A DNA stretch of 64,000 nt, from positions 1,178,001 to 1,242,000 of the forward strand of contig CP070276.1 in the NCBI GenBank assembly GCA_016916535.1. Reading direction: 5' to 3'. The position numbers and the translations under genes are program-made. This document shows, piece after piece, positions 1 through 64,000 of the stretch. This DNA comes from Dysgonomonadaceae bacterium zrk40 (lineage in GTDB: Bacteria > Bacteroidota > Bacteroidia > Bacteroidales > Dysgonomonadaceae). Within the stretch, counting starts at the first letter, position 1, and each line of letters begins with the position of its first letter. Under the pieces are notes generated by a model that searched no databases, had not been told where the DNA came from, and saw only the letters and a list, made by a program, of their open reading frames with translations.

Positions 1-1
1 C

Positions 2-949
2 ACCACAAGATGGGGCGTTCCCGAAGGTTTCGAGATGCCTGCCACTCAGAACCCCGTGCTGACGGGATATTTTGCCGACCCGGATGTGCTTTATTCAGAA
101 AAAACGGGTAAATATTATATCTATCCTACCAGTGACGGTTTTCCGGGTTGGGGAGGCTACTACTTTAAGAGCTTCTCTTCCGAAGATCTCAGTGAGTGGA
201 AAGATGAAGGGGTAATACTGGATCTGAAAGATGTGTCGTGGTCCGATGGCAACGCCTGGGCTCCCTGCATCATAGAAAAGAAGGAAGGGAAGAACAAATA
301 CAAGTACTATTATTACTTCAGTGGCGGTAAAGAGGGTGAACCCAAGAAGATTGGCGTAGCCGTTGCGGACCACCCCACCGGTCCTTTTGTTGATTCCGGA
401 AAACCATTGATTGACTTCAAACCGGAAGGAGTGAAGGGCGGTCAGGAGATTGACCCAGACATTTTTTTCGATCCGGTGAGCAAAAAGAATTACCTCTATT
501 GGGGAAATGGTTACATGGCCGTTGCCGAGCTGCAAAAAGACATGGTTTCCATCAAAAAGGGTCCGGTAAAGGAAATGACCCCTGACCGGACTTTCCGGGA
601 GGCAATCAACATCTTTTACAGGAATGGGCTCTATTACTTCCTCTGGTCGGAAGATGATACCGGCAGCCCCAACTACAAGGTGCGTTATGCCACTGCAACC
701 TCACCACTGGGGCCACTACATATCCCTGCCAACAATATCGTCATAATGAAGGACGAAGAGAGGGAGATATATGGCACCGGACACAATTCGGTGTTGCAGG
801 TTCCCGGAAAAGATGAGTGGTATATTGTCTACCACCGCATCAACAAGCATTCATTGAATGAGGGTCCGGGCTATCACCGGGAAGTCTGTATCGACAAAAT
901 GGAGTTCAATGAGGATGGAAGCATCAGGCAGGTGAGTCCATCGTTGTAA
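2..949 (+). CDS. GH43 family glycosidase, 5' end cut by window edge
   Basis: The reading frame is open from the first bases of the window, so the gene starts upstream; an internal Met at 35 is not the true start. The visible 315 residues form a five-bladed propeller GH43 catalytic domain. The three acidic residues expected for an inverting GH43 enzyme are visible: the base in YFADPD near the N-terminus, the pKa modulator in EIDPD about 130 residues later, and the acid in FREAINIF about 50 residues after that. The likely activity is alpha-L-arabinofuranosidase or a related arabinan/arabinoxylan hydrolase, judged from the neighbouring arabinan locus; specificity within GH43 cannot be read from sequence alone. 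The gene ends in front of a very strong hairpin and is probably the last gene of an upstream operon. Confidence 0.85.
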   Translation, partial: TTRWGVPEGFEMPATQNPVLTGYFADPDVLYSEKTGKYYIYPTSDGFPGWGGYYFKSFSSEDLSEWKDEGVILDLKDVSWSDGNAWAPCIIEKKEGKNKYKYYYYFSGGKEGEPKKIGVAVADHPTGPFVDSGKPLIDFKPEGVKGGQEIDPDIFFDPVSKKNYLYWGNGYMAVAELQKDMVSIKKGPVKEMTPDRTFREAINIFYRNGLYYFLWSEDDTGSPNYKVRYATATSPLGPLHIPANNIVIMKDEEREIYGTGHNSVLQVPGKDEWYIVYHRINKHSLNEGPGYHREVCIDKMEFNEDGSIRQVSPSL

Positions 950-969
950 CTAAGCAACGGTTTTATTTA

Positions 970-1016
970 ATTGCACCACCTTTGATTGTTATAAATACAA
1001 TCAAAGGTGGTGCAAT
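970..1016 (+). terminator. Perfect 20-bp stem hairpin terminator after GH43
   Basis: Arms 970-989 and 997-1016 are perfectly complementary over 20 bases with a 7-base loop (990-996), followed by CGTTTTGTT. It separates the upstream GH43 transcript from the next operon. Confidence 0.85.
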
Positions 1017-1090
1017 CGTTTTGTTCACCGTGAAAGACATCTGAAATATAATAAAATACCCTGAAACATCATCTATTTTAATAATCTGAT

Positions 1091-1147
1091 TGTCCACCTA
1101 AAAAAATCAAAAATCCACCCCCTGATATCAACATTATTATACATTTG
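1091..1147 (+). promoter_or_regulatory. Arabinan operon promoter with paired TCCACC half-sites
   Basis: TCCACC occurs at 1093-1098 and 1114-1119, exactly 21 bases apart. A Bacteroidetes -7 box TACATTTG lies at 1140-1147, 26 bases after the start of the second site; no good -33 box is visible, as expected of an activator-dependent promoter. The same layout occurs at 18985-19041 in front of the GH43 gene at 19067. Binding by the hybrid two-component regulator at 14652-18899 is inferred. Confidence 0.65.
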
Positions 1148-1184
1148 TAATCATGTTTTGATTAATCTTTAATGTTTTTAACTC

Positions 1185-2957
1185 ATGAAAAGAAGAAAAA
1201 GAATTCATAAACTTTCTTTCGCCGGAATGGTGGCGGTTCTCCTTTGTTTATCGTCTTGTAGTGAACAATGGGGACAAATTGACCCTCCCGCAGGAAATCA
1301 AGTTTATCCGCGGCTTGAACAGGTTCTGAACCTTGGGTTCGAAGAGGATTTAGACCCTGAGGCAATCATGCTAGCCGCATACGATGGGGGAAATCTGCCT
1401 CAGATCATGAATGACGATTCACTTGGAAATGTACTACAACTTGATGGAGGGTATACACAGATACCAAATCCTCTTCTCAATGTAAAAGTACAGAATGCAG
1501 TTTCATTTACTTTCTGGGTGAAGCAATCGGCAGAAGACAATGCCGGAGCTCTGCTCTCATTCCAAAATGTGGAGGGTTCACAAAAGATGTTCTTCACGGC
1601 GAATGGCCAGATTAATTTCAATGGCGTTGATTATGCACAGCGTCAAAGTGAACCTTCACTCTTCACGGCTGAAGAATGGTATTACGTTGCCGTAGCAGTC
1701 ACCTACACCGGTTATACCATCCATGTTAACGGTGAAAAAGCAGCTGAACGGATTGTCACGAGTAGTGATGCCGATTATGCTTCCTGGGAGGAGTTGGTTC
1801 AATTCATGGCAACTGCACCTTATCTATACATTGGAAACGGGTCAGGTCAGCAACCGGCAGAGTGGTGGCTGGATGACTTCAAACTCTATCGCAACACCAT
1901 AACCGGGAAGGAAAAAGCTACTCCGGTGAAAGGCGGTGGTGGTGGCAATGCGTTTCAGGAGTTTATCACCGTTGGTGCGACCGACTTCACAACCGGTTGG
2001 TGGAGTGCCTTCTCAGAAGTGGTATCTACTACCGGAAATGGGATCGTTCATTTCAAGTTCAAAAACTTCAACTCAGGTGGTGGAAACAACTGGGAAAACT
2101 GGTTGGTGGTCGTAACCAATGGCAAGGCTTTTGGAGAAGAGGGTTATGCCGAACATTTCGTATTGCGTTCCGATGCATATGGTTGGGGATCGGCTAACTA
2201 TAGTGGAGATAACATCCAACACGATTTCGACTTTGACAATTTCATAGCCGACATGAACGGTGCCACCGTGGATCTGACTCTAAAAAACATAGACGGACGC
2301 CTTGAAGTGACAGCTATCGCTACCACTACCGGCGGCAAGGAATATACCTATTCTTACTTCCAGGAGGGAGTGAAAGGCGAGTGGGGAGCATTCCTGACAG
2401 TCGAGAAATCTTATATTGAGATTGATGCAAAAGAGGTATATTCCGGTACCCTCTACGAGAAAGGTAAGAACAGATTCGGCGCAGAAGACAATACGAGCGG
2501 ATGGTGGTCTATTCACTCAGATTTAAAATCATTCGACGGCAATGGCGCCATCAAATACCAGTTCTACAACTACGGTAGCGGAGGAGCAAACTGGAACAAC
2601 TGGGTACTTGTGCTGACCAATGGAATTGCGATCGGTTCCGAGGGTGTTGAGGAATACATGGTGCTTCGTTCAGACGCTTACGGATGGGGTACATACTATA
2701 TTGGTGAAAACATCTCGCATAATTTCAATTTTGAAACATTCGTTGCAGATATGCAGGGTGCATTTGTGGACATGACGATACGTCGAATAGACACGCGCTT
2801 GGATATAATCGTTAAAGTAACTACCGTTGCGGGAGTTACCATGAATTACTCATACTTCCACAACGAATTCCCGACCGGACCGTTAGGCAGCTGTTTCACA
2901 ACCGATAGTTCTCATATGGACTTCATTTCGATATCTACCTATCCATTCATTAAATAA
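1185..2957 (+). CDS. LamG-domain lipoprotein with tandem ~170-residue repeats; putative surface glycan-binding protein
   Basis: The N-terminus is a lipoprotein signal peptide with lipobox LSSC (Cys25). Residues about 45-240 look like a concanavalin A-like LamG domain (the FTFWVKQ, NGQINFNG and WWLDDFKLYR strands are typical). A glycine linker (about 248-255) leads to two copies of a domain of about 170 residues, beginning near residues 260 and 430. Both copies contain a GWW motif, then NW(E/N)NW, VLRSDAYGWG and a closing YSYF motif. I do not recognise the repeated domain as a named family; its aromatic-rich motifs suggest carbohydrate binding. As first gene of the operon, 8 bases before susC, it probably acts as an additional outer-surface arabinan-binding protein. 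No catalytic residues are evident. Confidence 0.75.
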   Translation: MKRRKRIHKLSFAGMVAVLLCLSSCSEQWGQIDPPAGNQVYPRLEQVLNLGFEEDLDPEAIMLAAYDGGNLPQIMNDDSLGNVLQLDGGYTQIPNPLLNVKVQNAVSFTFWVKQSAEDNAGALLSFQNVEGSQKMFFTANGQINFNGVDYAQRQSEPSLFTAEEWYYVAVAVTYTGYTIHVNGEKAAERIVTSSDADYASWEELVQFMATAPYLYIGNGSGQQPAEWWLDDFKLYRNTITGKEKATPVKGGGGGNAFQEFITVGATDFTTGWWSAFSEVVSTTGNGIVHFKFKNFNSGGGNNWENWLVVVTNGKAFGEEGYAEHFVLRSDAYGWGSANYSGDNIQHDFDFDNFIADMNGATVDLTLKNIDGRLEVTAIATTTGGKEYTYSYFQEGVKGEWGAFLTVEKSYIEIDAKEVYSGTLYEKGKNRFGAEDNTSGWWSIHSDLKSFDGNGAIKYQFYNYGSGGANWNNWVLVLTNGIAIGSEGVEEYMVLRSDAYGWGTYYIGENISHNFNFETFVADMQGAFVDMTIRRIDTRLDIIVKVTTVAGVTMNYSYFHNEFPTGPLGSCFTTDSSHMDFISISTYPFIK

Positions 2958-2965
2958 TTCTATCT

Positions 2966-5900
2966 ATGAAAAACAATAAAATGAATATAATAGTATTGAG
3001 AAATTCAACTTTCCGAATGCTGTTGCTTTTATTGCTGCTATCATCTCAGATGAATATCTATGCCCAACAGAAAACGGTGAGTGGTGTGGTTCGCAATGTG
3101 CAGGGAGAAACAATTATTGGTGCTACTGTACAGGAAGTTGGAACATTGAATGGTGTGGCTACTGATTTTGATGGTAATTTCACGCTGACGGTGAACGGTG
3201 AGGCTTCCGAACTACTGATCTCCTACGTGGGGTATCGAACCCAAACGGTACCTGTAGCAGGAATGAGTACACTCTCAATCACCCTGGAAGAGGATACGGA
3301 GTTGTTGGAAGAGGTGATCGTTGTAGGCTATGGTGGACAGAAGAAAGAGAGTGTGGTTGGTGCCATCTCCCAGGTATCCAGTAGCGAGCTGGTCAAATCG
3401 CCGGCCGCAAACGTATCACAGGCTATCGTCGGTAAGATTCCGGGTGTCTTTACAACACAATCATCCGGAGCTCCCGGTTCTGACGATGTATCCATCTACA
3501 TCCGAGGTATTGCAACATTTGCAGGTAACGGCCAACCCCTGGTACTTGTAGACGGTGTGGAGCGTCAGTTTTCCCAGATTGCCCCTGATGATATTGAATC
3601 GATTTCAGTCTTAAAAGATGCTTCAGCAACCGCAGTTTATGGAGTGCGCGGCGCAAATGGCGTTATGCTGATTACCACTAAGCGGGGTAAAGATCAAAAA
3701 CCGGTTGTCAGCCTTACAGCCAACTGGCAGTATCAAACCCCCACACGTAACGACTCCTATCTTGATTCCTACAACTCTGTCGTGCTGCTTGAAGAAGCCC
3801 TGGCGAATGATGGCCTGCTTTCTCAATATTCTGCAACCGATTTGGAAATGTTCAGGAAATCTTCGGCCGGACAACTGACCGGTGTTGATGCCCTGCTCTA
3901 TCCAAATGTTGACTGGTATAACAACATCCTCAACAGTTATGCACCTGCGCAGCGTTATAACCTCAGTGTACAAGGAGGTTCAAAACGCATGCGGTATTAT
4001 GCATCGGGAGAATATTACGACCAGGATGGTCTCTATAAGAACCTGAGTACTGACAAGTACGGCAACAAGTCGAACACCAGCTATCGCCGGTTTGGTTTTC
4101 GCGGGAACATGGACCTGTTCCTTACCAGAGACCTGACCATGTCGGTGAACTTCGGCACACGCTTCGAGGAACGAAACGGTCCAAATGCGAATGCAAACGA
4201 GGTATTCTACGAAATAAACCATACTCCCAGTTGGCTCTTTCCTATCAATTATACAGTGACGGAAGGTGACCGGGAAGTGATACTCTACGGAGGCAGCTCA
4301 CAATATCAGAATAACATTGCAGCACGGCTGGCAAAAGGAGGTTTCTATCGCGCAACCAATACGATCAACGAAACCAACTTTATTATGGACTACAAAATGG
4401 ATTGGCTAACGGAAGGATTGTCCGCCAAAGCAATGCTCTCGTTTGACTACGACTCCTACTACATGCGTCGTTTCACCGCTGATTTTGCGACCTACGAGCT
4501 GAACGATAGAGCAAACTATCAATCCATCACTGCTTACAATCAGTTCAACAGTGACACAGAATTGGAATATGCCGGTAACAACCAAACGACCACTTATAAA
4601 CTTTATATGGAGGCTCAGCTGAACTATGCACGTCAGTTTGGCGAACATGACATCACTGCGATGATGCTATACAACCAAAACGACTACCGATTCCAGGCAG
4701 ATCTCGCAAAGCGCTACCAAGGACTGGTAGGACGTGTCACCTATGGTTATGATGACCGTTATCTGGCTGAATTCAATGCAGGTTATAATGGTTCGGAAAA
4801 CTTCATGAAAGGACGCCGATTCGGTTTCTTCCCTTCTTTCTCGATAGGATGGCGAGTGAACAATGAATCATTCATGGAGAGCACGCAGGATTGGTTGGAC
4901 AACCTTAAGATACGTGCCTCTTACGGACAGGTAGGTAACGATGTTTATATGGTAAACGGAGTACAACAACGCTTCCTTTACGAGGAGAAATGGGCACAGA
5001 TATCCAATGATTACTATTTCGGACAAACAGGCGTAACCGGTATCTATGAAAGTCAATATCCCAATTATGCAGTTACCTGGGAACGTGCCAACAAATACAA
5101 CCTCGGGGTGGAATTCGGCATCATGAACGGGATGTTGATTGGAACGGCTGACATTTTCTATGAACGTCGTAACGACATCCTGACCTCCTTCCAGACTCGT
5201 CCTGAGTGGGTGGGCGTTTGGATGGCCGCAGGTAACCTGGGAGAGACCAAAAACGCCGGTTATGAGATTGACCTGAAGTATCGTAATCGCATTGGGAATG
5301 ACTTGAATTACACAGTTGGCTTCTCTTTCACACATGCCAAAAATGAAATTTTAAACATGGATGAGCCTGACCTGAAAACAGATTATCGCAAACGAGAAGG
5401 TCATCCCATCAATCAATATTTCGGATTGATTAGCGAAGGATTTGTCACATCCGCTGATCTAACCAATCCCGATTTCCCTGTTTCCACGTTCGGTACAGTT
5501 CAGGCAGGTGACCTGAAATACAAGGACATGAACAAGGATGGATTTATCGACGAACGCGACGAGACTTTTATCGGTTACAGCAATATCCCGGAAAACACCT
5601 ATTCACTTTCGTTAGGTGCCGACTACAAGGGATGGGGTTTAAGCCTCATGTTCCAGGGTGTCAGCAAGGTCAGCCGCTACTTCGATGCGGAAGCACAGTT
5701 CGCCTTTGTGAATGGAGGGAAGGTGAAAGAGCATCATTTGGACAGATGGAATCCGGCATTGACGGAATCACAGAACCTTGCCTCGGCAATCTATCCTTTG
5801 CTCCACTATGACAATTATGGAAACCACAACCAACGCGCAAATTCATTCTTCCTGATGAACGGTGCTTTTCTCCGCTTGAAAAATGTGGAATTGAGTTACA

Positions 5901-6076
5901 CGCTGCCAAGCAGGTGGACCAAATTGGTGGGTATGAGTGATTGCCGTCTCTACGTCAATGGCAACAACCTGATCACATGGGATCATCTGAATGATCTGAG
6001 CGACCCAGAGAGCAACGGATCAAACAGATATCCGATAATGAAGACATTGAACTTTGGTGTAAACGTTAAATTCTAA
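2966..6076 (+). CDS. SusC/RagA-type TonB-dependent outer-membrane transporter (first copy)
   Basis: This 1036-residue protein has a signal peptide ending near YAQQ, a carboxypeptidase-regulatory-like domain (about 35-110), the SusC signature LEEVIVVGYG (about 112-121), a plug domain with VYIRG-like and VLVDGV motifs (DVSIYIRGIA, LVLVDGVER, VLKDASATAVYG, RGANGVMLITTKRG), and a long beta-barrel ending in aromatic F as outer-membrane proteins do. It imports oligosaccharides across the outer membrane with energy from TonB, together with the SusD protein encoded 2 bases downstream. The substrate is inferred to be arabino-oligosaccharide from the neighbouring GH43, GH51 and ara genes. Confidence 0.95.
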   Translation: MKNNKMNIIVLRNSTFRMLLLLLLLSSQMNIYAQQKTVSGVVRNVQGETIIGATVQEVGTLNGVATDFDGNFTLTVNGEASELLISYVGYRTQTVPVAGMSTLSITLEEDTELLEEVIVVGYGGQKKESVVGAISQVSSSELVKSPAANVSQAIVGKIPGVFTTQSSGAPGSDDVSIYIRGIATFAGNGQPLVLVDGVERQFSQIAPDDIESISVLKDASATAVYGVRGANGVMLITTKRGKDQKPVVSLTANWQYQTPTRNDSYLDSYNSVVLLEEALANDGLLSQYSATDLEMFRKSSAGQLTGVDALLYPNVDWYNNILNSYAPAQRYNLSVQGGSKRMRYYASGEYYDQDGLYKNLSTDKYGNKSNTSYRRFGFRGNMDLFLTRDLTMSVNFGTRFEERNGPNANANEVFYEINHTPSWLFPINYTVTEGDREVILYGGSSQYQNNIAARLAKGGFYRATNTINETNFIMDYKMDWLTEGLSAKAMLSFDYDSYYMRRFTADFATYELNDRANYQSITAYNQFNSDTELEYAGNNQTTTYKLYMEAQLNYARQFGEHDITAMMLYNQNDYRFQADLAKRYQGLVGRVTYGYDDRYLAEFNAGYNGSENFMKGRRFGFFPSFSIGWRVNNESFMESTQDWLDNLKIRASYGQVGNDVYMVNGVQQRFLYEEKWAQISNDYYFGQTGVTGIYESQYPNYAVTWERANKYNLGVEFGIMNGMLIGTADIFYERRNDILTSFQTRPEWVGVWMAAGNLGETKNAGYEIDLKYRNRIGNDLNYTVGFSFTHAKNEILNMDEPDLKTDYRKREGHPINQYFGLISEGFVTSADLTNPDFPVSTFGTVQAGDLKYKDMNKDGFIDERDETFIGYSNIPENTYSLSLGADYKGWGLSLMFQGVSKVSRYFDAEAQFAFVNGGKVKEHHLDRWNPALTESQNLASAIYPLLHYDNYGNHNQRANSFFLMNGAFLRLKNVELSYTLPSRWTKLVGMSDCRLYVNGNNLITWDHLNDLSDPESNGSNRYPIMKTLNFGVNVKF

Positions 6077-6078
6077 CA

Positions 6079-7845
6079 ATGATGAAGATGAAAAAAACTA
6101 TTATATACGTCGCATCGATATGTGTGACCATTGGATTGCTGTTTACTTCCTGCGAAGATATGTTTGGTGATTTCCTTGACAAACAACCCAGCAACGAACT
6201 AACAAAAGAACAGGTTTTTGGCGATTGGAATACTGCCAGGCAACAACATTTAGATACCTACAACTTCTTCCGTCATGGCGCTGGACGCATCAACACCACC
6301 TGGCTGGATGCAACCACCGATCTGGCCGAGACCAGTTACGCCAACGGGGTGAAACTCTCTTTCAACATTGGTAATTTTTATGGCGCTTCGGGTTCTCCCG
6401 AATTGATCGATACCTGGGAACATTTCTATCGCGGCATTCGCAAATGTAACATGACCCTCGAATACATCGAAGAAGTACCCAAGGATCCGACCGATTCGGA
6501 TGAAAAGTATAACATCGACAAGGCAAACTTCATCTCGGAAGCTCGCTTCCTGCGTGCTTACTTCTACTGGGAATTGTTCAAGAGCTACGGGCCTGTACCG
6601 ATTATAAAAGAGGTGCTTGATCCCGATGGAGATCTGCTGACAGGCTATACAACACGTCCTACAGTAAAAGAATATGTGGTTGATTTCATACTACGTGAAC
6701 TGATGGAATGTGAAGCCGGGCTGATGAATTATGAGGACGGTGCAAAAGCAGCAAATGCCGGACGTATCAGCCAGCCCATGGCAAGGGCACTGTATTCACG
6801 GATCATGCTCTATATGGCCAGCCCCCGCTTCAGCGGTGAATCAGGAATCACATGGGCAGACGCGGCAGACGCTTCGAAAAGCTTCATGGATACCTACGGA
6901 AGTAATTATTCACTCTTTCATTCATCTGATGCAACCGGAACGGCATACACAAATGCCATTCTCCGCACCACCTATCAGGGCAACAATACTGAAACCATCA
7001 TATTTCGGAACGATGTGCAGATTGGGTGGAGCGCAATTTCAAATGATACGCCGGTAGGTGAAGGTGGTAACGGAGGTCTTTGTCCTACGCAGAATCTGAT
7101 CGATATGTACGACATGGCCGACGGCTACTCACCCTTCACACAGTATGACGCTACAGGCGCTCCGGTTTATAGTGGAACCTCCACGCCTCCCGTCAATACC
7201 GAAAGCGGTTACAGCGACCAGCAGATGTGGAGTAACCGTGATCCTCGACTGGCTTCAACCGTCCTCTATCATGGAGTTGAATGGGGCAACGGCATCATTA
7301 ATGTAATCAAAGGACAACGGGACAATCCAGTAGGAAACGCCAACGCAACCCCCACAGGCTACTATGTACGGAAATACATTCCGGAGAACATATTGAGCAA
7401 CGTGCATTCCGGGAGAAGTTATCGTAACTGGATCATCATGCGCTATGCAGAAGTTTTGCTGAATTATGCCGAAGCAATGAATGAAGCATATGGTCCCAGC
7501 CAGGAAGTGTACGACGCATTAGATGAAATTCGTCATCGCGGTGGTATCACCGGCAATGTCGCATCACGGGCCGATTTAAACACAAAGGAGGCTTTACGAA
7601 ACTTTATCCGTAAGGAGAGAACCGTCGAGCTTGCCTTTGAAGAGCATCGGATGTGGGATGTACGCCGTTGGAATGTAGCTGTTGAAGCATTATCCCGCTC
7701 ACTCTACGGCGTGGAAGTCGGCACCGGTGGTGTTATTACGCGCAAAATGATCCAAAAGCGTCCGTTTGAGGAGAGAATGTATCTTTATCCAATACCAGAA
7801 GCTGAAGTTTGGAAGACGAATATTGAAAACAATCCGGGTTGGTAA
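6079..7845 (+). CDS. SusD/RagB-type surface lipoprotein (first copy)
   Basis: A lipoprotein signal with lipobox LFTSC precedes a SusD fold: N-terminal ARFLRAYFYWELFKSYGPVPII motif region (TPR-like helices) and the C-terminal hallmark motifs RYAEVLLNYAEAMNEA, IRKERTVELAFEEHRMWDVRRW and YLYPIP. It lies 2 bases after susC, and the pair forms the lidded uptake complex at the cell surface. The start codon is one of two adjacent ATGs (6079 or 6082). Binding of arabinan fragments is inferred from context. Confidence 0.95.
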   Translation: MMKMKKTIIYVASICVTIGLLFTSCEDMFGDFLDKQPSNELTKEQVFGDWNTARQQHLDTYNFFRHGAGRINTTWLDATTDLAETSYANGVKLSFNIGNFYGASGSPELIDTWEHFYRGIRKCNMTLEYIEEVPKDPTDSDEKYNIDKANFISEARFLRAYFYWELFKSYGPVPIIKEVLDPDGDLLTGYTTRPTVKEYVVDFILRELMECEAGLMNYEDGAKAANAGRISQPMARALYSRIMLYMASPRFSGESGITWADAADASKSFMDTYGSNYSLFHSSDATGTAYTNAILRTTYQGNNTETIIFRNDVQIGWSAISNDTPVGEGGNGGLCPTQNLIDMYDMADGYSPFTQYDATGAPVYSGTSTPPVNTESGYSDQQMWSNRDPRLASTVLYHGVEWGNGIINVIKGQRDNPVGNANATPTGYYVRKYIPENILSNVHSGRSYRNWIIMRYAEVLLNYAEAMNEAYGPSQEVYDALDEIRHRGGITGNVASRADLNTKEALRNFIRKERTVELAFEEHRMWDVRRWNVAVEALSRSLYGVEVGTGGVITRKMIQKRPFEERMYLYPIPEAEVWKTNIENNPGW

Positions 7846-7863
7846 CTCTTAAATCAAATAAGT

Positions 7864-10800
7864 ATGAATACGAGATTAATAAATAAAACGGCAGGAATAG
7901 GGAGAGTTCTGTTCATGGGCATCTTCCTCCTTATGGCAGTCACTACCCTGCATGCACAGGAGGGGAAAACCCTGAAGGGTCGTGTTGTTGACACAATGGG
8001 TGAACCTATTTCCGGTGCCGTAATCAATGTATCCGAGTCGAGCCGAATTGCTTTATCTGATGTCGACGGATTTTTCAGTCTGAAAGATGTCTATGAGAGC
8101 GACGAACTTTACCTGACCGCTGTTGGATTTGTGGAAACTTCGGTACCTGTTGAATTCACAGACAATTTGACCGTAGTAATGCAAACTGAAGTAAATGACC
8201 ACTCCTTTACAATGCCGGTACCTTTTGCAAGGAAAGAAAACCGTTTTATCACCGAAGCAACATCGGTGGTTACAGGCGAAGAATTAAAAAAGCATCCAAT
8301 CACGGTGTTACAGAACGCATTTACATCAACTGTAACAGGTGTTTCCACCTACGAGTGGGCAAGCGAACCGGGATGGACGGAATCGGCAATGTACATTCGC
8401 GGTTTGCGTACAATGAACAGAAATGCACGGGCACCGCTGGTCATTGTGGACAATGTTGAACGCGACCTCTCGTTCCTCGACGCCTACCCGATTGAAAACA
8501 TCACCATCCTAAAAGATGCGGCTTCAACTGCGATCTATGGCATGCGGGGTGCGAACGGAGCCATTATGGTAACAACCAAACGTGGTCAAGCCGGTAAGAC
8601 GAAGATCGATTTCACACAGGAATTCGGATATCAGACACTAAGCGACAAGATGGAAGTGCAAAATTCTTACAATATGGCACTTACCCGCAATCAGGTGCGT
8701 TATCTGAGTGGTAATGACCCTATGTACACCAGCGAACAGATTGAGATGTATCGTAAGGTCTCCAATGGAGAGCAGTTGGAAGGGATTGACCAGTACAGGT
8801 ATTTCAACACCAATTGGTTTGAAGAGTTGTATCGCGAACGTGCTCCTATGAATCGAACCAACCTGACAGTGAGCGGTGGCAACAAGAACACCCGCTATTT
8901 CGTGGCATTTACCTACCTGCGCCATGAAGGGATATGGAACGACAAATGGACAGAATATAATCCCGGATTCAGCACACAACATACACTGAACCGATATAAC
9001 CTCCGCTCGAACATTGACATTGATGTCAACAAATACCTGAATGTATCCCTGGATCTGGGTGGTCGTATCGACCACATCTCCCAACCGCTGACAGGTGTGT
9101 TCAGTATTGTAACCTTTGGAGCGGTGGAAGCTAACCCGATGGAACCTGTATATACGCCGGGCGGACAAATATATGCCTCGTCGACAGCCCAAAATGCAGG
9201 CCGTTTGCTCGCTGCGTCCGGAATCAATCAAAACCGCCGTCGAAACATTTACAGCACGGTGAACCTGACGGGCGACCTGGGAGACATCGTTTCAGGCCTG
9301 AAAGCAAACGCTACAGTGAGCTTCGACTCTTATGAGACGTTCATGGCACAACAGACCAACAACGTGAACTCCTACAATTACAACTACACGTCGAAAGATG
9401 TAGTCGATCCCAGTGAATATACGTTGACGCAATACTCTGTTTACAGAGCATTGACCAATCCCTCAACCACACCACGTGAGTATTACTATAACGTGAACAC
9501 ACGCTTCGGGTTGAGTTATGACCGGAGATTCGACAAACATGCCGTCAATGCGCAGGCATTTGTCCGGACCTATCAAAACCTCACGCATGGCTCACAATCC
9601 TCCTACCGTTTTCTCTCCTACAACGCGCAGGCAAACTACATATACGATAACAAGTATATCTTTTCGGGAAATATTTCCCGCATGGGTCACGATAACTACG
9701 CTCCCGGACAGCAGTTCGGCACGTTTCCCGGCGCATCAATTGGCTGGGTAGCTTCCGAAGAAGGATGGCTGAAGCATCAAAACATCAACTTGTTGAAATT
9801 AAGAGCTTCATACGGACGTTCAGGCCAGTCAAATACCGGAGTCAGGCGTTATCCTTATCAGGGAACCTTCGATTCGGGTACAGGCTACAACTTCGGTACT
9901 TCGCAGTCGTTTATCTCTGGCATCACTGAATCGGCTGCGGGCAACTACAACAGCAAGTGGGAAATCTCCGACATGGCCAATATCGGGCTTGACTTTGACT
10001 TCTTTAACCGCAAACTCTACGGATCGTTTGATGCCTTCAAGGAATGGCGCTCTAATATTCTTGTGACACGTGCCACGGTACCCATTCTTTTGGGTGTGAC
10101 TGCTCCGCAGGATTCTTATGGCAAAGCAGAAAGTAGGGGGTATGAACTCATGCTGGGACATCAGAACAAGGTAAATGATTTCAATTATAATGTTGAATTC
10201 ATGCTGTCGATGAATGAGAACAAAATCACCGAAATGGATGAGTTAGACCCTAATGTAGAGTGGCAACGAAAGACTGACAGACCAATCTTCGACTACACCC
10301 ATGTTGCCGAACTTTACGAAGGTGCATTTACCAACAGTATCGGAGGATGGAACATGTATCATTTCGTGGAATGGGCAAGCGACGCTGACAAAATTGCTAC
10401 CAGCCATCAGGATGCAATTGACAACCCCGACAAGTACCCCTATCATACCGCTTCCGGAACAGGACAACTCTTGGGCACAGCGGTGTTCAAAGACCTCGAC
10501 GGTGACCGCAAAATTGATGCAAACGACATGATCCCCTCGGGATATACCATTATCCCGCAACTCATTCCATCGGTGAATCTAGGTTTTTCATGGAAGGGTT
10601 TCGACGCCAGAATGATACTTACCGGTTATTTGAATCGTTCCGTTTTCCTGTCACCCTCCATCAGTTTCTCTGGTTGGAGCAATATGGGAACGCACGAAGT
10701 AACGAAAGCATGGGGTTATTATACCGATGACCCTGCCGATCCGCGAAACGTAAATGCGACTTATCCGAGACCCACCTGGGGCGGTTACAGTCCCATTGAC

Positions 10801-11070
10801 AGCGAACGAAGCACAAGTACATATATGAACGACATCTGGATCAAGAATGGGAATTTCCTTTCGCTTCGCAATGTGGAAGTGGGCTACTCTCTCCCATTAC
10901 GGCTCATCTCAAAGGTAAACCTGACGAAATGCCGCATCTACTTTAGCGGGTACAACCTGACAACATGGAGTCAATTGCCTGATGGTACTGATCCCGAAAA
11001 ACCGATGAGTTACGTGTGGTGGTACCCTAAAACAAGTTCATTCACTTTTGGCATCAATGCTAGTTTCTAA
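7864..11070 (+). CDS. SusC/RagA-type TonB-dependent outer-membrane transporter (second copy)
   Basis: 1068 residues with signal peptide (to about LHAQ), a carboxypeptidase-regulatory-like domain (KGRVVDTMGEPISGAVINV), a plug (SAMYIRGLR, LVIVDNVERD, ILKDAASTAIYGMRGANGAIMVTTKRG) and a C-terminal barrel ending in NASF. The usual LEEVVVVGYG TonB-box-like segment is absent and replaced by a diverged segment (DHSFTMPVPFARKENRF), which differs from the first SusC of this operon. Together with the following SusD it makes a second uptake complex, so this locus carries two, as the arabinan locus of B. thetaiotaomicron does. The two may prefer different chain lengths or branching; that is inference. Confidence 0.95.
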   Translation: MNTRLINKTAGIGRVLFMGIFLLMAVTTLHAQEGKTLKGRVVDTMGEPISGAVINVSESSRIALSDVDGFFSLKDVYESDELYLTAVGFVETSVPVEFTDNLTVVMQTEVNDHSFTMPVPFARKENRFITEATSVVTGEELKKHPITVLQNAFTSTVTGVSTYEWASEPGWTESAMYIRGLRTMNRNARAPLVIVDNVERDLSFLDAYPIENITILKDAASTAIYGMRGANGAIMVTTKRGQAGKTKIDFTQEFGYQTLSDKMEVQNSYNMALTRNQVRYLSGNDPMYTSEQIEMYRKVSNGEQLEGIDQYRYFNTNWFEELYRERAPMNRTNLTVSGGNKNTRYFVAFTYLRHEGIWNDKWTEYNPGFSTQHTLNRYNLRSNIDIDVNKYLNVSLDLGGRIDHISQPLTGVFSIVTFGAVEANPMEPVYTPGGQIYASSTAQNAGRLLAASGINQNRRRNIYSTVNLTGDLGDIVSGLKANATVSFDSYETFMAQQTNNVNSYNYNYTSKDVVDPSEYTLTQYSVYRALTNPSTTPREYYYNVNTRFGLSYDRRFDKHAVNAQAFVRTYQNLTHGSQSSYRFLSYNAQANYIYDNKYIFSGNISRMGHDNYAPGQQFGTFPGASIGWVASEEGWLKHQNINLLKLRASYGRSGQSNTGVRRYPYQGTFDSGTGYNFGTSQSFISGITESAAGNYNSKWEISDMANIGLDFDFFNRKLYGSFDAFKEWRSNILVTRATVPILLGVTAPQDSYGKAESRGYELMLGHQNKVNDFNYNVEFMLSMNENKITEMDELDPNVEWQRKTDRPIFDYTHVAELYEGAFTNSIGGWNMYHFVEWASDADKIATSHQDAIDNPDKYPYHTASGTGQLLGTAVFKDLDGDRKIDANDMIPSGYTIIPQLIPSVNLGFSWKGFDARMILTGYLNRSVFLSPSISFSGWSNMGTHEVTKAWGYYTDDPADPRNVNATYPRPTWGGYSPIDSERSTSTYMNDIWIKNGNFLSLRNVEVGYSLPLRLISKVNLTKCRIYFSGYNLTTWSQLPDGTDPEKPMSYVWWYPKTSSFTFGINASF

Positions 11071-11088
11071 TCTTAAACATACAAAAAG

Positions 11089-12894
11089 ATGAACAAGATT
11101 ATATTATATTTTTCAACAGCCCTGCTAATCATTGGCATTGCTTCCTGCTCCGATTTCCTGGATAAGGAGTTTGACCTCTCCATGTCGGAAGAACAGGTTT
11201 TCAGCAACAAAGAAAATACACGTGGATTCCTGGCCAATATATATGCAAGTCTGCCGGATGGATTCTCAGGTTTCGGCAATACCCAGTTCCTGGGTGCATC
11301 ACGCGACTGCATGACAGACAATGCTGTCTCATTTTGGGACGTACACTACTACAATAGTGTTTTGACCGATGGATATTCGGCACTTGATCACCCCTTTATG
11401 AATTTCTGGAATACGAATACCTATGCCATCCGTAAGACAAATCAATTCATGAAGAACGCCCGTGAATCTGTAATCGGAAATACCGAGAAAGTGGGAGATG
11501 AGAATCATCTCTATGATCGCTACATGGCGGAAGCCAGACTAATGCGTGCCATGTTTCATTTTGAACTTGTAGCATGGTTTGGTGCCAGCCCAATCATTGG
11601 GGAAGATGAAGAAGGAATACCCATCGTGTTCGATTTGAGCGATCCCGAAAAGATGAATATGGCACGAACACCGCCTGCTGAGGCATTAAAGTGGATTGCC
11701 GATCAATGTGACATGGTAAAAGATGTTTTACCATTCCGTTATAGCAATGAAACCGAGAACTGGGGACGGGTGAGTGGTGCCGTCGCTTATGCGCTGAAAT
11801 CAAGAGCATTGCTCTATCGTGCCTCTAAGCTTAACAACCCTTCCAATGAGGCAACTTACTGGCAAGAAGCGGCTCAGGCAGCACGTAATTTCATCGCAAA
11901 GAATCAGACACAAGCCAATCCCTACAGACTTTATCAAGATGCAAACAACAATACGAATAATAACTATTACGAATGTTTCGTTACAAGCCCGGTATACAAC
12001 AACGAATTCATACTTTGCCGGTCAATATGGAATACAACCGTGATAGAAACCGAAATGGCACCTTCTGGATTTAGTGGTACCATTACTGCTGTGGGACGTA
12101 CAAGCCCCACACAGAACCTGATCGATTGTTATGAAATGAAAAACGGTCTGCCCATTCATGATCCGGCATCGGGTTACGATGATCAGAAACCGTATGAGAA
12201 TCGTGATCCTCGACTTGAACAAACCATTTTACACCATGGATCACTCTGGGGTGACAAGCAGGAAGAAGAAGAACGCCCGGTTGACGTATCTGCACCGGAT
12301 GGAAAAGATTACCAGTCACTCCATGGAGGGACCCTGACAGGTTACTATTCCAAGAAGTTCGTGCACAACATCTCATTTACCAACCCCAGCACCCCTGCAC
12401 ACGCCTGGCCCATACTCCGCTATGCAGAGATTCTGCTCAATGCTGCTGAAGCGATCAACGAGGCGCAAGGACCTGAACAAGCATACCAGTATGTGAATCA
12501 GGTACGTGCGCGTGTCGGCATGCCTGCTTACTCGGGGATGACCAAGGAACAGTTTCGCGACCGTATACGGAACGAACGACGCATTGAACTCAGTTTTGAG
12601 GACCATCGTTTCTTTGATGCACGTCGTTGGATGCTCTATGAAGGACAGACTCCCGGCAGTGAAACCAGCAAGCCTTACAGTCAACAATATTACAACCTCT
12701 ATGGCGTGACAGTGACTGATGCCGAAAACCCCTCCTATACCTATGGTCCGGCGGAGAAACGCTCCAGGTTGGTCTTCAACAGCCCGAAGAATTACTACTT
12801 ACCCATTCCTGATTCCGAAACCAAACGAGCACCCAACCTGGGACAGAATCCCGGATGGGAACTTTCAGAACAGGAAACAGAGAATAACGAATGA
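11089..12894 (+). CDS. SusD/RagB-type surface lipoprotein (second copy)
   Basis: Lipobox GIASC near residue 20, then SusD features: RLMRAMFHFELVAWFGASPII, RYAEILLNAAEAINEAQ, IRNERRIELSFEDHRFFDARRW and YYLPIP. It follows the second susC by 18 bases and is its partner. Its C-terminus is extended with a Glu-rich tail (EQETENNE). A stable hairpin begins 11 bases after the stop codon, before the GH43 gene. Confidence 0.95.
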   Translation: MNKIILYFSTALLIIGIASCSDFLDKEFDLSMSEEQVFSNKENTRGFLANIYASLPDGFSGFGNTQFLGASRDCMTDNAVSFWDVHYYNSVLTDGYSALDHPFMNFWNTNTYAIRKTNQFMKNARESVIGNTEKVGDENHLYDRYMAEARLMRAMFHFELVAWFGASPIIGEDEEGIPIVFDLSDPEKMNMARTPPAEALKWIADQCDMVKDVLPFRYSNETENWGRVSGAVAYALKSRALLYRASKLNNPSNEATYWQEAAQAARNFIAKNQTQANPYRLYQDANNNTNNNYYECFVTSPVYNNEFILCRSIWNTTVIETEMAPSGFSGTITAVGRTSPTQNLIDCYEMKNGLPIHDPASGYDDQKPYENRDPRLEQTILHHGSLWGDKQEEEERPVDVSAPDGKDYQSLHGGTLTGYYSKKFVHNISFTNPSTPAHAWPILRYAEILLNAAEAINEAQGPEQAYQYVNQVRARVGMPAYSGMTKEQFRDRIRNERRIELSFEDHRFFDARRWMLYEGQTPGSETSKPYSQQYYNLYGVTVTDAENPSYTYGPAEKRSRLVFNSPKNYYLPIPDSETKRAPNLGQNPGWELSEQETENNE

Positions 12895-12905
12895 CTAAAT
12901 CAGTT

Positions 12906-12933
12906 GAGACTGTCTCCATCAGGAGGCAGTCTC
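12906..12933 (+). promoter_or_regulatory. Intercistronic hairpin between susD and GH43
   Basis: Arms 12906-12917 and 12922-12933 pair over 12 bases (one G-U pair) around the loop ATCA. There is no strong U-tract, so it may be an RNA-processing or stability element, or a weak terminator that lowers GH43 expression relative to susCD. Confidence 0.6.
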
Positions 12934-12950
12934 GTATTAATATTATCCAG

Positions 12951-14570
12951 ATGCAACTTGCCATCAGATTTTGTCTTTTTTTTATATGCTGTTTGTTCTT
13001 CTGGTCATGTGGGGATAAGGATGTACCTCCCCTACCTCCTGACGAAACAGATGGTCAGCTTAACGATTTTGTGCCTCCCTCTTATAACGACAATTACACA
13101 AATGTTGCGAACTGGTCGCAACGATCCTTGTGGAATCTGGCCAATGTACACGACCCGACGGTGATGCTTGCCGACGACGGATATTATTACATGTACCAGA
13201 CCGATGCCTCCTATGGTAATGCACACGATGGTCACGGACATTTTCACGCACGACGCTCAAAGAATTTAGTTGACTGGGAGTATCTGGGCGGTACAATGGA
13301 AGCTGCACCAAACTGGGTGAAGAACAAGCTAAACGAGTATCGCACAATACAGGGGCTTCCTCCGATAGAGAATCCCTCATATGGCTTTTGGGCACCCGTA
13401 GCCCGTAATCTGGGAAACGGTACCTACCGTATGTATTACTCAATTATCATAGATAATTACATCAGAACTGGCAATCAGAATACCATTGCCAACTTTGACA
13501 ATTCATGGACGGAACGCGCCTTTTTAGGGATGGCTGAAACGAGCGATCCTGCCAGCAATATATGGGAAGATAAAGGATTTGTCATTTGCTCATCATCAGA
13601 TAAGGATATGAACGACTGGTATCGTACATCCACCGGCGACTGGAACGGCTACTTCCTTTACAACGCAATAGACCCTACCTATACCATCACAAAAGAGGGA
13701 GAACATTGGTTGACCTATGGTTCCTGGCACAGTGGCATTGTGACCCTGCAGGTGGACCCCGGGAACGGGAAACCGGTGGCTACGCTGGGTGATCCCTGGA
13801 ATATTCAGATTGATTCTCCTTACGGAAAACGAATAGCCAAAAGGGGGTCAAGCCGCTGGCAAGGCTCTGAAGCACCTGAAATAATCTATAATCCCGAAAC
13901 GGATTACTATTATCTTTTCCTTGCCTACGATGAATTATCGGTTGCCTATAATACACGTGTGGCACGATCGCGAAATATCGACGGCCCTTATGTGGGCATT
14001 GATGGGCTACCGGCGCTGACGGCAAACGAACTCCTTCCGGTGGTAACACACCCTTACAAGTTCATGAACGACCATGGGTGGGTGGGGCTTTCCCACTGCG
14101 CAGTTTTCAACGACGGCAAAGACAACTGGTACTACGCTTCACAGGGTCGCCTGCCCCATAATGTTCCGGGCATCAATGCCAGCAATGCTGTCATGATGGG
14201 ACATGTTCGCGCCATCACTTGGACAGCCGATGGTTGGCCTATGGTCATGCCCGAACGATATGGTGCTGTTCCGGATGTACCAATCAAAGAGAGTGAATTG
14301 ATGGGAGATTGGGAACATATTGATCTTGGTTATAGCTATGCGAATCAAAAAGAACCGGTTACGATGACCCTGGGCTCCGATCATAAAATTACCGCTGGAA
14401 CCTGGAAAGGTAGTTCCTGGAACTATGAAGCAACCAGTGGCATATTAACCGCCAACGGGGTAAAGCTTTATCTCAGTCGCGAAGTTGATTGGGAAGCAAA
14501 CCCGCGAAAACATACCATTGTTTACGCAGGTTACACAACTGCAAAAACTTACTGGGGCAAAAAAAAATAA
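12951..14570 (+). CDS. GH43 endo-1,5-alpha-L-arabinanase-like lipoprotein
   Basis: I chose the ATG at 12951 because it begins directly with a lipoprotein signal (lipobox FFWSC); an in-frame ATG at 12891 overlaps the susD stop and would put 20 unlikely residues and a hairpin ahead of the signal. The catalytic propeller has the three GH43 acids: NVHDPT (about residue 66), NAIDPT (about 240) and SEAPEI (about 306). A C-terminal beta-barrel of about 90 residues (from GDWEHIDL to KTYWGKK) matches the small C-terminal domain of bacterial endo-arabinanases. Surface anchoring next to SusCD suggests it cuts the arabinan backbone outside the cell. It closes the first operon. Confidence 0.88.
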   Translation: MQLAIRFCLFFICCLFFWSCGDKDVPPLPPDETDGQLNDFVPPSYNDNYTNVANWSQRSLWNLANVHDPTVMLADDGYYYMYQTDASYGNAHDGHGHFHARRSKNLVDWEYLGGTMEAAPNWVKNKLNEYRTIQGLPPIENPSYGFWAPVARNLGNGTYRMYYSIIIDNYIRTGNQNTIANFDNSWTERAFLGMAETSDPASNIWEDKGFVICSSSDKDMNDWYRTSTGDWNGYFLYNAIDPTYTITKEGEHWLTYGSWHSGIVTLQVDPGNGKPVATLGDPWNIQIDSPYGKRIAKRGSSRWQGSEAPEIIYNPETDYYYLFLAYDELSVAYNTRVARSRNIDGPYVGIDGLPALTANELLPVVTHPYKFMNDHGWVGLSHCAVFNDGKDNWYYASQGRLPHNVPGINASNAVMMGHVRAITWTADGWPMVMPERYGAVPDVPIKESELMGDWEHIDLGYSYANQKEPVTMTLGSDHKITAGTWKGSSWNYEATSGILTANGVKLYLSREVDWEANPRKHTIVYAGYTTAKTYWGKKK

Positions 14571-14651
14571 AATAGCGCTCAACAAAACAACGGAATAATT
14601 GTAAACCTTGTCAGTTTTATGTTTCACCACCTTTAGGCATCAAAATCCACT

Positions 14652-17600
14652 TTACTTTTCAAGCAGATTACTGGGAGTGATGTTGAATTGTCTTGAAAAA
14701 CAGCGGGTGAAATATTTAGGATCATTAAATCCTACATCGTATGCGATATCAGCAATGTTTTTATTCTTTGTTTTTTTATTCTGCAAAATGATGTTATAAG
14801 CCAGATTCAGCCGGTATATCCGAATAAATTCACCTGCAGATTTCCCGCTTAATGCTTTTAGTTTTTTGTTTAAAAGTGATTTACTCACTCCCATTGCCTC
14901 AGCAAAATCGGTCACCTCAAAACTGGAATTTTGATAATTGTCATTCATCACCCCCAGTACCTGGTCCATGAATTTTTTATCATTTGACTCTTCACTGATC
15001 TCCAACGTTTCAACCGACATCTCATCCATAAACTTCTGCTGGTATCTATCTCGTGTTTCCAGAATATTACGGATACGAGTGAGTAACATATCTTCGTCAA
15101 ATGGTTTTACGATATAGGAGTCAACACCCATTCTATAACTGTCGGTACGTGCTTTTTCTGATGTTTTTGCAGTAAGCATTAGAAAAGGTATATGTGATAA
15201 AGTGAAATTTTCTTTCACTTTTTTAGAAAGCTCAAGACCATCCATCTTCGGCATCATCAAATCACTGATAATAAAATCCACATTATAATGCTCCAGTATC
15301 TCGTATGCTTCCACCCCATTGCTGGCCTCAAGTGTATTGTAGTATGGTGATAAAATGGAACAAACATAGCGACACATGTCTCTGTTGTCTTCCACAACGA
15401 GGATTGAAAGCCTCTCTCTTTGCCATTCCCTCAGGTTTTGCACATTATTATCACCCTCATCATTACCGTTCTCTGCTACAACATCTGGCACTTGCGACAG
15501 CGGATTGGAAGAGTGCAAAGGCAAGATGATCCGAAATGTTGTACCGGCTTGACGGTTGTTTTTGACCCAGATATTGCCTCCAAGCGCTTCAACCAACTGT
15601 TTGGTTAGATAGAGACCGATCCCGGTACCACTTTGTCCGTGTACGGGATAGATCAGATGGTTCTTCGATTGATAAAAACGCCGAAAAACTTTCTCCTTCT
15701 CTTCTTCCGGGATACCAATCCCACTATCTTTCACTGAAAGGTAAAGCTTTTCCTTGTTTGAAGTATTCTCCTTGAATGATTTCACATAAACTGTAATCTC
15801 CCCTCCGTTGGGGGTATACTTGATGGCATTTGAAATCAGGTTGGTCATGATCTTTCGGATTCCATCAGCATCGAAATAAAAATCCTGGCGAATAAAATCA
15901 ATTCTCCTTGCCAAATGAATAGCCCTGTCTGATGTCTGAAAATCGAATGGTGAAATCACAGACTCAATGAATTCGATAAAATCTCCTTTTGTGTAGCTCA
16001 CCTCTAACTTGTTCGATTCAATTTTTCTGAAATCCATCAACTGATTGATTAGAGTCAGTAAGTATTTGGAATTCCTTTCAGCAAACTTCAGCTGCTCTAC
16101 TACATAGGGATTGGTACTTAATTTCAATGCTCTTTCTACCGGACCAACAATCAAGGTGATGGGGGTACGGAATTCGTGTGATATATTGGTGAAAAAATCA
16201 ATTCTCTCAGTATTCATCTTTCGCATTTTACGAGACATCTCAATCAATTGCTCTTTCTGATGTGTAATTTTCTCATTTTGAGTGCTTAAAAGCTGATTCC
16301 GATTCGAGAGCTCATTTTTTTGTATCGTCAATACTCCTTTCTGTTTTTCAATCTCCGCTGTGCGATCATCCACTATTTGCTTTAGCATTTTCTGCTGATG
16401 TTCGTATGACCGGATACGCCAAAAATGAAGCATGATGATCGAAAGAATCGTAAGGAAGAGGATCAGAGAGATAAACCATGTTGTTTTGTAGAAAAAGGGT
16501 TTAATGCGAATATTGATTTGTGTTACCTCTCCGGCATCCAACTGTCCATTGCGTGCAAATTTAACCTGAAATTGATAATTGCCTGCAGGCAGGTTCATAT
16601 AGGTTGCGCTATGAGCGTTCTTCTCGAGTTTAATCCAGTCACCATCATAACCAACCAAACGATAGGCATATACATAATTGCTAATCGTACGATAATTTAG
16701 AGCCGAGAAATCGATGGAGAAAGATCTCGTCTTCTCATGCAGGATAATCTCCTCTGAAACAGATATATCTTCCCTGATGATTTTTCCTGGATGCACTCTT
16801 TCATTGTTTACATAGAAATCTGTCAACGTAACACCATACCCTGGACTATCCGATGCAATCATATCCGGGTTAACAGCAACCAATCCTTTTAAGGTCCCAA
16901 AATAGAGCAATCCACTCTTCGATTTAGAGTATGCGTTCCAATAAAACTGGTTGGAGACAAGGCCATCCTCTTCATAATAGTTTATAAAACTGATGGTTCT
17001 TTTGTTGAAGCATGACAATCCGTTGATCGTGCTTATCCAGAGATTGCCGTGGTCATCCTCCAGCAATCCCTTTACATTGTTATTGGCTAAACCGTCGGAG
17101 GTTGTATACGAGTGAAAAGAGTATGTACCATCATCTTGTATCGTGCATTTATAAATGCCGAAGCCATCACTTCCCAGCCATAAAACACCATCAGAATCAA
17201 TACAGAAGCTTGTGATCCTTTCAATCAACTTCGATTGGGGTTTGTCGAGTTTGTATTTCAAGTGAGTATAGCTGAAATAACCATCCACTTGACGGTCCAG
17301 ATCAATGACATATACCCCTTCCGTACACCCCAGCCACAATTGATTATTGTCATCGATCACCGATCCTATAATACCGTTGATGTGATCTGAAAGGTTATCC
17401 CGAAATGGCTTTTGCAGAATATCTTTATCTATATCATAGAAAAAGAGACCCTGGTTCGTCCCGATCCACATAGCATTGTTTTGTTGGTCATAGGAGAGTG
17501 CACCGACGAAATCGACCAGAAATTGGGGATAGAGTGCGCTGTTGATGTACTTCACCGGTAACATCCCGGGATGTTTCATATCGAGCAGGGTAACGCCAAA

Positions 17601-18899
17601 TCCCCATGTTCCAGTCCATAACCGTTGCGCTTCATCAATGCTTAAAGCACTCACGGAATTATGACTCAACCTGGCTGGTGACGAAGTTGTGTAATGGGTA
17701 AATACCTCCTCTCCTTTCTTCTTTAGATTCAAACCACCTTCAACTGTTCCGATCCAAAGATTTTCATCTTCATCCTCCAGAATCGCATTAACCGGATTAC
17801 GTGAAAGCGAACCCTCTATATTGTTATCATGTGTATAGTGTCTGATATAGGCGTTTCTTGGTGACAACTTATTAATCCCTCCTGTTTCTGTCCCCAGCCA
17901 AAGTATCCCCCTGTCACAATAAATCGCATTAATGAAATTGCTGTTCAATCCATTTGCATCTGAAGCATGTTCTGCATCTATCTGGTCGAAGTCATCGGAA
18001 GAAGCATTGTAGATGTTAATACCTCTCAACGTGCCAGCAATCAGTTGTCTGGCATCAGTCAATATCAGTTCTGATACGTAATCATGTGACAATGAGTGGG
18101 GATTATCCGACTGGCTCCTGTAACCCTTCAACACATCCTCGTTTCGATAGTACCTGTATAACCCACGATCGGTACCAATCCATACATCGTTCTCCTTGAG
18201 TAGAAACTTCATTATCATGGTTTTGGTCTCAAACTTTAACTTTTCTGACACAAGAACCGCTTTTAACCTGTTCTCTTCAGAAGGAAACAACTTATAAATT
18301 TCATTGTTAAAACCTGCCCACACATTTCCGTCATTGTCGATATCAGCCAATGCCACAAAAAGTTCACTTTCCAGATTATCCTCATACTTTAGAATATCCT
18401 GAATTGCACCGTCATCACCAAGTTGAATTTTATATATAACACTGGAATAGAGCCATATGTCACCATTTACATCCTTCATAATATTGATTACCGGGTTGTC
18501 AAGACAGGAGATACTGAGAGAATCTACTTCCGAAAACAGATCCACTTTTTGATGTTGACGTAAATCCAGCACATCCAGTCCCCCCTCCGAAGCAATCCAT
18601 AACCTGTTAAAATCATCTTCACACACCTTGTGTACAAAGTTCCCTTTTATGGATACAGGAATCGAGTGCATGTTGTAATGCACAAATTTATACCCGTCGT
18701 AACGAGATAGTCCTCCTCCTGTTGAGATCCAGAGGTAACCGGTTGCATCTTTAAAGATATCATCAATATAATGGTGCATCAATCCATCATCCATCGTGAC
18801 GAACTGTATGTCATACTCCTCTCCGGAAATTTTCTGTGCAGTCAGGTAGAGAGAATGCAAGATTAGAATGGCAATAAAAATAATAAGTTTCCTTTTCAT
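14652..18899 (-). CDS. Hybrid two-component system sensor/regulator (HTCS), arabinan-type
   Basis: A single protein of 1415 residues combines sensor and regulator. In order: signal peptide; periplasmic two-component-regulator propeller repeats (many copies of the LW(I/L)GT and DGLMHHYIDDIF type, to about residue 720); a Y_Y_Y domain (about 735-800); one transmembrane helix (about 808-828); coiled segment; histidine kinase with H-box NISHEFRTPITL (about 900) and ATPase motifs (NLISNAIKYTPNGG, GIGLYLTK); receiver domain with VVEDN and ISDLMMPKMDG (about 1162-1275); and a C-terminal AraC-type DNA-binding domain (about 1310-1415, ending DPKYFTRCFSRQFNITPS). Proteins of this kind sense an oligosaccharide in the periplasm and switch on the neighbouring polysaccharide locus. 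It is divergent from the GH43 gene at 19067; the ligand is inferred to be arabino-oligosaccharide. Confidence 0.95.
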   Translation of the reverse strand: MKRKLIIFIAILILHSLYLTAQKISGEEYDIQFVTMDDGLMHHYIDDIFKDATGYLWISTGGGLSRYDGYKFVHYNMHSIPVSIKGNFVHKVCEDDFNRLWIASEGGLDVLDLRQHQKVDLFSEVDSLSISCLDNPVINIMKDVNGDIWLYSSVIYKIQLGDDGAIQDILKYEDNLESELFVALADIDNDGNVWAGFNNEIYKLFPSEENRLKAVLVSEKLKFETKTMIMKFLLKENDVWIGTDRGLYRYYRNEDVLKGYRSQSDNPHSLSHDYVSELILTDARQLIAGTLRGINIYNASSDDFDQIDAEHASDANGLNSNFINAIYCDRGILWLGTETGGINKLSPRNAYIRHYTHDNNIEGSLSRNPVNAILEDEDENLWIGTVEGGLNLKKKGEEVFTHYTTSSPARLSHNSVSALSIDEAQRLWTGTWGFGVTLLDMKHPGMLPVKYINSALYPQFLVDFVGALSYDQQNNAMWIGTNQGLFFYDIDKDILQKPFRDNLSDHINGIIGSVIDDNNQLWLGCTEGVYVIDLDRQVDGYFSYTHLKYKLDKPQSKLIERITSFCIDSDGVLWLGSDGFGIYKCTIQDDGTYSFHSYTTSDGLANNNVKGLLEDDHGNLWISTINGLSCFNKRTISFINYYEEDGLVSNQFYWNAYSKSKSGLLYFGTLKGLVAVNPDMIASDSPGYGVTLTDFYVNNERVHPGKIIREDISVSEEIILHEKTRSFSIDFSALNYRTISNYVYAYRLVGYDGDWIKLEKNAHSATYMNLPAGNYQFQVKFARNGQLDAGEVTQINIRIKPFFYKTTWFISLILFLTILSIIMLHFWRIRSYEHQQKMLKQIVDDRTAEIEKQKGVLTIQKNELSNRNQLLSTQNEKITHQKEQLIEMSRKMRKMNTERIDFFTNISHEFRTPITLIVGPVERALKLSTNPYVVEQLKFAERNSKYLLTLINQLMDFRKIESNKLEVSYTKGDFIEFIESVISPFDFQTSDRAIHLARRIDFIRQDFYFDADGIRKIMTNLISNAIKYTPNGGEITVYVKSFKENTSNKEKLYLSVKDSGIGIPEEEKEKVFRRFYQSKNHLIYPVHGQSGTGIGLYLTKQLVEALGGNIWVKNNRQAGTTFRIILPLHSSNPLSQVPDVVAENGNDEGDNNVQNLREWQRERLSILVVEDNRDMCRYVCSILSPYYNTLEASNGVEAYEILEHYNVDFIISDLMMPKMDGLELSKKVKENFTLSHIPFLMLTAKTSEKARTDSYRMGVDSYIVKPFDEDMLLTRIRNILETRDRYQQKFMDEMSVETLEISEESNDKKFMDQVLGVMNDNYQNSSFEVTDFAEAMGVSKSLLNKKLKALSGKSAGEFIRIYRLNLAYNIILQNKKTKNKNIADIAYDVGFNDPKYFTRCFSRQFNITPSNLLEK

Positions 18900-18918
18900 G
18901 ATATCCTTTCAATACAGA

Positions 18919-18926
18919 CAAATGTA
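18919..18926 (-). promoter_or_regulatory. -7 box for the HTCS gene
   Basis: On the minus strand TACATTTG lies 20 bases before the HTCS start codon. The -33 region is AT-rich without a clear TTTG. Confidence 0.5.
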
Positions 18927-18984
18927 AAAATAATATTCAACTTAAATAAGTTAAAAAAGAATCGATTTAGGGTATTATTTCATT

Positions 18985-19041
18985 TATCCACCTTCTGTGT
19001 TCATTTCTCTACCCTTTCGTTAAAAAATAATATTTTGTTTG
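18985..19041 (+). promoter_or_regulatory. GH43 promoter with the same paired TCCACC-like half-sites
   Basis: TCCACC at 18987-18992 and TCTACC at 19008-19013 are 21 bases apart, and a -7-like box TTTGTTTG lies at 19034-19041. Aligned without gaps to 1091-1147, both half-sites, a central TCA and the -7 box fall in register. It sits in the divergent space between HTCS and GH43. Confidence 0.6.
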
Positions 19042-19066
19042 TACGTAAATCTCAATATCAAAAAAC

Positions 19067-20575
19067 GTGAGAAAGAAAGCCCATCTGCTACTACCCAGTT
19101 TATCTTTTATTGTTATCCTGTCACTATTTATGCTCTCCTGTAAGCAAGGACAACAATTAACCATCCCGGAGGAGAAACCCAATCCATGGGTTGATGATTA
19201 CACGCATCTCTCACAAATGGAGCATTACAAAGAGTGGGGGACCTACAACGTACATGATCCGGCAATTAAAAAGTTCGGTGACGATTACTATATCTATTCT
19301 ACCGATGCCATCTTCGCGGAAAACCCGGATAGAGCCGAAGAAATGAACGTTCCTCTTGGGAATATTCAGATCAGGAAATCAAAAGATCTTGTTCACTGGG
19401 AGTTCGTGGGGTGGGCGTTCTCTGAAATTCCAAAGGAGGCCGTTCACTGGGTGCATACTAATAATGAAGGCAGTGGGGCGACCAATATCTGGGCACCCTA
19501 CGTGATGAAACAGGGGGATCGATACAGGCTCTACTATAGCGTCTCGGCATTTGGGAAAAAAACCTCCTGGATTGGCCTGGCCGAATCCGATTCTCCTGAG
19601 GGACCATGGGAACAAAAAGGGGCTGTAGTGAAAAGCAACAGTAAAACACCTGTGAATGCCATTGATCCAAGCGTGGTAGTAGATCAGGAGAATGGCAGGA
19701 TCTGGATGCATTACGGATCCTATTTCGGTGGATTGTATTGCGTGGAGCTCGATCCGGCGACAGGATTAACCATGAAAAAAGATGACCTTGGTCATCTGAT
19801 TGCACGCAGAGCAAATTACAGGAAAGACAACCTTGAAGCACCTGAGATTATTTATAACTCCAAGTTGAAGAAGTACTTTCTATTTGTGTCGTACGACCCG
19901 TTAATGACAACCTACAATATCCGTGTGGGACGTTCAGATAAACCGGAGGGCCCCTTTCTGGACTATTTCGGGGAAAACATGAGTGACACCACCAACAATT
20001 ATCCTGTCATTGTAGCACCTTATCAGTTCAATAATCATCCCGGATGGGCAGGTACGGGGCACTGCGGAGTCGTGGTTACTGACAACGGAGAATATTTCAT
20101 GGTACATCAGGGACGTCTTTCTCCGGGAAACCATCTGATGGTACTAAATGTCAGGCAGCTCTTCTTCACTCCTGACGGATGGCCTGTCGCCTCTCCGCAG
20201 AGATTTGCAGGAGGCATTAGAGAGGAGGTCTCTGAAAAGGTGATATCAGGTGAATGGGAGTTGATAAGGATCCGTGAGTCGGTTTACGAACGAGAGCTTG
20301 AGGCAGGTCAGATACTGTGGGGGGAAGGTGAACTGCATGAGAATGAGTGGAACAAATCGTTTCATTTGAACCTGAACAGAGATGGCTCTACTGACAATAA
20401 TGGTTCATGGAGTTTTGAAGAACAAAATCAAACCTTGCTACTCACGATTGGAGAAGAAACAATCCGAAATTTGTATCTCTTTTTCGGGCAAGATTGGGAA
20501 AACCAGAATCAAACACTTCTCTTCACAGGATTGGATGATAAAGGCCGTTCGGTGTGGGGTAAACGAACAAAGTAA
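19067..20575 (+). CDS. GH43 arabinanase-like lipoprotein with C-terminal barrel
   Basis: Starts at GTG; the following residues form a lipoprotein signal with lipobox FMLSC (about residue 25). GH43 acids are visible in NVHDPA (about 63), NAIDPS (about 199) and LEAPEI (about 258). The C-terminal 110 residues (from SGEWELIRI) form the small beta-barrel domain of endo-arabinanases. The layout matches the GH43 at 12951, but the sequences differ enough for separate roles, for example linear versus branched arabinan. It is the first gene after the divergent regulator and has the candidate regulator site in front of it. Confidence 0.88.
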   Translation: MRKKAHLLLPSLSFIVILSLFMLSCKQGQQLTIPEEKPNPWVDDYTHLSQMEHYKEWGTYNVHDPAIKKFGDDYYIYSTDAIFAENPDRAEEMNVPLGNIQIRKSKDLVHWEFVGWAFSEIPKEAVHWVHTNNEGSGATNIWAPYVMKQGDRYRLYYSVSAFGKKTSWIGLAESDSPEGPWEQKGAVVKSNSKTPVNAIDPSVVVDQENGRIWMHYGSYFGGLYCVELDPATGLTMKKDDLGHLIARRANYRKDNLEAPEIIYNSKLKKYFLFVSYDPLMTTYNIRVGRSDKPEGPFLDYFGENMSDTTNNYPVIVAPYQFNNHPGWAGTGHCGVVVTDNGEYFMVHQGRLSPGNHLMVLNVRQLFFTPDGWPVASPQRFAGGIREEVSEKVISGEWELIRIRESVYERELEAGQILWGEGELHENEWNKSFHLNLNRDGSTDNNGSWSFEEQNQTLLLTIGEETIRNLYLFFGQDWENQNQTLLFTGLDDKGRSVWGKRTK

Positions 20576-20627
20576 TTAGCCCAACATCCGGACTTATTTT
20601 TTCTGCCATTATTCAAGATAAATGTGT

Positions 20628-20635
20628 TATTTTTG
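20628..20635 (+). promoter_or_regulatory. -7 box upstream of GH97
   Basis: TATTTTTG lies 24 bases before the chosen ATG at 20659. A weak TCTGCC at 20602-20607 sits at the same distance (26 bases) from this box as the regulator half-site elsewhere; its partner 21 bases further upstream is poor. Confidence 0.45.
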
Positions 20636-20658
20636 TGCATATGACAACAATGATACCA

Positions 20659-22599
20659 ATGAAAAGAATTATCCTGAGTTACCTGCTTCTCTCTTTGCTA
20701 TTGCCTGCCACTTCGGGAAACAGGAAAATCAGCAGTCCTGACAGTTTACTGCTGGTAAACATAACATTACACAATGGATCCCCAGCCTTCAGTGTCCGCT
20801 ACAAGGATAAAATCATCCTGGAAGAATCACCCCTGGGACTGATTACCAACATCAGCAATTTCAGCCGCAACCTGCAGTTGGTTGAAACCAATGAGAAAAC
20901 TATTCATAAAACCTATCGCGAACCAAAAAGCAAAAAAAGCAGTATTGAATACCTCGCCAACGAAGTGACTTTCACCCTTGAGACAGCTCAAAAAGAACGG
21001 TTCAGCATCATCTTCCGGGTGAGTAACAACAACATTGCATTCCGTTACAAGCTGGCACAAAACGGTGAAACGGCCCGCTGCATTGTGGAGAAAGAGCTCT
21101 CCGGCTTTAACTTCCCCTCTTTTACAACTACTTTTCTGACTCCACAGGCTACCCCCATGATTGGCTGGATGCAAACGAAACCAAGCTATGAAGAGGAGTA
21201 TGTGCCGGATGAACCGGTAGGAACCCCCTCCCGATATGGCATCGGCTACACTTTTCCCGGGTTGTTCCATGTAGGTGATAACGGATGGGTATTGCTCTCC
21301 GAAACAGGTGTTGACAGTCGTTATTGCGGAGCAAAACTGAGTGAGGGAACAGCTGACGGTCTTTACACCATTAGCTACCCCGAAGAGGGTGAAAACAATG
21401 GCATTGGCAGCGCCAATCCGGCGATTCCGCTCCCGGGGGAGACTCCCTGGCGTACCATCACGGTAGGTGACAACCTGAAGCCAATTGTGGAAACCACCAT
21501 CGCTACCGACTTGGCTGAACCACGTTATGAGCCCTCAAGAGAGTACAGCTTTGGTCGATCGACCTGGAGCTGGCTCCTGTGGCAGGATGGCAGTATCAAC
21601 TTTGATGATCAGAAAACGTATATCGACCTGTCGGCTAAATTGGGTTATGAGTTGGTACTGATCGACAACTGGTGGGACAGCCGCATCGGACGTGAAAAGA
21701 TTGAAGAACTGGCCGGATACGCTGCTTCAAAAAATGTGGGAATCGCTCTCTGGTACAACTCAAACGGTTACTGGAGCGATGCCCCTCAAGATCCAAAAAA
21801 CCGGATGAACAGCTCTATAGCCCGCAAAAAGGAGATGGCCTGGATGCAAAGCATAGGAGTGAAAGGAATCAAGGTCGACTTTTTCGGTGGCGACAAGCAG
21901 GAAACGATGAAACTGTATGAAGAGATCCTGTCCGACGCCAATGATTACGGTCTTACTGTTATCTTTCACGGTTGCACCCTCCCGCGCGGATGGGAACGGA
22001 TGTATCCCAACTTCGCCGGGAGCGAGGCAGTGCTCGCCTCTGAGAACCTGATCTTCACCCAGCATGCCAACGACCAGGAAGCCTTCAATGCAACGTTGCA
22101 CCCTTTCATACGGAACAGTGTCGCATCGATGGACTTCGGACCGGTACTGCTCAATAAACGTCACAATCGTGACAATGACGGGGGAACGATTCGACGAACA
22201 ACCGAAATCTTCCAGTTGGCGACCTCCATACTGTTTCAGTCACCCATTCAGAACTTCGGCATCACCCCCAACAATCTCACAGATCAACCACCCTTCGTGA
22301 TCGACTTTATGAAAGAGGTCCCTACCCTCTGGGATGAGACTATTTTTATAAATGGTTATCCGGGAAAATATGTGGTACTGGCCAGGCGTCATGGCGAGAA
22401 GTGGTACGTGGCAGGTATCAATGCAGAGAAGGATGAAAAAATAATCTCTGTCAGACTTCCGATGCTGGCGGGTGAAAATGTTTCTTTTTATACAGACAAA
22501 AGAGACAGAGCCCCACAACTAAAACAACAGCAAATTTCAAACAAAGGAGATCTGATGGTGACAATCCAACCGGGGGGTGGATTCATCGCAACAAATTGA
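20659..22599 (+). CDS. GH97 family glycosidase (retaining type)
   Basis: I place the start at the ATG at 20659, directly before a signal peptide (MKRIILSYLLLSLLLPATSG); upstream in-frame starts at 20635-20650 overlap the promoter box. The protein has the GH97 N-terminal beta-sandwich (to about 260), the catalytic barrel (about 270-560, with STWSWLLWQDGSINFDDQKTY region) and a C-terminal sheet domain. Asp407 in GIKVDFF is positioned as the nucleophile of retaining GH97 alpha-galactosidases, and Glu456 in NFAGSEAV as the acid/base. In an arabinan locus a beta-L-arabinopyranosidase or alpha-galactosidase role is plausible, since these sugars differ only at C5; this specificity is inference. Starch-type (inverting, SusB-like) GH97 is less likely because it lacks this Asp. 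Confidence 0.88.
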   Translation: MKRIILSYLLLSLLLPATSGNRKISSPDSLLLVNITLHNGSPAFSVRYKDKIILEESPLGLITNISNFSRNLQLVETNEKTIHKTYREPKSKKSSIEYLANEVTFTLETAQKERFSIIFRVSNNNIAFRYKLAQNGETARCIVEKELSGFNFPSFTTTFLTPQATPMIGWMQTKPSYEEEYVPDEPVGTPSRYGIGYTFPGLFHVGDNGWVLLSETGVDSRYCGAKLSEGTADGLYTISYPEEGENNGIGSANPAIPLPGETPWRTITVGDNLKPIVETTIATDLAEPRYEPSREYSFGRSTWSWLLWQDGSINFDDQKTYIDLSAKLGYELVLIDNWWDSRIGREKIEELAGYAASKNVGIALWYNSNGYWSDAPQDPKNRMNSSIARKKEMAWMQSIGVKGIKVDFFGGDKQETMKLYEEILSDANDYGLTVIFHGCTLPRGWERMYPNFAGSEAVLASENLIFTQHANDQEAFNATLHPFIRNSVASMDFGPVLLNKRHNRDNDGGTIRRTTEIFQLATSILFQSPIQNFGITPNNLTDQPPFVIDFMKEVPTLWDETIFINGYPGKYVVLARRHGEKWYVAGINAEKDEKIISVRLPMLAGENVSFYTDKRDRAPQLKQQQISNKGDLMVTIQPGGGFIATN

Positions 22600-22746
22600 C
22601 AGGAATATAGGATGTAAGAAAAATAAGTATTAACTTTACACTCATTATTTACCTTTTGAGCCAAAAAGTTTAATCGATTAGGGGAATGCTGATGTACCGA
22701 TACACACCAATAATTTTTTTTAAACATTTAAGATAAATTGAGACCC

Positions 22747-24288
22747 ATGAAACTGAAAAGAACATTCCAGATTTTCGCATTGCTGCTGATCGGTAGCACT
22801 GCCCTTAATGCACAAAACAGACTGGTCATTGAAGCCGACCGGGGAGTAAACAACATCAACCGTCACATTTACGGTCATTTCTCCGAACATCTCGGACGAT
22901 GTATTTACGGCGGATACTGGGTGGGCGAAGATTCCTCAACCCCCAACACCCGTGGCATCCGCAACGATGTGGTGGAAGCGTTGAAAGAGATCCAGATTCC
23001 CAACCTGCGATGGCCGGGAGGATGCTTTGCCGACGAGTATCACTGGATGGACGGCATCGGGCCACGTGATCAAAGACCCAAAATGGTCAACACCCATTGG
23101 GGTGGTGTGGTTGAAGACAACAGCTTCGGCACCCATGAGTTCCTCGATCTTTGCGAACAGCTGGGCACGGAGCCTTACATCAGCGCCAACGTGGGTAGCG
23201 GGACTGTGGAAGAGATGTCAAAATGGGTTGAGTATGTCACCTTCGACGGCGAGAGCCCTATGGCCAACCTGCGTCGCCAGAACGGACGTGAAGAGCCCTG
23301 GAAAGTGAAATTCTGGGGTATCGGCAACGAGAGCTGGGGCTGTGGCGGAAACATGGAACCTGATTATTACGCCAACCTTTACCGTCATTACGCCACCTTC
23401 GCCCGAAATTATGGTGACAACCGGGTATATAAAATTGCTTGTGGTGCCAACGGTGGTGACTATAACTGGACCGAAACAGTAATGAAGAATGCCGGACGTC
23501 ACATGCAGGGCCTCTCGCTCCATTACTATACCGTCCCGAAGGACTGGAGCGACAAAGGATCAGCTCTGCAGTTCGATGAAGCGGAATATTTCACTACCAT
23601 CGAAAAGACTCTCTTTATGGATGAGCTGATCACCAAGCATGGTGCCATCATGGACCGTTACGATCCGCAGAAGAGAGTGGGCATGATCATCGACGAGTGG
23701 GGTACCTGGTACAACGTGGAGCCAGGCACCAACCCCGGGTTCCTCTACCAGCAGAACACCCTGCGTGATGCCATCGTAGCCGGAATCAACCTCAATATCT
23801 TCAACGCGCACAGCGACCGCGTGCAGATGGCCAACCTGGCGCAAACCGTGAACGTACTGCAGGCTGTGATATTGACCGATGAGGAGAAGATGCTGCGCAC
23901 ACCTACCTACTGGGTATTTTATCTCTACAAGGTACATCAGAATGCAACCCTTCTGCCCATCTCCTTTACCAGCACCAAATACCGTCAGGGTGACAGAGAG
24001 ATTGATGCTGTCAGCGTTTCTGCATCAAAAGATGAAAATGGCAAGATTCACATTACACTGGTGAATGCAGACCCCAATAACGAACAACAAATCAGCACAC
24101 AGCTGATTGGGGCATCGGTAAAAAAAGTAAGTGGTCAGATGCTCACCTCTGCAAAAATTAATGACTACAACTCATTCGAACAACCTGACAAGGTGAGTGT
24201 TACCGACTTCAAGGGAGCATCCTTAAAAAATGGCAACCTCTCAATCTTGTTGCCTTCGAAGTCGGTTGTAATGCTTGAACTACAATAA
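22747..24288 (+). CDS. GH51 alpha-L-arabinofuranosidase
   Basis: The ATG at 22747 is preferred over the TTG at 22738 because it begins a signal peptide ending in LNAQ. The 513-residue protein is a classical GH51 enzyme: acid/base Glu in [12 protein letters not shown] (about residue 195) and nucleophile Glu in IIDEWGTWY (about 317), followed by the C-terminal beta-domain. It releases arabinofuranose from arabinan side chains or short oligomers, probably in the periplasm. It lies 10 bases before araD, so debranching and arabinose catabolism are co-transcribed. Confidence 0.93.
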
Positions 24289-24297
24289 GATTTTAAC

Positions 24298-24987
24298 ATG
24301 AGTATAGAAGAACTGAAACAACAAGTGTTCCGTGCCAACATCGATCTGGTAGATCACGGCTTGGTCATCTTCACCTGGGGCAACGTGAGCGGAATCGACC
24401 GTGAACGTGGGCTGGTGGTAATCAAACCATCCGGTGTCTCCTATGAGGGAATGAAAGCTGAAGATATGGTAGTGGTTGACATGGAAGGAAACAGGGTGGA
24501 GGGTAAATATAAACCCTCCTCCGATACCGCCACCCACCTGGAGCTCTACAAGGCATTCCCGGAAACAGGGGGTGTGGTGCACACCCACTCCACCTATGCC
24601 ACTGCATGGGCACAGGCGGGCTGTGACATCCCCAATATCGGCACCACCCATGCCGACTATTTCAGCGATGACATTCCCTGCACCCGTGACATGACAAAAG
24701 AAGAGATCATGGGCGATTATGAAAAAGATACAGGTACCGTGATCATCGAGCGATTCAAGGGGTTGAACCCTGCACATATACCGGGTGTTCTGGTGAAAAA
24801 TCACGGACCTTTTGCCTGGGGTAAAGATCCACATGACGCAGTACACAATGCTGTTGTAATGGAGCAGGTGGCCAAGATGGCCTTCATCTCCCGCCAGGTG
24901 AACCCACAACTGACCATGAACCCATGGCTCATTGAAAAACATTTCTCACGCAAGCATGGGCCCAACGCCTATTACGGACAGAAATAA
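24298..24987 (+). CDS. araD: L-ribulose-5-phosphate 4-epimerase
   Basis: A 229-residue class II aldolase/adducin-family protein that converts L-ribulose 5-phosphate to D-xylulose 5-phosphate, the last step of bacterial arabinose catabolism. The zinc-binding His pair is in [12 protein letters not shown] and the third metal His in KNHGPFAWG; the substrate-binding GNVSG and KPSG motifs are near the N-terminus. Length matches E. coli AraD. Cytoplasmic. It sits in an operon with araA, 36 bases downstream. Confidence 0.95.
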
Positions 24988-25023
24988 AAAATACAACAAA
25001 TATCAACAACTAAATAAAACGAT

Positions 25024-26532
25024 ATGGAATTCTTCAACAATCAGGAAGTATGGTTTGTCACCGGGGCACAGCTCCTTTACGGAGGGGATGCGGTGGTGAC
25101 CGTGAATGCACACTCGGAAGAGATTGTGAAACAACTCAATGAAGCAGGGACACTCCCTGTGAAAGTGGTCTACAAGGGCACTGCCAACTCATCCCCAGAG
25201 GTTGAGAAAATCTTCAAGGAAGCAAACAGTGATGCACGCTGTATCGGCATCATCACCTGGATGCACACCTTCTCACCGGCAAAGATGTGGATCAAGGGAT
25301 TGCAGAACTACAACAAGCCGCTGCTTCACCTGCATACCCAGTTCAACAAGGAGATCCCTTGGAGCGAGATCGACATGGACTTCATGAACCTGAACCAGTC
25401 TGCTCACGGCGATCGCGAGTTTGGGCACATGGTCACCCGCATGCGCAAGAACCGCAAAGTGGTTGTGGGCCACTGGTCTGAGCAAAACGTGCAGGAACGG
25501 ATTGCCGTCTGGATGCGCGTGGCAGCAGCTTGGGCAGATGCCCAGGAGATGGTGATCGTACGTTTCGGTGACAACATGAACAACGTAGCGGTCACCGACG
25601 GCGATCGTCTGGAGGCAGAACTTCGGCTGGGATACCATGTGGACTACTACTCCATCGGCGACTTGGTGGCCTACCAGGACAAAGTGACTGAAGAGGATGT
25701 AGATCTGCTTGTTGCAGAATTTGAACAACTCTACAACTTTGCCGACAACTGCAAAAAAGGAGCCAAGGACCATGGTCAAGTACGTGAAGCGGCACGCATT
25801 GAGATTGCGCTGCGCCGTTTTCTGAAGGACAAGAACGCCAAAGCGTTTACCACCAACTTCGATGCCCTTCACGGTTTGAATCAGCTCCCGGGACTGGCCA
25901 GCCAACGCCTGATGGCTGAGGGCTACGGATTCGGAGCAGAAGGTGACTGGAAGACAGCAGCACTGCTGCGTACCATTTGGGTGATGTCGAGAGGATTGAA
26001 GGGCGGATGCTCCTTCCTGGAAGATTACACCTACCACTTCAAGGGTGAAAAAAGCGCCATCCTGCAATCACACATGCTGGAAATATCGCCCGATATCACC
26101 TCACAAAAGCCCCGTCTGGAGGTACACCCCTTAGGTATTGGCGGCAAAGCCGATCCGGCACGACTGGTATTCACTGCCGACCCCGGCACCGGTATCGCTT
26201 CCACAATCATCGATATGGGCAACCGCTTCCGCATGGTGGTCAACAATGTGGATGTACTGGAACCGGAAGCGGCACTGCCGAAACTGCCGGTGGCCAGCTC
26301 TCTCTGGATCCCACAGCCGAACCTGGAGATCGGAGCTGCAGCCTGGATCTATGCAGGCGGTACACACCATTCAGCATTCAGCTATGCCCTCACCAACGAG
26401 TACTTTGAAGATTATGCCGACATCGCCGGTATTGAGCTGGTAACCATCGACAAGGATACCACCATTAAAAACTTCAAGTTTGAACTCCGGGTGAACGAAG
26501 TATATTACATGCTGAACAAAGCTCTTCAATAA
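25024..26532 (+). CDS. araA: L-arabinose isomerase
   Basis: 502 residues, the usual length for AraA. The protein opens with EVWFVTGAQLLYGGD and contains the catalytic and metal-binding regions typical of the family (for example MAEGYGFGAEGDWKTAALLR and the C-terminal GGTHHSAFS with metal-binding His). It isomerises L-arabinose to L-ribulose in the cytoplasm. A clear purine-rich leader precedes the ATG. It is followed after 22 bases by a GH43 gene, so enzymes of different compartments share the transcript. Confidence 0.97.
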   Translation: MEFFNNQEVWFVTGAQLLYGGDAVVTVNAHSEEIVKQLNEAGTLPVKVVYKGTANSSPEVEKIFKEANSDARCIGIITWMHTFSPAKMWIKGLQNYNKPLLHLHTQFNKEIPWSEIDMDFMNLNQSAHGDREFGHMVTRMRKNRKVVVGHWSEQNVQERIAVWMRVAAAWADAQEMVIVRFGDNMNNVAVTDGDRLEAELRLGYHVDYYSIGDLVAYQDKVTEEDVDLLVAEFEQLYNFADNCKKGAKDHGQVREAARIEIALRRFLKDKNAKAFTTNFDALHGLNQLPGLASQRLMAEGYGFGAEGDWKTAALLRTIWVMSRGLKGGCSFLEDYTYHFKGEKSAILQSHMLEISPDITSQKPRLEVHPLGIGGKADPARLVFTADPGTGIASTIIDMGNRFRMVVNNVDVLEPEAALPKLPVASSLWIPQPNLEIGAAAWIYAGGTHHSAFSYALTNEYFEDYADIAGIELVTIDKDTTIKNFKFELRVNEVYYMLNKALQ

Positions 26533-26554
26533 ACACTCTCATCAACCGGAACCG

Positions 26555-27583
26555 ATGAAAAGATCTCTATTATTTGTCTCATCCCTGCTTTTTCTCCTGA
26601 TATGCTGGCAGGGAGCTGCTGCCAATGACCCAGGTAATAGAATTGGAGTACACGATCCGGTGATGATCCGGCAGGACAGCACCTATTACCTCTTCCACAC
26701 CGGATGGGGTATAGGTGTTTCGTCCTCAACCGATATGAAAAACTGGAAACGGGAGAAGCCAGTCTTTCATGACGCACCAGAGTGGGCCGTAAGCGATGTC
26801 CCCACCTTCAAGGGGCACATCTGGGCTCCTGACATCAGTTACCACAACGGACAGTACTACCTCTTCTACTCTGTCTCTGCGTTCGGAAAAAACACATCCT
26901 GCATCGGTCTCGTGACCAACAAGACACTACACCCCGAAGACCCCGCTTTTAAGTGGGTGGATCACGGGGCTGTGATCTGCTCCACACCGGGTAAAGACAA
27001 TTGGAATGCCATTGACCCCAACCTGATCTTCGATGAAGAGGGACGACCTTTTCTTTTTTACGGTTCTTTCTGGGACGGATTGCAAATGGTACGTCTTAAC
27101 AATGAGCTCACCGCCCCCTCTCCCGGAGAAGTGCCGGTAACAATCGCTTCACGAAAGTTGACAAGATCACCGGAGAACCCACCGGCTATTGACAACAACC
27201 CGGTGGATGCAGGTGGAAATGCGATTGAAGCTCCATTTGTGGTGAAAAGAGGTGATTTCTATTACCTCTTTGCATCCATAGACTACTGTTGTAAAGGGGT
27301 AGAAAGCACCTACAAGATGATTTACGGACGCTCCCACAAAATTGAGGGGCCCTACCTGGACAAAGATGGAAAAGAGTTGTTGTTCGGAGGTGGCACTATC
27401 CTGATGGAGGGCAATGAGCAATGGCACGGAGTGGGTCACAATGGAATAGCCAGTGCTTATGACAATGATTATCTGCTTTTCCATGGTTACGATGCCAACG
27501 ATGAGGGGCGTTCAAAACTCCGCATCATCCGTCTTTCTTGGACGGAGGAACAGTGGCCGCAACTAATGGATGAGATTTACTGA
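26555..27583 (+). CDS. GH43 endo-arabinanase-like enzyme
   Basis: A signal peptide (to about AAAND) precedes a single GH43 propeller of about 320 residues. Catalytic acids are in GVHDPVM, NAIDPNL and IEAPFV. Unlike the GH43 proteins at 12951 and 19067 it has no lipobox and no C-terminal barrel, so a periplasmic enzyme acting on imported oligosaccharides is likely. The WAPDISYHNGQYYLFYSVSAFG region is close to single-domain arabinanases. It lies between araA and araB. Confidence 0.88.
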   Translation: MKRSLLFVSSLLFLLICWQGAAANDPGNRIGVHDPVMIRQDSTYYLFHTGWGIGVSSSTDMKNWKREKPVFHDAPEWAVSDVPTFKGHIWAPDISYHNGQYYLFYSVSAFGKNTSCIGLVTNKTLHPEDPAFKWVDHGAVICSTPGKDNWNAIDPNLIFDEEGRPFLFYGSFWDGLQMVRLNNELTAPSPGEVPVTIASRKLTRSPENPPAIDNNPVDAGGNAIEAPFVVKRGDFYYLFASIDYCCKGVESTYKMIYGRSHKIEGPYLDKDGKELLFGGGTILMEGNEQWHGVGHNGIASAYDNDYLLFHGYDANDEGRSKLRIIRLSWTEEQWPQLMDEIY

Positions 27584-27678
27584 AAAGCAATTGTGCTGTG
27601 TAGTTTTTCTCAACAGGAACAAAAACTGTTTCAAAAAACAAAACATCTGATAACGAATAACATAATTTAAAAAAGAGT

Positions 27679-29352
27679 ATGAGTAAATATGTAATAGGAC
27701 TCGATTATGGATCCGATTCCTGCCGCGCCATCATCGTTGATGCAGCCAATGGCAATGAGATCGCTTCATCGGTAAAATATTACCCCCGCTGGATGAAAGG
27801 GAGCTACTGCGACCCTCGCAGCAACAGGTATCGGCAGCACCCTCTCGACTATATTGAAGTGCTGGAGGAAAGCATCCGCGAAGCACTCTCTAAATCACCC
27901 GAGGGTGTAGCTGAAAAGGTAGTGGGCATGGGATTCGACACCACCGGCTCCACTCCTGTGTTGACAGATGAACAGGGTACTCCCCTGGCTCTGCTACCAG
28001 CATTTGCCGAGAACCCCAATGCCATGTTCGTACTCTGGAAAGACCATACCGCGATCAAGGAGGCTGACGAAATCAACAAACTGGCAAAGGAGTGGGAAAT
28101 CGATTATACCGCATTCGAGGGAGGTATCTACTCCTCCGAATGGGTTTGGGCCAAAATGCTGCACATCCTGAGAGAGGATGAAGCAGTCCGCAAAACAGCC
28201 TACTCATGGGTAGAACATTGCGACTGGCTCCCGGGCGTAATCACCGGTAACTCAAAACCGGAGACAATGCCCAGAAGCCGTTGCGCAGCCGGTCACAAGG
28301 CCATGTGGCACGAAAGCTGGGAGGGATTGCCTTCAGAGGAATTCCTCACAACTCTCGACCCCTTGCTGGCTGGTTATCGCTCACGCCTGTACCGCAATAC
28401 CCACCCGAGCAACACCATGGTGGGTTACCTCACCGAAGAGTGGGCTAACAGATTGGGACTCACCACAAATGTAGCAGTTGCAGTGGGTGCTTTCGACTGT
28501 CACATGGGTGCCGTGGGGGTAGAGATCAAACCGGGTGATTTCGTCCGCGTGATAGGCACCTCCACCTGCGACATCATGGCCGTTCCCTACGAAGAGATGG
28601 GTGATAAGCTGGTCCCCGGCATCTGTGGTCAAGTGGACGGATCGGTCATCCCCGGCATGATAGGCCTGGAAGCTGGTCAGTCCGGCTTTGGGGATATTTA
28701 TGCCTGGTTTAAACGGTTGATCGAGTGGCCACTTCACAACATCATCGGCAAAAGTGAATTGATCGATGCTGAAACAAGGGAGAAGCTGATCGCCGAAGCT
28801 GCTGATGCCATCATCCCCGCATTGACAAAAGAGGCAGAGAAGGTACCGGTGAGCGAGAGCACCATACTGGCCACCGACTGGATGAACGGCCGCCGTACAC
28901 CCGATGCGAACCAACTTTTGCAGGGTACCATCACTGGATTGACACTTGGCAGTACCGCACCACTGATCTTCCGCGCGCTGGTTGAGGCCACCGCTTTTGG
29001 TTCGAAAGCCATCGTGGACCGCATCCTCGAAAACGGCATTGAGATCAAACAGGTAGTAGGCATTGGAGGTATCTCCCTGAAATCTCCTTTTGTGATGCAA
29101 ACCATGGCCGACGTGCTGGGCATGTCTATCAAGGTGGCCCGTACGGAACAGTCGTGCGCCTTCGGAAGCGCCATGTTTGGTGCTGTGGTGGCAGGTATCT
29201 ACCAAAAAGTGGAAGAGGCACAGGATGCCATGGGGCAGGGCTTTGTCACCACTTACCACCCCAACAACGAGAACCATGCGCTCTACAGCGAAATATACAA
29301 GAAATACCAACAATTGGGAAGATTCACGGAAGAGAAACTGAACCCATCCTAA
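27679..29352 (+). CDS. araB: Ribulokinase
   Basis: A 557-residue FGGY-family carbohydrate kinase of AraB type: N-terminal GLDYGSDSCRAIIVDA phosphate-binding motif, the family motif region around GFDTTGSTPVLTD, and the C-terminal signature GGISLKSPFVMQTMADVLG. It phosphorylates L-ribulose to L-ribulose 5-phosphate in the cytoplasm and completes the araDAB pathway. A 95-base space upstream could hold a secondary promoter, but I see no clear box. The next gene follows after 10 bases. Confidence 0.96.
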   Translation: MSKYVIGLDYGSDSCRAIIVDAANGNEIASSVKYYPRWMKGSYCDPRSNRYRQHPLDYIEVLEESIREALSKSPEGVAEKVVGMGFDTTGSTPVLTDEQGTPLALLPAFAENPNAMFVLWKDHTAIKEADEINKLAKEWEIDYTAFEGGIYSSEWVWAKMLHILREDEAVRKTAYSWVEHCDWLPGVITGNSKPETMPRSRCAAGHKAMWHESWEGLPSEEFLTTLDPLLAGYRSRLYRNTHPSNTMVGYLTEEWANRLGLTTNVAVAVGAFDCHMGAVGVEIKPGDFVRVIGTSTCDIMAVPYEEMGDKLVPGICGQVDGSVIPGMIGLEAGQSGFGDIYAWFKRLIEWPLHNIIGKSELIDAETREKLIAEAADAIIPALTKEAEKVPVSESTILATDWMNGRRTPDANQLLQGTITGLTLGSTAPLIFRALVEATAFGSKAIVDRILENGIEIKQVVGIGGISLKSPFVMQTMADVLGMSIKVARTEQSCAFGSAMFGAVVAGIYQKVEEAQDAMGQGFVTTYHPNNENHALYSEIYKKYQQLGRFTEEKLNPS

Positions 29353-29362
29353 ACAATCGATC

Positions 29363-31969
29363 ATGAAAAAATTTTTCTTGCCGGTTTTCATTACAACACT
29401 CCTGTTTGTTCTACCGACAGAGAAGAATCTGTATGCAAATGAACCCGACTCAGCCTATCTCTTCGCCTACGGCGAAGAGAACGGGAGCGGTCTTTACTTT
29501 GCCTGGAGCATTGACAAACTGCAATGGAATGCCATCGGTCATCACCACACCTTTCTGAGATCGGATTACGGCAGGTGGGGGTCACAGAAAAGAATGTACA
29601 ATCCCTACCTCTACCGTGCACCCAATGGAGAGTGGCATTGCACCTGGAGTCTGAACCACGAAGATGGCGCTGTAGCCCATACGGTCTCCTCCGATCTTGT
29701 TTACTGGAAGCCGCAATCATACCCGGTACTGATGGCCGGAGGAAACTGCCTGAACCCTGAGATCGAATACGATCCACACAAAAATGGGTTTCACATCATC
29801 TGGCAGAGTGATAATCCCACCGAAGGGCTCTTCAAAAGCTTCACCAACGATTTCAGACACTTCTCTCCCGCAACCGGTCTGGATAAGCATCCGGACAACA
29901 GGAGTGAACTCACAATCGGAGGTGCAGTGAAGAAAGGGACGGTTCACTGGGTATCATGGAAAGAGGTCAACCGGCTTTTCAGCTCACAAAGGGAAACTGC
30001 ATATAAGCAGTTGCTGAACAGTGAGAGGGTAGCCATGAACCCCGATCAGTTTCGCAATCCAATTACCGTCAACATTACTCCTGACAGCAAGGAGAAGAAA
30101 TCGATCAGTGACCTGTTGATTGGCATCTTCTATGAAGACATCAACTATGCTGCTGACGGCGGCCTCTATGCGGAACTGGTACAAAACCGCGGATTTGAAT
30201 ATTCGTTGAGCGACAAGGAGGGAAATGATAAAACCTGGAACAACCGCTATGCCTGGTCCTCAACCCATATGGATGCATTTCATATCGACTCCCTCTCTCC
30301 CATCCACCCCAACAACCCCCACTACGCAGTGCTGGAGATTGAGCATAATGGGGTTGCACTGATCAACGATGGATTCAACGGGATACCGGTCAAGGTGGGA
30401 GAGAAATATGACTTGTCACTCTTTGCCCGGAGCCCGGAGAAAAAAAGAGGCCCTGTCAAGGTGCGCCTTACCGGCAAGAACGGTGAAATCTATGGTGAGA
30501 CAACCACAGGTCGCATTGGCAACAAATGGAAAAAAATGAAGGCGGTGATCACCGTTTCCGCAACTGCACCCGATGCGCGCATTGAGTTACTGCCCCAGCA
30601 AACAGGAAGAGTTGAGCTCGATATGATCTCATTGTTTCCTCAAAATACATTCAAAGGACGTAAGAACGGAATGCGGGCTGACCTGGCACAAACGTTGGCC
30701 GACCTCAAACCGCGGTTCATGCGCTTCCCCGGAGGCTGTGTGGCGCACGGCGACGGCATCGGCAACATCTATCGCTGGGAAAACACAATCGGTCCCCTTG
30801 AAGCACGCAAGCCACAACGCAACCTCTGGGGCTACCACCAGTCGTTCGGATTGGGATATTTTGAGTATTTCCAGTTCTGTGAAGACATTGGAGCCGAACC
30901 AATTCCGGTGGTTGCAGCCGGCGTTCCCTGTCAGAACTCGGCTCACCATGGTTGTGTAATTGGGGGACAACAGGGAGGGATCCCCATGGAGGAGATGGAT
31001 GTTTACATCCAATCGATCCTCAACCTGATCGAGTATGCCAACGGCGATGCAAAATCGGAATGGGGTAAGAAACGAGCAGAGGCAGGACATCCGGAACCTT
31101 TCAACCTGAAATACATCGGTGTGGGGAACGAAGATTTGATCTCCGACATCTTCACTGAACGGTTCAGGATGATATACGACGCCATCAGGAAGCACTATCC
31201 CGAAATTACAGTTATTGGTACCGCAGGGCCTTTCAGCGAAGGTTCTGATTACACCGAAGGGTGGAAGCTGGCAACCGAACTGGGAGTGGAACTGGTGGAT
31301 GAGCATTATTACCAACCGCCCGGCTGGTACCTCAACAACCAGGACTATTACGACCGGTACGACCGGACAAAAGCAAAAGTATATCTGGGTGAATATGCAG
31401 CGCATGTGCCCGGCCGCCATAACAACCTGGAAACGGCCCTCAGCGAAGCACTCCACCTGATCAATGTGGAACGCAACGGTGATATCGTGGAAATGACCTC
31501 CTACGCCCCTCTGTTGGCGAAAGAAGGCAACACGCAATGGAATCCCGATCTGATATACTTCAACAACAGTGAAGTGAAACCCACTGTCGGTTATCATGTA
31601 CAGAAGCTGTTCGGAAATCATGCGGGCAATGAATATTATTCAAGCCTCATCGTGGCGTCAGACAATCGTGAAGATATTCGCAAACGAATCGCATCTTCAT
31701 TTGTGACGGATGCAGAAACCAATGACTTGATCATCAAGATGGTGAATCTGTTGCCGGTAGATGTCTCCTCAACCATCGATCTCTCGGAGATGAATATTGC
31801 ACAGGGTGAAGAAGCAAACCTTACTGTCATGAACGGTGATCCGGACGACAAATCCGTAACACCGGTTGAATCGACCCTATCCGTCTCGGAGGAGCTGAAT
31901 TACCAGTTACCGGCCTACTCATTTTCAGTGATCAGGCTAAAGAGAAACAACAACACAAATTTGAAATGA
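29363..31969 (+). CDS. GH51 alpha-L-arabinofuranosidase with N-terminal GH43-like propeller fragment
   Basis: 868 residues. After a signal peptide (to about LYANE), residues about 25-215 resemble the first blades of a GH43/GH32-type propeller (GLYFAWSIDKLQW, PYLYRAPNGEWHCTWSL), but the expected base Asp is Asn (RMYNPYL) and the second acid motif reads NPEIEYD, so the domain is probably non-catalytic. From about 230 the protein is a complete GH51: carbohydrate-binding beta-sandwich (LLIGIFYEDINYAADGGLYAELVQNRGFE), acid/base Glu in GVGNEDL (about 587) and nucleophile Glu in LGEYAAH (about 676). The propeller part may bind arabinan and target the enzyme. The stop overlaps the next start by 4 bases (ATGA), indicating translational coupling. 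Confidence 0.88.
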   Translation: MKKFFLPVFITTLLFVLPTEKNLYANEPDSAYLFAYGEENGSGLYFAWSIDKLQWNAIGHHHTFLRSDYGRWGSQKRMYNPYLYRAPNGEWHCTWSLNHEDGAVAHTVSSDLVYWKPQSYPVLMAGGNCLNPEIEYDPHKNGFHIIWQSDNPTEGLFKSFTNDFRHFSPATGLDKHPDNRSELTIGGAVKKGTVHWVSWKEVNRLFSSQRETAYKQLLNSERVAMNPDQFRNPITVNITPDSKEKKSISDLLIGIFYEDINYAADGGLYAELVQNRGFEYSLSDKEGNDKTWNNRYAWSSTHMDAFHIDSLSPIHPNNPHYAVLEIEHNGVALINDGFNGIPVKVGEKYDLSLFARSPEKKRGPVKVRLTGKNGEIYGETTTGRIGNKWKKMKAVITVSATAPDARIELLPQQTGRVELDMISLFPQNTFKGRKNGMRADLAQTLADLKPRFMRFPGGCVAHGDGIGNIYRWENTIGPLEARKPQRNLWGYHQSFGLGYFEYFQFCEDIGAEPIPVVAAGVPCQNSAHHGCVIGGQQGGIPMEEMDVYIQSILNLIEYANGDAKSEWGKKRAEAGHPEPFNLKYIGVGNEDLISDIFTERFRMIYDAIRKHYPEITVIGTAGPFSEGSDYTEGWKLATELGVELVDEHYYQPPGWYLNNQDYYDRYDRTKAKVYLGEYAAHVPGRHNNLETALSEALHLINVERNGDIVEMTSYAPLLAKEGNTQWNPDLIYFNNSEVKPTVGYHVQKLFGNHAGNEYYSSLIVASDNREDIRKRIASSFVTDAETNDLIIKMVNLLPVDVSSTIDLSEMNIAQGEEANLTVMNGDPDDKSVTPVESTLSVSEELNYQLPAYSFSVIRLKRNNNTNLK

Positions 31970-34353
31970 TGAATAATAAATACTTCTACATCTCCTTACT
32001 TTTCATTATCTGTGCTGCGCTCGCCAAGGCACAGGAAAATCCGAAATTAAACTATTTCCCGCTACAGGATGTGAGGTTGTTGGAGAGCCCCTTCAAGCAT
32101 GCTGAAGATCTGAACAGAGACTATCTCCTGGAAATGGACGCCGATCGTCTGCTTGCTCCCTTTCTCAGGGAGGCTGGACTCGAGCCCAAAGCGGAGAGCT
32201 ACACCAACTGGGAGAACAGTGGTCTCGACGGTCATATCGGAGGGCATTACCTCTCCGCCCTGGCGCAGATGTTTGCTGCCACTGGTGATAGTGAGATTGA
32301 ATCGCGACTGGATTACATGCTCGCCGAGCTGAAACGGTGTCAACAGGCAAACGGAAACGGCTATATCGGAGGCGTTCCCGGCAGCAAGGCTGTGTGGGAT
32401 GAGATTGCAGCAGGCAAGATAGATGCCGGTGGATTCAGTCTCAACGGCAGGTGGGTGCCCCTCTACAACATACACAAGACCTTTGCGGGTCTCAGAGATG
32501 CCTACCTGGTTGCCGGTAAGAAGGATGCACGGGATATGCTGGTGGCGATGAGCGACTGGGCCATCAATCTAACAGCTGACCTGAGCGATGAACAGATGCA
32601 GGATATGCTCCGCAGCGAACATGGGGGCCTCAATGAGGTGTTTGCCGATGTGGCTGCCATCACCGGTGAGGAGAAGTACCTCACACTGGCACATAGATTC
32701 TCTCACAACCATGTGCTGGATCCACTCATGGCAGGGCGTGACGAGCTCACAGGCATGCATGCCAATACACAAATACCCAAGGTAATCGGCTTCAAGCGGA
32801 TTGCCGACCTGGAAGCGAACGAGTCGTGGGACAAAGCCGCACGCTTCTTTTGGGAAAGCGTGGTGACCAACCGTTCGGTATCGATTGGCGGCAACAGCGT
32901 TTCGGAGCACTTCAACCATGTGGATGATTTCTCACGCATGATCACCTCTGTTGAGGGTCCCGAAACCTGCAACACACACAACATGTTGCGGCTCACCTCG
33001 ATGCTCTACCGCACTGATCCCGAATCAGGCTATATCGATTACTATGAACGTGCCCTCTACAACCATATCCTCTCCTCGCAAAACCCACACACAGGTGGAT
33101 TGGTCTATTTCACGCAGATGCGCCCCGGACACTATCGTGTCTACTCACAACCCCACACCAGCATGTGGTGCTGCGTGGGCTCGGGCATCGAAAACCATTC
33201 CAAGTATGGGGAGATGATCTATGCACATACCGAAGATGCGCTTTATGTCAATCTCTTCATCCCTTCCAGGCTGCAATGGAAAGAACGGCAGACAGAGATC
33301 ATACAGGAGAACAATTTCCCCTATGAGGGAAGCACATCAATCACAATCAACCCTCGCGGCAGAAAACGGTTCACGCTGATGTTGCGTTCTCCCCAGTGGG
33401 CAGAGAGTGAAGGAATACAGATCAAGGTCAATGAAAAAAAATACAACGCAACAGAGAAAGATGGCTATCTGGCCATCAACAGGCGCTGGCGTAAAGGAGA
33501 CAAGGTGGTGATGGAGATGCCGATGAGCGTGAGGGTGGAACAGCTCCCTGATCACTCGAACTACTACTCCTTTGCCTATGGGCCCATCATACTGGCCGCC
33601 AAAACTTCTGACGAGCAACAAACCGGACTCTTTGCGGATGACAGCCGTGGAGGACATATTGCCCACGGGCCGCAAGTACCGCTGAAACAGATACCGCTGG
33701 TAGTGAGTGAACCCGCGAAACTGCCTTCGTTGGTGACACCGGTAGCAGGGAAACCACTGACCTTCCACCTTTCCAGTCTATACCCGGATGCTTACGCCGA
33801 TGGCATGGAGCTGATCCCTTTCTTCAGCCTGCATGAGTCCCGCTACATCATCTACTGGCCGCAGGCTACCGCAGAGGAGGCAGAAGCAATCCACAAGGCA
33901 ATTGAGAAAGAGGAAGCCCGACGAAACGAGCTGAACGGTATAACCCTCGACAGGGTCGTATGTGGTGAACAGCAACCTGAATCGGATCACTTCATTGCAA
34001 CAGATAGATCACGTACCGGTGTGAACGAAGATGTTCACTGGCGTGAAGCAAGGGGATGGTTCAGCTATCAGATGAAGAACGACAAACAAAACGCTCGTTA
34101 TCTCTACATCAGCTACTTCGACAATGACCGCTCACGCAACTTCGACATACTTGTCAACGACCAACAACTGGAGTCGCTCTCTCTCAACGGCATGCATGGA
34201 TCGGAGCAACAGGAACTGTTAATCACACTACCGGAAGAGATGACAAACGAGAAACAGCTCACCGTGAAATTTTCAGCCCATGCTGAAAGCAACACCGGCA
34301 AAATTGCAGAGGTCCGCCTACTCAGTGAACCATTTACAGTGAACCCGAAATGA
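31966..34353 (+). CDS. GH127/GH146-type beta-L-arabinofuranosidase
   Basis: 795 residues with a signal peptide ending LAKAQ. The (alpha/alpha)6-type domain carries the zinc-thiolate catalytic set of this superfamily: Glu333 and Cys335 in GPETCNTH, and Cys402/Cys403 in SMWCCVGSG; one of the latter cysteines is the nucleophile in characterised enzymes. The gene order resembles the B. thetaiotaomicron arabinan locus, whose BT0349 founded GH146, so GH146 is more likely than GH127. The enzyme removes beta-linked arabinofuranose caps that block alpha-acting enzymes. C-terminal beta-sandwich domains follow from about residue 460. The start overlaps the upstream stop by 4 bases. Confidence 0.88.
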   Translation: MMNNKYFYISLLFIICAALAKAQENPKLNYFPLQDVRLLESPFKHAEDLNRDYLLEMDADRLLAPFLREAGLEPKAESYTNWENSGLDGHIGGHYLSALAQMFAATGDSEIESRLDYMLAELKRCQQANGNGYIGGVPGSKAVWDEIAAGKIDAGGFSLNGRWVPLYNIHKTFAGLRDAYLVAGKKDARDMLVAMSDWAINLTADLSDEQMQDMLRSEHGGLNEVFADVAAITGEEKYLTLAHRFSHNHVLDPLMAGRDELTGMHANTQIPKVIGFKRIADLEANESWDKAARFFWESVVTNRSVSIGGNSVSEHFNHVDDFSRMITSVEGPETCNTHNMLRLTSMLYRTDPESGYIDYYERALYNHILSSQNPHTGGLVYFTQMRPGHYRVYSQPHTSMWCCVGSGIENHSKYGEMIYAHTEDALYVNLFIPSRLQWKERQTEIIQENNFPYEGSTSITINPRGRKRFTLMLRSPQWAESEGIQIKVNEKKYNATEKDGYLAINRRWRKGDKVVMEMPMSVRVEQLPDHSNYYSFAYGPIILAAKTSDEQQTGLFADDSRGGHIAHGPQVPLKQIPLVVSEPAKLPSLVTPVAGKPLTFHLSSLYPDAYADGMELIPFFSLHESRYIIYWPQATAEEAEAIHKAIEKEEARRNELNGITLDRVVCGEQQPESDHFIATDRSRTGVNEDVHWREARGWFSYQMKNDKQNARYLYISYFDNDRSRNFDILVNDQQLESLSLNGMHGSEQQELLITLPEEMTNEKQLTVKFSAHAESNTGKIAEVRLLSEPFTVNPK

Positions 34354-34385
34354 AAAGTATCACGCAATAAAACCAACGAACAGCA

Positions 34386-36350
34386 ATGAAGAAAATCTTT
34401 TTATTTTTAACGATGATCTGTCTCTCCGGAGGCATGTTCGCACAACCAAATCAGTACGAACTGGTTGTAGACGCAAAAAAAACAGGTGCGGAAATACAGT
34501 CCACCATGTATGGACTCTTTTTCGAAGATATCAACTTCGGAGCAGATGGTGGTTTGTATGCCGAACTGGTGAAAAACCGCTCCTTCGATTTTCCACAAAA
34601 CCTGATGGGATGGAATATCTTCGGAAACGTAGAGGTGCGTAACGAGGGAGGACCGTTTGAACGAAACCCCCACTATGTACGCCTGGACTACTCCGGGCAT
34701 GCGCACAAACACACCGGACTGGAAAACGAGGGCTTCCGTGGCATCGGCATCAAGCAAGAGGGCAGCTATCGCTTCTCTGTATGGGCCCGCAACAGCGGCC
34801 AGCAGCCGGAACAAAAGATCCGTATCGAACTGGTGGGAAGTGACAACGAGGCTTTCGTGAGGAAGGAACTGACCATCAGCTCTCCTGAGTGGAAGAAATA
34901 TGAGGTGATCCTCACCTCTCCCAAAGAGGAATCCAAAGCGATGTTGCGAATCTTCCTCACCGCCGAGGGACCACTCGACCTGGAACATCTCTCTCTCTTC
35001 CCCACCGACACATGGATGGGCAGGGAAAACGGTTTGCGACGTGATCTGGTGGAGGCACTCGACGAGCTGAACCCCGGATTGTTCCGATTCCCCGGTGGTT
35101 GCATCATAGAGGGAACCGACCTGGAAACACGCTACGATTGGAAGAAATCGGTAGGTCCGGTAGAAAACCGCCCGCTGAACGAGAATCGCTGGCACTACAC
35201 CTTCGCACATCGGTTCTTCCCGGATTACTTCCAGACCTATGGCATGGGCTTCTATGAGCTCTTCCTGCTTGCTGAAGATATGGGAGCAGAGCCGTTGCCG
35301 GTGGTAAACGTGGGACTGGCTTGTCAGTACCAGAATGATGGCGAGCATTGTCACGTGCCAATCGGTGAACTGGGCGACTATATTCAGGATGCTCTTGACC
35401 TGATTGAGTTTGCCAACGGCGACCCCACCAGCACATGGGGCAAGGTAAGGGCTGAGATGGGACACCCCGAACCGTTCAACATGAAGTTCATCGGCATCGG
35501 TAACGAACAGTGGGGACCGGAGTATCCCGCCCGTCTTGAGAAGTTTATCGAGGCTATTCGTGCACAATACCCGGAGATGAAAATAATCGGCAGTTCAGGC
35601 CCGCAAGCCGAAGGGAAAGATTTTGAATACCTCTGGCCGGAGATGAAGAGATTGAAAGTGGACCTGGTGGATGAACACTACTACCGTCCCCCGCAGTGGT
35701 TCCTCGACAATGCAGCCCGCTATGACTCCTACGACCGCCAGGGTCCAAAGGTATTTGCAGGTGAATATGCCAGCCACCACGAGACCAGAGCCAACAACTT
35801 TGAGTCTGCACTCACCGAAGCATCATTCATGACCGGCCTGGAACGGAACGCTGACATCGTCCACATGGCAACCTACGCACCCCTCCTGGCACATGTCGAT
35901 GCCTGGCAATGGCGCCCGGACCTGATCTGGTTCGACAACCTGCGCGTGGTTCGTTCACCGAACTACTATGTGCAGAAATTGTATGGACATCATGCAGGCA
36001 CACATGTACTGCCCCTCACCTTGAACAAAACCCCGCTCACGGGTCAGGAGGGATTGTACGCCTCATCGGTGATCGACAAGCATAAAAAGGAGATCATCAT
36101 CAAACTGAGCAATGTATCAACAGAAAAGAGGGTTTTCAACATCAGACTGGAGGGACCGGATAAGAAGTCACAACTGCATCAGCAAGTGGAGGTGATCACC
36201 CTCGCGGCAGCGCTGGATGCAGAAAACAGCCTGGATAACCCCGCTGTTGTTCTGCCTCAGTCAACTTACCAAACCATGCAGGGAAACAAGTTACAGCTAA
36301 CAGTGAAACCCAACTCATTCAACGTGGTCGTCATCGATTACAGCAATTGA
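34386..36350 (+). CDS. GH51 alpha-L-arabinofuranosidase
   Basis: 654 residues, signal peptide ending GMFAQ. An N-terminal carbohydrate-binding-like sandwich (about 25-200) precedes the barrel with acid/base Glu in GIGNEQWG (about 372) and nucleophile Glu in AGEYASH (about 459). The C-terminal half resembles the GH51 part of the fusion at 29363, but without the propeller fragment, suggesting an old duplication. It is the last gene of the arabinan set and ends in front of a bidirectional terminator shared with manC. Confidence 0.93.
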   Translation: MKKIFLFLTMICLSGGMFAQPNQYELVVDAKKTGAEIQSTMYGLFFEDINFGADGGLYAELVKNRSFDFPQNLMGWNIFGNVEVRNEGGPFERNPHYVRLDYSGHAHKHTGLENEGFRGIGIKQEGSYRFSVWARNSGQQPEQKIRIELVGSDNEAFVRKELTISSPEWKKYEVILTSPKEESKAMLRIFLTAEGPLDLEHLSLFPTDTWMGRENGLRRDLVEALDELNPGLFRFPGGCIIEGTDLETRYDWKKSVGPVENRPLNENRWHYTFAHRFFPDYFQTYGMGFYELFLLAEDMGAEPLPVVNVGLACQYQNDGEHCHVPIGELGDYIQDALDLIEFANGDPTSTWGKVRAEMGHPEPFNMKFIGIGNEQWGPEYPARLEKFIEAIRAQYPEMKIIGSSGPQAEGKDFEYLWPEMKRLKVDLVDEHYYRPPQWFLDNAARYDSYDRQGPKVFAGEYASHHETRANNFESALTEASFMTGLERNADIVHMATYAPLLAHVDAWQWRPDLIWFDNLRVVRSPNYYVQKLYGHHAGTHVLPLTLNKTPLTGQEGLYASSVIDKHKKEIIIKLSNVSTEKRVFNIRLEGPDKKSQLHQQVEVITLAAALDAENSLDNPAVVLPQSTYQTMQGNKLQLTVKPNSFNVVVIDYSN

Positions 36351-36373
36351 TTCAATCCCTGTATCACCAAAAT

Positions 36374-36406
36374 AAAAAGGATCCGGCAGTTGCCGGATCC
36401 TTTTTT
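36374..36406. terminator. Bidirectional terminator between GH51 and manC
   Basis: GGATCCGGC at 36379-36387 pairs with GCCGGATCC at 36392-36400; runs of A upstream and T downstream make it work for both convergent genes. Confidence 0.9.
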
Positions 36407-36434
36407 ATGTAAGTTGAGTCATATAATCATGTCA

Positions 36435-37517
36435 TTACACATATTCGTCACCGTATCGGAACTTGACATCGGTCACGAATTGTTTGATTCGCTGCTCCTC
36501 GCTCTTTTTGCATACAAGTAGCACGTTGTCCGATTCCGCTACAATAAAATCATCCAGGCCCTGTATCACCACGAGCTTGTCATCACTCATTGCCACCACG
36601 TTGTCATTGCTTTCAATAAAGAGGGCTTTGCAATTGAGACTGGCATTGTTGTTCTCATCACGGTCGGAAATCTCATGAAGGGCCCCCCAGGTGCCCAGGT
36701 CACTCCATCCGAAATCCGAAATATTGACGTAGACATTGTCTGCTTTTTCAAGGATTCCATAATCGATGGAAATATTGCGACAGAAAGGAAATGTCTCATC
36801 CACGAATTGTTTCTCACGAGGGGTGTTAAAGGACTCCTTGCCCTCATCAAACTTCTGAACCACATCGGGGAGATAGCTTCTGAAGGCATCCAGGATGCTG
36901 TTCACATTCCAGAGAAAGATGCCGGAGTTCCACATGAACTCGCCACTCTCCAGAAACTTTTTCGCCAGTTCAAGGTCAGGTTTTTCCGTGAATGCTTTCA
37001 CCTTCCCGATCCCTTCGCTGTTGCTCCCATCAACCTGGATATATCCGTAGCCTGTCTCGGGGCGGCTGGGTTTAATGCCAAGCGTGAGGAGTACCGGATT
37101 CTTTTCCACGAATGCCAGTCCGTTACGCATATCCGATGCGAAGAGGTCTTCCCGCAGGATTAGGTGATCGGAAGGGGCCACAATGATGTTTGCATCCGGG
37201 TCAACCGCATGAATGCGGTAGGAAGCGAACGCTATGGCCGGGGCCGTATTGCGACGCAACGGCTCCAGCAGCAACTGGTTTTCACTTAACTCTGGCAGCT
37301 GTTGCTGTGTCATCGCGGCATAGGCTTCGTTGGTGACAATGTAGATATTCTCCGGTGGAACGATCTTCTTGAACCGGTCGTAAGTACTTTGCAACAGTGA
37401 TCGTCCTGTGCCAAAAAAATCGAGGAACTGTTTCGGTTTATCTTCTTTGCTGAATGGCCAGAAACGACTGCCTACACCGCCGCTCATGATTACACAATAA
37501 TTATGTTTGTTTCTCAT
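36435..37517 (-). CDS. manC: Mannose-1-phosphate guanylyltransferase
   Basis: A 360-residue nucleotidyltransferase that makes GDP-mannose from mannose 1-phosphate and GTP, for capsule, O-antigen or protein glycosylation. The N-terminal motif SGGVGSRFWPFSKEDKPKQF is the nucleotide-binding signature; the sugar-binding FTEKPDLELAKKF and FGWSDLGTWGALHE motifs follow. The isomerase cupin domain of the long bifunctional form is absent. Cytoplasmic. It is convergent with the arabinan genes and functionally unrelated to them. Confidence 0.92.
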   Translation of the reverse strand: MRNKHNYCVIMSGGVGSRFWPFSKEDKPKQFLDFFGTGRSLLQSTYDRFKKIVPPENIYIVTNEAYAAMTQQQLPELSENQLLLEPLRRNTAPAIAFASYRIHAVDPDANIIVAPSDHLILREDLFASDMRNGLAFVEKNPVLLTLGIKPSRPETGYGYIQVDGSNSEGIGKVKAFTEKPDLELAKKFLESGEFMWNSGIFLWNVNSILDAFRSYLPDVVQKFDEGKESFNTPREKQFVDETFPFCRNISIDYGILEKADNVYVNISDFGWSDLGTWGALHEISDRDENNNASLNCKALFIESNDNVVAMSDDKLVVIQGLDDFIVAESDNVLLVCKKSEEQRIKQFVTDVKFRYGDEYV

Positions 37518-37717
37518 ATCTAAGATTATATAAATTTGATAAATTGAAGGGATATATCTCTCATTAATTCAACCTGTGTCGCGTTTTAAACTATGTAAAG
37601 AACACTTTTAATGACAATTTGTTCCATGACTTCCAATTTACATCCTTAAAGATACAAAACATATCGCTAACAGCGTAAAAAAGCCGGGTAGAATCTTGTA
37701 AAAAAATGGCAGATAGC

Positions 37718-37748
37718 TTTCATTATCTCAAAAAAAGAGCTACTTTTG
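37718..37748 (+). promoter_or_regulatory. tRNA-Leu promoter
   Basis: A TTTC -33 box at 37718-37721 and a TACTTTTG -7 box at 37741-37748 are 19 bases apart, the Bacteroidetes optimum, and end 20 bases before the tRNA. Confidence 0.8.
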
Positions 37749-37768
37749 CAGGCACTTTTCCAGGTAAT

Positions 37769-37852
37769 GCCCAGATGGCGGAATTGGTAGACGCGCTGGT
37801 CTCAAACACCAGTGGATTCACTTCCATGCCGGTTCGATCCCGGCTCTGGGTA
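37769..37852 (+). tRNA. tRNA-Leu (anticodon CAA)
   Basis: An 84-base class II tRNA. Acceptor stem GCCCAGA pairs with TCTGGGT (one G-U pair); the anticodon stem CTGGT/ACCAG encloses the loop CTCAAAC, giving CAA, which reads TTG. The long variable arm (GTGGATTCACTTCCAT region) and the T-arm GGTTCGATCCC are present; discriminator A at 37852; CCA is not encoded. Its last 11 bases form the left attachment site of the integrated element. Confidence 0.95.
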
Positions 37853-37853
37853 C
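37842..37853 (+). repeat. attL core
   Basis: GGCTCTGGGTAC, overlapping the T-stem end and acceptor stem of tRNA-Leu; identical to 45321-45332. Confidence 0.85.
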
Positions 37854-37870
37854 AGTTTCAACCTTGTAAT

Positions 37871-37898
37871 CACCCTGTAATCAATAGGTTATGGGGTG
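37871..37898 (+). terminator. Element-borne terminator replacing the tRNA-Leu terminator
   Basis: CACCCTGTAATC pairs fully (three G-U pairs) with GGTTATGGGGTG around the loop AATA, followed by TTTATTTAT. The sequence resembles the displaced host hairpin at 45348-45377. Confidence 0.65.
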
Positions 37899-37910
37899 TT
37901 TATTTATCCA

Positions 37911-37932
37911 AAGTATCAAAATAGTAACGTTA
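37911..37932 (+). repeat. Left integrase arm-type site
   Basis: 22 bases beginning AAGTATCAAAATAGTA, 21 of 22 identical to 45183-45204 near the right end and in the same orientation. Direct repeats inside both ends of an element are typical of arm-type sites for a tyrosine recombinase. Confidence 0.6.
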
Positions 37933-38070
37933 GGCAACCGATGTTATCGTTTGTAGGTGAAAATGTATCTGTAATTTATAACCGTTATATTCAGAAAAAA
38001 CATCATCCTTTGGGTAGTAATAAATTGACTATTTTCATCCCGCCAGCATCAGGGGAAAATGTTAAATACC

Positions 38071-38175
38071 TCTCTCGCTTCATTTCAGCCCCTCTGTGGC
38101 ATTTATAAGGCTTTCCGCATATCTACCTACTCAAAATAATTATCGTGCCTTAAATCGCCTTAAAATGGCCTGTTT
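38071..38175 (+). repeat. ~105-base imperfect direct repeat, copy 1
   Basis: Diverged match to 39328-39435; the best conserved parts are GCCC(C)TCTGTG and the tail CGCCTTAAAATGGC(C/T)TGTTT. The two copies bracket the 63-residue gene. Confidence 0.5.
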
Positions 38176-38404
38176 GCCCTTTGCGCTCTCTTTAATTGCA
38201 TAGATAATTGAAGCACCTTCACCGATACCACCATAGCATCATCAGAATAACAACGGCATCAGGATAACAGCTACATATCAGTCAGGAATCAATCAACTTG
38301 TTATCGGTCGGTCGCTGATTTGTTTGCGAAAGCTCTGTAAATATTTTAGGGGGAATGTCAGTTATTCTATTTAGCACCATTGCCAGAAGGTGTGTTATCT
38401 ATCT

Positions 38405-38686
38405 TTATTTTAACGTGATACGTGCGTTATGTCGTGCACGATATATCTTTTTATTTAGAATGGTTCTATATAATAAATCGGCTTCGGAGGGTAAGAGTAG
38501 GCAGGTAGTGAGAGAATGGGTCGGTTGCTTCTCATCAACTAAACATCGCTTCATTTTCAAGTTCCCAACTTGGGCACTTGATTTTACAAAGTGTTCAATT
38601 TGAATACTCTGCTCCTTATCGTACTGTTTTACAATGGTTTTGGGTGATTTTCCCGAAGTGTCAAATTGACAACTCGGGAAGTCCAT
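38405..38686 (-). CDS. Hypothetical protein, doubtful
   Basis: A 93-residue frame on the same strand as the other element genes. Its middle (KEQSIQIEHF) is basic and polar and is partly duplicated, in the same codon phase, in a start-less frame at about 38760-38803 (KEQSTQNEA). No domain is recognised. The region may be the remains of a duplicated gene or simply non-coding. Confidence 0.3.
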   Translation of the reverse strand: MDFPSCQFDTSGKSPKTIVKQYDKEQSIQIEHFVKSSAQVGNLKMKRCLVDEKQPTHSLTTCLLLPSEADLLYRTILNKKIYRARHNARITLK

Positions 38687-38864
38687 GGTTTTTGGCTCTG
38701 TTCATATTGAATAGTACCACTTATGGTGGATTGATACAGACTTCCGAAAATCGGAACTCTCTACTTTTTCAGGTGAGCCTCATTTTGAGTACTTTGTTCC
38801 TTAATGTGTTGATTTATACGGGGTGTTCCGCTTTGATACCATTATAGATAATATTAACGGCATT

Positions 38865-38888
38865 AAAAAAGCGGGAAGTATCTCCCGC
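38865..38888 (-). terminator. Rho-independent terminator of the 63-residue gene
   Basis: On the minus strand GCGGGA (38888-38883) and TCCCGC (38876-38871) pair around a 6-base loop and are followed by six T. It starts 8 bases after the stop codon. Confidence 0.85.
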
Positions 38889-38895
38889 CATTCTT

Positions 38896-39087
38896 TTAAT
38901 CCAATTCAAAACGAATGCACCTTGCGACAAGTTTAGTCAGTTCATCATTCGCCTGGTCAATCGCCAATAGAAAGTTCTCCATTACTTCATCGTGTTCATC
39001 ACCGCTATAAATTCCAGCCATGACATCACCAACAACATCGGAAGCTCTGTTAATGTCTTTGTACGCTTTAGTCAATTCTTCATTCAT
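38896..39087 (-). CDS. Small acidic hypothetical protein with its own promoter and terminator
   Basis: 63 residues, rich in Asp and Glu, predicted helical (MNEELTKAYKDINRASDVVG and LLAIDQANDELTKLVARCI). No known domain is recognised. Support for a real gene comes from its surroundings: a consensus promoter (-33 TTGC, 19-base spacer, -7 TATCTTTG at 39113-39120) just upstream and a strong terminator just downstream, so it is transcribed alone. A three-codon upstream ORF (ATG ATG TTA TGA) overlaps the start. Genes expressed alone from integrated elements are often maintenance, immunity or regulatory factors, but nothing here proves a role. Confidence 0.7.
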   Translation of the reverse strand: MNEELTKAYKDINRASDVVGDVMAGIYSGDEHDEVMENFLLAIDQANDELTKLVARCIRFELD

Positions 39088-39112
39088 AACATCATTTTTT
39101 TAAGTTATTCGG

Positions 39113-39143
39113 CAAAGATAAACAGCTTTAAAATGCTGTGCAA
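39113..39143 (-). promoter_or_regulatory. Consensus promoter of the 63-residue gene
   Basis: Minus strand: TTGC -33 box, 19-base spacer, TATCTTTG -7 box (39120-39113). Confidence 0.8.
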
Positions 39144-39327
39144 TAGCTTTATAAATATATAACAATGCAACAGAAAAACGTTATCCGAAGTTTAATTGAA
39201 ACACTATTTTGCAGGAATATTGTTTGAGTAGTTAAACCGAAAGAAACAATCGCTATCTTTGTGGGTGGAATGTTGCGTTTTTGAAATGTTAAAAACAACC
39301 TATGTTAAGGATATATCTTTAATAGCC

Positions 39328-39435
39328 CCTCACGCTTATTTTAAAGCCCTCTGTGACACTTTTAACATGCTCTGAATATATAGATACCGCCCGAATAAAA
39401 ATAATAGCTTAAAACGCCTTAAAATGGCTTGTTTT
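39328..39435 (+). repeat. ~105-base imperfect direct repeat, copy 2
   Basis: Second diverged copy of 38071-38175, in direct orientation, directly beyond the 3' end of the HD-type gene. Confidence 0.5.
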
Positions 39436-39498
39436 AAAAAAGAGAGGGAAACAACCGTCTCCCCCTCCAACACAGACAAAACACAAAAACCAAAAGCA

Positions 39499-40404
39499 CT
39501 ATTCTATTGTTGTTTTCATTATCTCCCTCAAATATTCATCGTAATGTTCGGCATAGTAAGAACCTATCTCGGTCGCCATTAAATCGGGGTCGGGTGTGAT
39601 ACCTCTATATGGCAAGTCCAAACGGTCAGCATCGAAGCAAATGTCTATTAAGGTATCACCGCTTCTTAACATTGTAGAATGATGCTTACAAGCAAAAGAA
39701 AGCCTGTCAACATCCACCATCTCTAATTTGTTGCGCCCTCTGCTCTGCTCTATCACTTCCGAAGCCCTCTCGCCGTGTTCAGGGTCGTGGTCTTTGCTTT
39801 TCATCACGTCGTGCCAATAAGCGAAAGCACTAACGTTGTTTTTTACCGCCATCTTTCGGCATAACAAGTTTATCCCTTTGTCAACTCTCAAAGAGTGAGG
39901 GAATCCATCAGGTAAGGAAAAAACCCCTTCCCCTGTGAGTTCTGCTTCTTTGAAATATTCCCGCATCATGGCGCACCCCTCTCTGTAATAGGCAATCCCA
40001 TCCTTCCGAAGCATTACATTAGTGACGTGAGGGAAAACAGGGAAACGCTTCCCAAATTGTTTGTGGGTCAGCACCTCAACAATGTTGCCCCTCGAAATTG
40101 CAACCTCATTAGAGTTAATAAATAAAATGTCTCTTTTGTCTGCTTCGATTTTTAGAAAATTCACCTTGGCACAATCAACAAAACCCCAATAAATAAACTT
40201 GGCATATCCTGTTAAGACTTGCCCCTCCTGTACGCAAAAAATGCCTGGTTTATCAGCGGAAACGGCTTTTGCATTCTTATCCCATTTTTTCGGTTCGGTA
40301 TATTGTTCCGAAAGCGGGGATTTACCCGCAAGGTTATATCGCCAAAGGGTGATTTTCCACTCATCAGGAATGTGAAAAGGTTCTTTGTAAAATGTCAGGT
40401 TCAT
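39499..40404 (-). CDS. HD-domain-like putative hydrolase
   Basis: 301 residues. The N-terminal half (to about 165) has no recognised domain. The C-terminal part carries an HD-superfamily pattern: His-Asp in FAYWHD (198-199), DHDPEHGERA (205-214), a His pair in ACKHHS (241-242) and Asp in CFDADRLDLPYRGITPDP (258, 260, 263). The CFDADRLDL...GI.PDP signature is one I associate with a group of uncharacterised HD-like bacterial proteins. HD proteins cleave phosphate esters, including nucleotides; dNTPase, nuclease or cyclic-nucleotide activity are possible but unproven. It is the last gene of the primase operon and a possible cargo or anti-phage gene. The substrate is unknown. Confidence 0.65.
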   Translation of the reverse strand: MNLTFYKEPFHIPDEWKITLWRYNLAGKSPLSEQYTEPKKWDKNAKAVSADKPGIFCVQEGQVLTGYAKFIYWGFVDCAKVNFLKIEADKRDILFINSNEVAISRGNIVEVLTHKQFGKRFPVFPHVTNVMLRKDGIAYYREGCAMMREYFKEAELTGEGVFSLPDGFPHSLRVDKGINLLCRKMAVKNNVSAFAYWHDVMKSKDHDPEHGERASEVIEQSRGRNKLEMVDVDRLSFACKHHSTMLRSGDTLIDICFDADRLDLPYRGITPDPDLMATEIGSYYAEHYDEYLREIMKTTIE

Positions 40405-40450
40405 ATCTGTTTAAATAAGGCAGGGGGATAAACCCCCCGCCAGCGTTAAT

Positions 40451-40624
40451 TTACTTATCATCAGGTATCTGCCCCGTTAGCTTCAATTTTTCGATAAAGG
40501 CAGAAAAGTCGGGCTTTTGTTTCTTTTCCGCATCGGGGTAGGTGGTGTCAACCCTCTGTTTAAGTTCATTAACGGTGTTGATTAATTCTTTAGCCCATTC
40601 AGGGGCTTCATTTTTGTTCTCCAT
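40451..40624 (-). CDS. Small hypothetical protein (57 residues)
   Basis: ATG at 40624-40622, stop TAA at 40453-40451. The product (MENKNEAPEWAKELINTVNE...PDDK) is charged and helical, with no recognised domain. It begins one base after the stop of the 220-residue gene, so it is almost certainly co-translated with it. Confidence 0.55.
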   Translation of the reverse strand: MENKNEAPEWAKELINTVNELKQRVDTTYPDAEKKQKPDFSAFIEKLKLTGQIPDDK

Positions 40625-40625
40625 A

Positions 40626-41288
40626 TTATTGCTTTTTGAAAGTGTTTAAGAATATATTTTGAAAATTTTCGGGTGTGGAAAACTTGTCTTTAAATTCCTT
40701 TACAGACAAATTCGGTGGTGCCATGTAAACGCCTTGCATTCCCATCGATATGGAAGCAGGGTTAAAAGTACAGTCAGGCAAGCCATTCTTTTCTTCATAG
40801 TTCCGAAGGTCGCCAATCGCTTCCACTACCTTGTTTACTTGCTCCCAATACGCTTGCATCTTTGAAGCATCAATCTTTGTTGTCGCTTCTTTCTTTGCAA
40901 GTTCGTCTATTTTCTCCATATCCACCGAAATAGAGTCATCAACAGGGATAAGGGGAAGCCGTGCTATTCTCATTCGCCGAATAGCATTCACATCGGGAAT
41001 CAATCGGGAATAGAACTCATTCAACTCATCAGCGTTGCGCTGTATCTCGGCAACTGTGAGGAATTTACCCCTTTGTCTCTCTTGCCCCTGCTTATCAACC
41101 CATTCTCTGAAAGCCCCTTCGTTATGGGTAATTGACTCTATAAACTTCCAATCCGTTGGCAATCCCTCTGCTGAAATGGAAGCTAACAAGTCGGGAAGCT
41201 GTTCCGACATTAACTCAAATTTTTTCTTTGTGTCATTAAAGATTTTTTCGTTGAAAATCTCATCGCTGAATAGTTTTTCTTTTTTCAT
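40626..41288 (-). CDS. Hypothetical protein of 220 residues
   Basis: No family recognised. The protein is mostly helical and charged, without signal peptide or membrane segment, so cytoplasmic. A central segment (IDELAKKEATTKIDASKMQAYWEQVNKV) could form a coiled coil. Its start overlaps the stop of the upstream 55-residue ORF by ATGA, which makes translational coupling clear. Its place between primase and HD protein suggests a part in replication or in the cargo function, but nothing in the sequence decides this. Confidence 0.7.
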   Translation of the reverse strand: MKKEKLFSDEIFNEKIFNDTKKKFELMSEQLPDLLASISAEGLPTDWKFIESITHNEGAFREWVDKQGQERQRGKFLTVAEIQRNADELNEFYSRLIPDVNAIRRMRIARLPLIPVDDSISVDMEKIDELAKKEATTKIDASKMQAYWEQVNKVVEAIGDLRNYEEKNGLPDCTFNPASISMGMQGVYMAPPNLSVKEFKDKFSTPENFQNIFLNTFKKQ

Positions 41289-41452
41289 AGTTCATTGGTT
41301 TTTGTTTTTGTTGGTGCATTTTCATCGGGTGCACCGCTCTCCCATTGCTGTAATATTGTTCCGTTGCGCTCCAATTCAAAGAGTATGTCGCTAAAACTTT
41401 TTTGGGGTTCAAAGTCATCATCAAAGTCATCATCAAAGTAAAAGTCTTCCAT
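41285..41452 (-). CDS. Small acidic hypothetical protein (55 residues)
   Basis: Starts at 41452 (MEDFYFDDDFDDDFEPQ) with a strongly acidic N-terminus containing a direct repeat of FDDD; stop at 41285-41287 overlaps the next start (ATGA), and its own start overlaps the previous stop by one base (TGATG). Very acidic small proteins can be DNA mimics, so inhibition of a DNA-binding enzyme is one possibility, not shown by the sequence. Confidence 0.55.
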   Translation of the reverse strand: MEDFYFDDDFDDDFEPQKSFSDILFELERNGTILQQWESGAPDENAPTKTKTNEL

Positions 41453-41598
41453 CAGGTGTTGGGTTTTAGTTTTATCAGGTTGGTGTCCCTATTCCAAATC
41501 AAAACAAAATCATCGGAGTGATAAATCTCATTCCATTTTGTGGAGCGCAAAAAACGCATATCGTATTTTTTTATCAGTTCATTTTTCAAGTCCTTCAT
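41452..41598 (-). CDS. Small hypothetical protein (48 residues)
   Basis: MKDLKNELIKKYDMRFLRST... ending LKPNT. It has a good Shine-Dalgarno-like GGGAGGT 8 bases upstream that lies inside the end of the primase gene, and its stop overlaps the next start (TGATG). Length is consistent with a regulatory or structural microprotein; no domain is recognised. Confidence 0.5.
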   Translation of the reverse strand: MKDLKNELIKKYDMRFLRSTKWNEIYHSDDFVLIWNRDTNLIKLKPNT

Positions 41599-41603
41599 TT
41601 TTT

Positions 41604-42446
41604 TTACCTCCCAATCGTTATACCGTAATTTTTAGCCAACCAAAAAAACGTAGCAATCGAATAGCCCTTTCCTCTCAAAATAGCATCAAATTGCTCATCG
41701 CATTGCTCTCTGTTATATCGTGAATCCATTGAAGAAAGGTCGTGAAACATCTGCCTGCCATTGGGAACATCCCGAAGGGAACAGGCAAGCGAAAGCCAAT
41801 CGCTGTACCGCTCGGTAATGTTCTTACCGCTCGCCATTATAGCATCATAGAGTAATTGAATCCCTCTGTCTGTGCCTGCATAGTCCTTTCGCTCTGCTCT
41901 AATCGGCTCGATTAACTTGTCGTAGGTGTCGGCATCCTCTTTGATAAATGGGTTTTCGTTATACGACATAAACCTGTAACGGCTCACATCCCGCCCGCTT
42001 CGGTCAACAATAACATCAGGGTTTAAATCAGCGACAAGGGCATCAAAGTGTTGGGTGTGTCGCTCGGTGTGTTTTATCGGCACTATGAGGAAAGCACCCT
42101 TGCCCGAAACACTTAATCCCGCATAGGCAATGAAGGGATATTTGCTTCCGACATCGTGAATGAATCTTTGCCAATCGGAGATATGTAGGTTATCTTTGGC
42201 ATCGACATCAAGGCATATATATCCGCTATGCTGAATCAGCCCTTTGGCTTTACGCTCGCTAAACAAGCCCGAAGGGGTGAAGCCAGGTAGTTGTTTCTTT
42301 TTCTTCGAGCGCATATCGGCATCGCTCATTGTCCTTATTGCTTCGACCTTTGCCCGATACCTGTCATTCATCAGGCACCACCATAGGTTGGTATCTCTCG
42401 GCTCGCTACCGTAGTAGCTGAAAAAACTTATTCTCGATTTTTGCAT
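41604..42446 (-). CDS. Stand-alone primase (BT4734/VirE-N-like plus PriCT-2)
   Basis: 280 residues. The N-terminal domain (to about 185) is of the BT4734/VirE N-terminal-like type often found in Bacteroidetes mobile elements: YICLDVDAKD (metal-binding acidic residues), AGLSVSGKGAFLIVPI and DRSGRDVSRYRFMSYNENPF resemble archaeo-eukaryotic primase motifs. The C-terminal part (about 205-275, YSDWLSLACSLRD and FFWLAKNYG) looks like a primase C-terminal PriCT-2 domain. The helicase domain that usually follows in longer relatives is absent, so host or helper helicase must be used if it initiates replication. It lies right beside iteron-like repeats (42481-42545). Confidence 0.78.
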   Translation of the reverse strand: MQKSRISFFSYYGSEPRDTNLWWCLMNDRYRAKVEAIRTMSDADMRSKKKKQLPGFTPSGLFSERKAKGLIQHSGYICLDVDAKDNLHISDWQRFIHDVGSKYPFIAYAGLSVSGKGAFLIVPIKHTERHTQHFDALVADLNPDVIVDRSGRDVSRYRFMSYNENPFIKEDADTYDKLIEPIRAERKDYAGTDRGIQLLYDAIMASGKNITERYSDWLSLACSLRDVPNGRQMFHDLSSMDSRYNREQCDEQFDAILRGKGYSIATFFWLAKNYGITIGR

Positions 42447-42480
42447 AAAACTTTCTCTCTATTCTATCTATAAAAACTGA

Positions 42481-42545
42481 ATTGTTTGTATTGTTTGTAT
42501 TGTATTGGTAGCATTTGAATACGAACGTATACAAACGTATACAAG
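42481..42545. repeat. Iteron-like short tandem repeats; candidate replication origin
   Basis: Two 9-base units ATTGTTTGT (42481-42498) plus a partial third, then 10-base units (G/A)AACGTATAC at 42523-42532 and 42533-42542 preceded by a partial GAATAC. They fill the gap between the DUF6291-type gene and the primase gene. Confidence 0.55.
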
Positions 42546-42932
42546 TCAGAAGGGCATATCATTGTCACCCTCATAGGCGAGTTGTTTATACTTCATCTCC
42601 TTTTCGCCCGGCTCATTTGCCACGTTTTTTGTTTCGGGTTCAACCGCATCCCCTTTTGCCTTAACGCTGTTCCAATATTCCTGAATTGCTTTGGCGTTCT
42701 TTTCGCAGCGCTCTCGGTACGCCTCCACGTCATCATCTATTGCCTGTCGCATCGTGTCAAATATCATCTGTTTCGCTCTATCGCCAAAGGTTGGTATCAC
42801 GCCATCTATACGATAATCGAAGATTGCAAACATTACTTCCCCCGCCTCTTCCGCTGTCAGTACCCTGAATAAGGGGATAGATTCAAGTCTTATCAGCAAC
42901 GGAGCGTTCTCGCTCTTACTCTTTCTTGCCAT
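42546..42932 (-). CDS. DUF6291-type phage/element protein
   Basis: 128 residues opening MARKSKSENAPLLIRLES, then EAGEVMFAIFDYRIDGVIPTF and FDTMRQAIDDDVEAYRERCEKNA. This matches my recollection of DUF6291 proteins found next to replication genes in Bacteroidetes and Firmicutes phages. The Lys-rich C-terminal tail may bind nucleic acid. Function unknown; helper of replication initiation is a reasonable guess from its position between regulator and primase. Confidence 0.7.
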   Translation of the reverse strand: MARKSKSENAPLLIRLESIPLFRVLTAEEAGEVMFAIFDYRIDGVIPTFGDRAKQMIFDTMRQAIDDDVEAYRERCEKNAKAIQEYWNSVKAKGDAVEPETKNVANEPGEKEMKYKQLAYEGDNDMPF

Positions 42933-42962
42933 TACTCTGTGAATTTTGTTTTTGGATTGTGT

Positions 42963-43148
42963 TTATTTACCTAAAAGCCAGTTAATTAAAGCCTGTTTTT
43001 CTATGAATATCATTTTTCCGCTCGGCTTGTTAGCGGGAATCTTACCCGCTTTAATCAGGTTGTAAATCGTTATCTTTGACATACCTGTGATGATGCACGC
43101 TTCATCGACCGTTAGAACCTCTTTGTTCGCTAAATCATTGTATTCCAT
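42963..43148 (-). CDS. Excisionase/MerR-like helix-turn-helix protein
   Basis: 61 residues almost entirely made of an excisionase-family HTH: VLTVDEACIITGMSKITIYNLIKAGKIPANKPSGKMIFIEKQALINWLLG. First gene of the primase operon, expressed from the promoter at 43204-43234, whose transcript start is covered by an 18-base perfect palindrome (43182-43199). Autoregulation is therefore likely. Similar in fold but not identical to the protein at 43519. Confidence 0.8.
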   Translation of the reverse strand: MEYNDLANKEVLTVDEACIITGMSKITIYNLIKAGKIPANKPSGKMIFIEKQALINWLLGK

Positions 43149-43181
43149 ATTAATACCTCTTTATTACATTAGTATATAACA

Positions 43182-43199
43182 TTAATTAATATTAATTAA
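43182..43199. promoter_or_regulatory. 18-base perfect palindrome, candidate operator
   Basis: TTAATTAATATTAATTAA lies at the expected transcription start of the primase operon. Confidence 0.5.
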
Positions 43200-43203
43200 C
43201 TAT

Positions 43204-43234
43204 CAAATGTAAGAATAAGGAATCAAATAGGCAA
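43204..43234 (-). promoter_or_regulatory. Promoter of the primase operon
   Basis: Minus strand: TTGC (43234-43231), 19-base spacer, TACATTTG (43211-43204). Confidence 0.75.
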
Positions 43235-43435
43235 GCGTTTTTGCCCTGCCGACCGCCGCCAAACAAGTCATTCGGTACCGCCTATTGTTATATGTCTGTT
43301 AAATAGTGTGTTAATATAGGTGCGAAGCATCGGTCGTTTGGTGCGACCTCGGCTCATAGTGTAGAATATTTCCCCATTGATGAAAAAACCGCTTCAATTA
43401 TTTTGCCAACAAAAGAAAATAACAGGAATGCTTCT

Positions 43436-43459
43436 GAAAAATCGGGGGGAAATTTGTGT
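43436..43459 (+). repeat. 24-base direct repeat, copy 1
   Basis: Begins GAAAAATCGGGG and ends AATTTGTGT; 22 of 24 bases match 43934-43957. The copies flank the excisionase-like gene at 43519-43800. Confidence 0.55.
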
Positions 43460-43518
43460 TTTGATGGTATAAGCAAGCGGGTGCTCTGGGCACTCTGCTG
43501 CTTTGGTTGAGAAGGTTA

Positions 43519-43800
43519 TTAGCTCACTTTATTAGCGTGGCAGTAGTTAACGGCTTGTTGCTCTATTTCGTCTGCCGTCTTAATGGGGTTTCTTAGCATC
43601 CACCGTTCAAGCTCCGACCGGTCGAAATAAATCAGCTTCCCGCTGGGTTTGTAGTAAGGTATCTTACCGCTTGCTGTAAGTTTATAAAGGTAGCTTTTAG
43701 CCAATCCCGTGAACATAACAGCTTCCTCAAATGTAAGCACGTTCTTTTGCAACATCACCCCTTTTTCGATCCTCTCCAGCCGCTCCATCAGTTCATCCAT
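43519..43800 (-). CDS. Excisionase-like helix-turn-helix protein
   Basis: 93 residues. An N-terminal helical segment (MDELMERLERIEKGVMLQ) precedes an excisionase-type HTH (TFEEAVMFTGLAKSYLYKLTASGKIPYYKPSGKLIYFDRSELERWML). Proteins of this type bend the attachment site and direct integrase to excision, or act as regulators. It lies next to the integrase, 205 bases away, with its own promoter at 43859-43890, so excision directionality can be controlled separately from the integrase. Confidence 0.8.
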   Translation of the reverse strand: MDELMERLERIEKGVMLQKNVLTFEEAVMFTGLAKSYLYKLTASGKIPYYKPSGKLIYFDRSELERWMLRNPIKTADEIEQQAVNYCHANKVS

Positions 43801-43858
43801 AAATCACCAAATTAAATTAATACTATATTATCTACCTATTTATCAGGTGACAATAGTA

Positions 43859-43890
43859 CGAATATACGCAAAATAAATGAAAATAAGAAA
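43859..43890 (-). promoter_or_regulatory. Promoter of the excisionase-like gene
   Basis: Minus strand: TTTC (43890-43887), 20-base spacer, TATATTCG (43866-43859). Confidence 0.6.
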
Positions 43891-43933
43891 CGTTTATCTG
43901 GGAAGTTATCAACCATCGGGAACGAATATTTTG

Positions 43934-43957
43934 GAAAAATCGGGGAAAAATTTGTGT
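43934..43957 (+). repeat. 24-base direct repeat, copy 2
   Basis: 22 of 24 bases match 43436-43459. Confidence 0.55.
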
Positions 43958-43981
43958 CGTATGGAAGCCCCAAATTCAGCC

Positions 43982-44004
43982 CACCCCCATAGGGGGGTGC
44001 ACCC
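43982..44004 (-). terminator. GC-rich hairpin after the integrase gene
   Basis: CACCCCC (43982-43988) pairs with GGGGGTG (43993-43999), and an overlapping palindrome GGGGTGCACCCC offers an alternative fold. No U-tract follows, so it may attenuate rather than end transcription. Confidence 0.45.
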
Positions 44005-45126
44005 CTAAAGATAGTCAGGAAGGGAATTTATTGCTTTCTTTTTTAGGTCATCAGCTATACGTGTGTACTTCTCCGTATGTTTCAGGCTTGTATGCCCGAG
44101 TGTTGCGGATAATGTTTTTATATCAGGCTTGTTATCCCCCTTTAACGTCAACAGGTTAACGGCGAAACTGTGGCGTGCGCAATGCCACGTTATATGCTTG
44201 CTAATCCCTGCACGCTTCACCAATGCTTTTAACGTCTTATTGCACGCGGTGTGGCTTGGTAGATAAAAAACATTCTCCTCTGGGCTTCTCTGCTCACCGA
44301 TAAGTTTTAATGCTGTTCTGTTCAGGTCAATGGTTACAAGCTTGCCCGTCTTTTGCTGGTCTATGGTCATCCGCTCTGCCCCGAAATCAATATCGCTAAA
44401 CTTTAAATCATTAACGTCACAGAAACGCAATCCAGTAACACACGAAAAGAGAAAAGCTCGCTTTACTTCATCGCTTTGGCACTCGGTGCGTGCTATCTGT
44501 GTTATTTCATCATTCGTTAGTATGTCCTTTCTTGCCCCCTCGTCTGTTTTGAATATCACCCCCTCCGTTGGCATCCTGTTTATCAGCCCTTCGGCAACAG
44601 CCCTCCGAAGCACCTTTTTAAACCTTTGGTAATACCCGTGTGCGCCCTCTCCCACGCTCCTACCTTTCAAATACTGTACGAAATCAGTCATCATCAGGCT
44701 TGTTATCTGGTCAGTTCTTAATGTCTTTTGGTTTAGCTTCGGTTGTTCTTCGGTCAGAAAATTCTTAAACCTTTTTATTGCACCCTGCACCATCCGAATA
44801 TCTTTCTTTTGGTAATTAGAAATGTAGTTATCAGCAAAAGTAAAAAAGGCAACCTTCCTCTTTGTCGGTGAAACCATGCCGTGTTGTGTGTGATTGAGTT
44901 CTCTCTCCCGCTCCGTCCTTATCTGTTCAGCCAGTTCCCTTGTTTCCTTGTTTGCCTGCCGTTCCAACGGTGTGCGGGCTTTTACAAGGTACAATTTCAA
45001 AAACTCATAGGTGTGCGCCCCACCTCTATAAGTGTCCAGAAACAGGCTTATATTGCCGTTAGCAAGCTCCCGCTCCCTTAATACCACGTTGTTCTTTTTT
45101 AAACCTCTTCTTGTTTTCATAACCAT
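44005..45126 (-). CDS. Tyrosine-type site-specific integrase
   Basis: 373 residues with the Bacteroidetes phage-integrase layout: N-terminal arm-binding domain, SAM-like core-binding domain (about 105-210) and catalytic domain. Catalytic residues are visible: Arg in CVTGLRFCDV, Lys in the beta-hairpin near QQKTGK, HxxR in HCARHSF, His in LGHTSLKHTEKY and Tyr in TEKYTRI. It recombines the 12-base core inside tRNA-Leu. It is the gene nearest the right end, transcribed inward from a consensus promoter, and replaced the downstream side of the tRNA on insertion. Confidence 0.95.
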   Translation of the reverse strand: MVMKTRRGLKKNNVVLRERELANGNISLFLDTYRGGAHTYEFLKLYLVKARTPLERQANKETRELAEQIRTERERELNHTQHGMVSPTKRKVAFFTFADNYISNYQKKDIRMVQGAIKRFKNFLTEEQPKLNQKTLRTDQITSLMMTDFVQYLKGRSVGEGAHGYYQRFKKVLRRAVAEGLINRMPTEGVIFKTDEGARKDILTNDEITQIARTECQSDEVKRAFLFSCVTGLRFCDVNDLKFSDIDFGAERMTIDQQKTGKLVTIDLNRTALKLIGEQRSPEENVFYLPSHTACNKTLKALVKRAGISKHITWHCARHSFAVNLLTLKGDNKPDIKTLSATLGHTSLKHTEKYTRIADDLKKKAINSLPDYL

Positions 45127-45146
45127 CAGGAATTAATGTTCTTTGG

Positions 45147-45178
45147 CAAAGATAATGAATGTTGGGTACATAACCAAC
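45147..45178 (-). promoter_or_regulatory. Integrase promoter overlapped by a palindrome
   Basis: Minus strand: TTGG (45177-45174), 19-base spacer, TATCTTTG (45154-45147). The inverted repeat GTTGG-N8-CCAAC (45161-45178) covers the -33 box and spacer, a likely operator. Confidence 0.7.
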
Positions 45179-45182
45179 GAAA

Positions 45183-45204
45183 AGTATCAAAATAGTATCG
45201 TTAA
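45183..45204 (+). repeat. Right integrase arm-type site
   Basis: 21 of 22 bases match 37911-37932; sits just upstream of the integrase promoter. Confidence 0.6.
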
Positions 45205-45320
45205 ATAAATTATCATTATCCAATAAAGAGAAAATAAACCTTAATGTTAAATCGCTATATCGCTGTTTTTCTGTTGTGTTAGTTTCCTTTGTTAACCTTT
45301 TTTTAGAGGGGTTATGTATT

Positions 45321-45332
45321 GGCTCTGGGTAC
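45321..45332 (+). repeat. attR core
   Basis: GGCTCTGGGTAC, identical to the tRNA end at 37842-37853; chromosomal DNA that originally followed tRNA-Leu resumes after it. Confidence 0.85.
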
Positions 45333-45347
45333 GAGGAGATAAATCTG

Positions 45348-45377
45348 AATCCCTGTAATCATTTGGTTACAGGGATT
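45348..45377 (+). terminator. Original host terminator of tRNA-Leu, displaced by the element
   Basis: AATCCCTGTAA pairs perfectly with TTACAGGGATT over 11 bases; it begins 16 bases after the attR core, where it would follow the tRNA if the element were absent. Confidence 0.75.
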
Positions 45378-45510
45378 TGCTTTGTCAGCCTTCACAAAAG
45401 AATAAAAAATGGCCATCTCATGTAATATGATGAGACGGTCTTTTTCTGTTTATACGTACCAGTTTGAGTAGCCCTGTTTAAGGAAGAAACAGCCTACCAT
45501 CTTCGCTACA

Positions 45511-45592
45511 GGTTCTAATCTCGTTCTAATATGGTTCTAATATGGTTCTAATATGGTTCTAATATGGTTCTAATAGATTCGAACCATATTAG
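45511..45592. repeat. Six 11-base tandem units plus an inverted copy
   Basis: Units of GGTTCTAATAT (first two and last slightly changed) at 45511-45576, then an inverted copy; CTAATATGGTTC (45559-45570) pairs perfectly with GAACCATATTAG (45581-45592). Confidence 0.8.
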
Positions 45593-45750
45593 AGTCAGTT
45601 ACGACTGAATTGATACGCAGTAAAAAGCCATATAAGGCGAATCTTCGTGGATGGAATGAAAAAAAGCCATCTCATTTGAATATTGAGACAGGCTCATAAG
45701 CTTAGAATATAAGAAGAGCTTCCAAAAACAGGCGAAATACCTGTACAAAA

Positions 45751-45785
45751 AAAAAGACTGCCTCAAAATTGAGGCAGTCTTTTTG
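45751..45785 (-). terminator. Enolase terminator
   Basis: AAAAAGACTGCCTC and GAGGCAGTCTTTTT form a perfect stem; it lies 22 bases after the enolase stop and can also stop plus-strand transcription. Confidence 0.9.
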
Positions 45786-45806
45786 AATAGGGTTGAAAAT
45801 TTCTAT

Positions 45807-47126
<1,320 letters not shown>

Positions 47127-47184
47127 CTAAATGATTGCCAGATAGGCTGATACCCAAACAGAGACTTTTGTCAAAATCTATATG

Positions 47185-47192
47185 CAAAGATA
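47185..47192 (-). promoter_or_regulatory. -7 box for enolase
   Basis: TATCTTTG on the minus strand, with a weak TTCA -33 box 18 bases upstream. Confidence 0.5.
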
Positions 47193-47378
47193 CAGATTTT
47201 TTCACGAATCTGAAGGTTTGTGACAGGAAAGTTGGTTAAAGGATAATAAAGAGAAACTTGAGGATTTCCGGTCATGGATAGGCGTAAGACAAGCATCTTG
47301 TCTACTCCTGCTCAAGATAATTTGGTTGAGTTAATTGAATCGTGTGATATGGGGAATCAACAATAGAAAGGCACACCT

Positions 47379-47987
47379 TCAGGCAATACCACCATTGACA
47401 GAGGCAATCAGCACACTCAGGTTGGAGGTGAGCAGCTTCACAGCGATAGCCATGAGGATCACGCCAAAAAACTTGCGCAGGATGTAGGCACCACTCTCAC
47501 CGAGTAGCTTCTTCACCAGATCGAGGTAACGCAACACCAGATAAACGATTACCAGGTTGAGCACTACCGCCAGGATGATGTTGATGATGTGATACTCCGC
47601 CCGCATGGAGAGCAGGGTGGTGAAGCTCCCGGGACCGGCAATAAGCGGGAATACAACAGGGAAAAGAGTAGAAGAGTTGTCGGTGCTGCTACTATCGTTC
47701 TTGAAGATCTCCACCCCGAAGATCATCTCAATGGAGAGGATCAGCAACACCACTGCACCCGCCACCGCGAAAGCGGAGATATCAAGTTGAAAAAGTTTCA
47801 GGATCCACTCGCCGATGAAGAGGAAACCAATCAGAATGACAAGCGAATAGGTAGCCGCCTTTTCCGGGTGAATTGATTTGTCCTGGCTTCTCAGATTCAG
47901 GAAGATGGGCACCGAACCGGTCACATCTATGATTGCGAACAAAACCAAAAAGGCACTGATAATCTCAACAACGTCAAAAACCATCAT
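47379..47987 (-). CDS. MarC family inner-membrane protein
   Basis: 202 residues with about six hydrophobic helices and the family motif region VFPLIAGPGSFTTLLSM. The family was once linked to multiple antibiotic resistance, but MarC of E. coli has no proven role in it; the transported substrate is unknown. The FAIIDVTGSVPIFLNL segment near the N-terminus is also typical. It stands alone between enolase and the Skp-like gene. Confidence 0.88.
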   Translation of the reverse strand: MMVFDVVEIISAFLVLFAIIDVTGSVPIFLNLRSQDKSIHPEKAATYSLVILIGFLFIGEWILKLFQLDISAFAVAGAVVLLILSIEMIFGVEIFKNDSSSTDNSSTLFPVVFPLIAGPGSFTTLLSMRAEYHIINIILAVVLNLVIVYLVLRYLDLVKKLLGESGAYILRKFFGVILMAIAVKLLTSNLSVLIASVNGGIA

Positions 47988-48212
47988 ACGGCGAAAAATT
48001 AGAATAATGTCAGGATATGCTTACACTTTGGCACAAAAGTAGTCAATCAACCCCGAATCTCCAAATCTCAGAAGAAATTCATCATCCATCACGTTGATTT
48101 TTCAGTTGCATCGAGGTGCCATCTCCCGCTATCCTTAGTAGGGCCGGATAAAGAATTACATGCAACAACCTGTTTCTGTGTCTCTTCACAATCTGCACAT
48201 GAGCACAAAAAA

Positions 48213-48239
48213 ATAAGGTTCTTGCAGTAAGAACCTTAT
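48213..48239 (-). terminator. Terminator of the Skp-like operon
   Basis: ATAAGGTTCTT pairs with AAGAACCTTAT over 11 bases; on the minus strand seven T follow. Confidence 0.9.
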
Positions 48240-48271
48240 AGATGATCATCGCTTCAGATGAATCATTTATT

Positions 48272-48907
48272 TCACTCTTCCGGTTTGGCTGCGGCAGTGG
48301 CGGGTCCGTACCGGTTGTTCAGAAAGGTGATCACCTCATTGGTGATGTCATACTTTTTATCAGAATAAAGTACAGTGCTGGTGGTGCGGTTGCTGAAGAT
48401 AATCTCAAAATGCTTATCCTTGCTAAACTCAATCATCCTGGCTTTGATGGTATCTTCCATCTGAATGTTCAGCTTCTCCTGTTCCAGCATGAACTCCTGT
48501 GTGAGCCGTTCAGCAAGCTGCTGATACTCCTGGTTCATCTGTACGATCCGCTCCTGCTCCTGTTGTGCTCTCTCCTGACTCAGGAAAGCATTGTTGCGCA
48601 ACTTGCGTTCAAACTCCTGAGCAGCCGAGTTGATCTGGTTCTGACGCTGGTTGAGTGTGGCACGGGTGCTCTCTTCTTTCCGCAACAGCGATTCATTCAA
48701 ATCTTTCGCGAAGTTATAGTTCATCAAGAGGGAATCCACATTCACATAGGCAATAGGCAAGGTAATGGAAGAATCATTCAACAACAGGGAAAGATCTGTG
48801 CCGGAGGGGTTGTTTCCCTGTCTGCCTGTGGTGAAGTGCAAAATGTAGAGAATGATTAGGGCAACCGCCAGCACACCGCTGACGATGTAAGGAGTAGAAT
48901 TCTTCAT
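48272..48907 (-). CDS. OmpH/Skp-family periplasmic chaperone-like protein
   Basis: 211 residues: an N-terminal hydrophobic anchor (SGVLAVALIILYILHF), the OmpH start IAYVNVDSLLMNYNFAKDL, a long coiled-coil (about 70-150, EFERKLRNNAFLSQERAQQEQERIVQMN) and the closing FSNRTTSTVLYSDKKYDITNEVI segment. Skp-like proteins hold unfolded outer-membrane proteins in the periplasm. The uncleaved-looking anchor and the 20-residue linker differ from E. coli Skp, so this may be a membrane-tethered version. It is co-transcribed with the small membrane protein 10 bases upstream. Confidence 0.85.
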   Translation of the reverse strand: MKNSTPYIVSGVLAVALIILYILHFTTGRQGNNPSGTDLSLLLNDSSITLPIAYVNVDSLLMNYNFAKDLNESLLRKEESTRATLNQRQNQINSAAQEFERKLRNNAFLSQERAQQEQERIVQMNQEYQQLAERLTQEFMLEQEKLNIQMEDTIKARMIEFSKDKHFEIIFSNRTTSTVLYSDKKYDITNEVITFLNNRYGPATAAAKPEE

Positions 48908-48917
48908 TGTAACGGAT

Positions 48918-49139
48918 TTATAAATTTTGTGATTTCAACAATTTCTCTATTGGACTCTCTCTTCTGTTCATCTCGGCGTCCTGTGATGTGGCACAGTGAA
49001 TACCTTTCTCCTGCATTGCCTGGCACTCACCAATGTGAAGGCTTGGAAAAGAGCCCTTGCGGGAGAAGAAAACCCTCACCCCCATCAACAGTATAGCGAT
49101 GAAGAGGATAAAAATTCCAATTAATGCGATTTTAATCAT
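48918..49139 (-). CDS. Small membrane protein of unknown function
   Basis: 73 residues with one N-terminal transmembrane helix (IALIGIFILFIAILLMGVRVFF) followed by a basic patch and a polar tail containing two Cys (GECQAMQ and HCATSQ), suggesting redox or metal binding. A -7 box TATCTTTG on the minus strand at 49161-49168 drives it. Small proteins of this layout are common in Bacteroidetes; no function is known to me. Confidence 0.75.
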   Translation of the reverse strand: MIKIALIGIFILFIAILLMGVRVFFSRKGSFPSLHIGECQAMQEKGIHCATSQDAEMNRRESPIEKLLKSQNL

Positions 49140-49219
49140 ATTATCCGGTTTTTAACGGCGCAAAGATAGTCCAATTAGCCAATTAAACAGCACTTTTTTG
49201 GCTTAAAGATGCTAAATAT

Positions 49220-49251
49220 TTTGTCCACACCCGTTTTTTATCGTATTTTTA
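49220..49251 (+). promoter_or_regulatory. Promoter of the dipeptidase gene
   Basis: TTTG at 49220-49223, a 20-base spacer and TATTTTTA at 49244-49251. Confidence 0.6.
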
Positions 49252-49281
49252 TCGTCTGCATAACCATCAAAAAATATAAAA

Positions 49282-50736
49282 ATGATGACCATAAAAGAAC
49301 TACAACCCACTGCCATCTGGCATTACTTCCATGACATCACCCAGATACCCAGACCATCGAAAAAAGAGGAACGCATTCTGGCCTATCTGCTCAACTTCGC
49401 GAAAGAGCATCAACTGGAAGTCAAACAGGATCAGGCAGGAAACATACTGATCACCAAACCCGCAACCCCGGGTAGAGAAGAAGCCCCCACAGTGATCCTC
49501 CAATCGCATGTGGATATGGTTTGCGAGAAAAACAGTGGTGTGGAGCACGATTTCGACAACGATCCCATCGAAACCATCATCGACGGTGACTGGATCAAGG
49601 CCAACGGTACCACGCTGGGAGCCGACAACGGCATTGGTGTTGCCGCACAACTGGCTCTTTTGGCTGCCGACGACATCGCTCACGGCAAGATCGAAGCGCT
49701 TTTCACGGTAGATGAGGAAACCGGACTGACGGGAGCCTACTCTCTTGGGAAGGAGTTCCTCACCGGTAACATCCTGATCAACCTCGACACCGAAGAGGAG
49801 GGGGAAATCTACATCGGTTGTGCCGGGGGCAAGGGTACCCGCGCATATTTCAAATACAAGGAAAAAGAGGCGCCAAAGGGTTATTTCTGGTTCCGCACTG
49901 AGGTGAAGGGTCTCCGCGGCGGGCATTCGGGAAGTGACATTGACAAGGGGCTGGGAAATGCCAACAAGATCCTTTCCCGCTTCCTGAAGTCCCTCACCGG
50001 CAAGAAATATGGCATGCTGCTCTCAGAGATCGGTGGCGGAAACCTGCACAATGCCATTCCACGTGAAGCCTATGCGTTGGTGGGTGTGAAGGCGAAGTAC
50101 AAGGAAGAGATCAGGGTTAAGGTCAACACCTTCCTTGCAGATCTGCAAAATGAGTACAAGCATACAGAGCCAAACCTGGATCTGCATCTCGAATCGGCGC
50201 CTATCCCTTCAAAGGTGATCAACCGGAAAACGACCGAGAAGCTGTTGCTTTCGCTCTGCGCCTGTCCGCACGGGGTGATTGGCATGAGCAGCGATATCGA
50301 GGGACTGGTAGAGACCTCCACCAACCTGGCATCGGTGAAGATGCTTCCGGACCTGCGGATTGAGATAGGCACCAGCCAGCGCAGCTCGGTGGAATCACAA
50401 AAACGTTACGTGGTGGAGATGGTCTCCTCGGTCTTCACCCTTGCAGGGGCGAAGGTAACCCACAGTGAAGGATATCCGGGATGGAAGCCCAACCCTGATT
50501 CGGCTATTCTGGAACTGGCAAAAGAGGAATACCAGAAACTCTACGACAAGGAGGCAAAGGTGAAAGCCATACATGCCGGACTGGAATGCGGACTCTTCCT
50601 GGAGAAATACCCCACACTCGACATGATCTCCATTGGTCCGGACATGACCGATGTGCACTCTCCCGATGAGAAAATGAAGATTTCCTCTGTTGGAAAATTC
50701 TGGGATTACCTGGTGAAGATACTGGAAGCGGTGTAA
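49282..50736 (+). CDS. pepD: Cytosol non-specific dipeptidase (aminoacyl-histidine dipeptidase)
   Basis: 484 residues of the M20 metallopeptidase family, PepD type. Metal ligands and catalytic residues appear in LQSHVDMVCEK (His and Asp), GADNGIG (bridging Asp), VDEETGLTGA (catalytic Glu pair), and the dimerisation lid GLRGGHSGSDI; a last His lies in TDVHSPDE. It cleaves dipeptides taken up by the cell, fitting a peptide-fermenting anaerobe. Start is one of two adjacent ATGs. The next gene follows after about 20 bases. Confidence 0.93.
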   Translation: MMTIKELQPTAIWHYFHDITQIPRPSKKEERILAYLLNFAKEHQLEVKQDQAGNILITKPATPGREEAPTVILQSHVDMVCEKNSGVEHDFDNDPIETIIDGDWIKANGTTLGADNGIGVAAQLALLAADDIAHGKIEALFTVDEETGLTGAYSLGKEFLTGNILINLDTEEEGEIYIGCAGGKGTRAYFKYKEKEAPKGYFWFRTEVKGLRGGHSGSDIDKGLGNANKILSRFLKSLTGKKYGMLLSEIGGGNLHNAIPREAYALVGVKAKYKEEIRVKVNTFLADLQNEYKHTEPNLDLHLESAPIPSKVINRKTTEKLLLSLCACPHGVIGMSSDIEGLVETSTNLASVKMLPDLRIEIGTSQRSSVESQKRYVVEMVSSVFTLAGAKVTHSEGYPGWKPNPDSAILELAKEEYQKLYDKEAKVKAIHAGLECGLFLEKYPTLDMISIGPDMTDVHSPDEKMKISSVGKFWDYLVKILEAV

Positions 50737-50758
50737 GCAAACCTTCCCCACAGCTGTG

Positions 50759-51796
50759 ATGAAACGATTGCTCCTTTCATGCATTCTCTGCTGGCTGGCA
50801 TTCGCCCCTCTCTCCTTCTCGAAGGAACCCTTTCGTGTGATGTTTTACAATGTGGAGAACCTTTTCGACACACGAAACGACACACTGAAAGAGGATGATC
50901 AGTTCCTGCCGGAGGGTTTCATGCACTGGACACCCTACAAATACTGGACAAAGCTGCGCAACCTCACACGGGTGATCACCGCTGTGGGTGAGATGTACTC
51001 TCCGGCACTGATCGGTTTGTGCGAGGTTGAGAACGACAGCGTCATTTACGACCTCACAAATCGCTCTCCGCTGCGTGCCCAGGGGTATCAATACATCATC
51101 ACCAACTCACCCGACGAACGGGGCATCGATGTGGCACTTCTTTATCAACGACATCAGTTCCGCCTGCTGGAGAGAGATGAATATGTGATTACCTTCCGAC
51201 AACAGGGTCGGAGACCCACCCGCAACATCCTGCATGCAGTGGGTCAGGTGATTAACGGCGATACCCTTGATCTGTTTGTCTGCCACTTCCCCTCACGCAG
51301 TGAGGGGCGCCGGCAGACCGAACAGGCACGCTTCGAGGTCGCCGGCCTGTTGCGACAGAAGTGTGACAGCATCTTCAACTTACGCGAGAATGCCCACATT
51401 CTGATCATGGGGGACTTCAACGACCATCCTGAAGACAAAAGTCTCTCCGGAGTGCTTGGGGCTAAAAGATGTGAGGGGAACAAGGAAAATAAAGAGCTCT
51501 ACAACCTCTTTTACAAGACCGCCTCAAACAATGAAAAAGGGACCTATAAGTATCAGGGGAGGTGGGAAGTGCTGGATCAGTTCATCGTCAGCGGAAACCT
51601 TCTGATGCCGGATGGCAGTGTCACCGTCTCGGGGGGGAATGCGGAGATCTTTGAGGCTCCATTTTTACTGGAAGAGGACAATCGCTATTACGGCATGAAA
51701 CCCTTTCGCACAAACCAGGGGCCACGTTTTCTGGGGGGCTTCAGCGATCACCTGCCCATCCGGATGGATTTGATCATCCGTGACCCTGAAGAGTGA
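50759..51796 (+). CDS. Secreted endonuclease/exonuclease/phosphatase-family protein
   Basis: I chose the ATG at 50759 over the GTG at 50756. A signal peptide (to about LSFSK) leads into an EEP fold: FYNVENLFDT, GLCEVEND (metal Glu), DVALLYQR, VCHFPSR, MGDFNDHP and the closing FSDHLPI with catalytic His-Asp. The family includes DNase I, phosphodiesterases and lipid phosphatases; the secreted form in Bacteroidetes is probably a nuclease or phosphatase in the periplasm or outside, with substrate unknown. Confidence 0.85.
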   Translation: MKRLLLSCILCWLAFAPLSFSKEPFRVMFYNVENLFDTRNDTLKEDDQFLPEGFMHWTPYKYWTKLRNLTRVITAVGEMYSPALIGLCEVENDSVIYDLTNRSPLRAQGYQYIITNSPDERGIDVALLYQRHQFRLLERDEYVITFRQQGRRPTRNILHAVGQVINGDTLDLFVCHFPSRSEGRRQTEQARFEVAGLLRQKCDSIFNLRENAHILIMGDFNDHPEDKSLSGVLGAKRCEGNKENKELYNLFYKTASNNEKGTYKYQGRWEVLDQFIVSGNLLMPDGSVTVSGGNAEIFEAPFLLEEDNRYYGMKPFRTNQGPRFLGGFSDHLPIRMDLIIRDPEE

Positions 51797-51859
51797 TGCT
51801 GACACCTGTCGGTTATCAAACTTTATCTTAAAAACCGACATACTCACGCAAATAAGTTA

Positions 51860-51867
51860 TACATTTG
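51860..51867 (+). promoter_or_regulatory. -7 box for tatA
   Basis: TACATTTG, 47 bases before the tatA start. Confidence 0.5.
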
Positions 51868-51913
51868 CATCACAAATCGATCAAATCATTCAACCAACAA
51901 ACAATCGAGATCT

Positions 51914-52120
51914 ATGAATCCACTGCTGATTAACTTAAACGGATGGGAGATACCCATCATTGTACTGGTCATTCTCATTCTTTTCGGGGGGAGAAAAATT
52001 CCTGAATTCATGAAAGGATTGGGGAAAGGCATCAACAGCTTCAAAAAGGGATTGAACGATATTGAAGAGGATATCAAGACAGACCCCACCGACAGCAACT
52101 CAACCACCGATAAGAAGTAG
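51914..52120 (+). CDS. tatA: Twin-arginine translocase subunit TatA
   Basis: 68 residues: one hydrophobic helix (IPIIVLVILILFGG), the hinge-like FGGRKIPEFMKGLGKGINSFKKG amphipathic helix and an acidic tail. TatA forms the pore that moves folded proteins across the inner membrane. It lies 37 bases before tatC; no tatB is seen, as usual in Bacteroidetes. Confidence 0.93.
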   Translation: MNPLLINLNGWEIPIIVLVILILFGGRKIPEFMKGLGKGINSFKKGLNDIEEDIKTDPTDSNSTTDKK

Positions 52121-52157
52121 CATCGGGGGTGCTTGAACCGATATCGCGCAGGCATAC

Positions 52158-52985
52158 ATGACAGAGAAAGAAATGTCCTTTTGGGATCATCTGGAAGAGT
52201 TCAGGTGGACACTAATTCGAATCATTATCGCAGTGGTCACTTTCTCCATTGCCGGGTTTATCCTGATACCCAGGATTTTCGACAACGTCATCCTGGCTGC
52301 ACGCTCATCCGACTTCGTCACCTACCGTTTCCTAGAAAAAGCAGGTGAGTTTATCCCTTTTCTGCCCGATTTTTCGGCAGAGTCATTTGAAGTGGAGATT
52401 CTCAACATCAGCATGACCACTCAGTTCATGACCTATATTTCCACCTCGCTCGCTTTTGGTGTGCTTTGCACCATCCCCTACATATTGTATGAACTTTGGA
52501 AGTTTATCAGCCCCGCACTCTATGAGAATGAGGCCAAAGGGGTGAAGACTGCTTTTGGGTTCGGTGGATTTATGTTTGTCATTGGATCTATGGTGGGTTA
52601 CTTCGTGGTGTTCCCCCTGATCTTCCGCTTTCTGATTACCTTTGAACTCAGTGACTCCATCGAGAACATGATCTCCCTCGACTCCTACATGAGCAACTTC
52701 TACACCCTGATCCTGATCATGGGACTGGTCTTTGAGCTGCCACTGGTTTTCTGGTTATTGTCTAACCTGGGGCTGGTATACAGGCCTTTCTTCCGCAAAT
52801 ATCGTCGTCATGCGGTGGTGGGAGCGCTCCTGGCAGCGGCACTGATCACACCGTCGGGAGACCCCTTCTCACTCATTGTGGTCACCATTCCCATCTACAT
52901 GCTCTGGGAGATCAGCGCTTTCATGGTCAAGAAGGAACCACCGGTAGAGGAAGATGAACAGGATCTACCGACGATCATTGAATGA
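52158..52985 (+). CDS. tatC: Twin-arginine translocase subunit TatC
   Basis: 275 residues with six transmembrane helices and the N-terminal FWDHLEEFRWTLIR motif that binds twin-arginine signals; later landmarks are SLAFGVLCTIPYILYELWKFISPALY and ALITPSGDPFSLIV. The loop between helices 1 and 2 is longer than in E. coli (about residues 40-85), as is common in this phylum. It ends 24 bases from the convergent yccF-like gene. Confidence 0.96.
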   Translation: MTEKEMSFWDHLEEFRWTLIRIIIAVVTFSIAGFILIPRIFDNVILAARSSDFVTYRFLEKAGEFIPFLPDFSAESFEVEILNISMTTQFMTYISTSLAFGVLCTIPYILYELWKFISPALYENEAKGVKTAFGFGGFMFVIGSMVGYFVVFPLIFRFLITFELSDSIENMISLDSYMSNFYTLILIMGLVFELPLVFWLLSNLGLVYRPFFRKYRRHAVVGALLAAALITPSGDPFSLIVVTIPIYMLWEISAFMVKKEPPVEEDEQDLPTIIE

Positions 52986-53009
52986 TGCTGCTGCGTCTTG
53001 TGCTCAATA

Positions 53010-53378
53010 CTACACGATCTCTTTGCCGAAAGGAGTAAACGCCAGCTTCATCAGCTTGAAGTGCTGGTTCCCGAAGGGAATGCCAATGATGGTGATGTAA
53101 AAGAGGATTCCGAACAGGAGATGCGTCAATATGATGGGTATTCCTCCCACGAAAAACCAAATCACATTCATCAGCAGGGAGAGACAGCCGGATGCCGATT
53201 CTCTCTGTTTCACCTTCTTGCCAAAAGGCCATAGAGCCATCTCGGCCAGCTTCAGCGATTGCAATCCGAAGGGGATGCCGATAATGGTGATCATCAGTGC
53301 CACACTGCCCAATATGTACTCGATGGCGATGAAGATGCCACCGAAGAGCACCCAGATAATGTTTCCAAGCGTCTTCAT
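53010..53378 (-). CDS. YccF-family inner-membrane protein
   Basis: 122 residues with the duplicated YccF (DUF307) motif: two copies of a hydrophobic hairpin each ending GIPFG(L/N)Q, at about residues 35 and 100. Function unknown. The start overlaps the end of the RidA gene by 4 bases, so the two are translated together. Confidence 0.88.
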   Translation of the reverse strand: MKTLGNIIWVLFGGIFIAIEYILGSVALMITIIGIPFGLQSLKLAEMALWPFGKKVKQRESASGCLSLLMNVIWFFVGGIPIILTHLLFGILFYITIIGIPFGNQHFKLMKLAFTPFGKEIV

Positions 53379-53755
53379 CGCATTGCAATCACCTCAATTT
53401 CCACCAGTGCATTCTTAGGCAATCCTTTCACCGCAAAAGCCGAACGAGCTGGGTAGTTGCCGTTGAACTGTGCGGCATACACCTCGTTCATCTCGCCGAA
53501 GAGTGACATGTCATGCAGGAAGACGGTGGTCTTCACGATTTGCTCCGGACTGATTCCGGCAGCAGCCAGCACCTGCCGGATGTTGGCGAATATCTGTGTG
53601 GTCTGTTCCCGAACACCGCCGGAGACAAGATCCCCTGTTGCCGGATCGATGGGCAACATACCTGACAGGAACAACACCCCGTTCATCTCTACTCCCTGGC
53701 TATAAGGCCCAACGGCAGCCGGAGCATTTTCAGTGAAAATAATTTTCTTGTTCAT
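53375..53755 (-). CDS. ridA: RidA family enamine/imine deaminase
   Basis: 126 residues, the family length. Motifs: AVGPYSQGVEMNGVLFLSG, IFANIRQVLAAAG, VFLHDM and the C-terminal PARSAFAVKGLPKNALVEIE with the active-site Arg. RidA hydrolyses reactive 2-aminoacrylate-type imines formed by pyridoxal enzymes. Cytoplasmic. Confidence 0.93.
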   Translation of the reverse strand: MNKKIIFTENAPAAVGPYSQGVEMNGVLFLSGMLPIDPATGDLVSGGVREQTTQIFANIRQVLAAAGISPEQIVKTTVFLHDMSLFGEMNEVYAAQFNGNYPARSAFAVKGLPKNALVEIEVIAMR

Positions 53756-53779
53756 GGTTTTTCTATTGAATTATTTCTT

Positions 53780-54523
53780 TCATGAAATCCCTCGCTGTCT
53801 CACCACTTCGTAGATCAGCACGCCTGCGGCTACAGAGACATTGAGCGATTGGATGGAGCCGAATTGCGGTATCTTCACCAGTTCATCGCTCACCCGCAGA
53901 TGATCTGTGGCTACCCCGGTATCTTCAGCCCCCATCACGATGGCAACCGGTACGGTGAGATCGCTCTCGGTATAGAAGGCAGCCGCCTTCTCGGTAGCAG
54001 CGACCACCTTCACCCCGCTGTTCTTCAGGAAGATGATCGCTTCTTTCAGGCTCTGCTCACGGCATACAGGAATGGTATGCAACGCCCCGGCAGAAGTTTT
54101 TACCGCATCGGCGTTTACCGACACACTGCCTCTCGCCGGGATCACGATGGCATCGACACCTGCAACCTCGCATGTGCGGGCAATCGCTCCGAAGTTACGC
54201 ACATCGGTGACTCCGTCAAGCAGCAAGAACAAGGGGCTTTTCCCCTGTTCATACAGCAGCGGGATGATGTGCTCCAGCTTCTGGTAGGCAACCGCCGATG
54301 TGAAAGCAATCACCCCTTGATGGTTCTTGCGTGTGACACGATCGATACGCTCCACTGGCACCCGTTGCATCGGAATCTCATGATCGTGCAACAGTTGTTG
54401 TAGTTCCATGAAAAGCTCTCCTGAGAGTTCACGCTTTACCAGAACCTTGTCTATCTCTTTCCCGGCTTCAACCGCCTCAATCACGGCACGAATGCCAAAG
54501 ATCATCTCTTTCTCTTTCATCAT
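53780..54523 (-). CDS. rlmB: 23S rRNA 2'-O-methyltransferase of the TrmH/RlmB family
   Basis: 247 residues: N-terminal substrate-binding domain starting FGIRAVIEAVEAGKEID, then the SPOUT knot domain with LDGVTDVRNFGAIARTCEVAGVDAIVIP, VAIVMGAEDTG and IPQFGSIQSLNVSVAAGVLIYE. RlmB methylates G2251 of 23S rRNA in E. coli. It starts one base after the recN stop and is probably in the same transcript. Confidence 0.92.
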   Translation of the reverse strand: MMKEKEMIFGIRAVIEAVEAGKEIDKVLVKRELSGELFMELQQLLHDHEIPMQRVPVERIDRVTRKNHQGVIAFTSAVAYQKLEHIIPLLYEQGKSPLFLLLDGVTDVRNFGAIARTCEVAGVDAIVIPARGSVSVNADAVKTSAGALHTIPVCREQSLKEAIIFLKNSGVKVVAATEKAAAFYTESDLTVPVAIVMGAEDTGVATDHLRVSDELVKIPQFGSIQSLNVSVAAGVLIYEVVRQRGIS

Positions 54524-54524
54524 T

Positions 54525-56186
54525 TCAATTTGTTTTCAGCATCACCCTGGCATTCGCCACGGCCTGCTCCGTTACTTCGGCACCACTCAGCATGCGGGCA
54601 ATTTCGCCCACCCGCTCCTCACCACTCAGCCTGTCTATTTCGGTTGCGACACTGTTGCCACGCTCTTTCTTGCAGACCGCGAAGTGAGCTTCCCCCTTTG
54701 AGGCTATCTGTGGCAGATGCGTGATACCAATCACCTGCATCTCCCGGCTCATATTCTTCATCACTGCCCCCACGCGGTCGGCAACTTCTCCGGAAGTTCC
54801 GGTATCGATCTCATCAAAAATGATGGTCGGCAGGGCGGTGGCACCTCCAATCATCGCCTTCAGTGACAACATTAGACGGGAGATCTCACCCCCTGAAGCT
54901 ATCTGTGAAACCGGTTGAGGAGCCCTGTTCTTATTGGCTGAGAAGAGAAACTCCACATCGTCGCTGCCTGTGGCATCAGGCTCTCTGCCGGAGACAATCT
55001 GACAATGAAATCGGGCGTGAGGCATCTTCAGATACTCCAGCCTTTCGATAAGTTGCTGTTCAATGGCGGGGGTGGCAGCGCGCCGCTTCTCACTCAGCTG
55101 AGTTGCTTTCTCAAGCATGATTCTCTTCCTGTCAGAAGCCTCTTTCTCCTGCATCTCAAGCTGTTCATCCAGTGATTCAATCTGTTGTAGCTTTTTGTCG
55201 ATCTCATCACGCAAGGCCAACAGTCCCCCCAGATCGGCAACGCCATGCTTCTTCTCCAGGTCATAGAGCATACTGAGCCGCTCTTCCACGACCTGTTGTC
55301 GTCCGGGATCGAACTCCACCTTTTCAAACAGGCGTGAAGCCTCCTCTCCCACATCTTTCAGGTCGAGATAGGCTGACTCTACCCTTTCCGATAAAGCACC
55401 CACCCTGGCGAATACAACTTTCAACGATTGCAATCTGTCTCTCACCGTACGAAGTATCGCCTCCACGTTCTGTTGTTCTCCCGAAAGCAGGTTGGTGACT
55501 TCAAAGAGCCCCGACTTGATTTCCTCTGAGTGGGTCAAAGCTTCCAGCTCCTCTTCCAACCGTTCCTGTTCGCCCTCTTCCAACGAAGCCTCCGTCAGTG
55601 TGTGGTGTTGAAAGCGGAGGTAATCCTCTTCCTCCCTGTTCCGGCGATTCCGTTCACGCAGTTCCAGCAAGGCTTTCTCAGCGGCACGATAAGCAGCATA
55701 GGCTTCTCTGTAGCTCGTCAGTTCCATCCCGGTACCTGCGAGCAGGTCCACCACGTTGAGCTGAAACTGGTTGTCGTTCAGTGAGAGGTTCTGATGCTGC
55801 GAATGTATGTCGATCAGACGTTCTCCAAGCAATTTCAGGTCGTTCAAATATACCGGGGAGTCATTGATGAAAGCCCTTGACCTGCCGGTAGCCCATATCT
55901 CACGCCGCAGGATGCATTCATCACCTTCATAAATCCATTCATGCTCGTCGAATAGGGGTTTCAACCGGTATGCAGAAATATCGAACAGACCTTCAATCAC
56001 ACATTTGGGCTCCTCCGGTTTGACCTGTCGCGGATCGGCCCTTTGACCGAGTATCAGCGAGAGGGCACCCAGGATGATCGACTTACCGGCACCCGTCTCA
56101 CCTGTGATCACCGTAAATCCCCTGTCGAAGTTGATTTGCAATGAATCAATCAGTGCATAATTTTCTATGGATAGTCTCTTTAGCAT
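54525..56186 (-). CDS. recN: DNA repair protein RecN
   Basis: 553 residues, an SMC-like ATPase: Walker A in GETGAGKSIILGAL, a long coiled-coil arm (about 150-370), the ABC signature region ASGGEISRLMLSLKAM and Walker B in PTIIFDEIDTGTSGEVA, then a His-switch in ITHLPQIAS. RecN joins broken DNA ends during double-strand break repair. It is downstream of the DUF4835 gene (6 bases) and upstream of rlmB. Confidence 0.97.
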   Translation of the reverse strand: MLKRLSIENYALIDSLQINFDRGFTVITGETGAGKSIILGALSLILGQRADPRQVKPEEPKCVIEGLFDISAYRLKPLFDEHEWIYEGDECILRREIWATGRSRAFINDSPVYLNDLKLLGERLIDIHSQHQNLSLNDNQFQLNVVDLLAGTGMELTSYREAYAAYRAAEKALLELRERNRRNREEEDYLRFQHHTLTEASLEEGEQERLEEELEALTHSEEIKSGLFEVTNLLSGEQQNVEAILRTVRDRLQSLKVVFARVGALSERVESAYLDLKDVGEEASRLFEKVEFDPGRQQVVEERLSMLYDLEKKHGVADLGGLLALRDEIDKKLQQIESLDEQLEMQEKEASDRKRIMLEKATQLSEKRRAATPAIEQQLIERLEYLKMPHARFHCQIVSGREPDATGSDDVEFLFSANKNRAPQPVSQIASGGEISRLMLSLKAMIGGATALPTIIFDEIDTGTSGEVADRVGAVMKNMSREMQVIGITHLPQIASKGEAHFAVCKKERGNSVATEIDRLSGEERVGEIARMLSGAEVTEQAVANARVMLKTN

Positions 56187-56192
56187 AAATAA

Positions 56193-57068
56193 CTATTGTC
56201 TCAGCTTTTCGAGTGCATCGTTCCTCGTGGGATAAATTTCACGCAACTGTCGCAGCCATTGCTCTCTCTCATCATGATCACCTCGAGCCAGGATAGACAC
56301 CAACTCTGGCAATCGGCCATCAGCAAAGAGGGTGAGCATCGGATTGCCGGGTCGTTCCCGGTAAAGCGTGTAGAGCACCTCCACCGCCTCGGCAGCTGTG
56401 GTGAGCTGAGGGTCGGCATGAAGCCGATACCACATCAGCCTAAAAGATTCGAGTGAACCGTCGTTGAAGGCAGCCGCGATGGATGATCGGTTGCCCTGCC
56501 GGCGGCTCATCTCCCACCCTTTCCATCTTTGCGACGCTGCTCCTGAAGCAATCTGTTCCATCATCCGAAAGTAGGAGGTCCCACCGAGTGATTCATTGGC
56601 ATCCTGTTCAAGCGCGAGGATCAAACAGGAGTAATAGGCTGTTACAGCGGTAAGGTTGTCACGGATGGCATGAAGATCGAAAATCAATGGCTGATAAGCA
56701 TTATAGCTAAATTCAATCTCCCTGTCACGCAAAACCAGCATGGTCGTTCCCGGACTGACTGCTTCGCCATGCTTTCTGGACTGGACATAGAGCTCACCCC
56801 GAAATGATCCATCAGGAACCTGTTGGGTCAGCAGTAGTGTAAAGGAGCAGTCCACCTTCCGGTCTGATCGGGTATAATTGTCACCCCATTGATGACCGTT
56901 GAGAAAAGCATGCAACGACTCTTCCAGTGAGTGGATCAGTTCTTTACTACTCCCGTGAAGAGCCGCCCCGTTCACGGTCACCGTTGCCCGGAGCTCCTGA
57001 GCAGTAAGGGTGAACAAACCCGTGGTGCAACTCCAGATCAAGAGTAAAACTGTAACAACTCCTCTCAT
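56193..57068 (-). CDS. DUF4835 family protein
   Basis: 291 residues with a signal peptide ending LTAQE. The protein follows the DUF4835 pattern (ELRATVTVNG, FHAFL-type segment near HAFLNGHQWGDNY, the middle YYSCLILALEQDANESLGG and SGAASQRWKGWE). The family is restricted to Bacteroidetes and almost always lies next to recN, as here. Periplasmic location is likely; its role is unknown. Confidence 0.88.
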   Translation of the reverse strand: MRGVVTVLLLIWSCTTGLFTLTAQELRATVTVNGAALHGSSKELIHSLEESLHAFLNGHQWGDNYTRSDRKVDCSFTLLLTQQVPDGSFRGELYVQSRKHGEAVSPGTTMLVLRDREIEFSYNAYQPLIFDLHAIRDNLTAVTAYYSCLILALEQDANESLGGTSYFRMMEQIASGAASQRWKGWEMSRRQGNRSSIAAAFNDGSLESFRLMWYRLHADPQLTTAAEAVEVLYTLYRERPGNPMLTLFADGRLPELVSILARGDHDEREQWLRQLREIYPTRNDALEKLRQ

Positions 57069-57168
57069 CTCATTCTTATTGATTTTCCCAAGATCATTAA
57101 AATCAACCGGTAATCAACCACAAAAATACATATAATTCGGGAGAATCACTCTTTTTTCCGGGGGTTGA

Positions 57169-59178
57169 TCAATGGGAAGGCAGTACCCTGAACTCTGTAC
57201 GCCGGTTCAACTGATCGGCAGTTGCTTGCTCTGCAGGAAGAAGTGTTTTTATATACTCATCTGTAAGATACTCCCCTTCACGAAGAAATGGATGTTGCCG
57301 GACAAGAGCGCTATCCACTCTTTTTGGTTTCATCTTCCCCTCACCAACTGACGTCAGTCGCTCCGGGGCAATGCCCGACGAGATAAGATAATCGACCACC
57401 GAGCGGGCACGACGCAGCGACAACTCTTCATTGTAGGAATCTGCCCCCCTGCGATCGGTATGAGCTGAGAGCTCAACCCCGATCTCAGGATGTTCAAGCA
57501 TAAGCTGCAGGAGCTTGTCAAGCTCCTCTTTCGATTCACTTCGCAACACGGCACGGTCAAAATCATAAAAGATGTTTTCCATGACAACCGGCCGGTCGTA
57601 GGGTGTCATCTCAAAATCCAAATAACAGGTTGTATCCTTGTTTGCAATGACGGGGCCAAGCGACGCATTCCGGTTTAGAAAACCCTCCGCCTGTGCAAGA
57701 AAGAGATAAGACACCCCCTCTTTGGCAGTGAAGTGATAGAGACCTTCCCGGTTTGTCACCAATTGCAGGCGAGAGCCGTCACTGCCAACCAGATCAATAA
57801 TCGCACCCTGAATCGGGATATCATTTCTCTCCACGACAAATCCCTCCACATGTATCAATGGTTTCTTAAACGCAAAGGCGTAGATGTGGTCATATCCCCT
57901 GTTGTCATTCCTGTTAGAGCTGAAGAAGCCCCTCTCCTCACCCTCTTCAAAGGTGATTCCAAAATCGTCGGCTGATGAATTCAATGGCGGTGGCAGATGT
58001 GTGAGGTGCCAGTCTCCACCGGCCTGAGTCTTCACCGCCCGGAAGAGATCAAGACCACCGAGGCCGGGGTGTCCGTCGGATGAAAAATAAAGGGTAGTGT
58101 CGTTGCGTAAGAGAGGGAACATCTCATTCCCCGGGGTGTTGATTGCAGCACCTGCATTCTCGAGCCTTATCACCTCCTGCCGACTGTTAAGATGAGCCTG
58201 CCAGATATCCTTTCCTCCCATTCCTCCCGGCATGTCAGAGACAAAATAGAGGGTGCTTCCCGAAGCAGAAACCGTTGGATGGGCAAACAGAGAAAGGGAA
58301 TCACCCCCGTTCAGAATGAGTCTTGTTCCCGGCGACCAGCTTCCATTGAATCGCCGGGAGAGATAGATTGCAGGCAGTGAAGGCTGATTGGTTGTGACAT
58401 ATGCAGCAGTGAAAAACATCATCATGCCATCGGAGGTGAGTGAGGCAACTCCCTCATCAAAATCGGTGTCACCCGCAAATTCAACTCTTTTCGGTTTCTG
58501 CCATTCACCCCGACTGTTCTTAACAGAGAAAAAAAGATCGTGATATTTAGTCCCGGTCACGGGGCTCCTCAATTCGTTGGGTGTAGATTCCCTGGAAGAG
58601 GTGAAAAAGAGCCTTTCGTCGTCATGTGCAAGGTGCGGAGAGAAGTCGCTGCGGGATGAATTGAAAAGATCGAAGCGCCGGACGTGATAAAGACCCGACA
58701 TTTGATCCGGTTGCCAGGTTGTATCCATTGCGGCTTCAGCACCCTGCAGTCCCGCGATTGCAATCGCATCACCCGGCACGTTGGCAAGATAAAGGCGGTA
58801 AGCATCAGCAGCTTTTGGGTAGTCACCCTCCCGATGCAACATCTGTGCCAGGTGTCTTTGTGCGAGCGTATCGGGATATCCATACCGGATGGCATTTCTG
58901 TATGCGGTGACAGCATGTGCAGACCGGTTCAACAGACGATAGTTTTCAGCCATCTCAAATGCAATCACTCCTCGCAGGACGACCTCCTCACGGGATGCGT
59001 GCCGGTAAAGTTTGCGGTAGGCAGTGACAGCTTCATGGTATTCCCCCCGCACATAGTGTTCCCTGGCATCACTCAGTCGAACCCTGCTACAGGAAAGAGA
59101 AAGCAACACCGTTAACAGCAAAGGAAGATATGGAAGGTTTCGTTTCAAAAAAAACAACAAACCGGTTTGTAGTGTCAA
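57169..59178 (-). CDS. OmpA-family lipoprotein with TPR, PD40 and carboxypeptidase-regulatory domains (PorE-like)
   Basis: No ATG fits: the frame opens with TTG at 59178, and TTG at 59148, right before KRNLPYLPLLL, is the likelier start since it gives a normal lipoprotein signal (lipobox LSLSC). Domains: TPR helices (about 40-150), WD40-like/PD40 propeller (about 170-420, LFFTSSRESTPNEL, LYFVSDMPGGMGGKDIW, LYFSSDGHPGLGGLD), a carboxypeptidase-regulatory-like domain (about 425-510) and an OmpA peptidoglycan-binding domain (about 540-665, VELSAHTDRRGADSYNEELSLRRARSV). The layout matches PorE-type proteins, some of which belong to the type IX secretion system; others are general envelope anchors. 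Confidence 0.85.
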   Translation of the reverse strand: MTLQTGLLFFLKRNLPYLPLLLTVLLSLSCSRVRLSDAREHYVRGEYHEAVTAYRKLYRHASREEVVLRGVIAFEMAENYRLLNRSAHAVTAYRNAIRYGYPDTLAQRHLAQMLHREGDYPKAADAYRLYLANVPGDAIAIAGLQGAEAAMDTTWQPDQMSGLYHVRRFDLFNSSRSDFSPHLAHDDERLFFTSSRESTPNELRSPVTGTKYHDLFFSVKNSRGEWQKPKRVEFAGDTDFDEGVASLTSDGMMMFFTAAYVTTNQPSLPAIYLSRRFNGSWSPGTRLILNGGDSLSLFAHPTVSASGSTLYFVSDMPGGMGGKDIWQAHLNSRQEVIRLENAGAAINTPGNEMFPLLRNDTTLYFSSDGHPGLGGLDLFRAVKTQAGGDWHLTHLPPPLNSSADDFGITFEEGEERGFFSSNRNDNRGYDHIYAFAFKKPLIHVEGFVVERNDIPIQGAIIDLVGSDGSRLQLVTNREGLYHFTAKEGVSYLFLAQAEGFLNRNASLGPVIANKDTTCYLDFEMTPYDRPVVMENIFYDFDRAVLRSESKEELDKLLQLMLEHPEIGVELSAHTDRRGADSYNEELSLRRARSVVDYLISSGIAPERLTSVGEGKMKPKRVDSALVRQHPFLREGEYLTDEYIKTLLPAEQATADQLNRRTEFRVLPSH

Positions 59179-59247
59179 CGGATTATGTGGACCAATATTG
59201 TATGTCGAGTCAGTTTAACAAGCACACAACCACTTGCCCCCCATTTT

Positions 59248-60783
59248 TCACTTCTGTTGGTGTTCCGGGCGCAGCAGATCATTCACAGTCTTCACCGGAT
59301 TGAAAGTGGAAACAGGCACCTCCACAAAAAGGGTATTCCAATCGCTCATTGCTCCGTTCCACAGCCCGGGCAGTTCAAGGGCTTTCAACTCCTTACCGTT
59401 TTTAGATTTGTGTGAGATGAATCCGGTGTTGGGATCCACAAATTTCGTCAGATCGAACTTGTTGCCCTGGTAGCATTTCACGCCACAGACCAGATCCACC
59501 GGATTAAAGTGAGAACCATTGCGGAAGGCATCCATGGCAAGAGGATCGTTGCGGTTGATTTGTGAGCTTTCCAGAATCTGCAGCGAGGCAGTACCATCAG
59601 GATTGACCACAATGAAAGGGCCTCCACCCGGTTCGCCCTGGTTTTTCACCATCCCACACACACGGAATGGACGATCGAGCTTCCGTTTGAGATAGGTTTT
59701 AAGCTGATCATCGGTTTCAAATATCTCATTGTGGGTGATGCACAATTCATTTTCGGTAAAAGCGAGCATCTCCTCGAGTTCATCGGAGGTCACCTTCTCT
59801 GACTCCAACCTTCCAAGATAGGTAAATGCACGTTTTTGCATGGCTACCAGGATTCCGGCCAACAGTTTCTTGTAATGCGCTTCCTCCTCTTTTAGCCTGT
59901 CAGGCACCACATTGTCGATGTTCTTGATGAATATGATGTCAGAGTCGATGTCATTCAGGTTCTCAATCAATGCCCCATGGCCTCCGGGACGGAACAGAAG
60001 GGTTCCATCCTCTTCGCGGAAAGGGTGGTTCTCCATATCCACTGCCAGTGTGTCGGTTGCCGGTTTCTGAAGACTGTATGAAACAGAAAAACGGGCCCCC
60101 AGCTTGATCTCATAACTGAGTTTACGGGCAGCTACCAACAACTCAAACAACTCTTTGTGCTCTTCCGAAACGGTGAAATGGACTTTCACCAAACCATCCG
60201 CACGTCGGGCATATAGAGCACCCTCATGCAAGTGCTCACCTACGGCTGTTCTGTTCCCCTCTGAATAGGAATGAAATAGAAGCAATCCCTTGGGCATATT
60301 ACCGTAATCGAGTCCGTCAGTATACAAAAGTGCTGCCACCACCTCCTTGTATCCACCTTCGCTGCAGAGCATCGCACTATCCTTCCCGTACAGTTCGCGA
60401 CAAGCCTCATCCAATGAGACTGCAAAAGCGAACTTGGGGAGATGGGAGAAGAATGTCTTCTCAAATTCAGTGGTTGGTACATCATAATCCGCATCGAGAA
60501 AAGCAAACAGATCCTTGAACATGCGACTGGCGGCACCGGAAGCCGGAACAAACTTTGTGATGCTCTTATCACCTTCCAGGTAGACCTGCCAACTCTTCAG
60601 AAAATCCTTCTCCTGCTGCTTCTCCACCTTCATGATCCCCTTATAATAAGAGGCAGGTGCAACAATCTGTAAAAAAGGAAAACCGGAGCTAAAAAACTTC
60701 AATTGCCTGTTTAGCTGATCAAGTGAGATTCCTTTTTCTCTTAGCTGTTCTTGGTCCTGTTGTGTAAACATATCTGTCCGCAT
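59248..60783 (-). CDS. DUF4301 family protein
   Basis: 511 residues; the pattern FVPASGAASRMFKDLFAFLD, FRPGGHGALIENLND, DGTASLQILESSQINRNDP and FVDPNTGFISHKSKNGKELKALELPGLWNGAM fits the Bacteroidetes family DUF4301, whose fold resembles nucleotidyltransferases (the G/S-rich PASGAASRMF segment suggests phosphate binding). Function unknown. Start at 60783 or the Met at 60771. A -7 box TATCTTTG (minus strand, 60856-60863) lies about 75 bases upstream. Confidence 0.85.
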   Translation of the reverse strand: MRTDMFTQQDQEQLREKGISLDQLNRQLKFFSSGFPFLQIVAPASYYKGIMKVEKQQEKDFLKSWQVYLEGDKSITKFVPASGAASRMFKDLFAFLDADYDVPTTEFEKTFFSHLPKFAFAVSLDEACRELYGKDSAMLCSEGGYKEVVAALLYTDGLDYGNMPKGLLLFHSYSEGNRTAVGEHLHEGALYARRADGLVKVHFTVSEEHKELFELLVAARKLSYEIKLGARFSVSYSLQKPATDTLAVDMENHPFREEDGTLLFRPGGHGALIENLNDIDSDIIFIKNIDNVVPDRLKEEEAHYKKLLAGILVAMQKRAFTYLGRLESEKVTSDELEEMLAFTENELCITHNEIFETDDQLKTYLKRKLDRPFRVCGMVKNQGEPGGGPFIVVNPDGTASLQILESSQINRNDPLAMDAFRNGSHFNPVDLVCGVKCYQGNKFDLTKFVDPNTGFISHKSKNGKELKALELPGLWNGAMSDWNTLFVEVPVSTFNPVKTVNDLLRPEHQQK

Positions 60784-60855
60784 TAATAGTTTGAGAATTG
60801 AAAGCGTATCAGACCTGTCGTTCCTGTTGTTCAGTCACTGCAGTGTCCGTTCCAC

Positions 60856-60863
60856 CAAAGATA
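60856..60863 (-). promoter_or_regulatory. -7 box for the DUF4301 gene
   Basis: TATCTTTG on the minus strand, with a TTGTTG stretch about 16 bases upstream. Confidence 0.55.
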
Positions 60864-61069
60864 GAAAAATCTTCTGACAACAATGCACCATCGGCCTAAA
60901 AAACAAAATATGGAAAGACAAATAACCCGACAGAATGTCAGTTAGCATCTCAGCCAAATCTTTGGCACAGGATTTGAAAATAGAAGAGTGTGATCATATG
61001 AGAATAACCTCATGAAGATGAGCAACGGAAAAAACTGAATACTAACATTAAACCAATAGAATAACAATT

Positions 61070-62980
61070 ATGGGAAAAATTATCGGAATAGACCTGGGAA
61101 CAACCAATTCGTGTGTCTCTGTAATGGAAGGGAGCGAACCTGTTGTGATTCCCAACAACGAGGGAAAACGCACCACTCCTTCGGTTGTGGCCTTTATGGA
61201 CAACGGTGAACGCAAAGTAGGTGACCCTGCGAAACGCCAGGCGATCACCAACCCCAATAACACCATCTCCTCAATCAAGACCTTCATGGGTGAAACCTAC
61301 GACCGGGTACAGAAAGAGATTGGTCGCGTACCCTATAAGGTGGCACGTGGCGACAACAACACGCCCCGTGTTGACATCAACGGTCACCTCTACTCACCAC
61401 AGGAGATCTCAGCCATCGTGCTGCAGAAGATGAAAAAAACTGCCGAAGATCACCTTGGACAAGAGGTCAAAGAGGCAGTAATCACAGTGCCGGCCTACTT
61501 TAGTGACGCACAGCGTCAGGCCACCAAGGAGGCTGGCGAGATTGCCGGACTTACCGTACGCCGCATCGTGAACGAACCGACTGCAGCTGCACTGGCTTAC
61601 GGATTGGACAAACAGAACAAAGACTCCAAGATCGCCGTGTTTGACCTGGGTGGTGGCACGTTCGACATCTCCATCCTGGAACTGGGTGATGGCGTCTTCG
61701 AGGTAAAATCAACCAACGGTGATACCCACCTGGGAGGTGATGACCTAGACCACCGCATCATCGACTGGCTTGCACAGGAGTTCATGAATGAAGAAGGCAT
61801 CGACCTGCGTAAGGATCCGATGGCACTTCAACGCCTCAAGGAGGCAGCTGAGAAAGCGAAGATTGAGCTCTCCAGTGCCACCTCTACCGAGATCAACCTA
61901 CCCTACATCATGCCGGTGAACGGGATCCCCAAACACTTGGTCAAGACACTCTCTCGTGCCAAGTTTGAGCAGTTGATCGACGATCTGTTGCAGAAATGCG
62001 TGAATCCATGCCAGACCGCCATGAAAGATGCGGGGCTTTCCAACTCCGACATCGACGAGGTGATTCTGGTAGGTGGCTCCACGCGTATCCCCGCGGTGCA
62101 AGAGCTGGTAGAAAAGCTCTTTGGAAAGAAGCCACACAAGGGTGTGAACCCCGACGAAGTGGTTGCTATCGGAGCCGCCATACAAGGGGCCGTTCTCACC
62201 GGCGAGGTGAAAGATGTATTGCTACTCGATGTGACCCCCCTTTCACTCGGCATCGAGACATTGGGTGGGGTGATGACCAAGCTGATTGATGCCAACACGA
62301 CCATTCCCACAAAGAAGAGCGAGACCTTCTCCACAGCCAGCGACAACCAGCCCTCTGTACAGATCAACGTTTTGCAGGGTGAACGATCCATGGCACGTGA
62401 CAACAAGCAAATTGGCGTCTTCAATCTTGACGGTATACCACCTGCTCCCAGGGGAATCCCACAGATCGAAGTAACCTTCGACATCGATGCCAACGGCATC
62501 CTGAACGTCTCAGCCAAGGATAAGGCATCGGGCAAGGAGCAAAAGATTCGCATTGAGGCTTCTTCCGGACTCAGTGAAGATGAAATCAAGCGGATGAAAG
62601 AGGAGGCTGCTGCCAATGCCGAGGCCGACAAGAAAGAAAAGGAACGGATCGACAAACTGAACCAGGCTGATTCCACCATCTTCCAGACAGAAAAACAGCT
62701 GAAGGATCTGGGGGACAAGATTCCGGCAGACAAGAAGGCTCCGATTGAAGCAGCTCTCAGCAAGCTGAAAGATGCCCACAAAGCACAGGATCTCTCTGCC
62801 ATCGATGCTGCATCCGATGAGTTGAACAATGCTTTCCAGGCAGCATCGCAGGAGATGTACAATGCCACGAACAATCAGCCGGGAGGACAACCGGGCAGCG
62901 ATGCCGGTCAGCAGACAGCATCAGACAACAACCAGTCGGGCGATGATGTAACCGATGTTGATTTTGAAGAGGTGAAATAA
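61070..62980 (+). CDS. dnaK: Molecular chaperone DnaK (Hsp70)
   Basis: 636 residues. ATPase domain begins [18 protein letters not shown], with [14 protein letters not shown] and the signature [14 protein letters not shown]; the linker [19 protein letters not shown] leads to the substrate-binding domain and helical lid, and the C-terminus is the usual flexible Gly/Gln tail ending [11 protein letters not shown] with the EEVK-like end. It folds and protects proteins together with DnaJ and GrpE, which are not next to it here. No CIRCE element is seen upstream. Confidence 0.99.
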
Positions 62981-63021
62981 AAAAAAGTCATCATTTCCAA
63001 TATGCCTGTTAATTGGTGTAG

Positions 63022-63052
63022 CAACCCCGCCACAAATGTGTGTGCGGGGTTG
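63022..63052 (+). terminator. dnaK terminator hairpin
   Basis: CAACCCCGC pairs with GCGGGGTTG around a 13-base loop; the following T-run is short. Confidence 0.75.
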
Positions 63053-63080
63053 TTCATCTAAAAAAATGAATCTCACCGCA

Positions 63081-63110
63081 TTGGTATAAAAATAAATATT
63101 ATTATCTTTG
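63081..63110 (+). promoter_or_regulatory. rpsU promoter
   Basis: TTGG at 63081-63084, an 18-base spacer and TATCTTTG at 63103-63110. The transcript would have a leader of about 170 bases. Confidence 0.75.
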
Positions 63111-63285
63111 CAGCCCAAACAGAAGGGAGGTTATTGATTATCCGGAAAAAGAAACAGGAAGAGATTCTATAAATAAATCCAATTTTCCGCCACAAGGAAG
63201 TTTTTTCCCTGTGCAAAGAGTCAATACTCAAACATTTACAAGCTGAAAGGCTCATTTATAAGCAAAAACTAAAAAAACAAGAATA

Positions 63286-63477
63286 ATGATCGTAGTACAA
63301 CTGAAAGAGGGCGAAAATATTGAAAGAGCCCTGAAGAAATTCAAACGCAAATATGAGAAGACTGGCGTGGTAAAAGAACTCCGAAGTCGCCAGGCATTCG
63401 TGAAACCCTCAGTGGAAAAACGCAAGAAAAAACAACACGCAGTTTACGTACAGCAACTGCAACAAAACGAAGAGTAA
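63286..63477 (+). CDS. rpsU: 30S ribosomal protein S21
   Basis: 63 residues, very basic, with the S21 pattern: KEGENIERALKKFKRKYEKTGVVKELRSRQAF followed by KKKQHAVY. S21 helps base-pairing of the small subunit with mRNA leaders. The position upstream of a tyrosine recombinase is a common Bacteroidetes arrangement. Confidence 0.95.
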   Translation: MIVVQLKEGENIERALKKFKRKYEKTGVVKELRSRQAFVKPSVEKRKKKQHAVYVQQLQQNEE

Positions 63478-63539
63478 TTTCGTTGTTGTAAAATTTTTTC
63501 TTATCTTCGTAGCACCATCATTTGAACGGCCACGGTGCT

Positions 63540-64000
63540 ATGTGGAAAGAAAAATTCATAGACTATCTCCGTTATGAGAAGAACTACTCCTCTCTAACGG
63601 AGATTTCTTATTTCAAGGATATCTCTCAATTCGAGGCGTTCATGCAGGAGGAATGCGGAGGATTCGATCCGGCAACTGTAGAGAGCGACCATATCCGTAA
63701 CTGGATGATCCACCTCATGGAAGAGGGTGTGAAAGCACGTTCCGTAAACAGGAAATTGAGCGCCGTGAGATCCTTCTTTCGTTTCCTGAAACGCAAAGGC
63801 TTTATCACCAACAACCCCGCCACTGGCATCAATGGCCCAAAAACACCAAAGAAGCTGCCGGGATTTGTCAAGGATCGTGAGATGTCATTGGTTATTGACA
63901 ATGCCAACGAATACCCTGACAATTTCTGCGGCCACCGCGATCGCTTCATTATTGAATTGCTTTACCTCACCGGTATGCGCCGTGCTGAACTGATTGCCCT
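63540..64000 (+). CDS. XerC/XerD-type tyrosine recombinase, 3' end cut by window edge
   Basis: ATG at 63540, open to the last base. About 153 residues are visible: the SAM-like core-binding domain (FIDYLRYEKNYSSLTEISYFKDI, RSVNRKLSAVRSFFRFLKRKG) and the start of the catalytic domain, with the first catalytic Arg in TGMRRAEL. A -7-like box TATCTTCG lies at 63502-63509. XerC and XerD resolve chromosome dimers at dif; which of the two this is cannot be settled from the fragment, though the gene after rpsU in Bacteroidetes is usually a Xer-type recombinase. Confidence 0.9.
   Translation, partial: MWKEKFIDYLRYEKNYSSLTEISYFKDISQFEAFMQEECGGFDPATVESDHIRNWMIHLMEEGVKARSVNRKLSAVRSFFRFLKRKGFITNNPATGINGPKTPKKLPGFVKDREMSLVIDNANEYPDNFCGHRDRFIIELLYLTGMRRAELIA

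Follow-up and report, generated by a model that had tools for sequence, protein, structure and literature searches.

The results of our analysis indicate that an element of 7,479 bp (core to core), integrated at the 3' end of tRNA-Leu(CAA) within the 64-kb stretch of DNA analysed here (the window), is probably a minimal, helper-dependent phage satellite. Support for this reading comes less from the window by itself than from related loci, in which genes for TerS, tape measure and capsid were found, though never as a full set. An earlier note on this DNA had suggested the same; the suggestion stands as the best reading, with relatives that carry partial kits, while helper dependence, excision and packaging are parts of it that we infer. 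The features of the element are given below, with coordinates as positions of the whole window; labels beginning with L and G denote compared loci and genomes, respectively.

37769..37853, + strand: tRNA-Leu(CAA), the integration target (ARAGORN)
37842..37853, + strand: left core GGCTCTGGGTAC, the 3' end of tRNA-Leu(CAA) (sequence)
37854..38895, no strand: about 1 kb without recognised gene, adjoining the left end (ORF list and sequence)
37910..37932, + strand: left arm-type repeat, candidate integrase arm site (direct repeat)
38896..39087, - strand: p63 (relative in L050)
39499..40404, - strand: HD-domain phosphohydrolase-like protein, 301 aa (HDIG 2.5e-4, under the cut-off)
40451..40624, - strand: p57 (relatives in L033 and L050)
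40626..41288, - strand: p220, hallmark protein (found across related loci)
41285..41452, - strand: p55, with overlaps of 1 and 4 bp to the adjoining genes (ORF list)
41452..41598, - strand: p48, hallmark small protein of the element group (found across related loci)
41604..42446, - strand: primase, BT4734_N + PriCT_2, 280 aa (profile matches)
42447..42545, no strand: AT-rich gap before the primase, candidate origin (sequence)
42546..42932, - strand: DUF6291 protein (profile match)
42963..43148, - strand: second small HTH_17 protein, xis2 (profile match)
43519..43800, - strand: HTH_17/AlpA-like protein, xis1 (PF12728, 1.6e-11)
44005..45126, - strand: tyrosine integrase, 373 aa (PF00589, 1.3e-21)
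45181..45203, + strand: right arm-type repeat, 22/23 identical to the left (direct repeat)
45321..45332, + strand: right core, 12 bp, same as the left core GGCTCTGGGTAC (sequence)

The earlier note had described exact ends, an intact integrase, excisionase-like genes with a regulator, a DUF6291 protein with a primase, and a lack of structural, packaging and conjugation genes, and our results agree with this description. Regarding the ends, GGCTCTGGGTAC is present in two copies in the 64-kb window, with none on the opposite strand, and genome G017 (L060) has an empty site, in which manC, tRNA-Leu and enolase adjoin without insert and a similar terminator lies past the core. In G035 (L059), the identical core and right flank are preceded by different, non-tRNA DNA, which implies that another insert occupies that site. 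Both the empty site and this alternative occupant support the satellite reading, as do the arm-type repeats together with the element-specific repeats located close to both ends of the related L033 and L034. The 23-bp direct repeat (one mismatch) lies 56 bp inward of the left core and 117 bp inward of the right core, and a search allowing up to 6 substitutions finds no further copy in the window. When the 200-bp end pieces were shuffled 20 times at constant base composition, the closest repeat pair differed at 6-9 positions. The GC content of the element is 40.8%, compared with 47.9% for the remaining window. The region without recognised gene next to the left core may be the place of a packaging site.

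The integrase has the catalytic residues (R...HxxR...H...Y), and its closest counterpart among eight compared is that of L106 (34%, 1e-61). The two excisionase-like genes are xis1 and xis2, of which the former also matches PF05930 (22.7 bits; cut-off 21) and is 51% identical to the copies in L106 and L050. The DUF6291 protein, which at a guess we take to be a replisome organiser, is followed by the candidate origin (99 bp, 73% AT, with short repeats) and by the primase. From there the genes are tightly packed, with gaps of 5, -1, -4 and 1 bp along primase, p48, p55, p220 and p57. The HD-domain protein is probably cargo.

Scans of ten element proteins with Pfam and PHROGs detected no significant match to structural, packaging or relaxase families, nor any relaxase/Mob family at E <=1; the eleventh gene, p63, was scanned with NCBIfam and PADLOC only. 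Neither TerS, a capsid-remodelling gene nor a known pac or cos site was found in the element. A match in the fecal virome contig MT835707 was discarded, as it covers the xis1 gene only and the contig, by eye, also carries conjugative-element-like genes. No tailed-phage terminase was detected in the host genome (LoVEphage TerL 0, Terminase_6N 0), two phrog_2 (terminase) matches there being, by eye, a helicase-like protein and PhoH. None of seven short contigs showed the terminal overlap of a circular form.

The earlier note had proposed a search of related genomes for the block of integrase, HTH, DUF6291 protein and primase. Counting the own genome, p220 is present in 6 and primase relatives in 19 of 101 family genomes, and L036 has integrase, HTH and primase only (it lacks p48 and p220, ends right after the primase and is outside the counts that follow). 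Loci L038-L041 were chosen for their primase and took no part in later comparisons. With the window element included, we examined 20 loci with p48 and/or p220. Several are exact small elements flanked by tRNA att repeats: L033 (6.2 kb, repeats of 16 bp), L034 (12.4 kb, 46 bp) and L052 (9.7 kb, 13 bp). Across the 20 loci we found TerS in 8, TerL in 1, capsid in 3, tape measure in 4 and portal in 0, the calls for L143-L151 having been made without profile-library scans. Protease, capsid and tape measure occur together in three loci (L037, L148 and L150), where no portal or terminase was found, and tape measure plus TerS in one. TerL, portal and capsid together were found in 0/20 loci, compared with all four prophage stretches (L107-L110) and the viral contig L089, in a count made with a small reference set that includes proteins of L037, L106, L109, L110 and BI-TP1 themselves.

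p220 adjoins or stands near TerS in five relatives, and the p57 family occurs with p220 in L033 and L050, in which no TerS was seen (L050 is gapped and ends at contig ends). p220 is single-copy in its own genome. All eight full-length p220 genes are open, with no stops, the other seven being 17-46% identical to the window copy; a p220-family piece in G043 (70 positions, two stops) is outside this count. Phylum-wide matches in 3 of 395 genomes beyond the own one (E ~0.001, 67-93 of 216 positions) were judged chance. Pattern-based scans of IMG/VR returned no match for p220 and no relatives of the primase and integrase. p220 was likewise not found in phage records, and its lack of matches there and in IMG/VR gives no sign of packaging. 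The scan for p48 covered phage records and the phage loci examined, and it found none. No sequence or fold match points to a function for p220: the best of five structure models reached pLDDT 74.7 (the other four, 45-53) and returned nothing below E 0.7 in Foldseek, whereas the TerS model (55.7) was too low for a fold search. Its single weak match to a phage virion protein (phrog_13138, 'virion structural', 0.0032) had no further support and was rejected; this family matched 0/101 family genomes but also 0/14 controls, which makes it a weak test. A PADLOC match of p220 was weak (0.0036), and the idea that p57 is a scaffold or is related to DinI was dropped, as its matches were weak at most.

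The earlier note had regarded structural genes in relatives as the mark of a decayed prophage. Some relatives do have them, each a different and partial set, which would be compatible with complete phages having lost head and tail genes variously while integration and replication genes were left, as would the coding share of 67.7%, with about one third of the element free of recognised genes. We consider this unlikely. Head, tail and terminase genes of a prophage were not found in the element; its ends are exact, its genes tightly packed and its integrase intact; and p220 stays open in 8/8 genes despite its divergence. The differing partial kits, the several exact small elements and the absence of p220 and p48 from the phage collections scanned for each make the decay of a single prophage fit less well.

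Primases of the BT4734_N/PriCT_2 type are common in conjugative and mobilizable elements of Bacteroidales. This, with primase relatives in 19/101 genomes, would suit an island that travels by means of a conjugative element, whether IME/NBU-like or cis-mobilizable. Such an origin appears improbable, given that the relaxase or Mob gene of an IME/NBU is missing from the scanned proteins, that related islands contain TerS, TerL or capsid genes, and that the element DNA matched none of 72,556 plasmids. An immobile island that lost transfer and is retained for its HD-domain cargo would agree with the one p220 copy and with no resident helper being found in the host genome, but is very improbable for an element whose integrase is intact and which has a core and an arm repeat at either end.

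Under the satellite reading, a helper phage would switch on the HTH_17 proteins, which together with the integrase would excise a circular element; the DUF6291 protein and the primase would replicate the circle; p220, p57 and p48 might steer helper replication or packaging toward the element; and its DNA would exit in helper particles and integrate into a new tRNA-Leu. As the window element carries no TerS, the packaging route is one that we infer.

For the TerS-bearing relatives, sequence comparison makes LoVEphage-type temperate phages plausible helpers. These phages (PMC8525569) are among the known systems closest to the element, and LoVEphage is the most often detected among one study's inducible prophages, in ~8% of gut viromes (PMC12629997). 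The L034 TerS is 49% identical over 75 aa to that of LoVEphage-type phages (best 6e-13), and its matches among 50,697 phage records are six, every one LoVEphage-type. A profile from five satellite TerS finds the TerS of LoVEphage-type phages and viral contigs (6e-32 to 4e-14), with the strongest likeness in the C-terminal part, as well as a split copy in L093 (4.5e-5 and 6e-4); in L089 the gene order is TerL, portal, one further gene and then the match. Besides this homologous TerS, the LoVEphage-type phages (PQ571265, MW660583) have a gp25-like gene in common with L051. Their tape measure is related to that of the relatives, as are those of many other phages: the L034 tape measure matches 135 records, others among them better than LoVEphage, and thus has no LoVEphage specificity. 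Small proteins of L034 and L051 that by eye resembled LoVEphage gp36 had no PHROG match at E <=1 and were discarded. In contrast to the element, the LoVEphage-type phages are complete phages of ~71 kb, with no match to its DNA.

A broader interpretation, possible and advanced tentatively, is that of a large, hitherto undescribed superfamily of Bacteroidales satellites with a common integrase-AlpA-replication-p48(-p220) chassis, of which the window element would be the bare form. Each member would have captured a different morphogenesis part of temperate phages (TerS; TerS, TerL and head-morphogenesis protein; protease, capsid and tape measure; or tape measure and TerS), and TerS-less members would redirect packaging via p220/p57, a new mechanism. 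Phage satellites are known mainly from staphylococci, enterobacteria, vibrios and lactic acid bacteria, and none was named for Bacteroidales, a dominant gut order, in the literature surveyed. A group linked to LoVEphage by TerS homology would offer a testable helper-satellite pair and, in p48 and p220, two marker proteins for finding further members. To carry a tape-measure gene but neither portal nor large terminase would be an uncommon kind of parasitism.

Among known systems, the element shares with satellites in general its own integrase, site-specific integration and an incomplete virion gene set. P4-like satellites have Psu/Delta/Sid-type genes, a family that did not appear in the Pfam and PHROGs scans of the element. 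Capsid-forming PICIs, a kind of satellite with its own protease and capsid genes, are resembled by L037, L148 and L150, which differ in adding a tape measure and in which no portal or terminase was found. All of these genes are missing from the window element. PICIs and SaPIs combine an integrase, an AlpA-type gene, a replication block and small size with their own TerS or a capsid-redirecting gene, and some cos-type PICIs lack TerS. The element shares the first four traits, and some relatives TerS, whereas it has neither TerS nor a capsid-redirecting gene, nor recognised Stl, Ppi or Cpm. Its 7,479 bp lie inside the 6-18 kb typical of satellites (PMC11389934). According to PMC10803314, the PICMI of Vibrionaceae are small, with few genes (integrase, AlpA/HTH_17 regulator, primase and unknowns) and without capsid-remodelling genes, and the element is alike in all this, including the pair of integrase and AlpA (PF05930/PF12728). 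The PICMI primase is DUF3987/DUF5906, versus only BT4734_N/PriCT_2 in the element, and PICMI are inserted beside fis (mandatory in one PICMI model, optional in another), versus tRNA-Leu (PMC10803314). The element also belongs to a different phylum and has the p48 and p220 genes; its relative L033, in turn, encodes a DUF3987 protein, as PICMI do. Altogether, the logic of the element resembles that of PICMI and PICI.

The element at 37842-45332 lies in a tRNA gene:

37769-37853, tRNA-Leu(CAA)
45321-45332, copy of the final 12 bases of that tRNA

No third copy of these 12 bases occurs on either strand of the window. The exact ends claimed by the earlier note hold, and they are backed from outside, since one compared genome (G017) carries manC, tRNA-Leu and enolase with no insert between them, and in the closest relative by enolase (G035, 93%) other DNA precedes the same 12-base core and the right flank. 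There (L059, G035:C27, 1-175) the tRNA-Leu core is taken up by another insert, which is cut by the contig end. Enolase was matched in 95 of 101 family genomes; among the 30 enolase loci fetched, our own counted, ARAGORN placed tRNA-Leu(CAA) near enolase in three (L060, L061 and L066, spacing about 0.13, 0.25 and 1.1 kb), the other loci being covered by a core search only. Near each element end we found a 23-bp direct repeat with one mismatch (best of 20 shuffles, six mismatches); integrase arm domains bind repeats of this type, and the two copies are candidate arm sites. The related elements L033 and L034 have arm-type repeats of their own; in L037, exact 13-mers gave no repeat except the core. 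Tandem ATGGTTCTAAT-like repeats lie immediately outside the right end (45520-45575).

All element genes are on the minus strand; from the right end they are:

minus, integrase (PF00589, arm-binding domain, catalytic residues)
minus, two HTH_17/excisionase-type proteins (xis1, xis2)
minus, DUF6291 protein
minus, 41604-42446, BT4734_N+PriCT_2 primase
minus, p48, p55, p220 and p57, in that order
minus, HD-domain-like protein, then p63

The integrase is intact, as the earlier note had described, and the excisionase-like and primase genes it had proposed were identified as well. From the primase through p57 the genes are closely packed (intergenic gaps of 5, -1, -4 and 1 bp), which makes it probable that the primase is expressed together with p48, p55, p220 and p57. 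The predicted structure of p220 gave no fold match. The HD-domain-like protein, with a below-threshold HDIG match and matches of 32-34% to six phage records, is treated here as cargo. As side observations, a further match of the primase (5e-21) is to a PADLOC model representing a primase-like protein from a reverse-transcriptase defence group; imperfect direct repeats of about 90 bp (38087-38175 and 39337-39434; 41-bp core 80% identical) enclose p63 together with roughly 1.2 kb that is largely non-coding, an arrangement suggestive of an inserted cassette; and a 34-bp repeat (82%) upstream of xis2 (43426-43459) and of xis1 (43924-43957) is a possible regulator site.

With our own genome counted throughout, the hallmark protein p220 turned up in 3 of 101 relatives. 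A profile detected it in 2 of 393 order genomes and in 6 of 101 family genomes, and a wider profile in 7 of 101 family genomes, where the additional match is a short fragment containing stops. Of 395 phylum genomes, 4 gave a match, three of them marginal. Full-length genes number eight (window, L033, L034 and L050-L054). The second hallmark, p48, was found 17 times, spread over 14 of 101 family genomes, and in none of the phage loci examined. Both occur together in five loci (window, L033, L034, L050 and L051), of which L050 is closest to the window by p220 (46%) and further has xis1, p57 and p63 plus the terminal part of an HD301-like gene. Att repeats delimit elements of 6,225 bp at tRNA-Gln (L033), 12,431 bp at tRNA-Arg (L034) and 9,682 bp at tRNA-Cys (L052); none were found in L051 or L053, and the stretches of L050 and L054 contain no tRNA. 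L053, too, is close to the tRNA-Leu(CAA) next to manC, with DNA-invertase type recombinase genes intervening; beside its p220 element, genes resembling fimbrial or surface-protein genes by eye (1662-7508) are possibly cargo.

The element is kin to islands carrying TerS, TerL or capsid genes. L034, from G024, a genome of the same genus as the host's, carries, besides a TerS-like gene, the gene for a tape-measure-like protein of 1,371 residues (1.1e-9 to the PHROG tape-measure family). In the same genome, the island L106 (G024:C4:78000-97999, at 9941-19845) has TerS (2.8e-35), TerL (3.2e-31), a head-morphogenesis protein (7.2e-52) and DnaB, with no portal or capsid found; its integrase is the best match to ours among eight compared (34%, 1e-61; xis1 51%). 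A p174 gene is common to L106 and the tape-measure-bearing L034 islands (8e-102). In L149 the integrase (4e-60) and xis1 (3e-30) are about as close, and a TerS is present. The 13.9-kb L037 (132-14073) carries head protease (5.9e-41), capsid (4.4e-28) and tape measure (1.7e-11), and by match to it L148 and L150 (3315-15864), islands with the same chassis, have these three genes too; the L148 capsid gene is split in two pieces on a contig containing runs of N. No terminase or portal was found in these three.

Across the 20 loci with p48 and/or p220, window included, we recognised an integrase in 16, TerS in eight, TerL in one, capsid in three, tape measure in four and portal in none, using few reference proteins partly drawn from those very loci, with L143-L151 entered without a profile scan and several loci (including L050, L051, L143, L145, L147 and L148) ending at contig ends. 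TerL, portal and capsid occurred together in 0 of these 20, and in all four prophage stretches (L107-L110) and the viral contig L089; one phage, represented by the two stretches L055 and L057, gave part of the trio in each.

The L034 TerS matches six records, all of the LoVEphage type (temperate phages of about 71 kb), at 49% over residues 86-160. A profile of five satellite TerS proteins (A3) matched L107 (6e-32), L089 (3.5e-26), L088 and L055 (1e-20), L090 (1e-18), L092 (4e-14) and a split copy in L093 (4.5e-5 and 6e-4). PHROG TerS matches were weak (L089, 0.006; L034, 0.018) and of the five A3 members, four gave no match to a TerS family; the assignment is supported by L089, where the copy comes after TerL, portal and a 262-residue gene. 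The TerS of L106, L144 and L149 is another type, recognised by PHROG. The tape measure of L034 has 135 matching phage records; LoVEphage is among these, without being the best. LoVEphage TerL relatives occur in 10 of 101 family genomes, five at E 7e-75 or better and one, weak, being the L106 element itself. Neither such a TerL nor Terminase_6N was found in the window's own genome, and thus no resident helper was seen. Satellites need no resident helper.

We propose that a helper would trigger excision by the integrase and HTH_17 proteins, that DUF6291 and the primase would replicate the element, and that its DNA would be packaged in helper particles. A variant form of phage satellite is the class that fits the element best. 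We found no description of a Bacteroidales satellite in the open-licence papers searched (PMC11389934, PMC10803314, PMC8525569 and PMC12629997 among them), a set that leaves out most subscription papers and bioRxiv. The proposed working of the element resembles that of PICIs, but no TerS or capsid-redirecting gene of the PICI kind was found in it. The PICMI study describes a packaged satellite of six genes, three of which have no known function, the others being integrase, alpA and primase (PMC10803314), so that the small gene set of our element is no contradiction; in its proposed working our element is also like a PICMI, from which it differs in its primase and insertion site.
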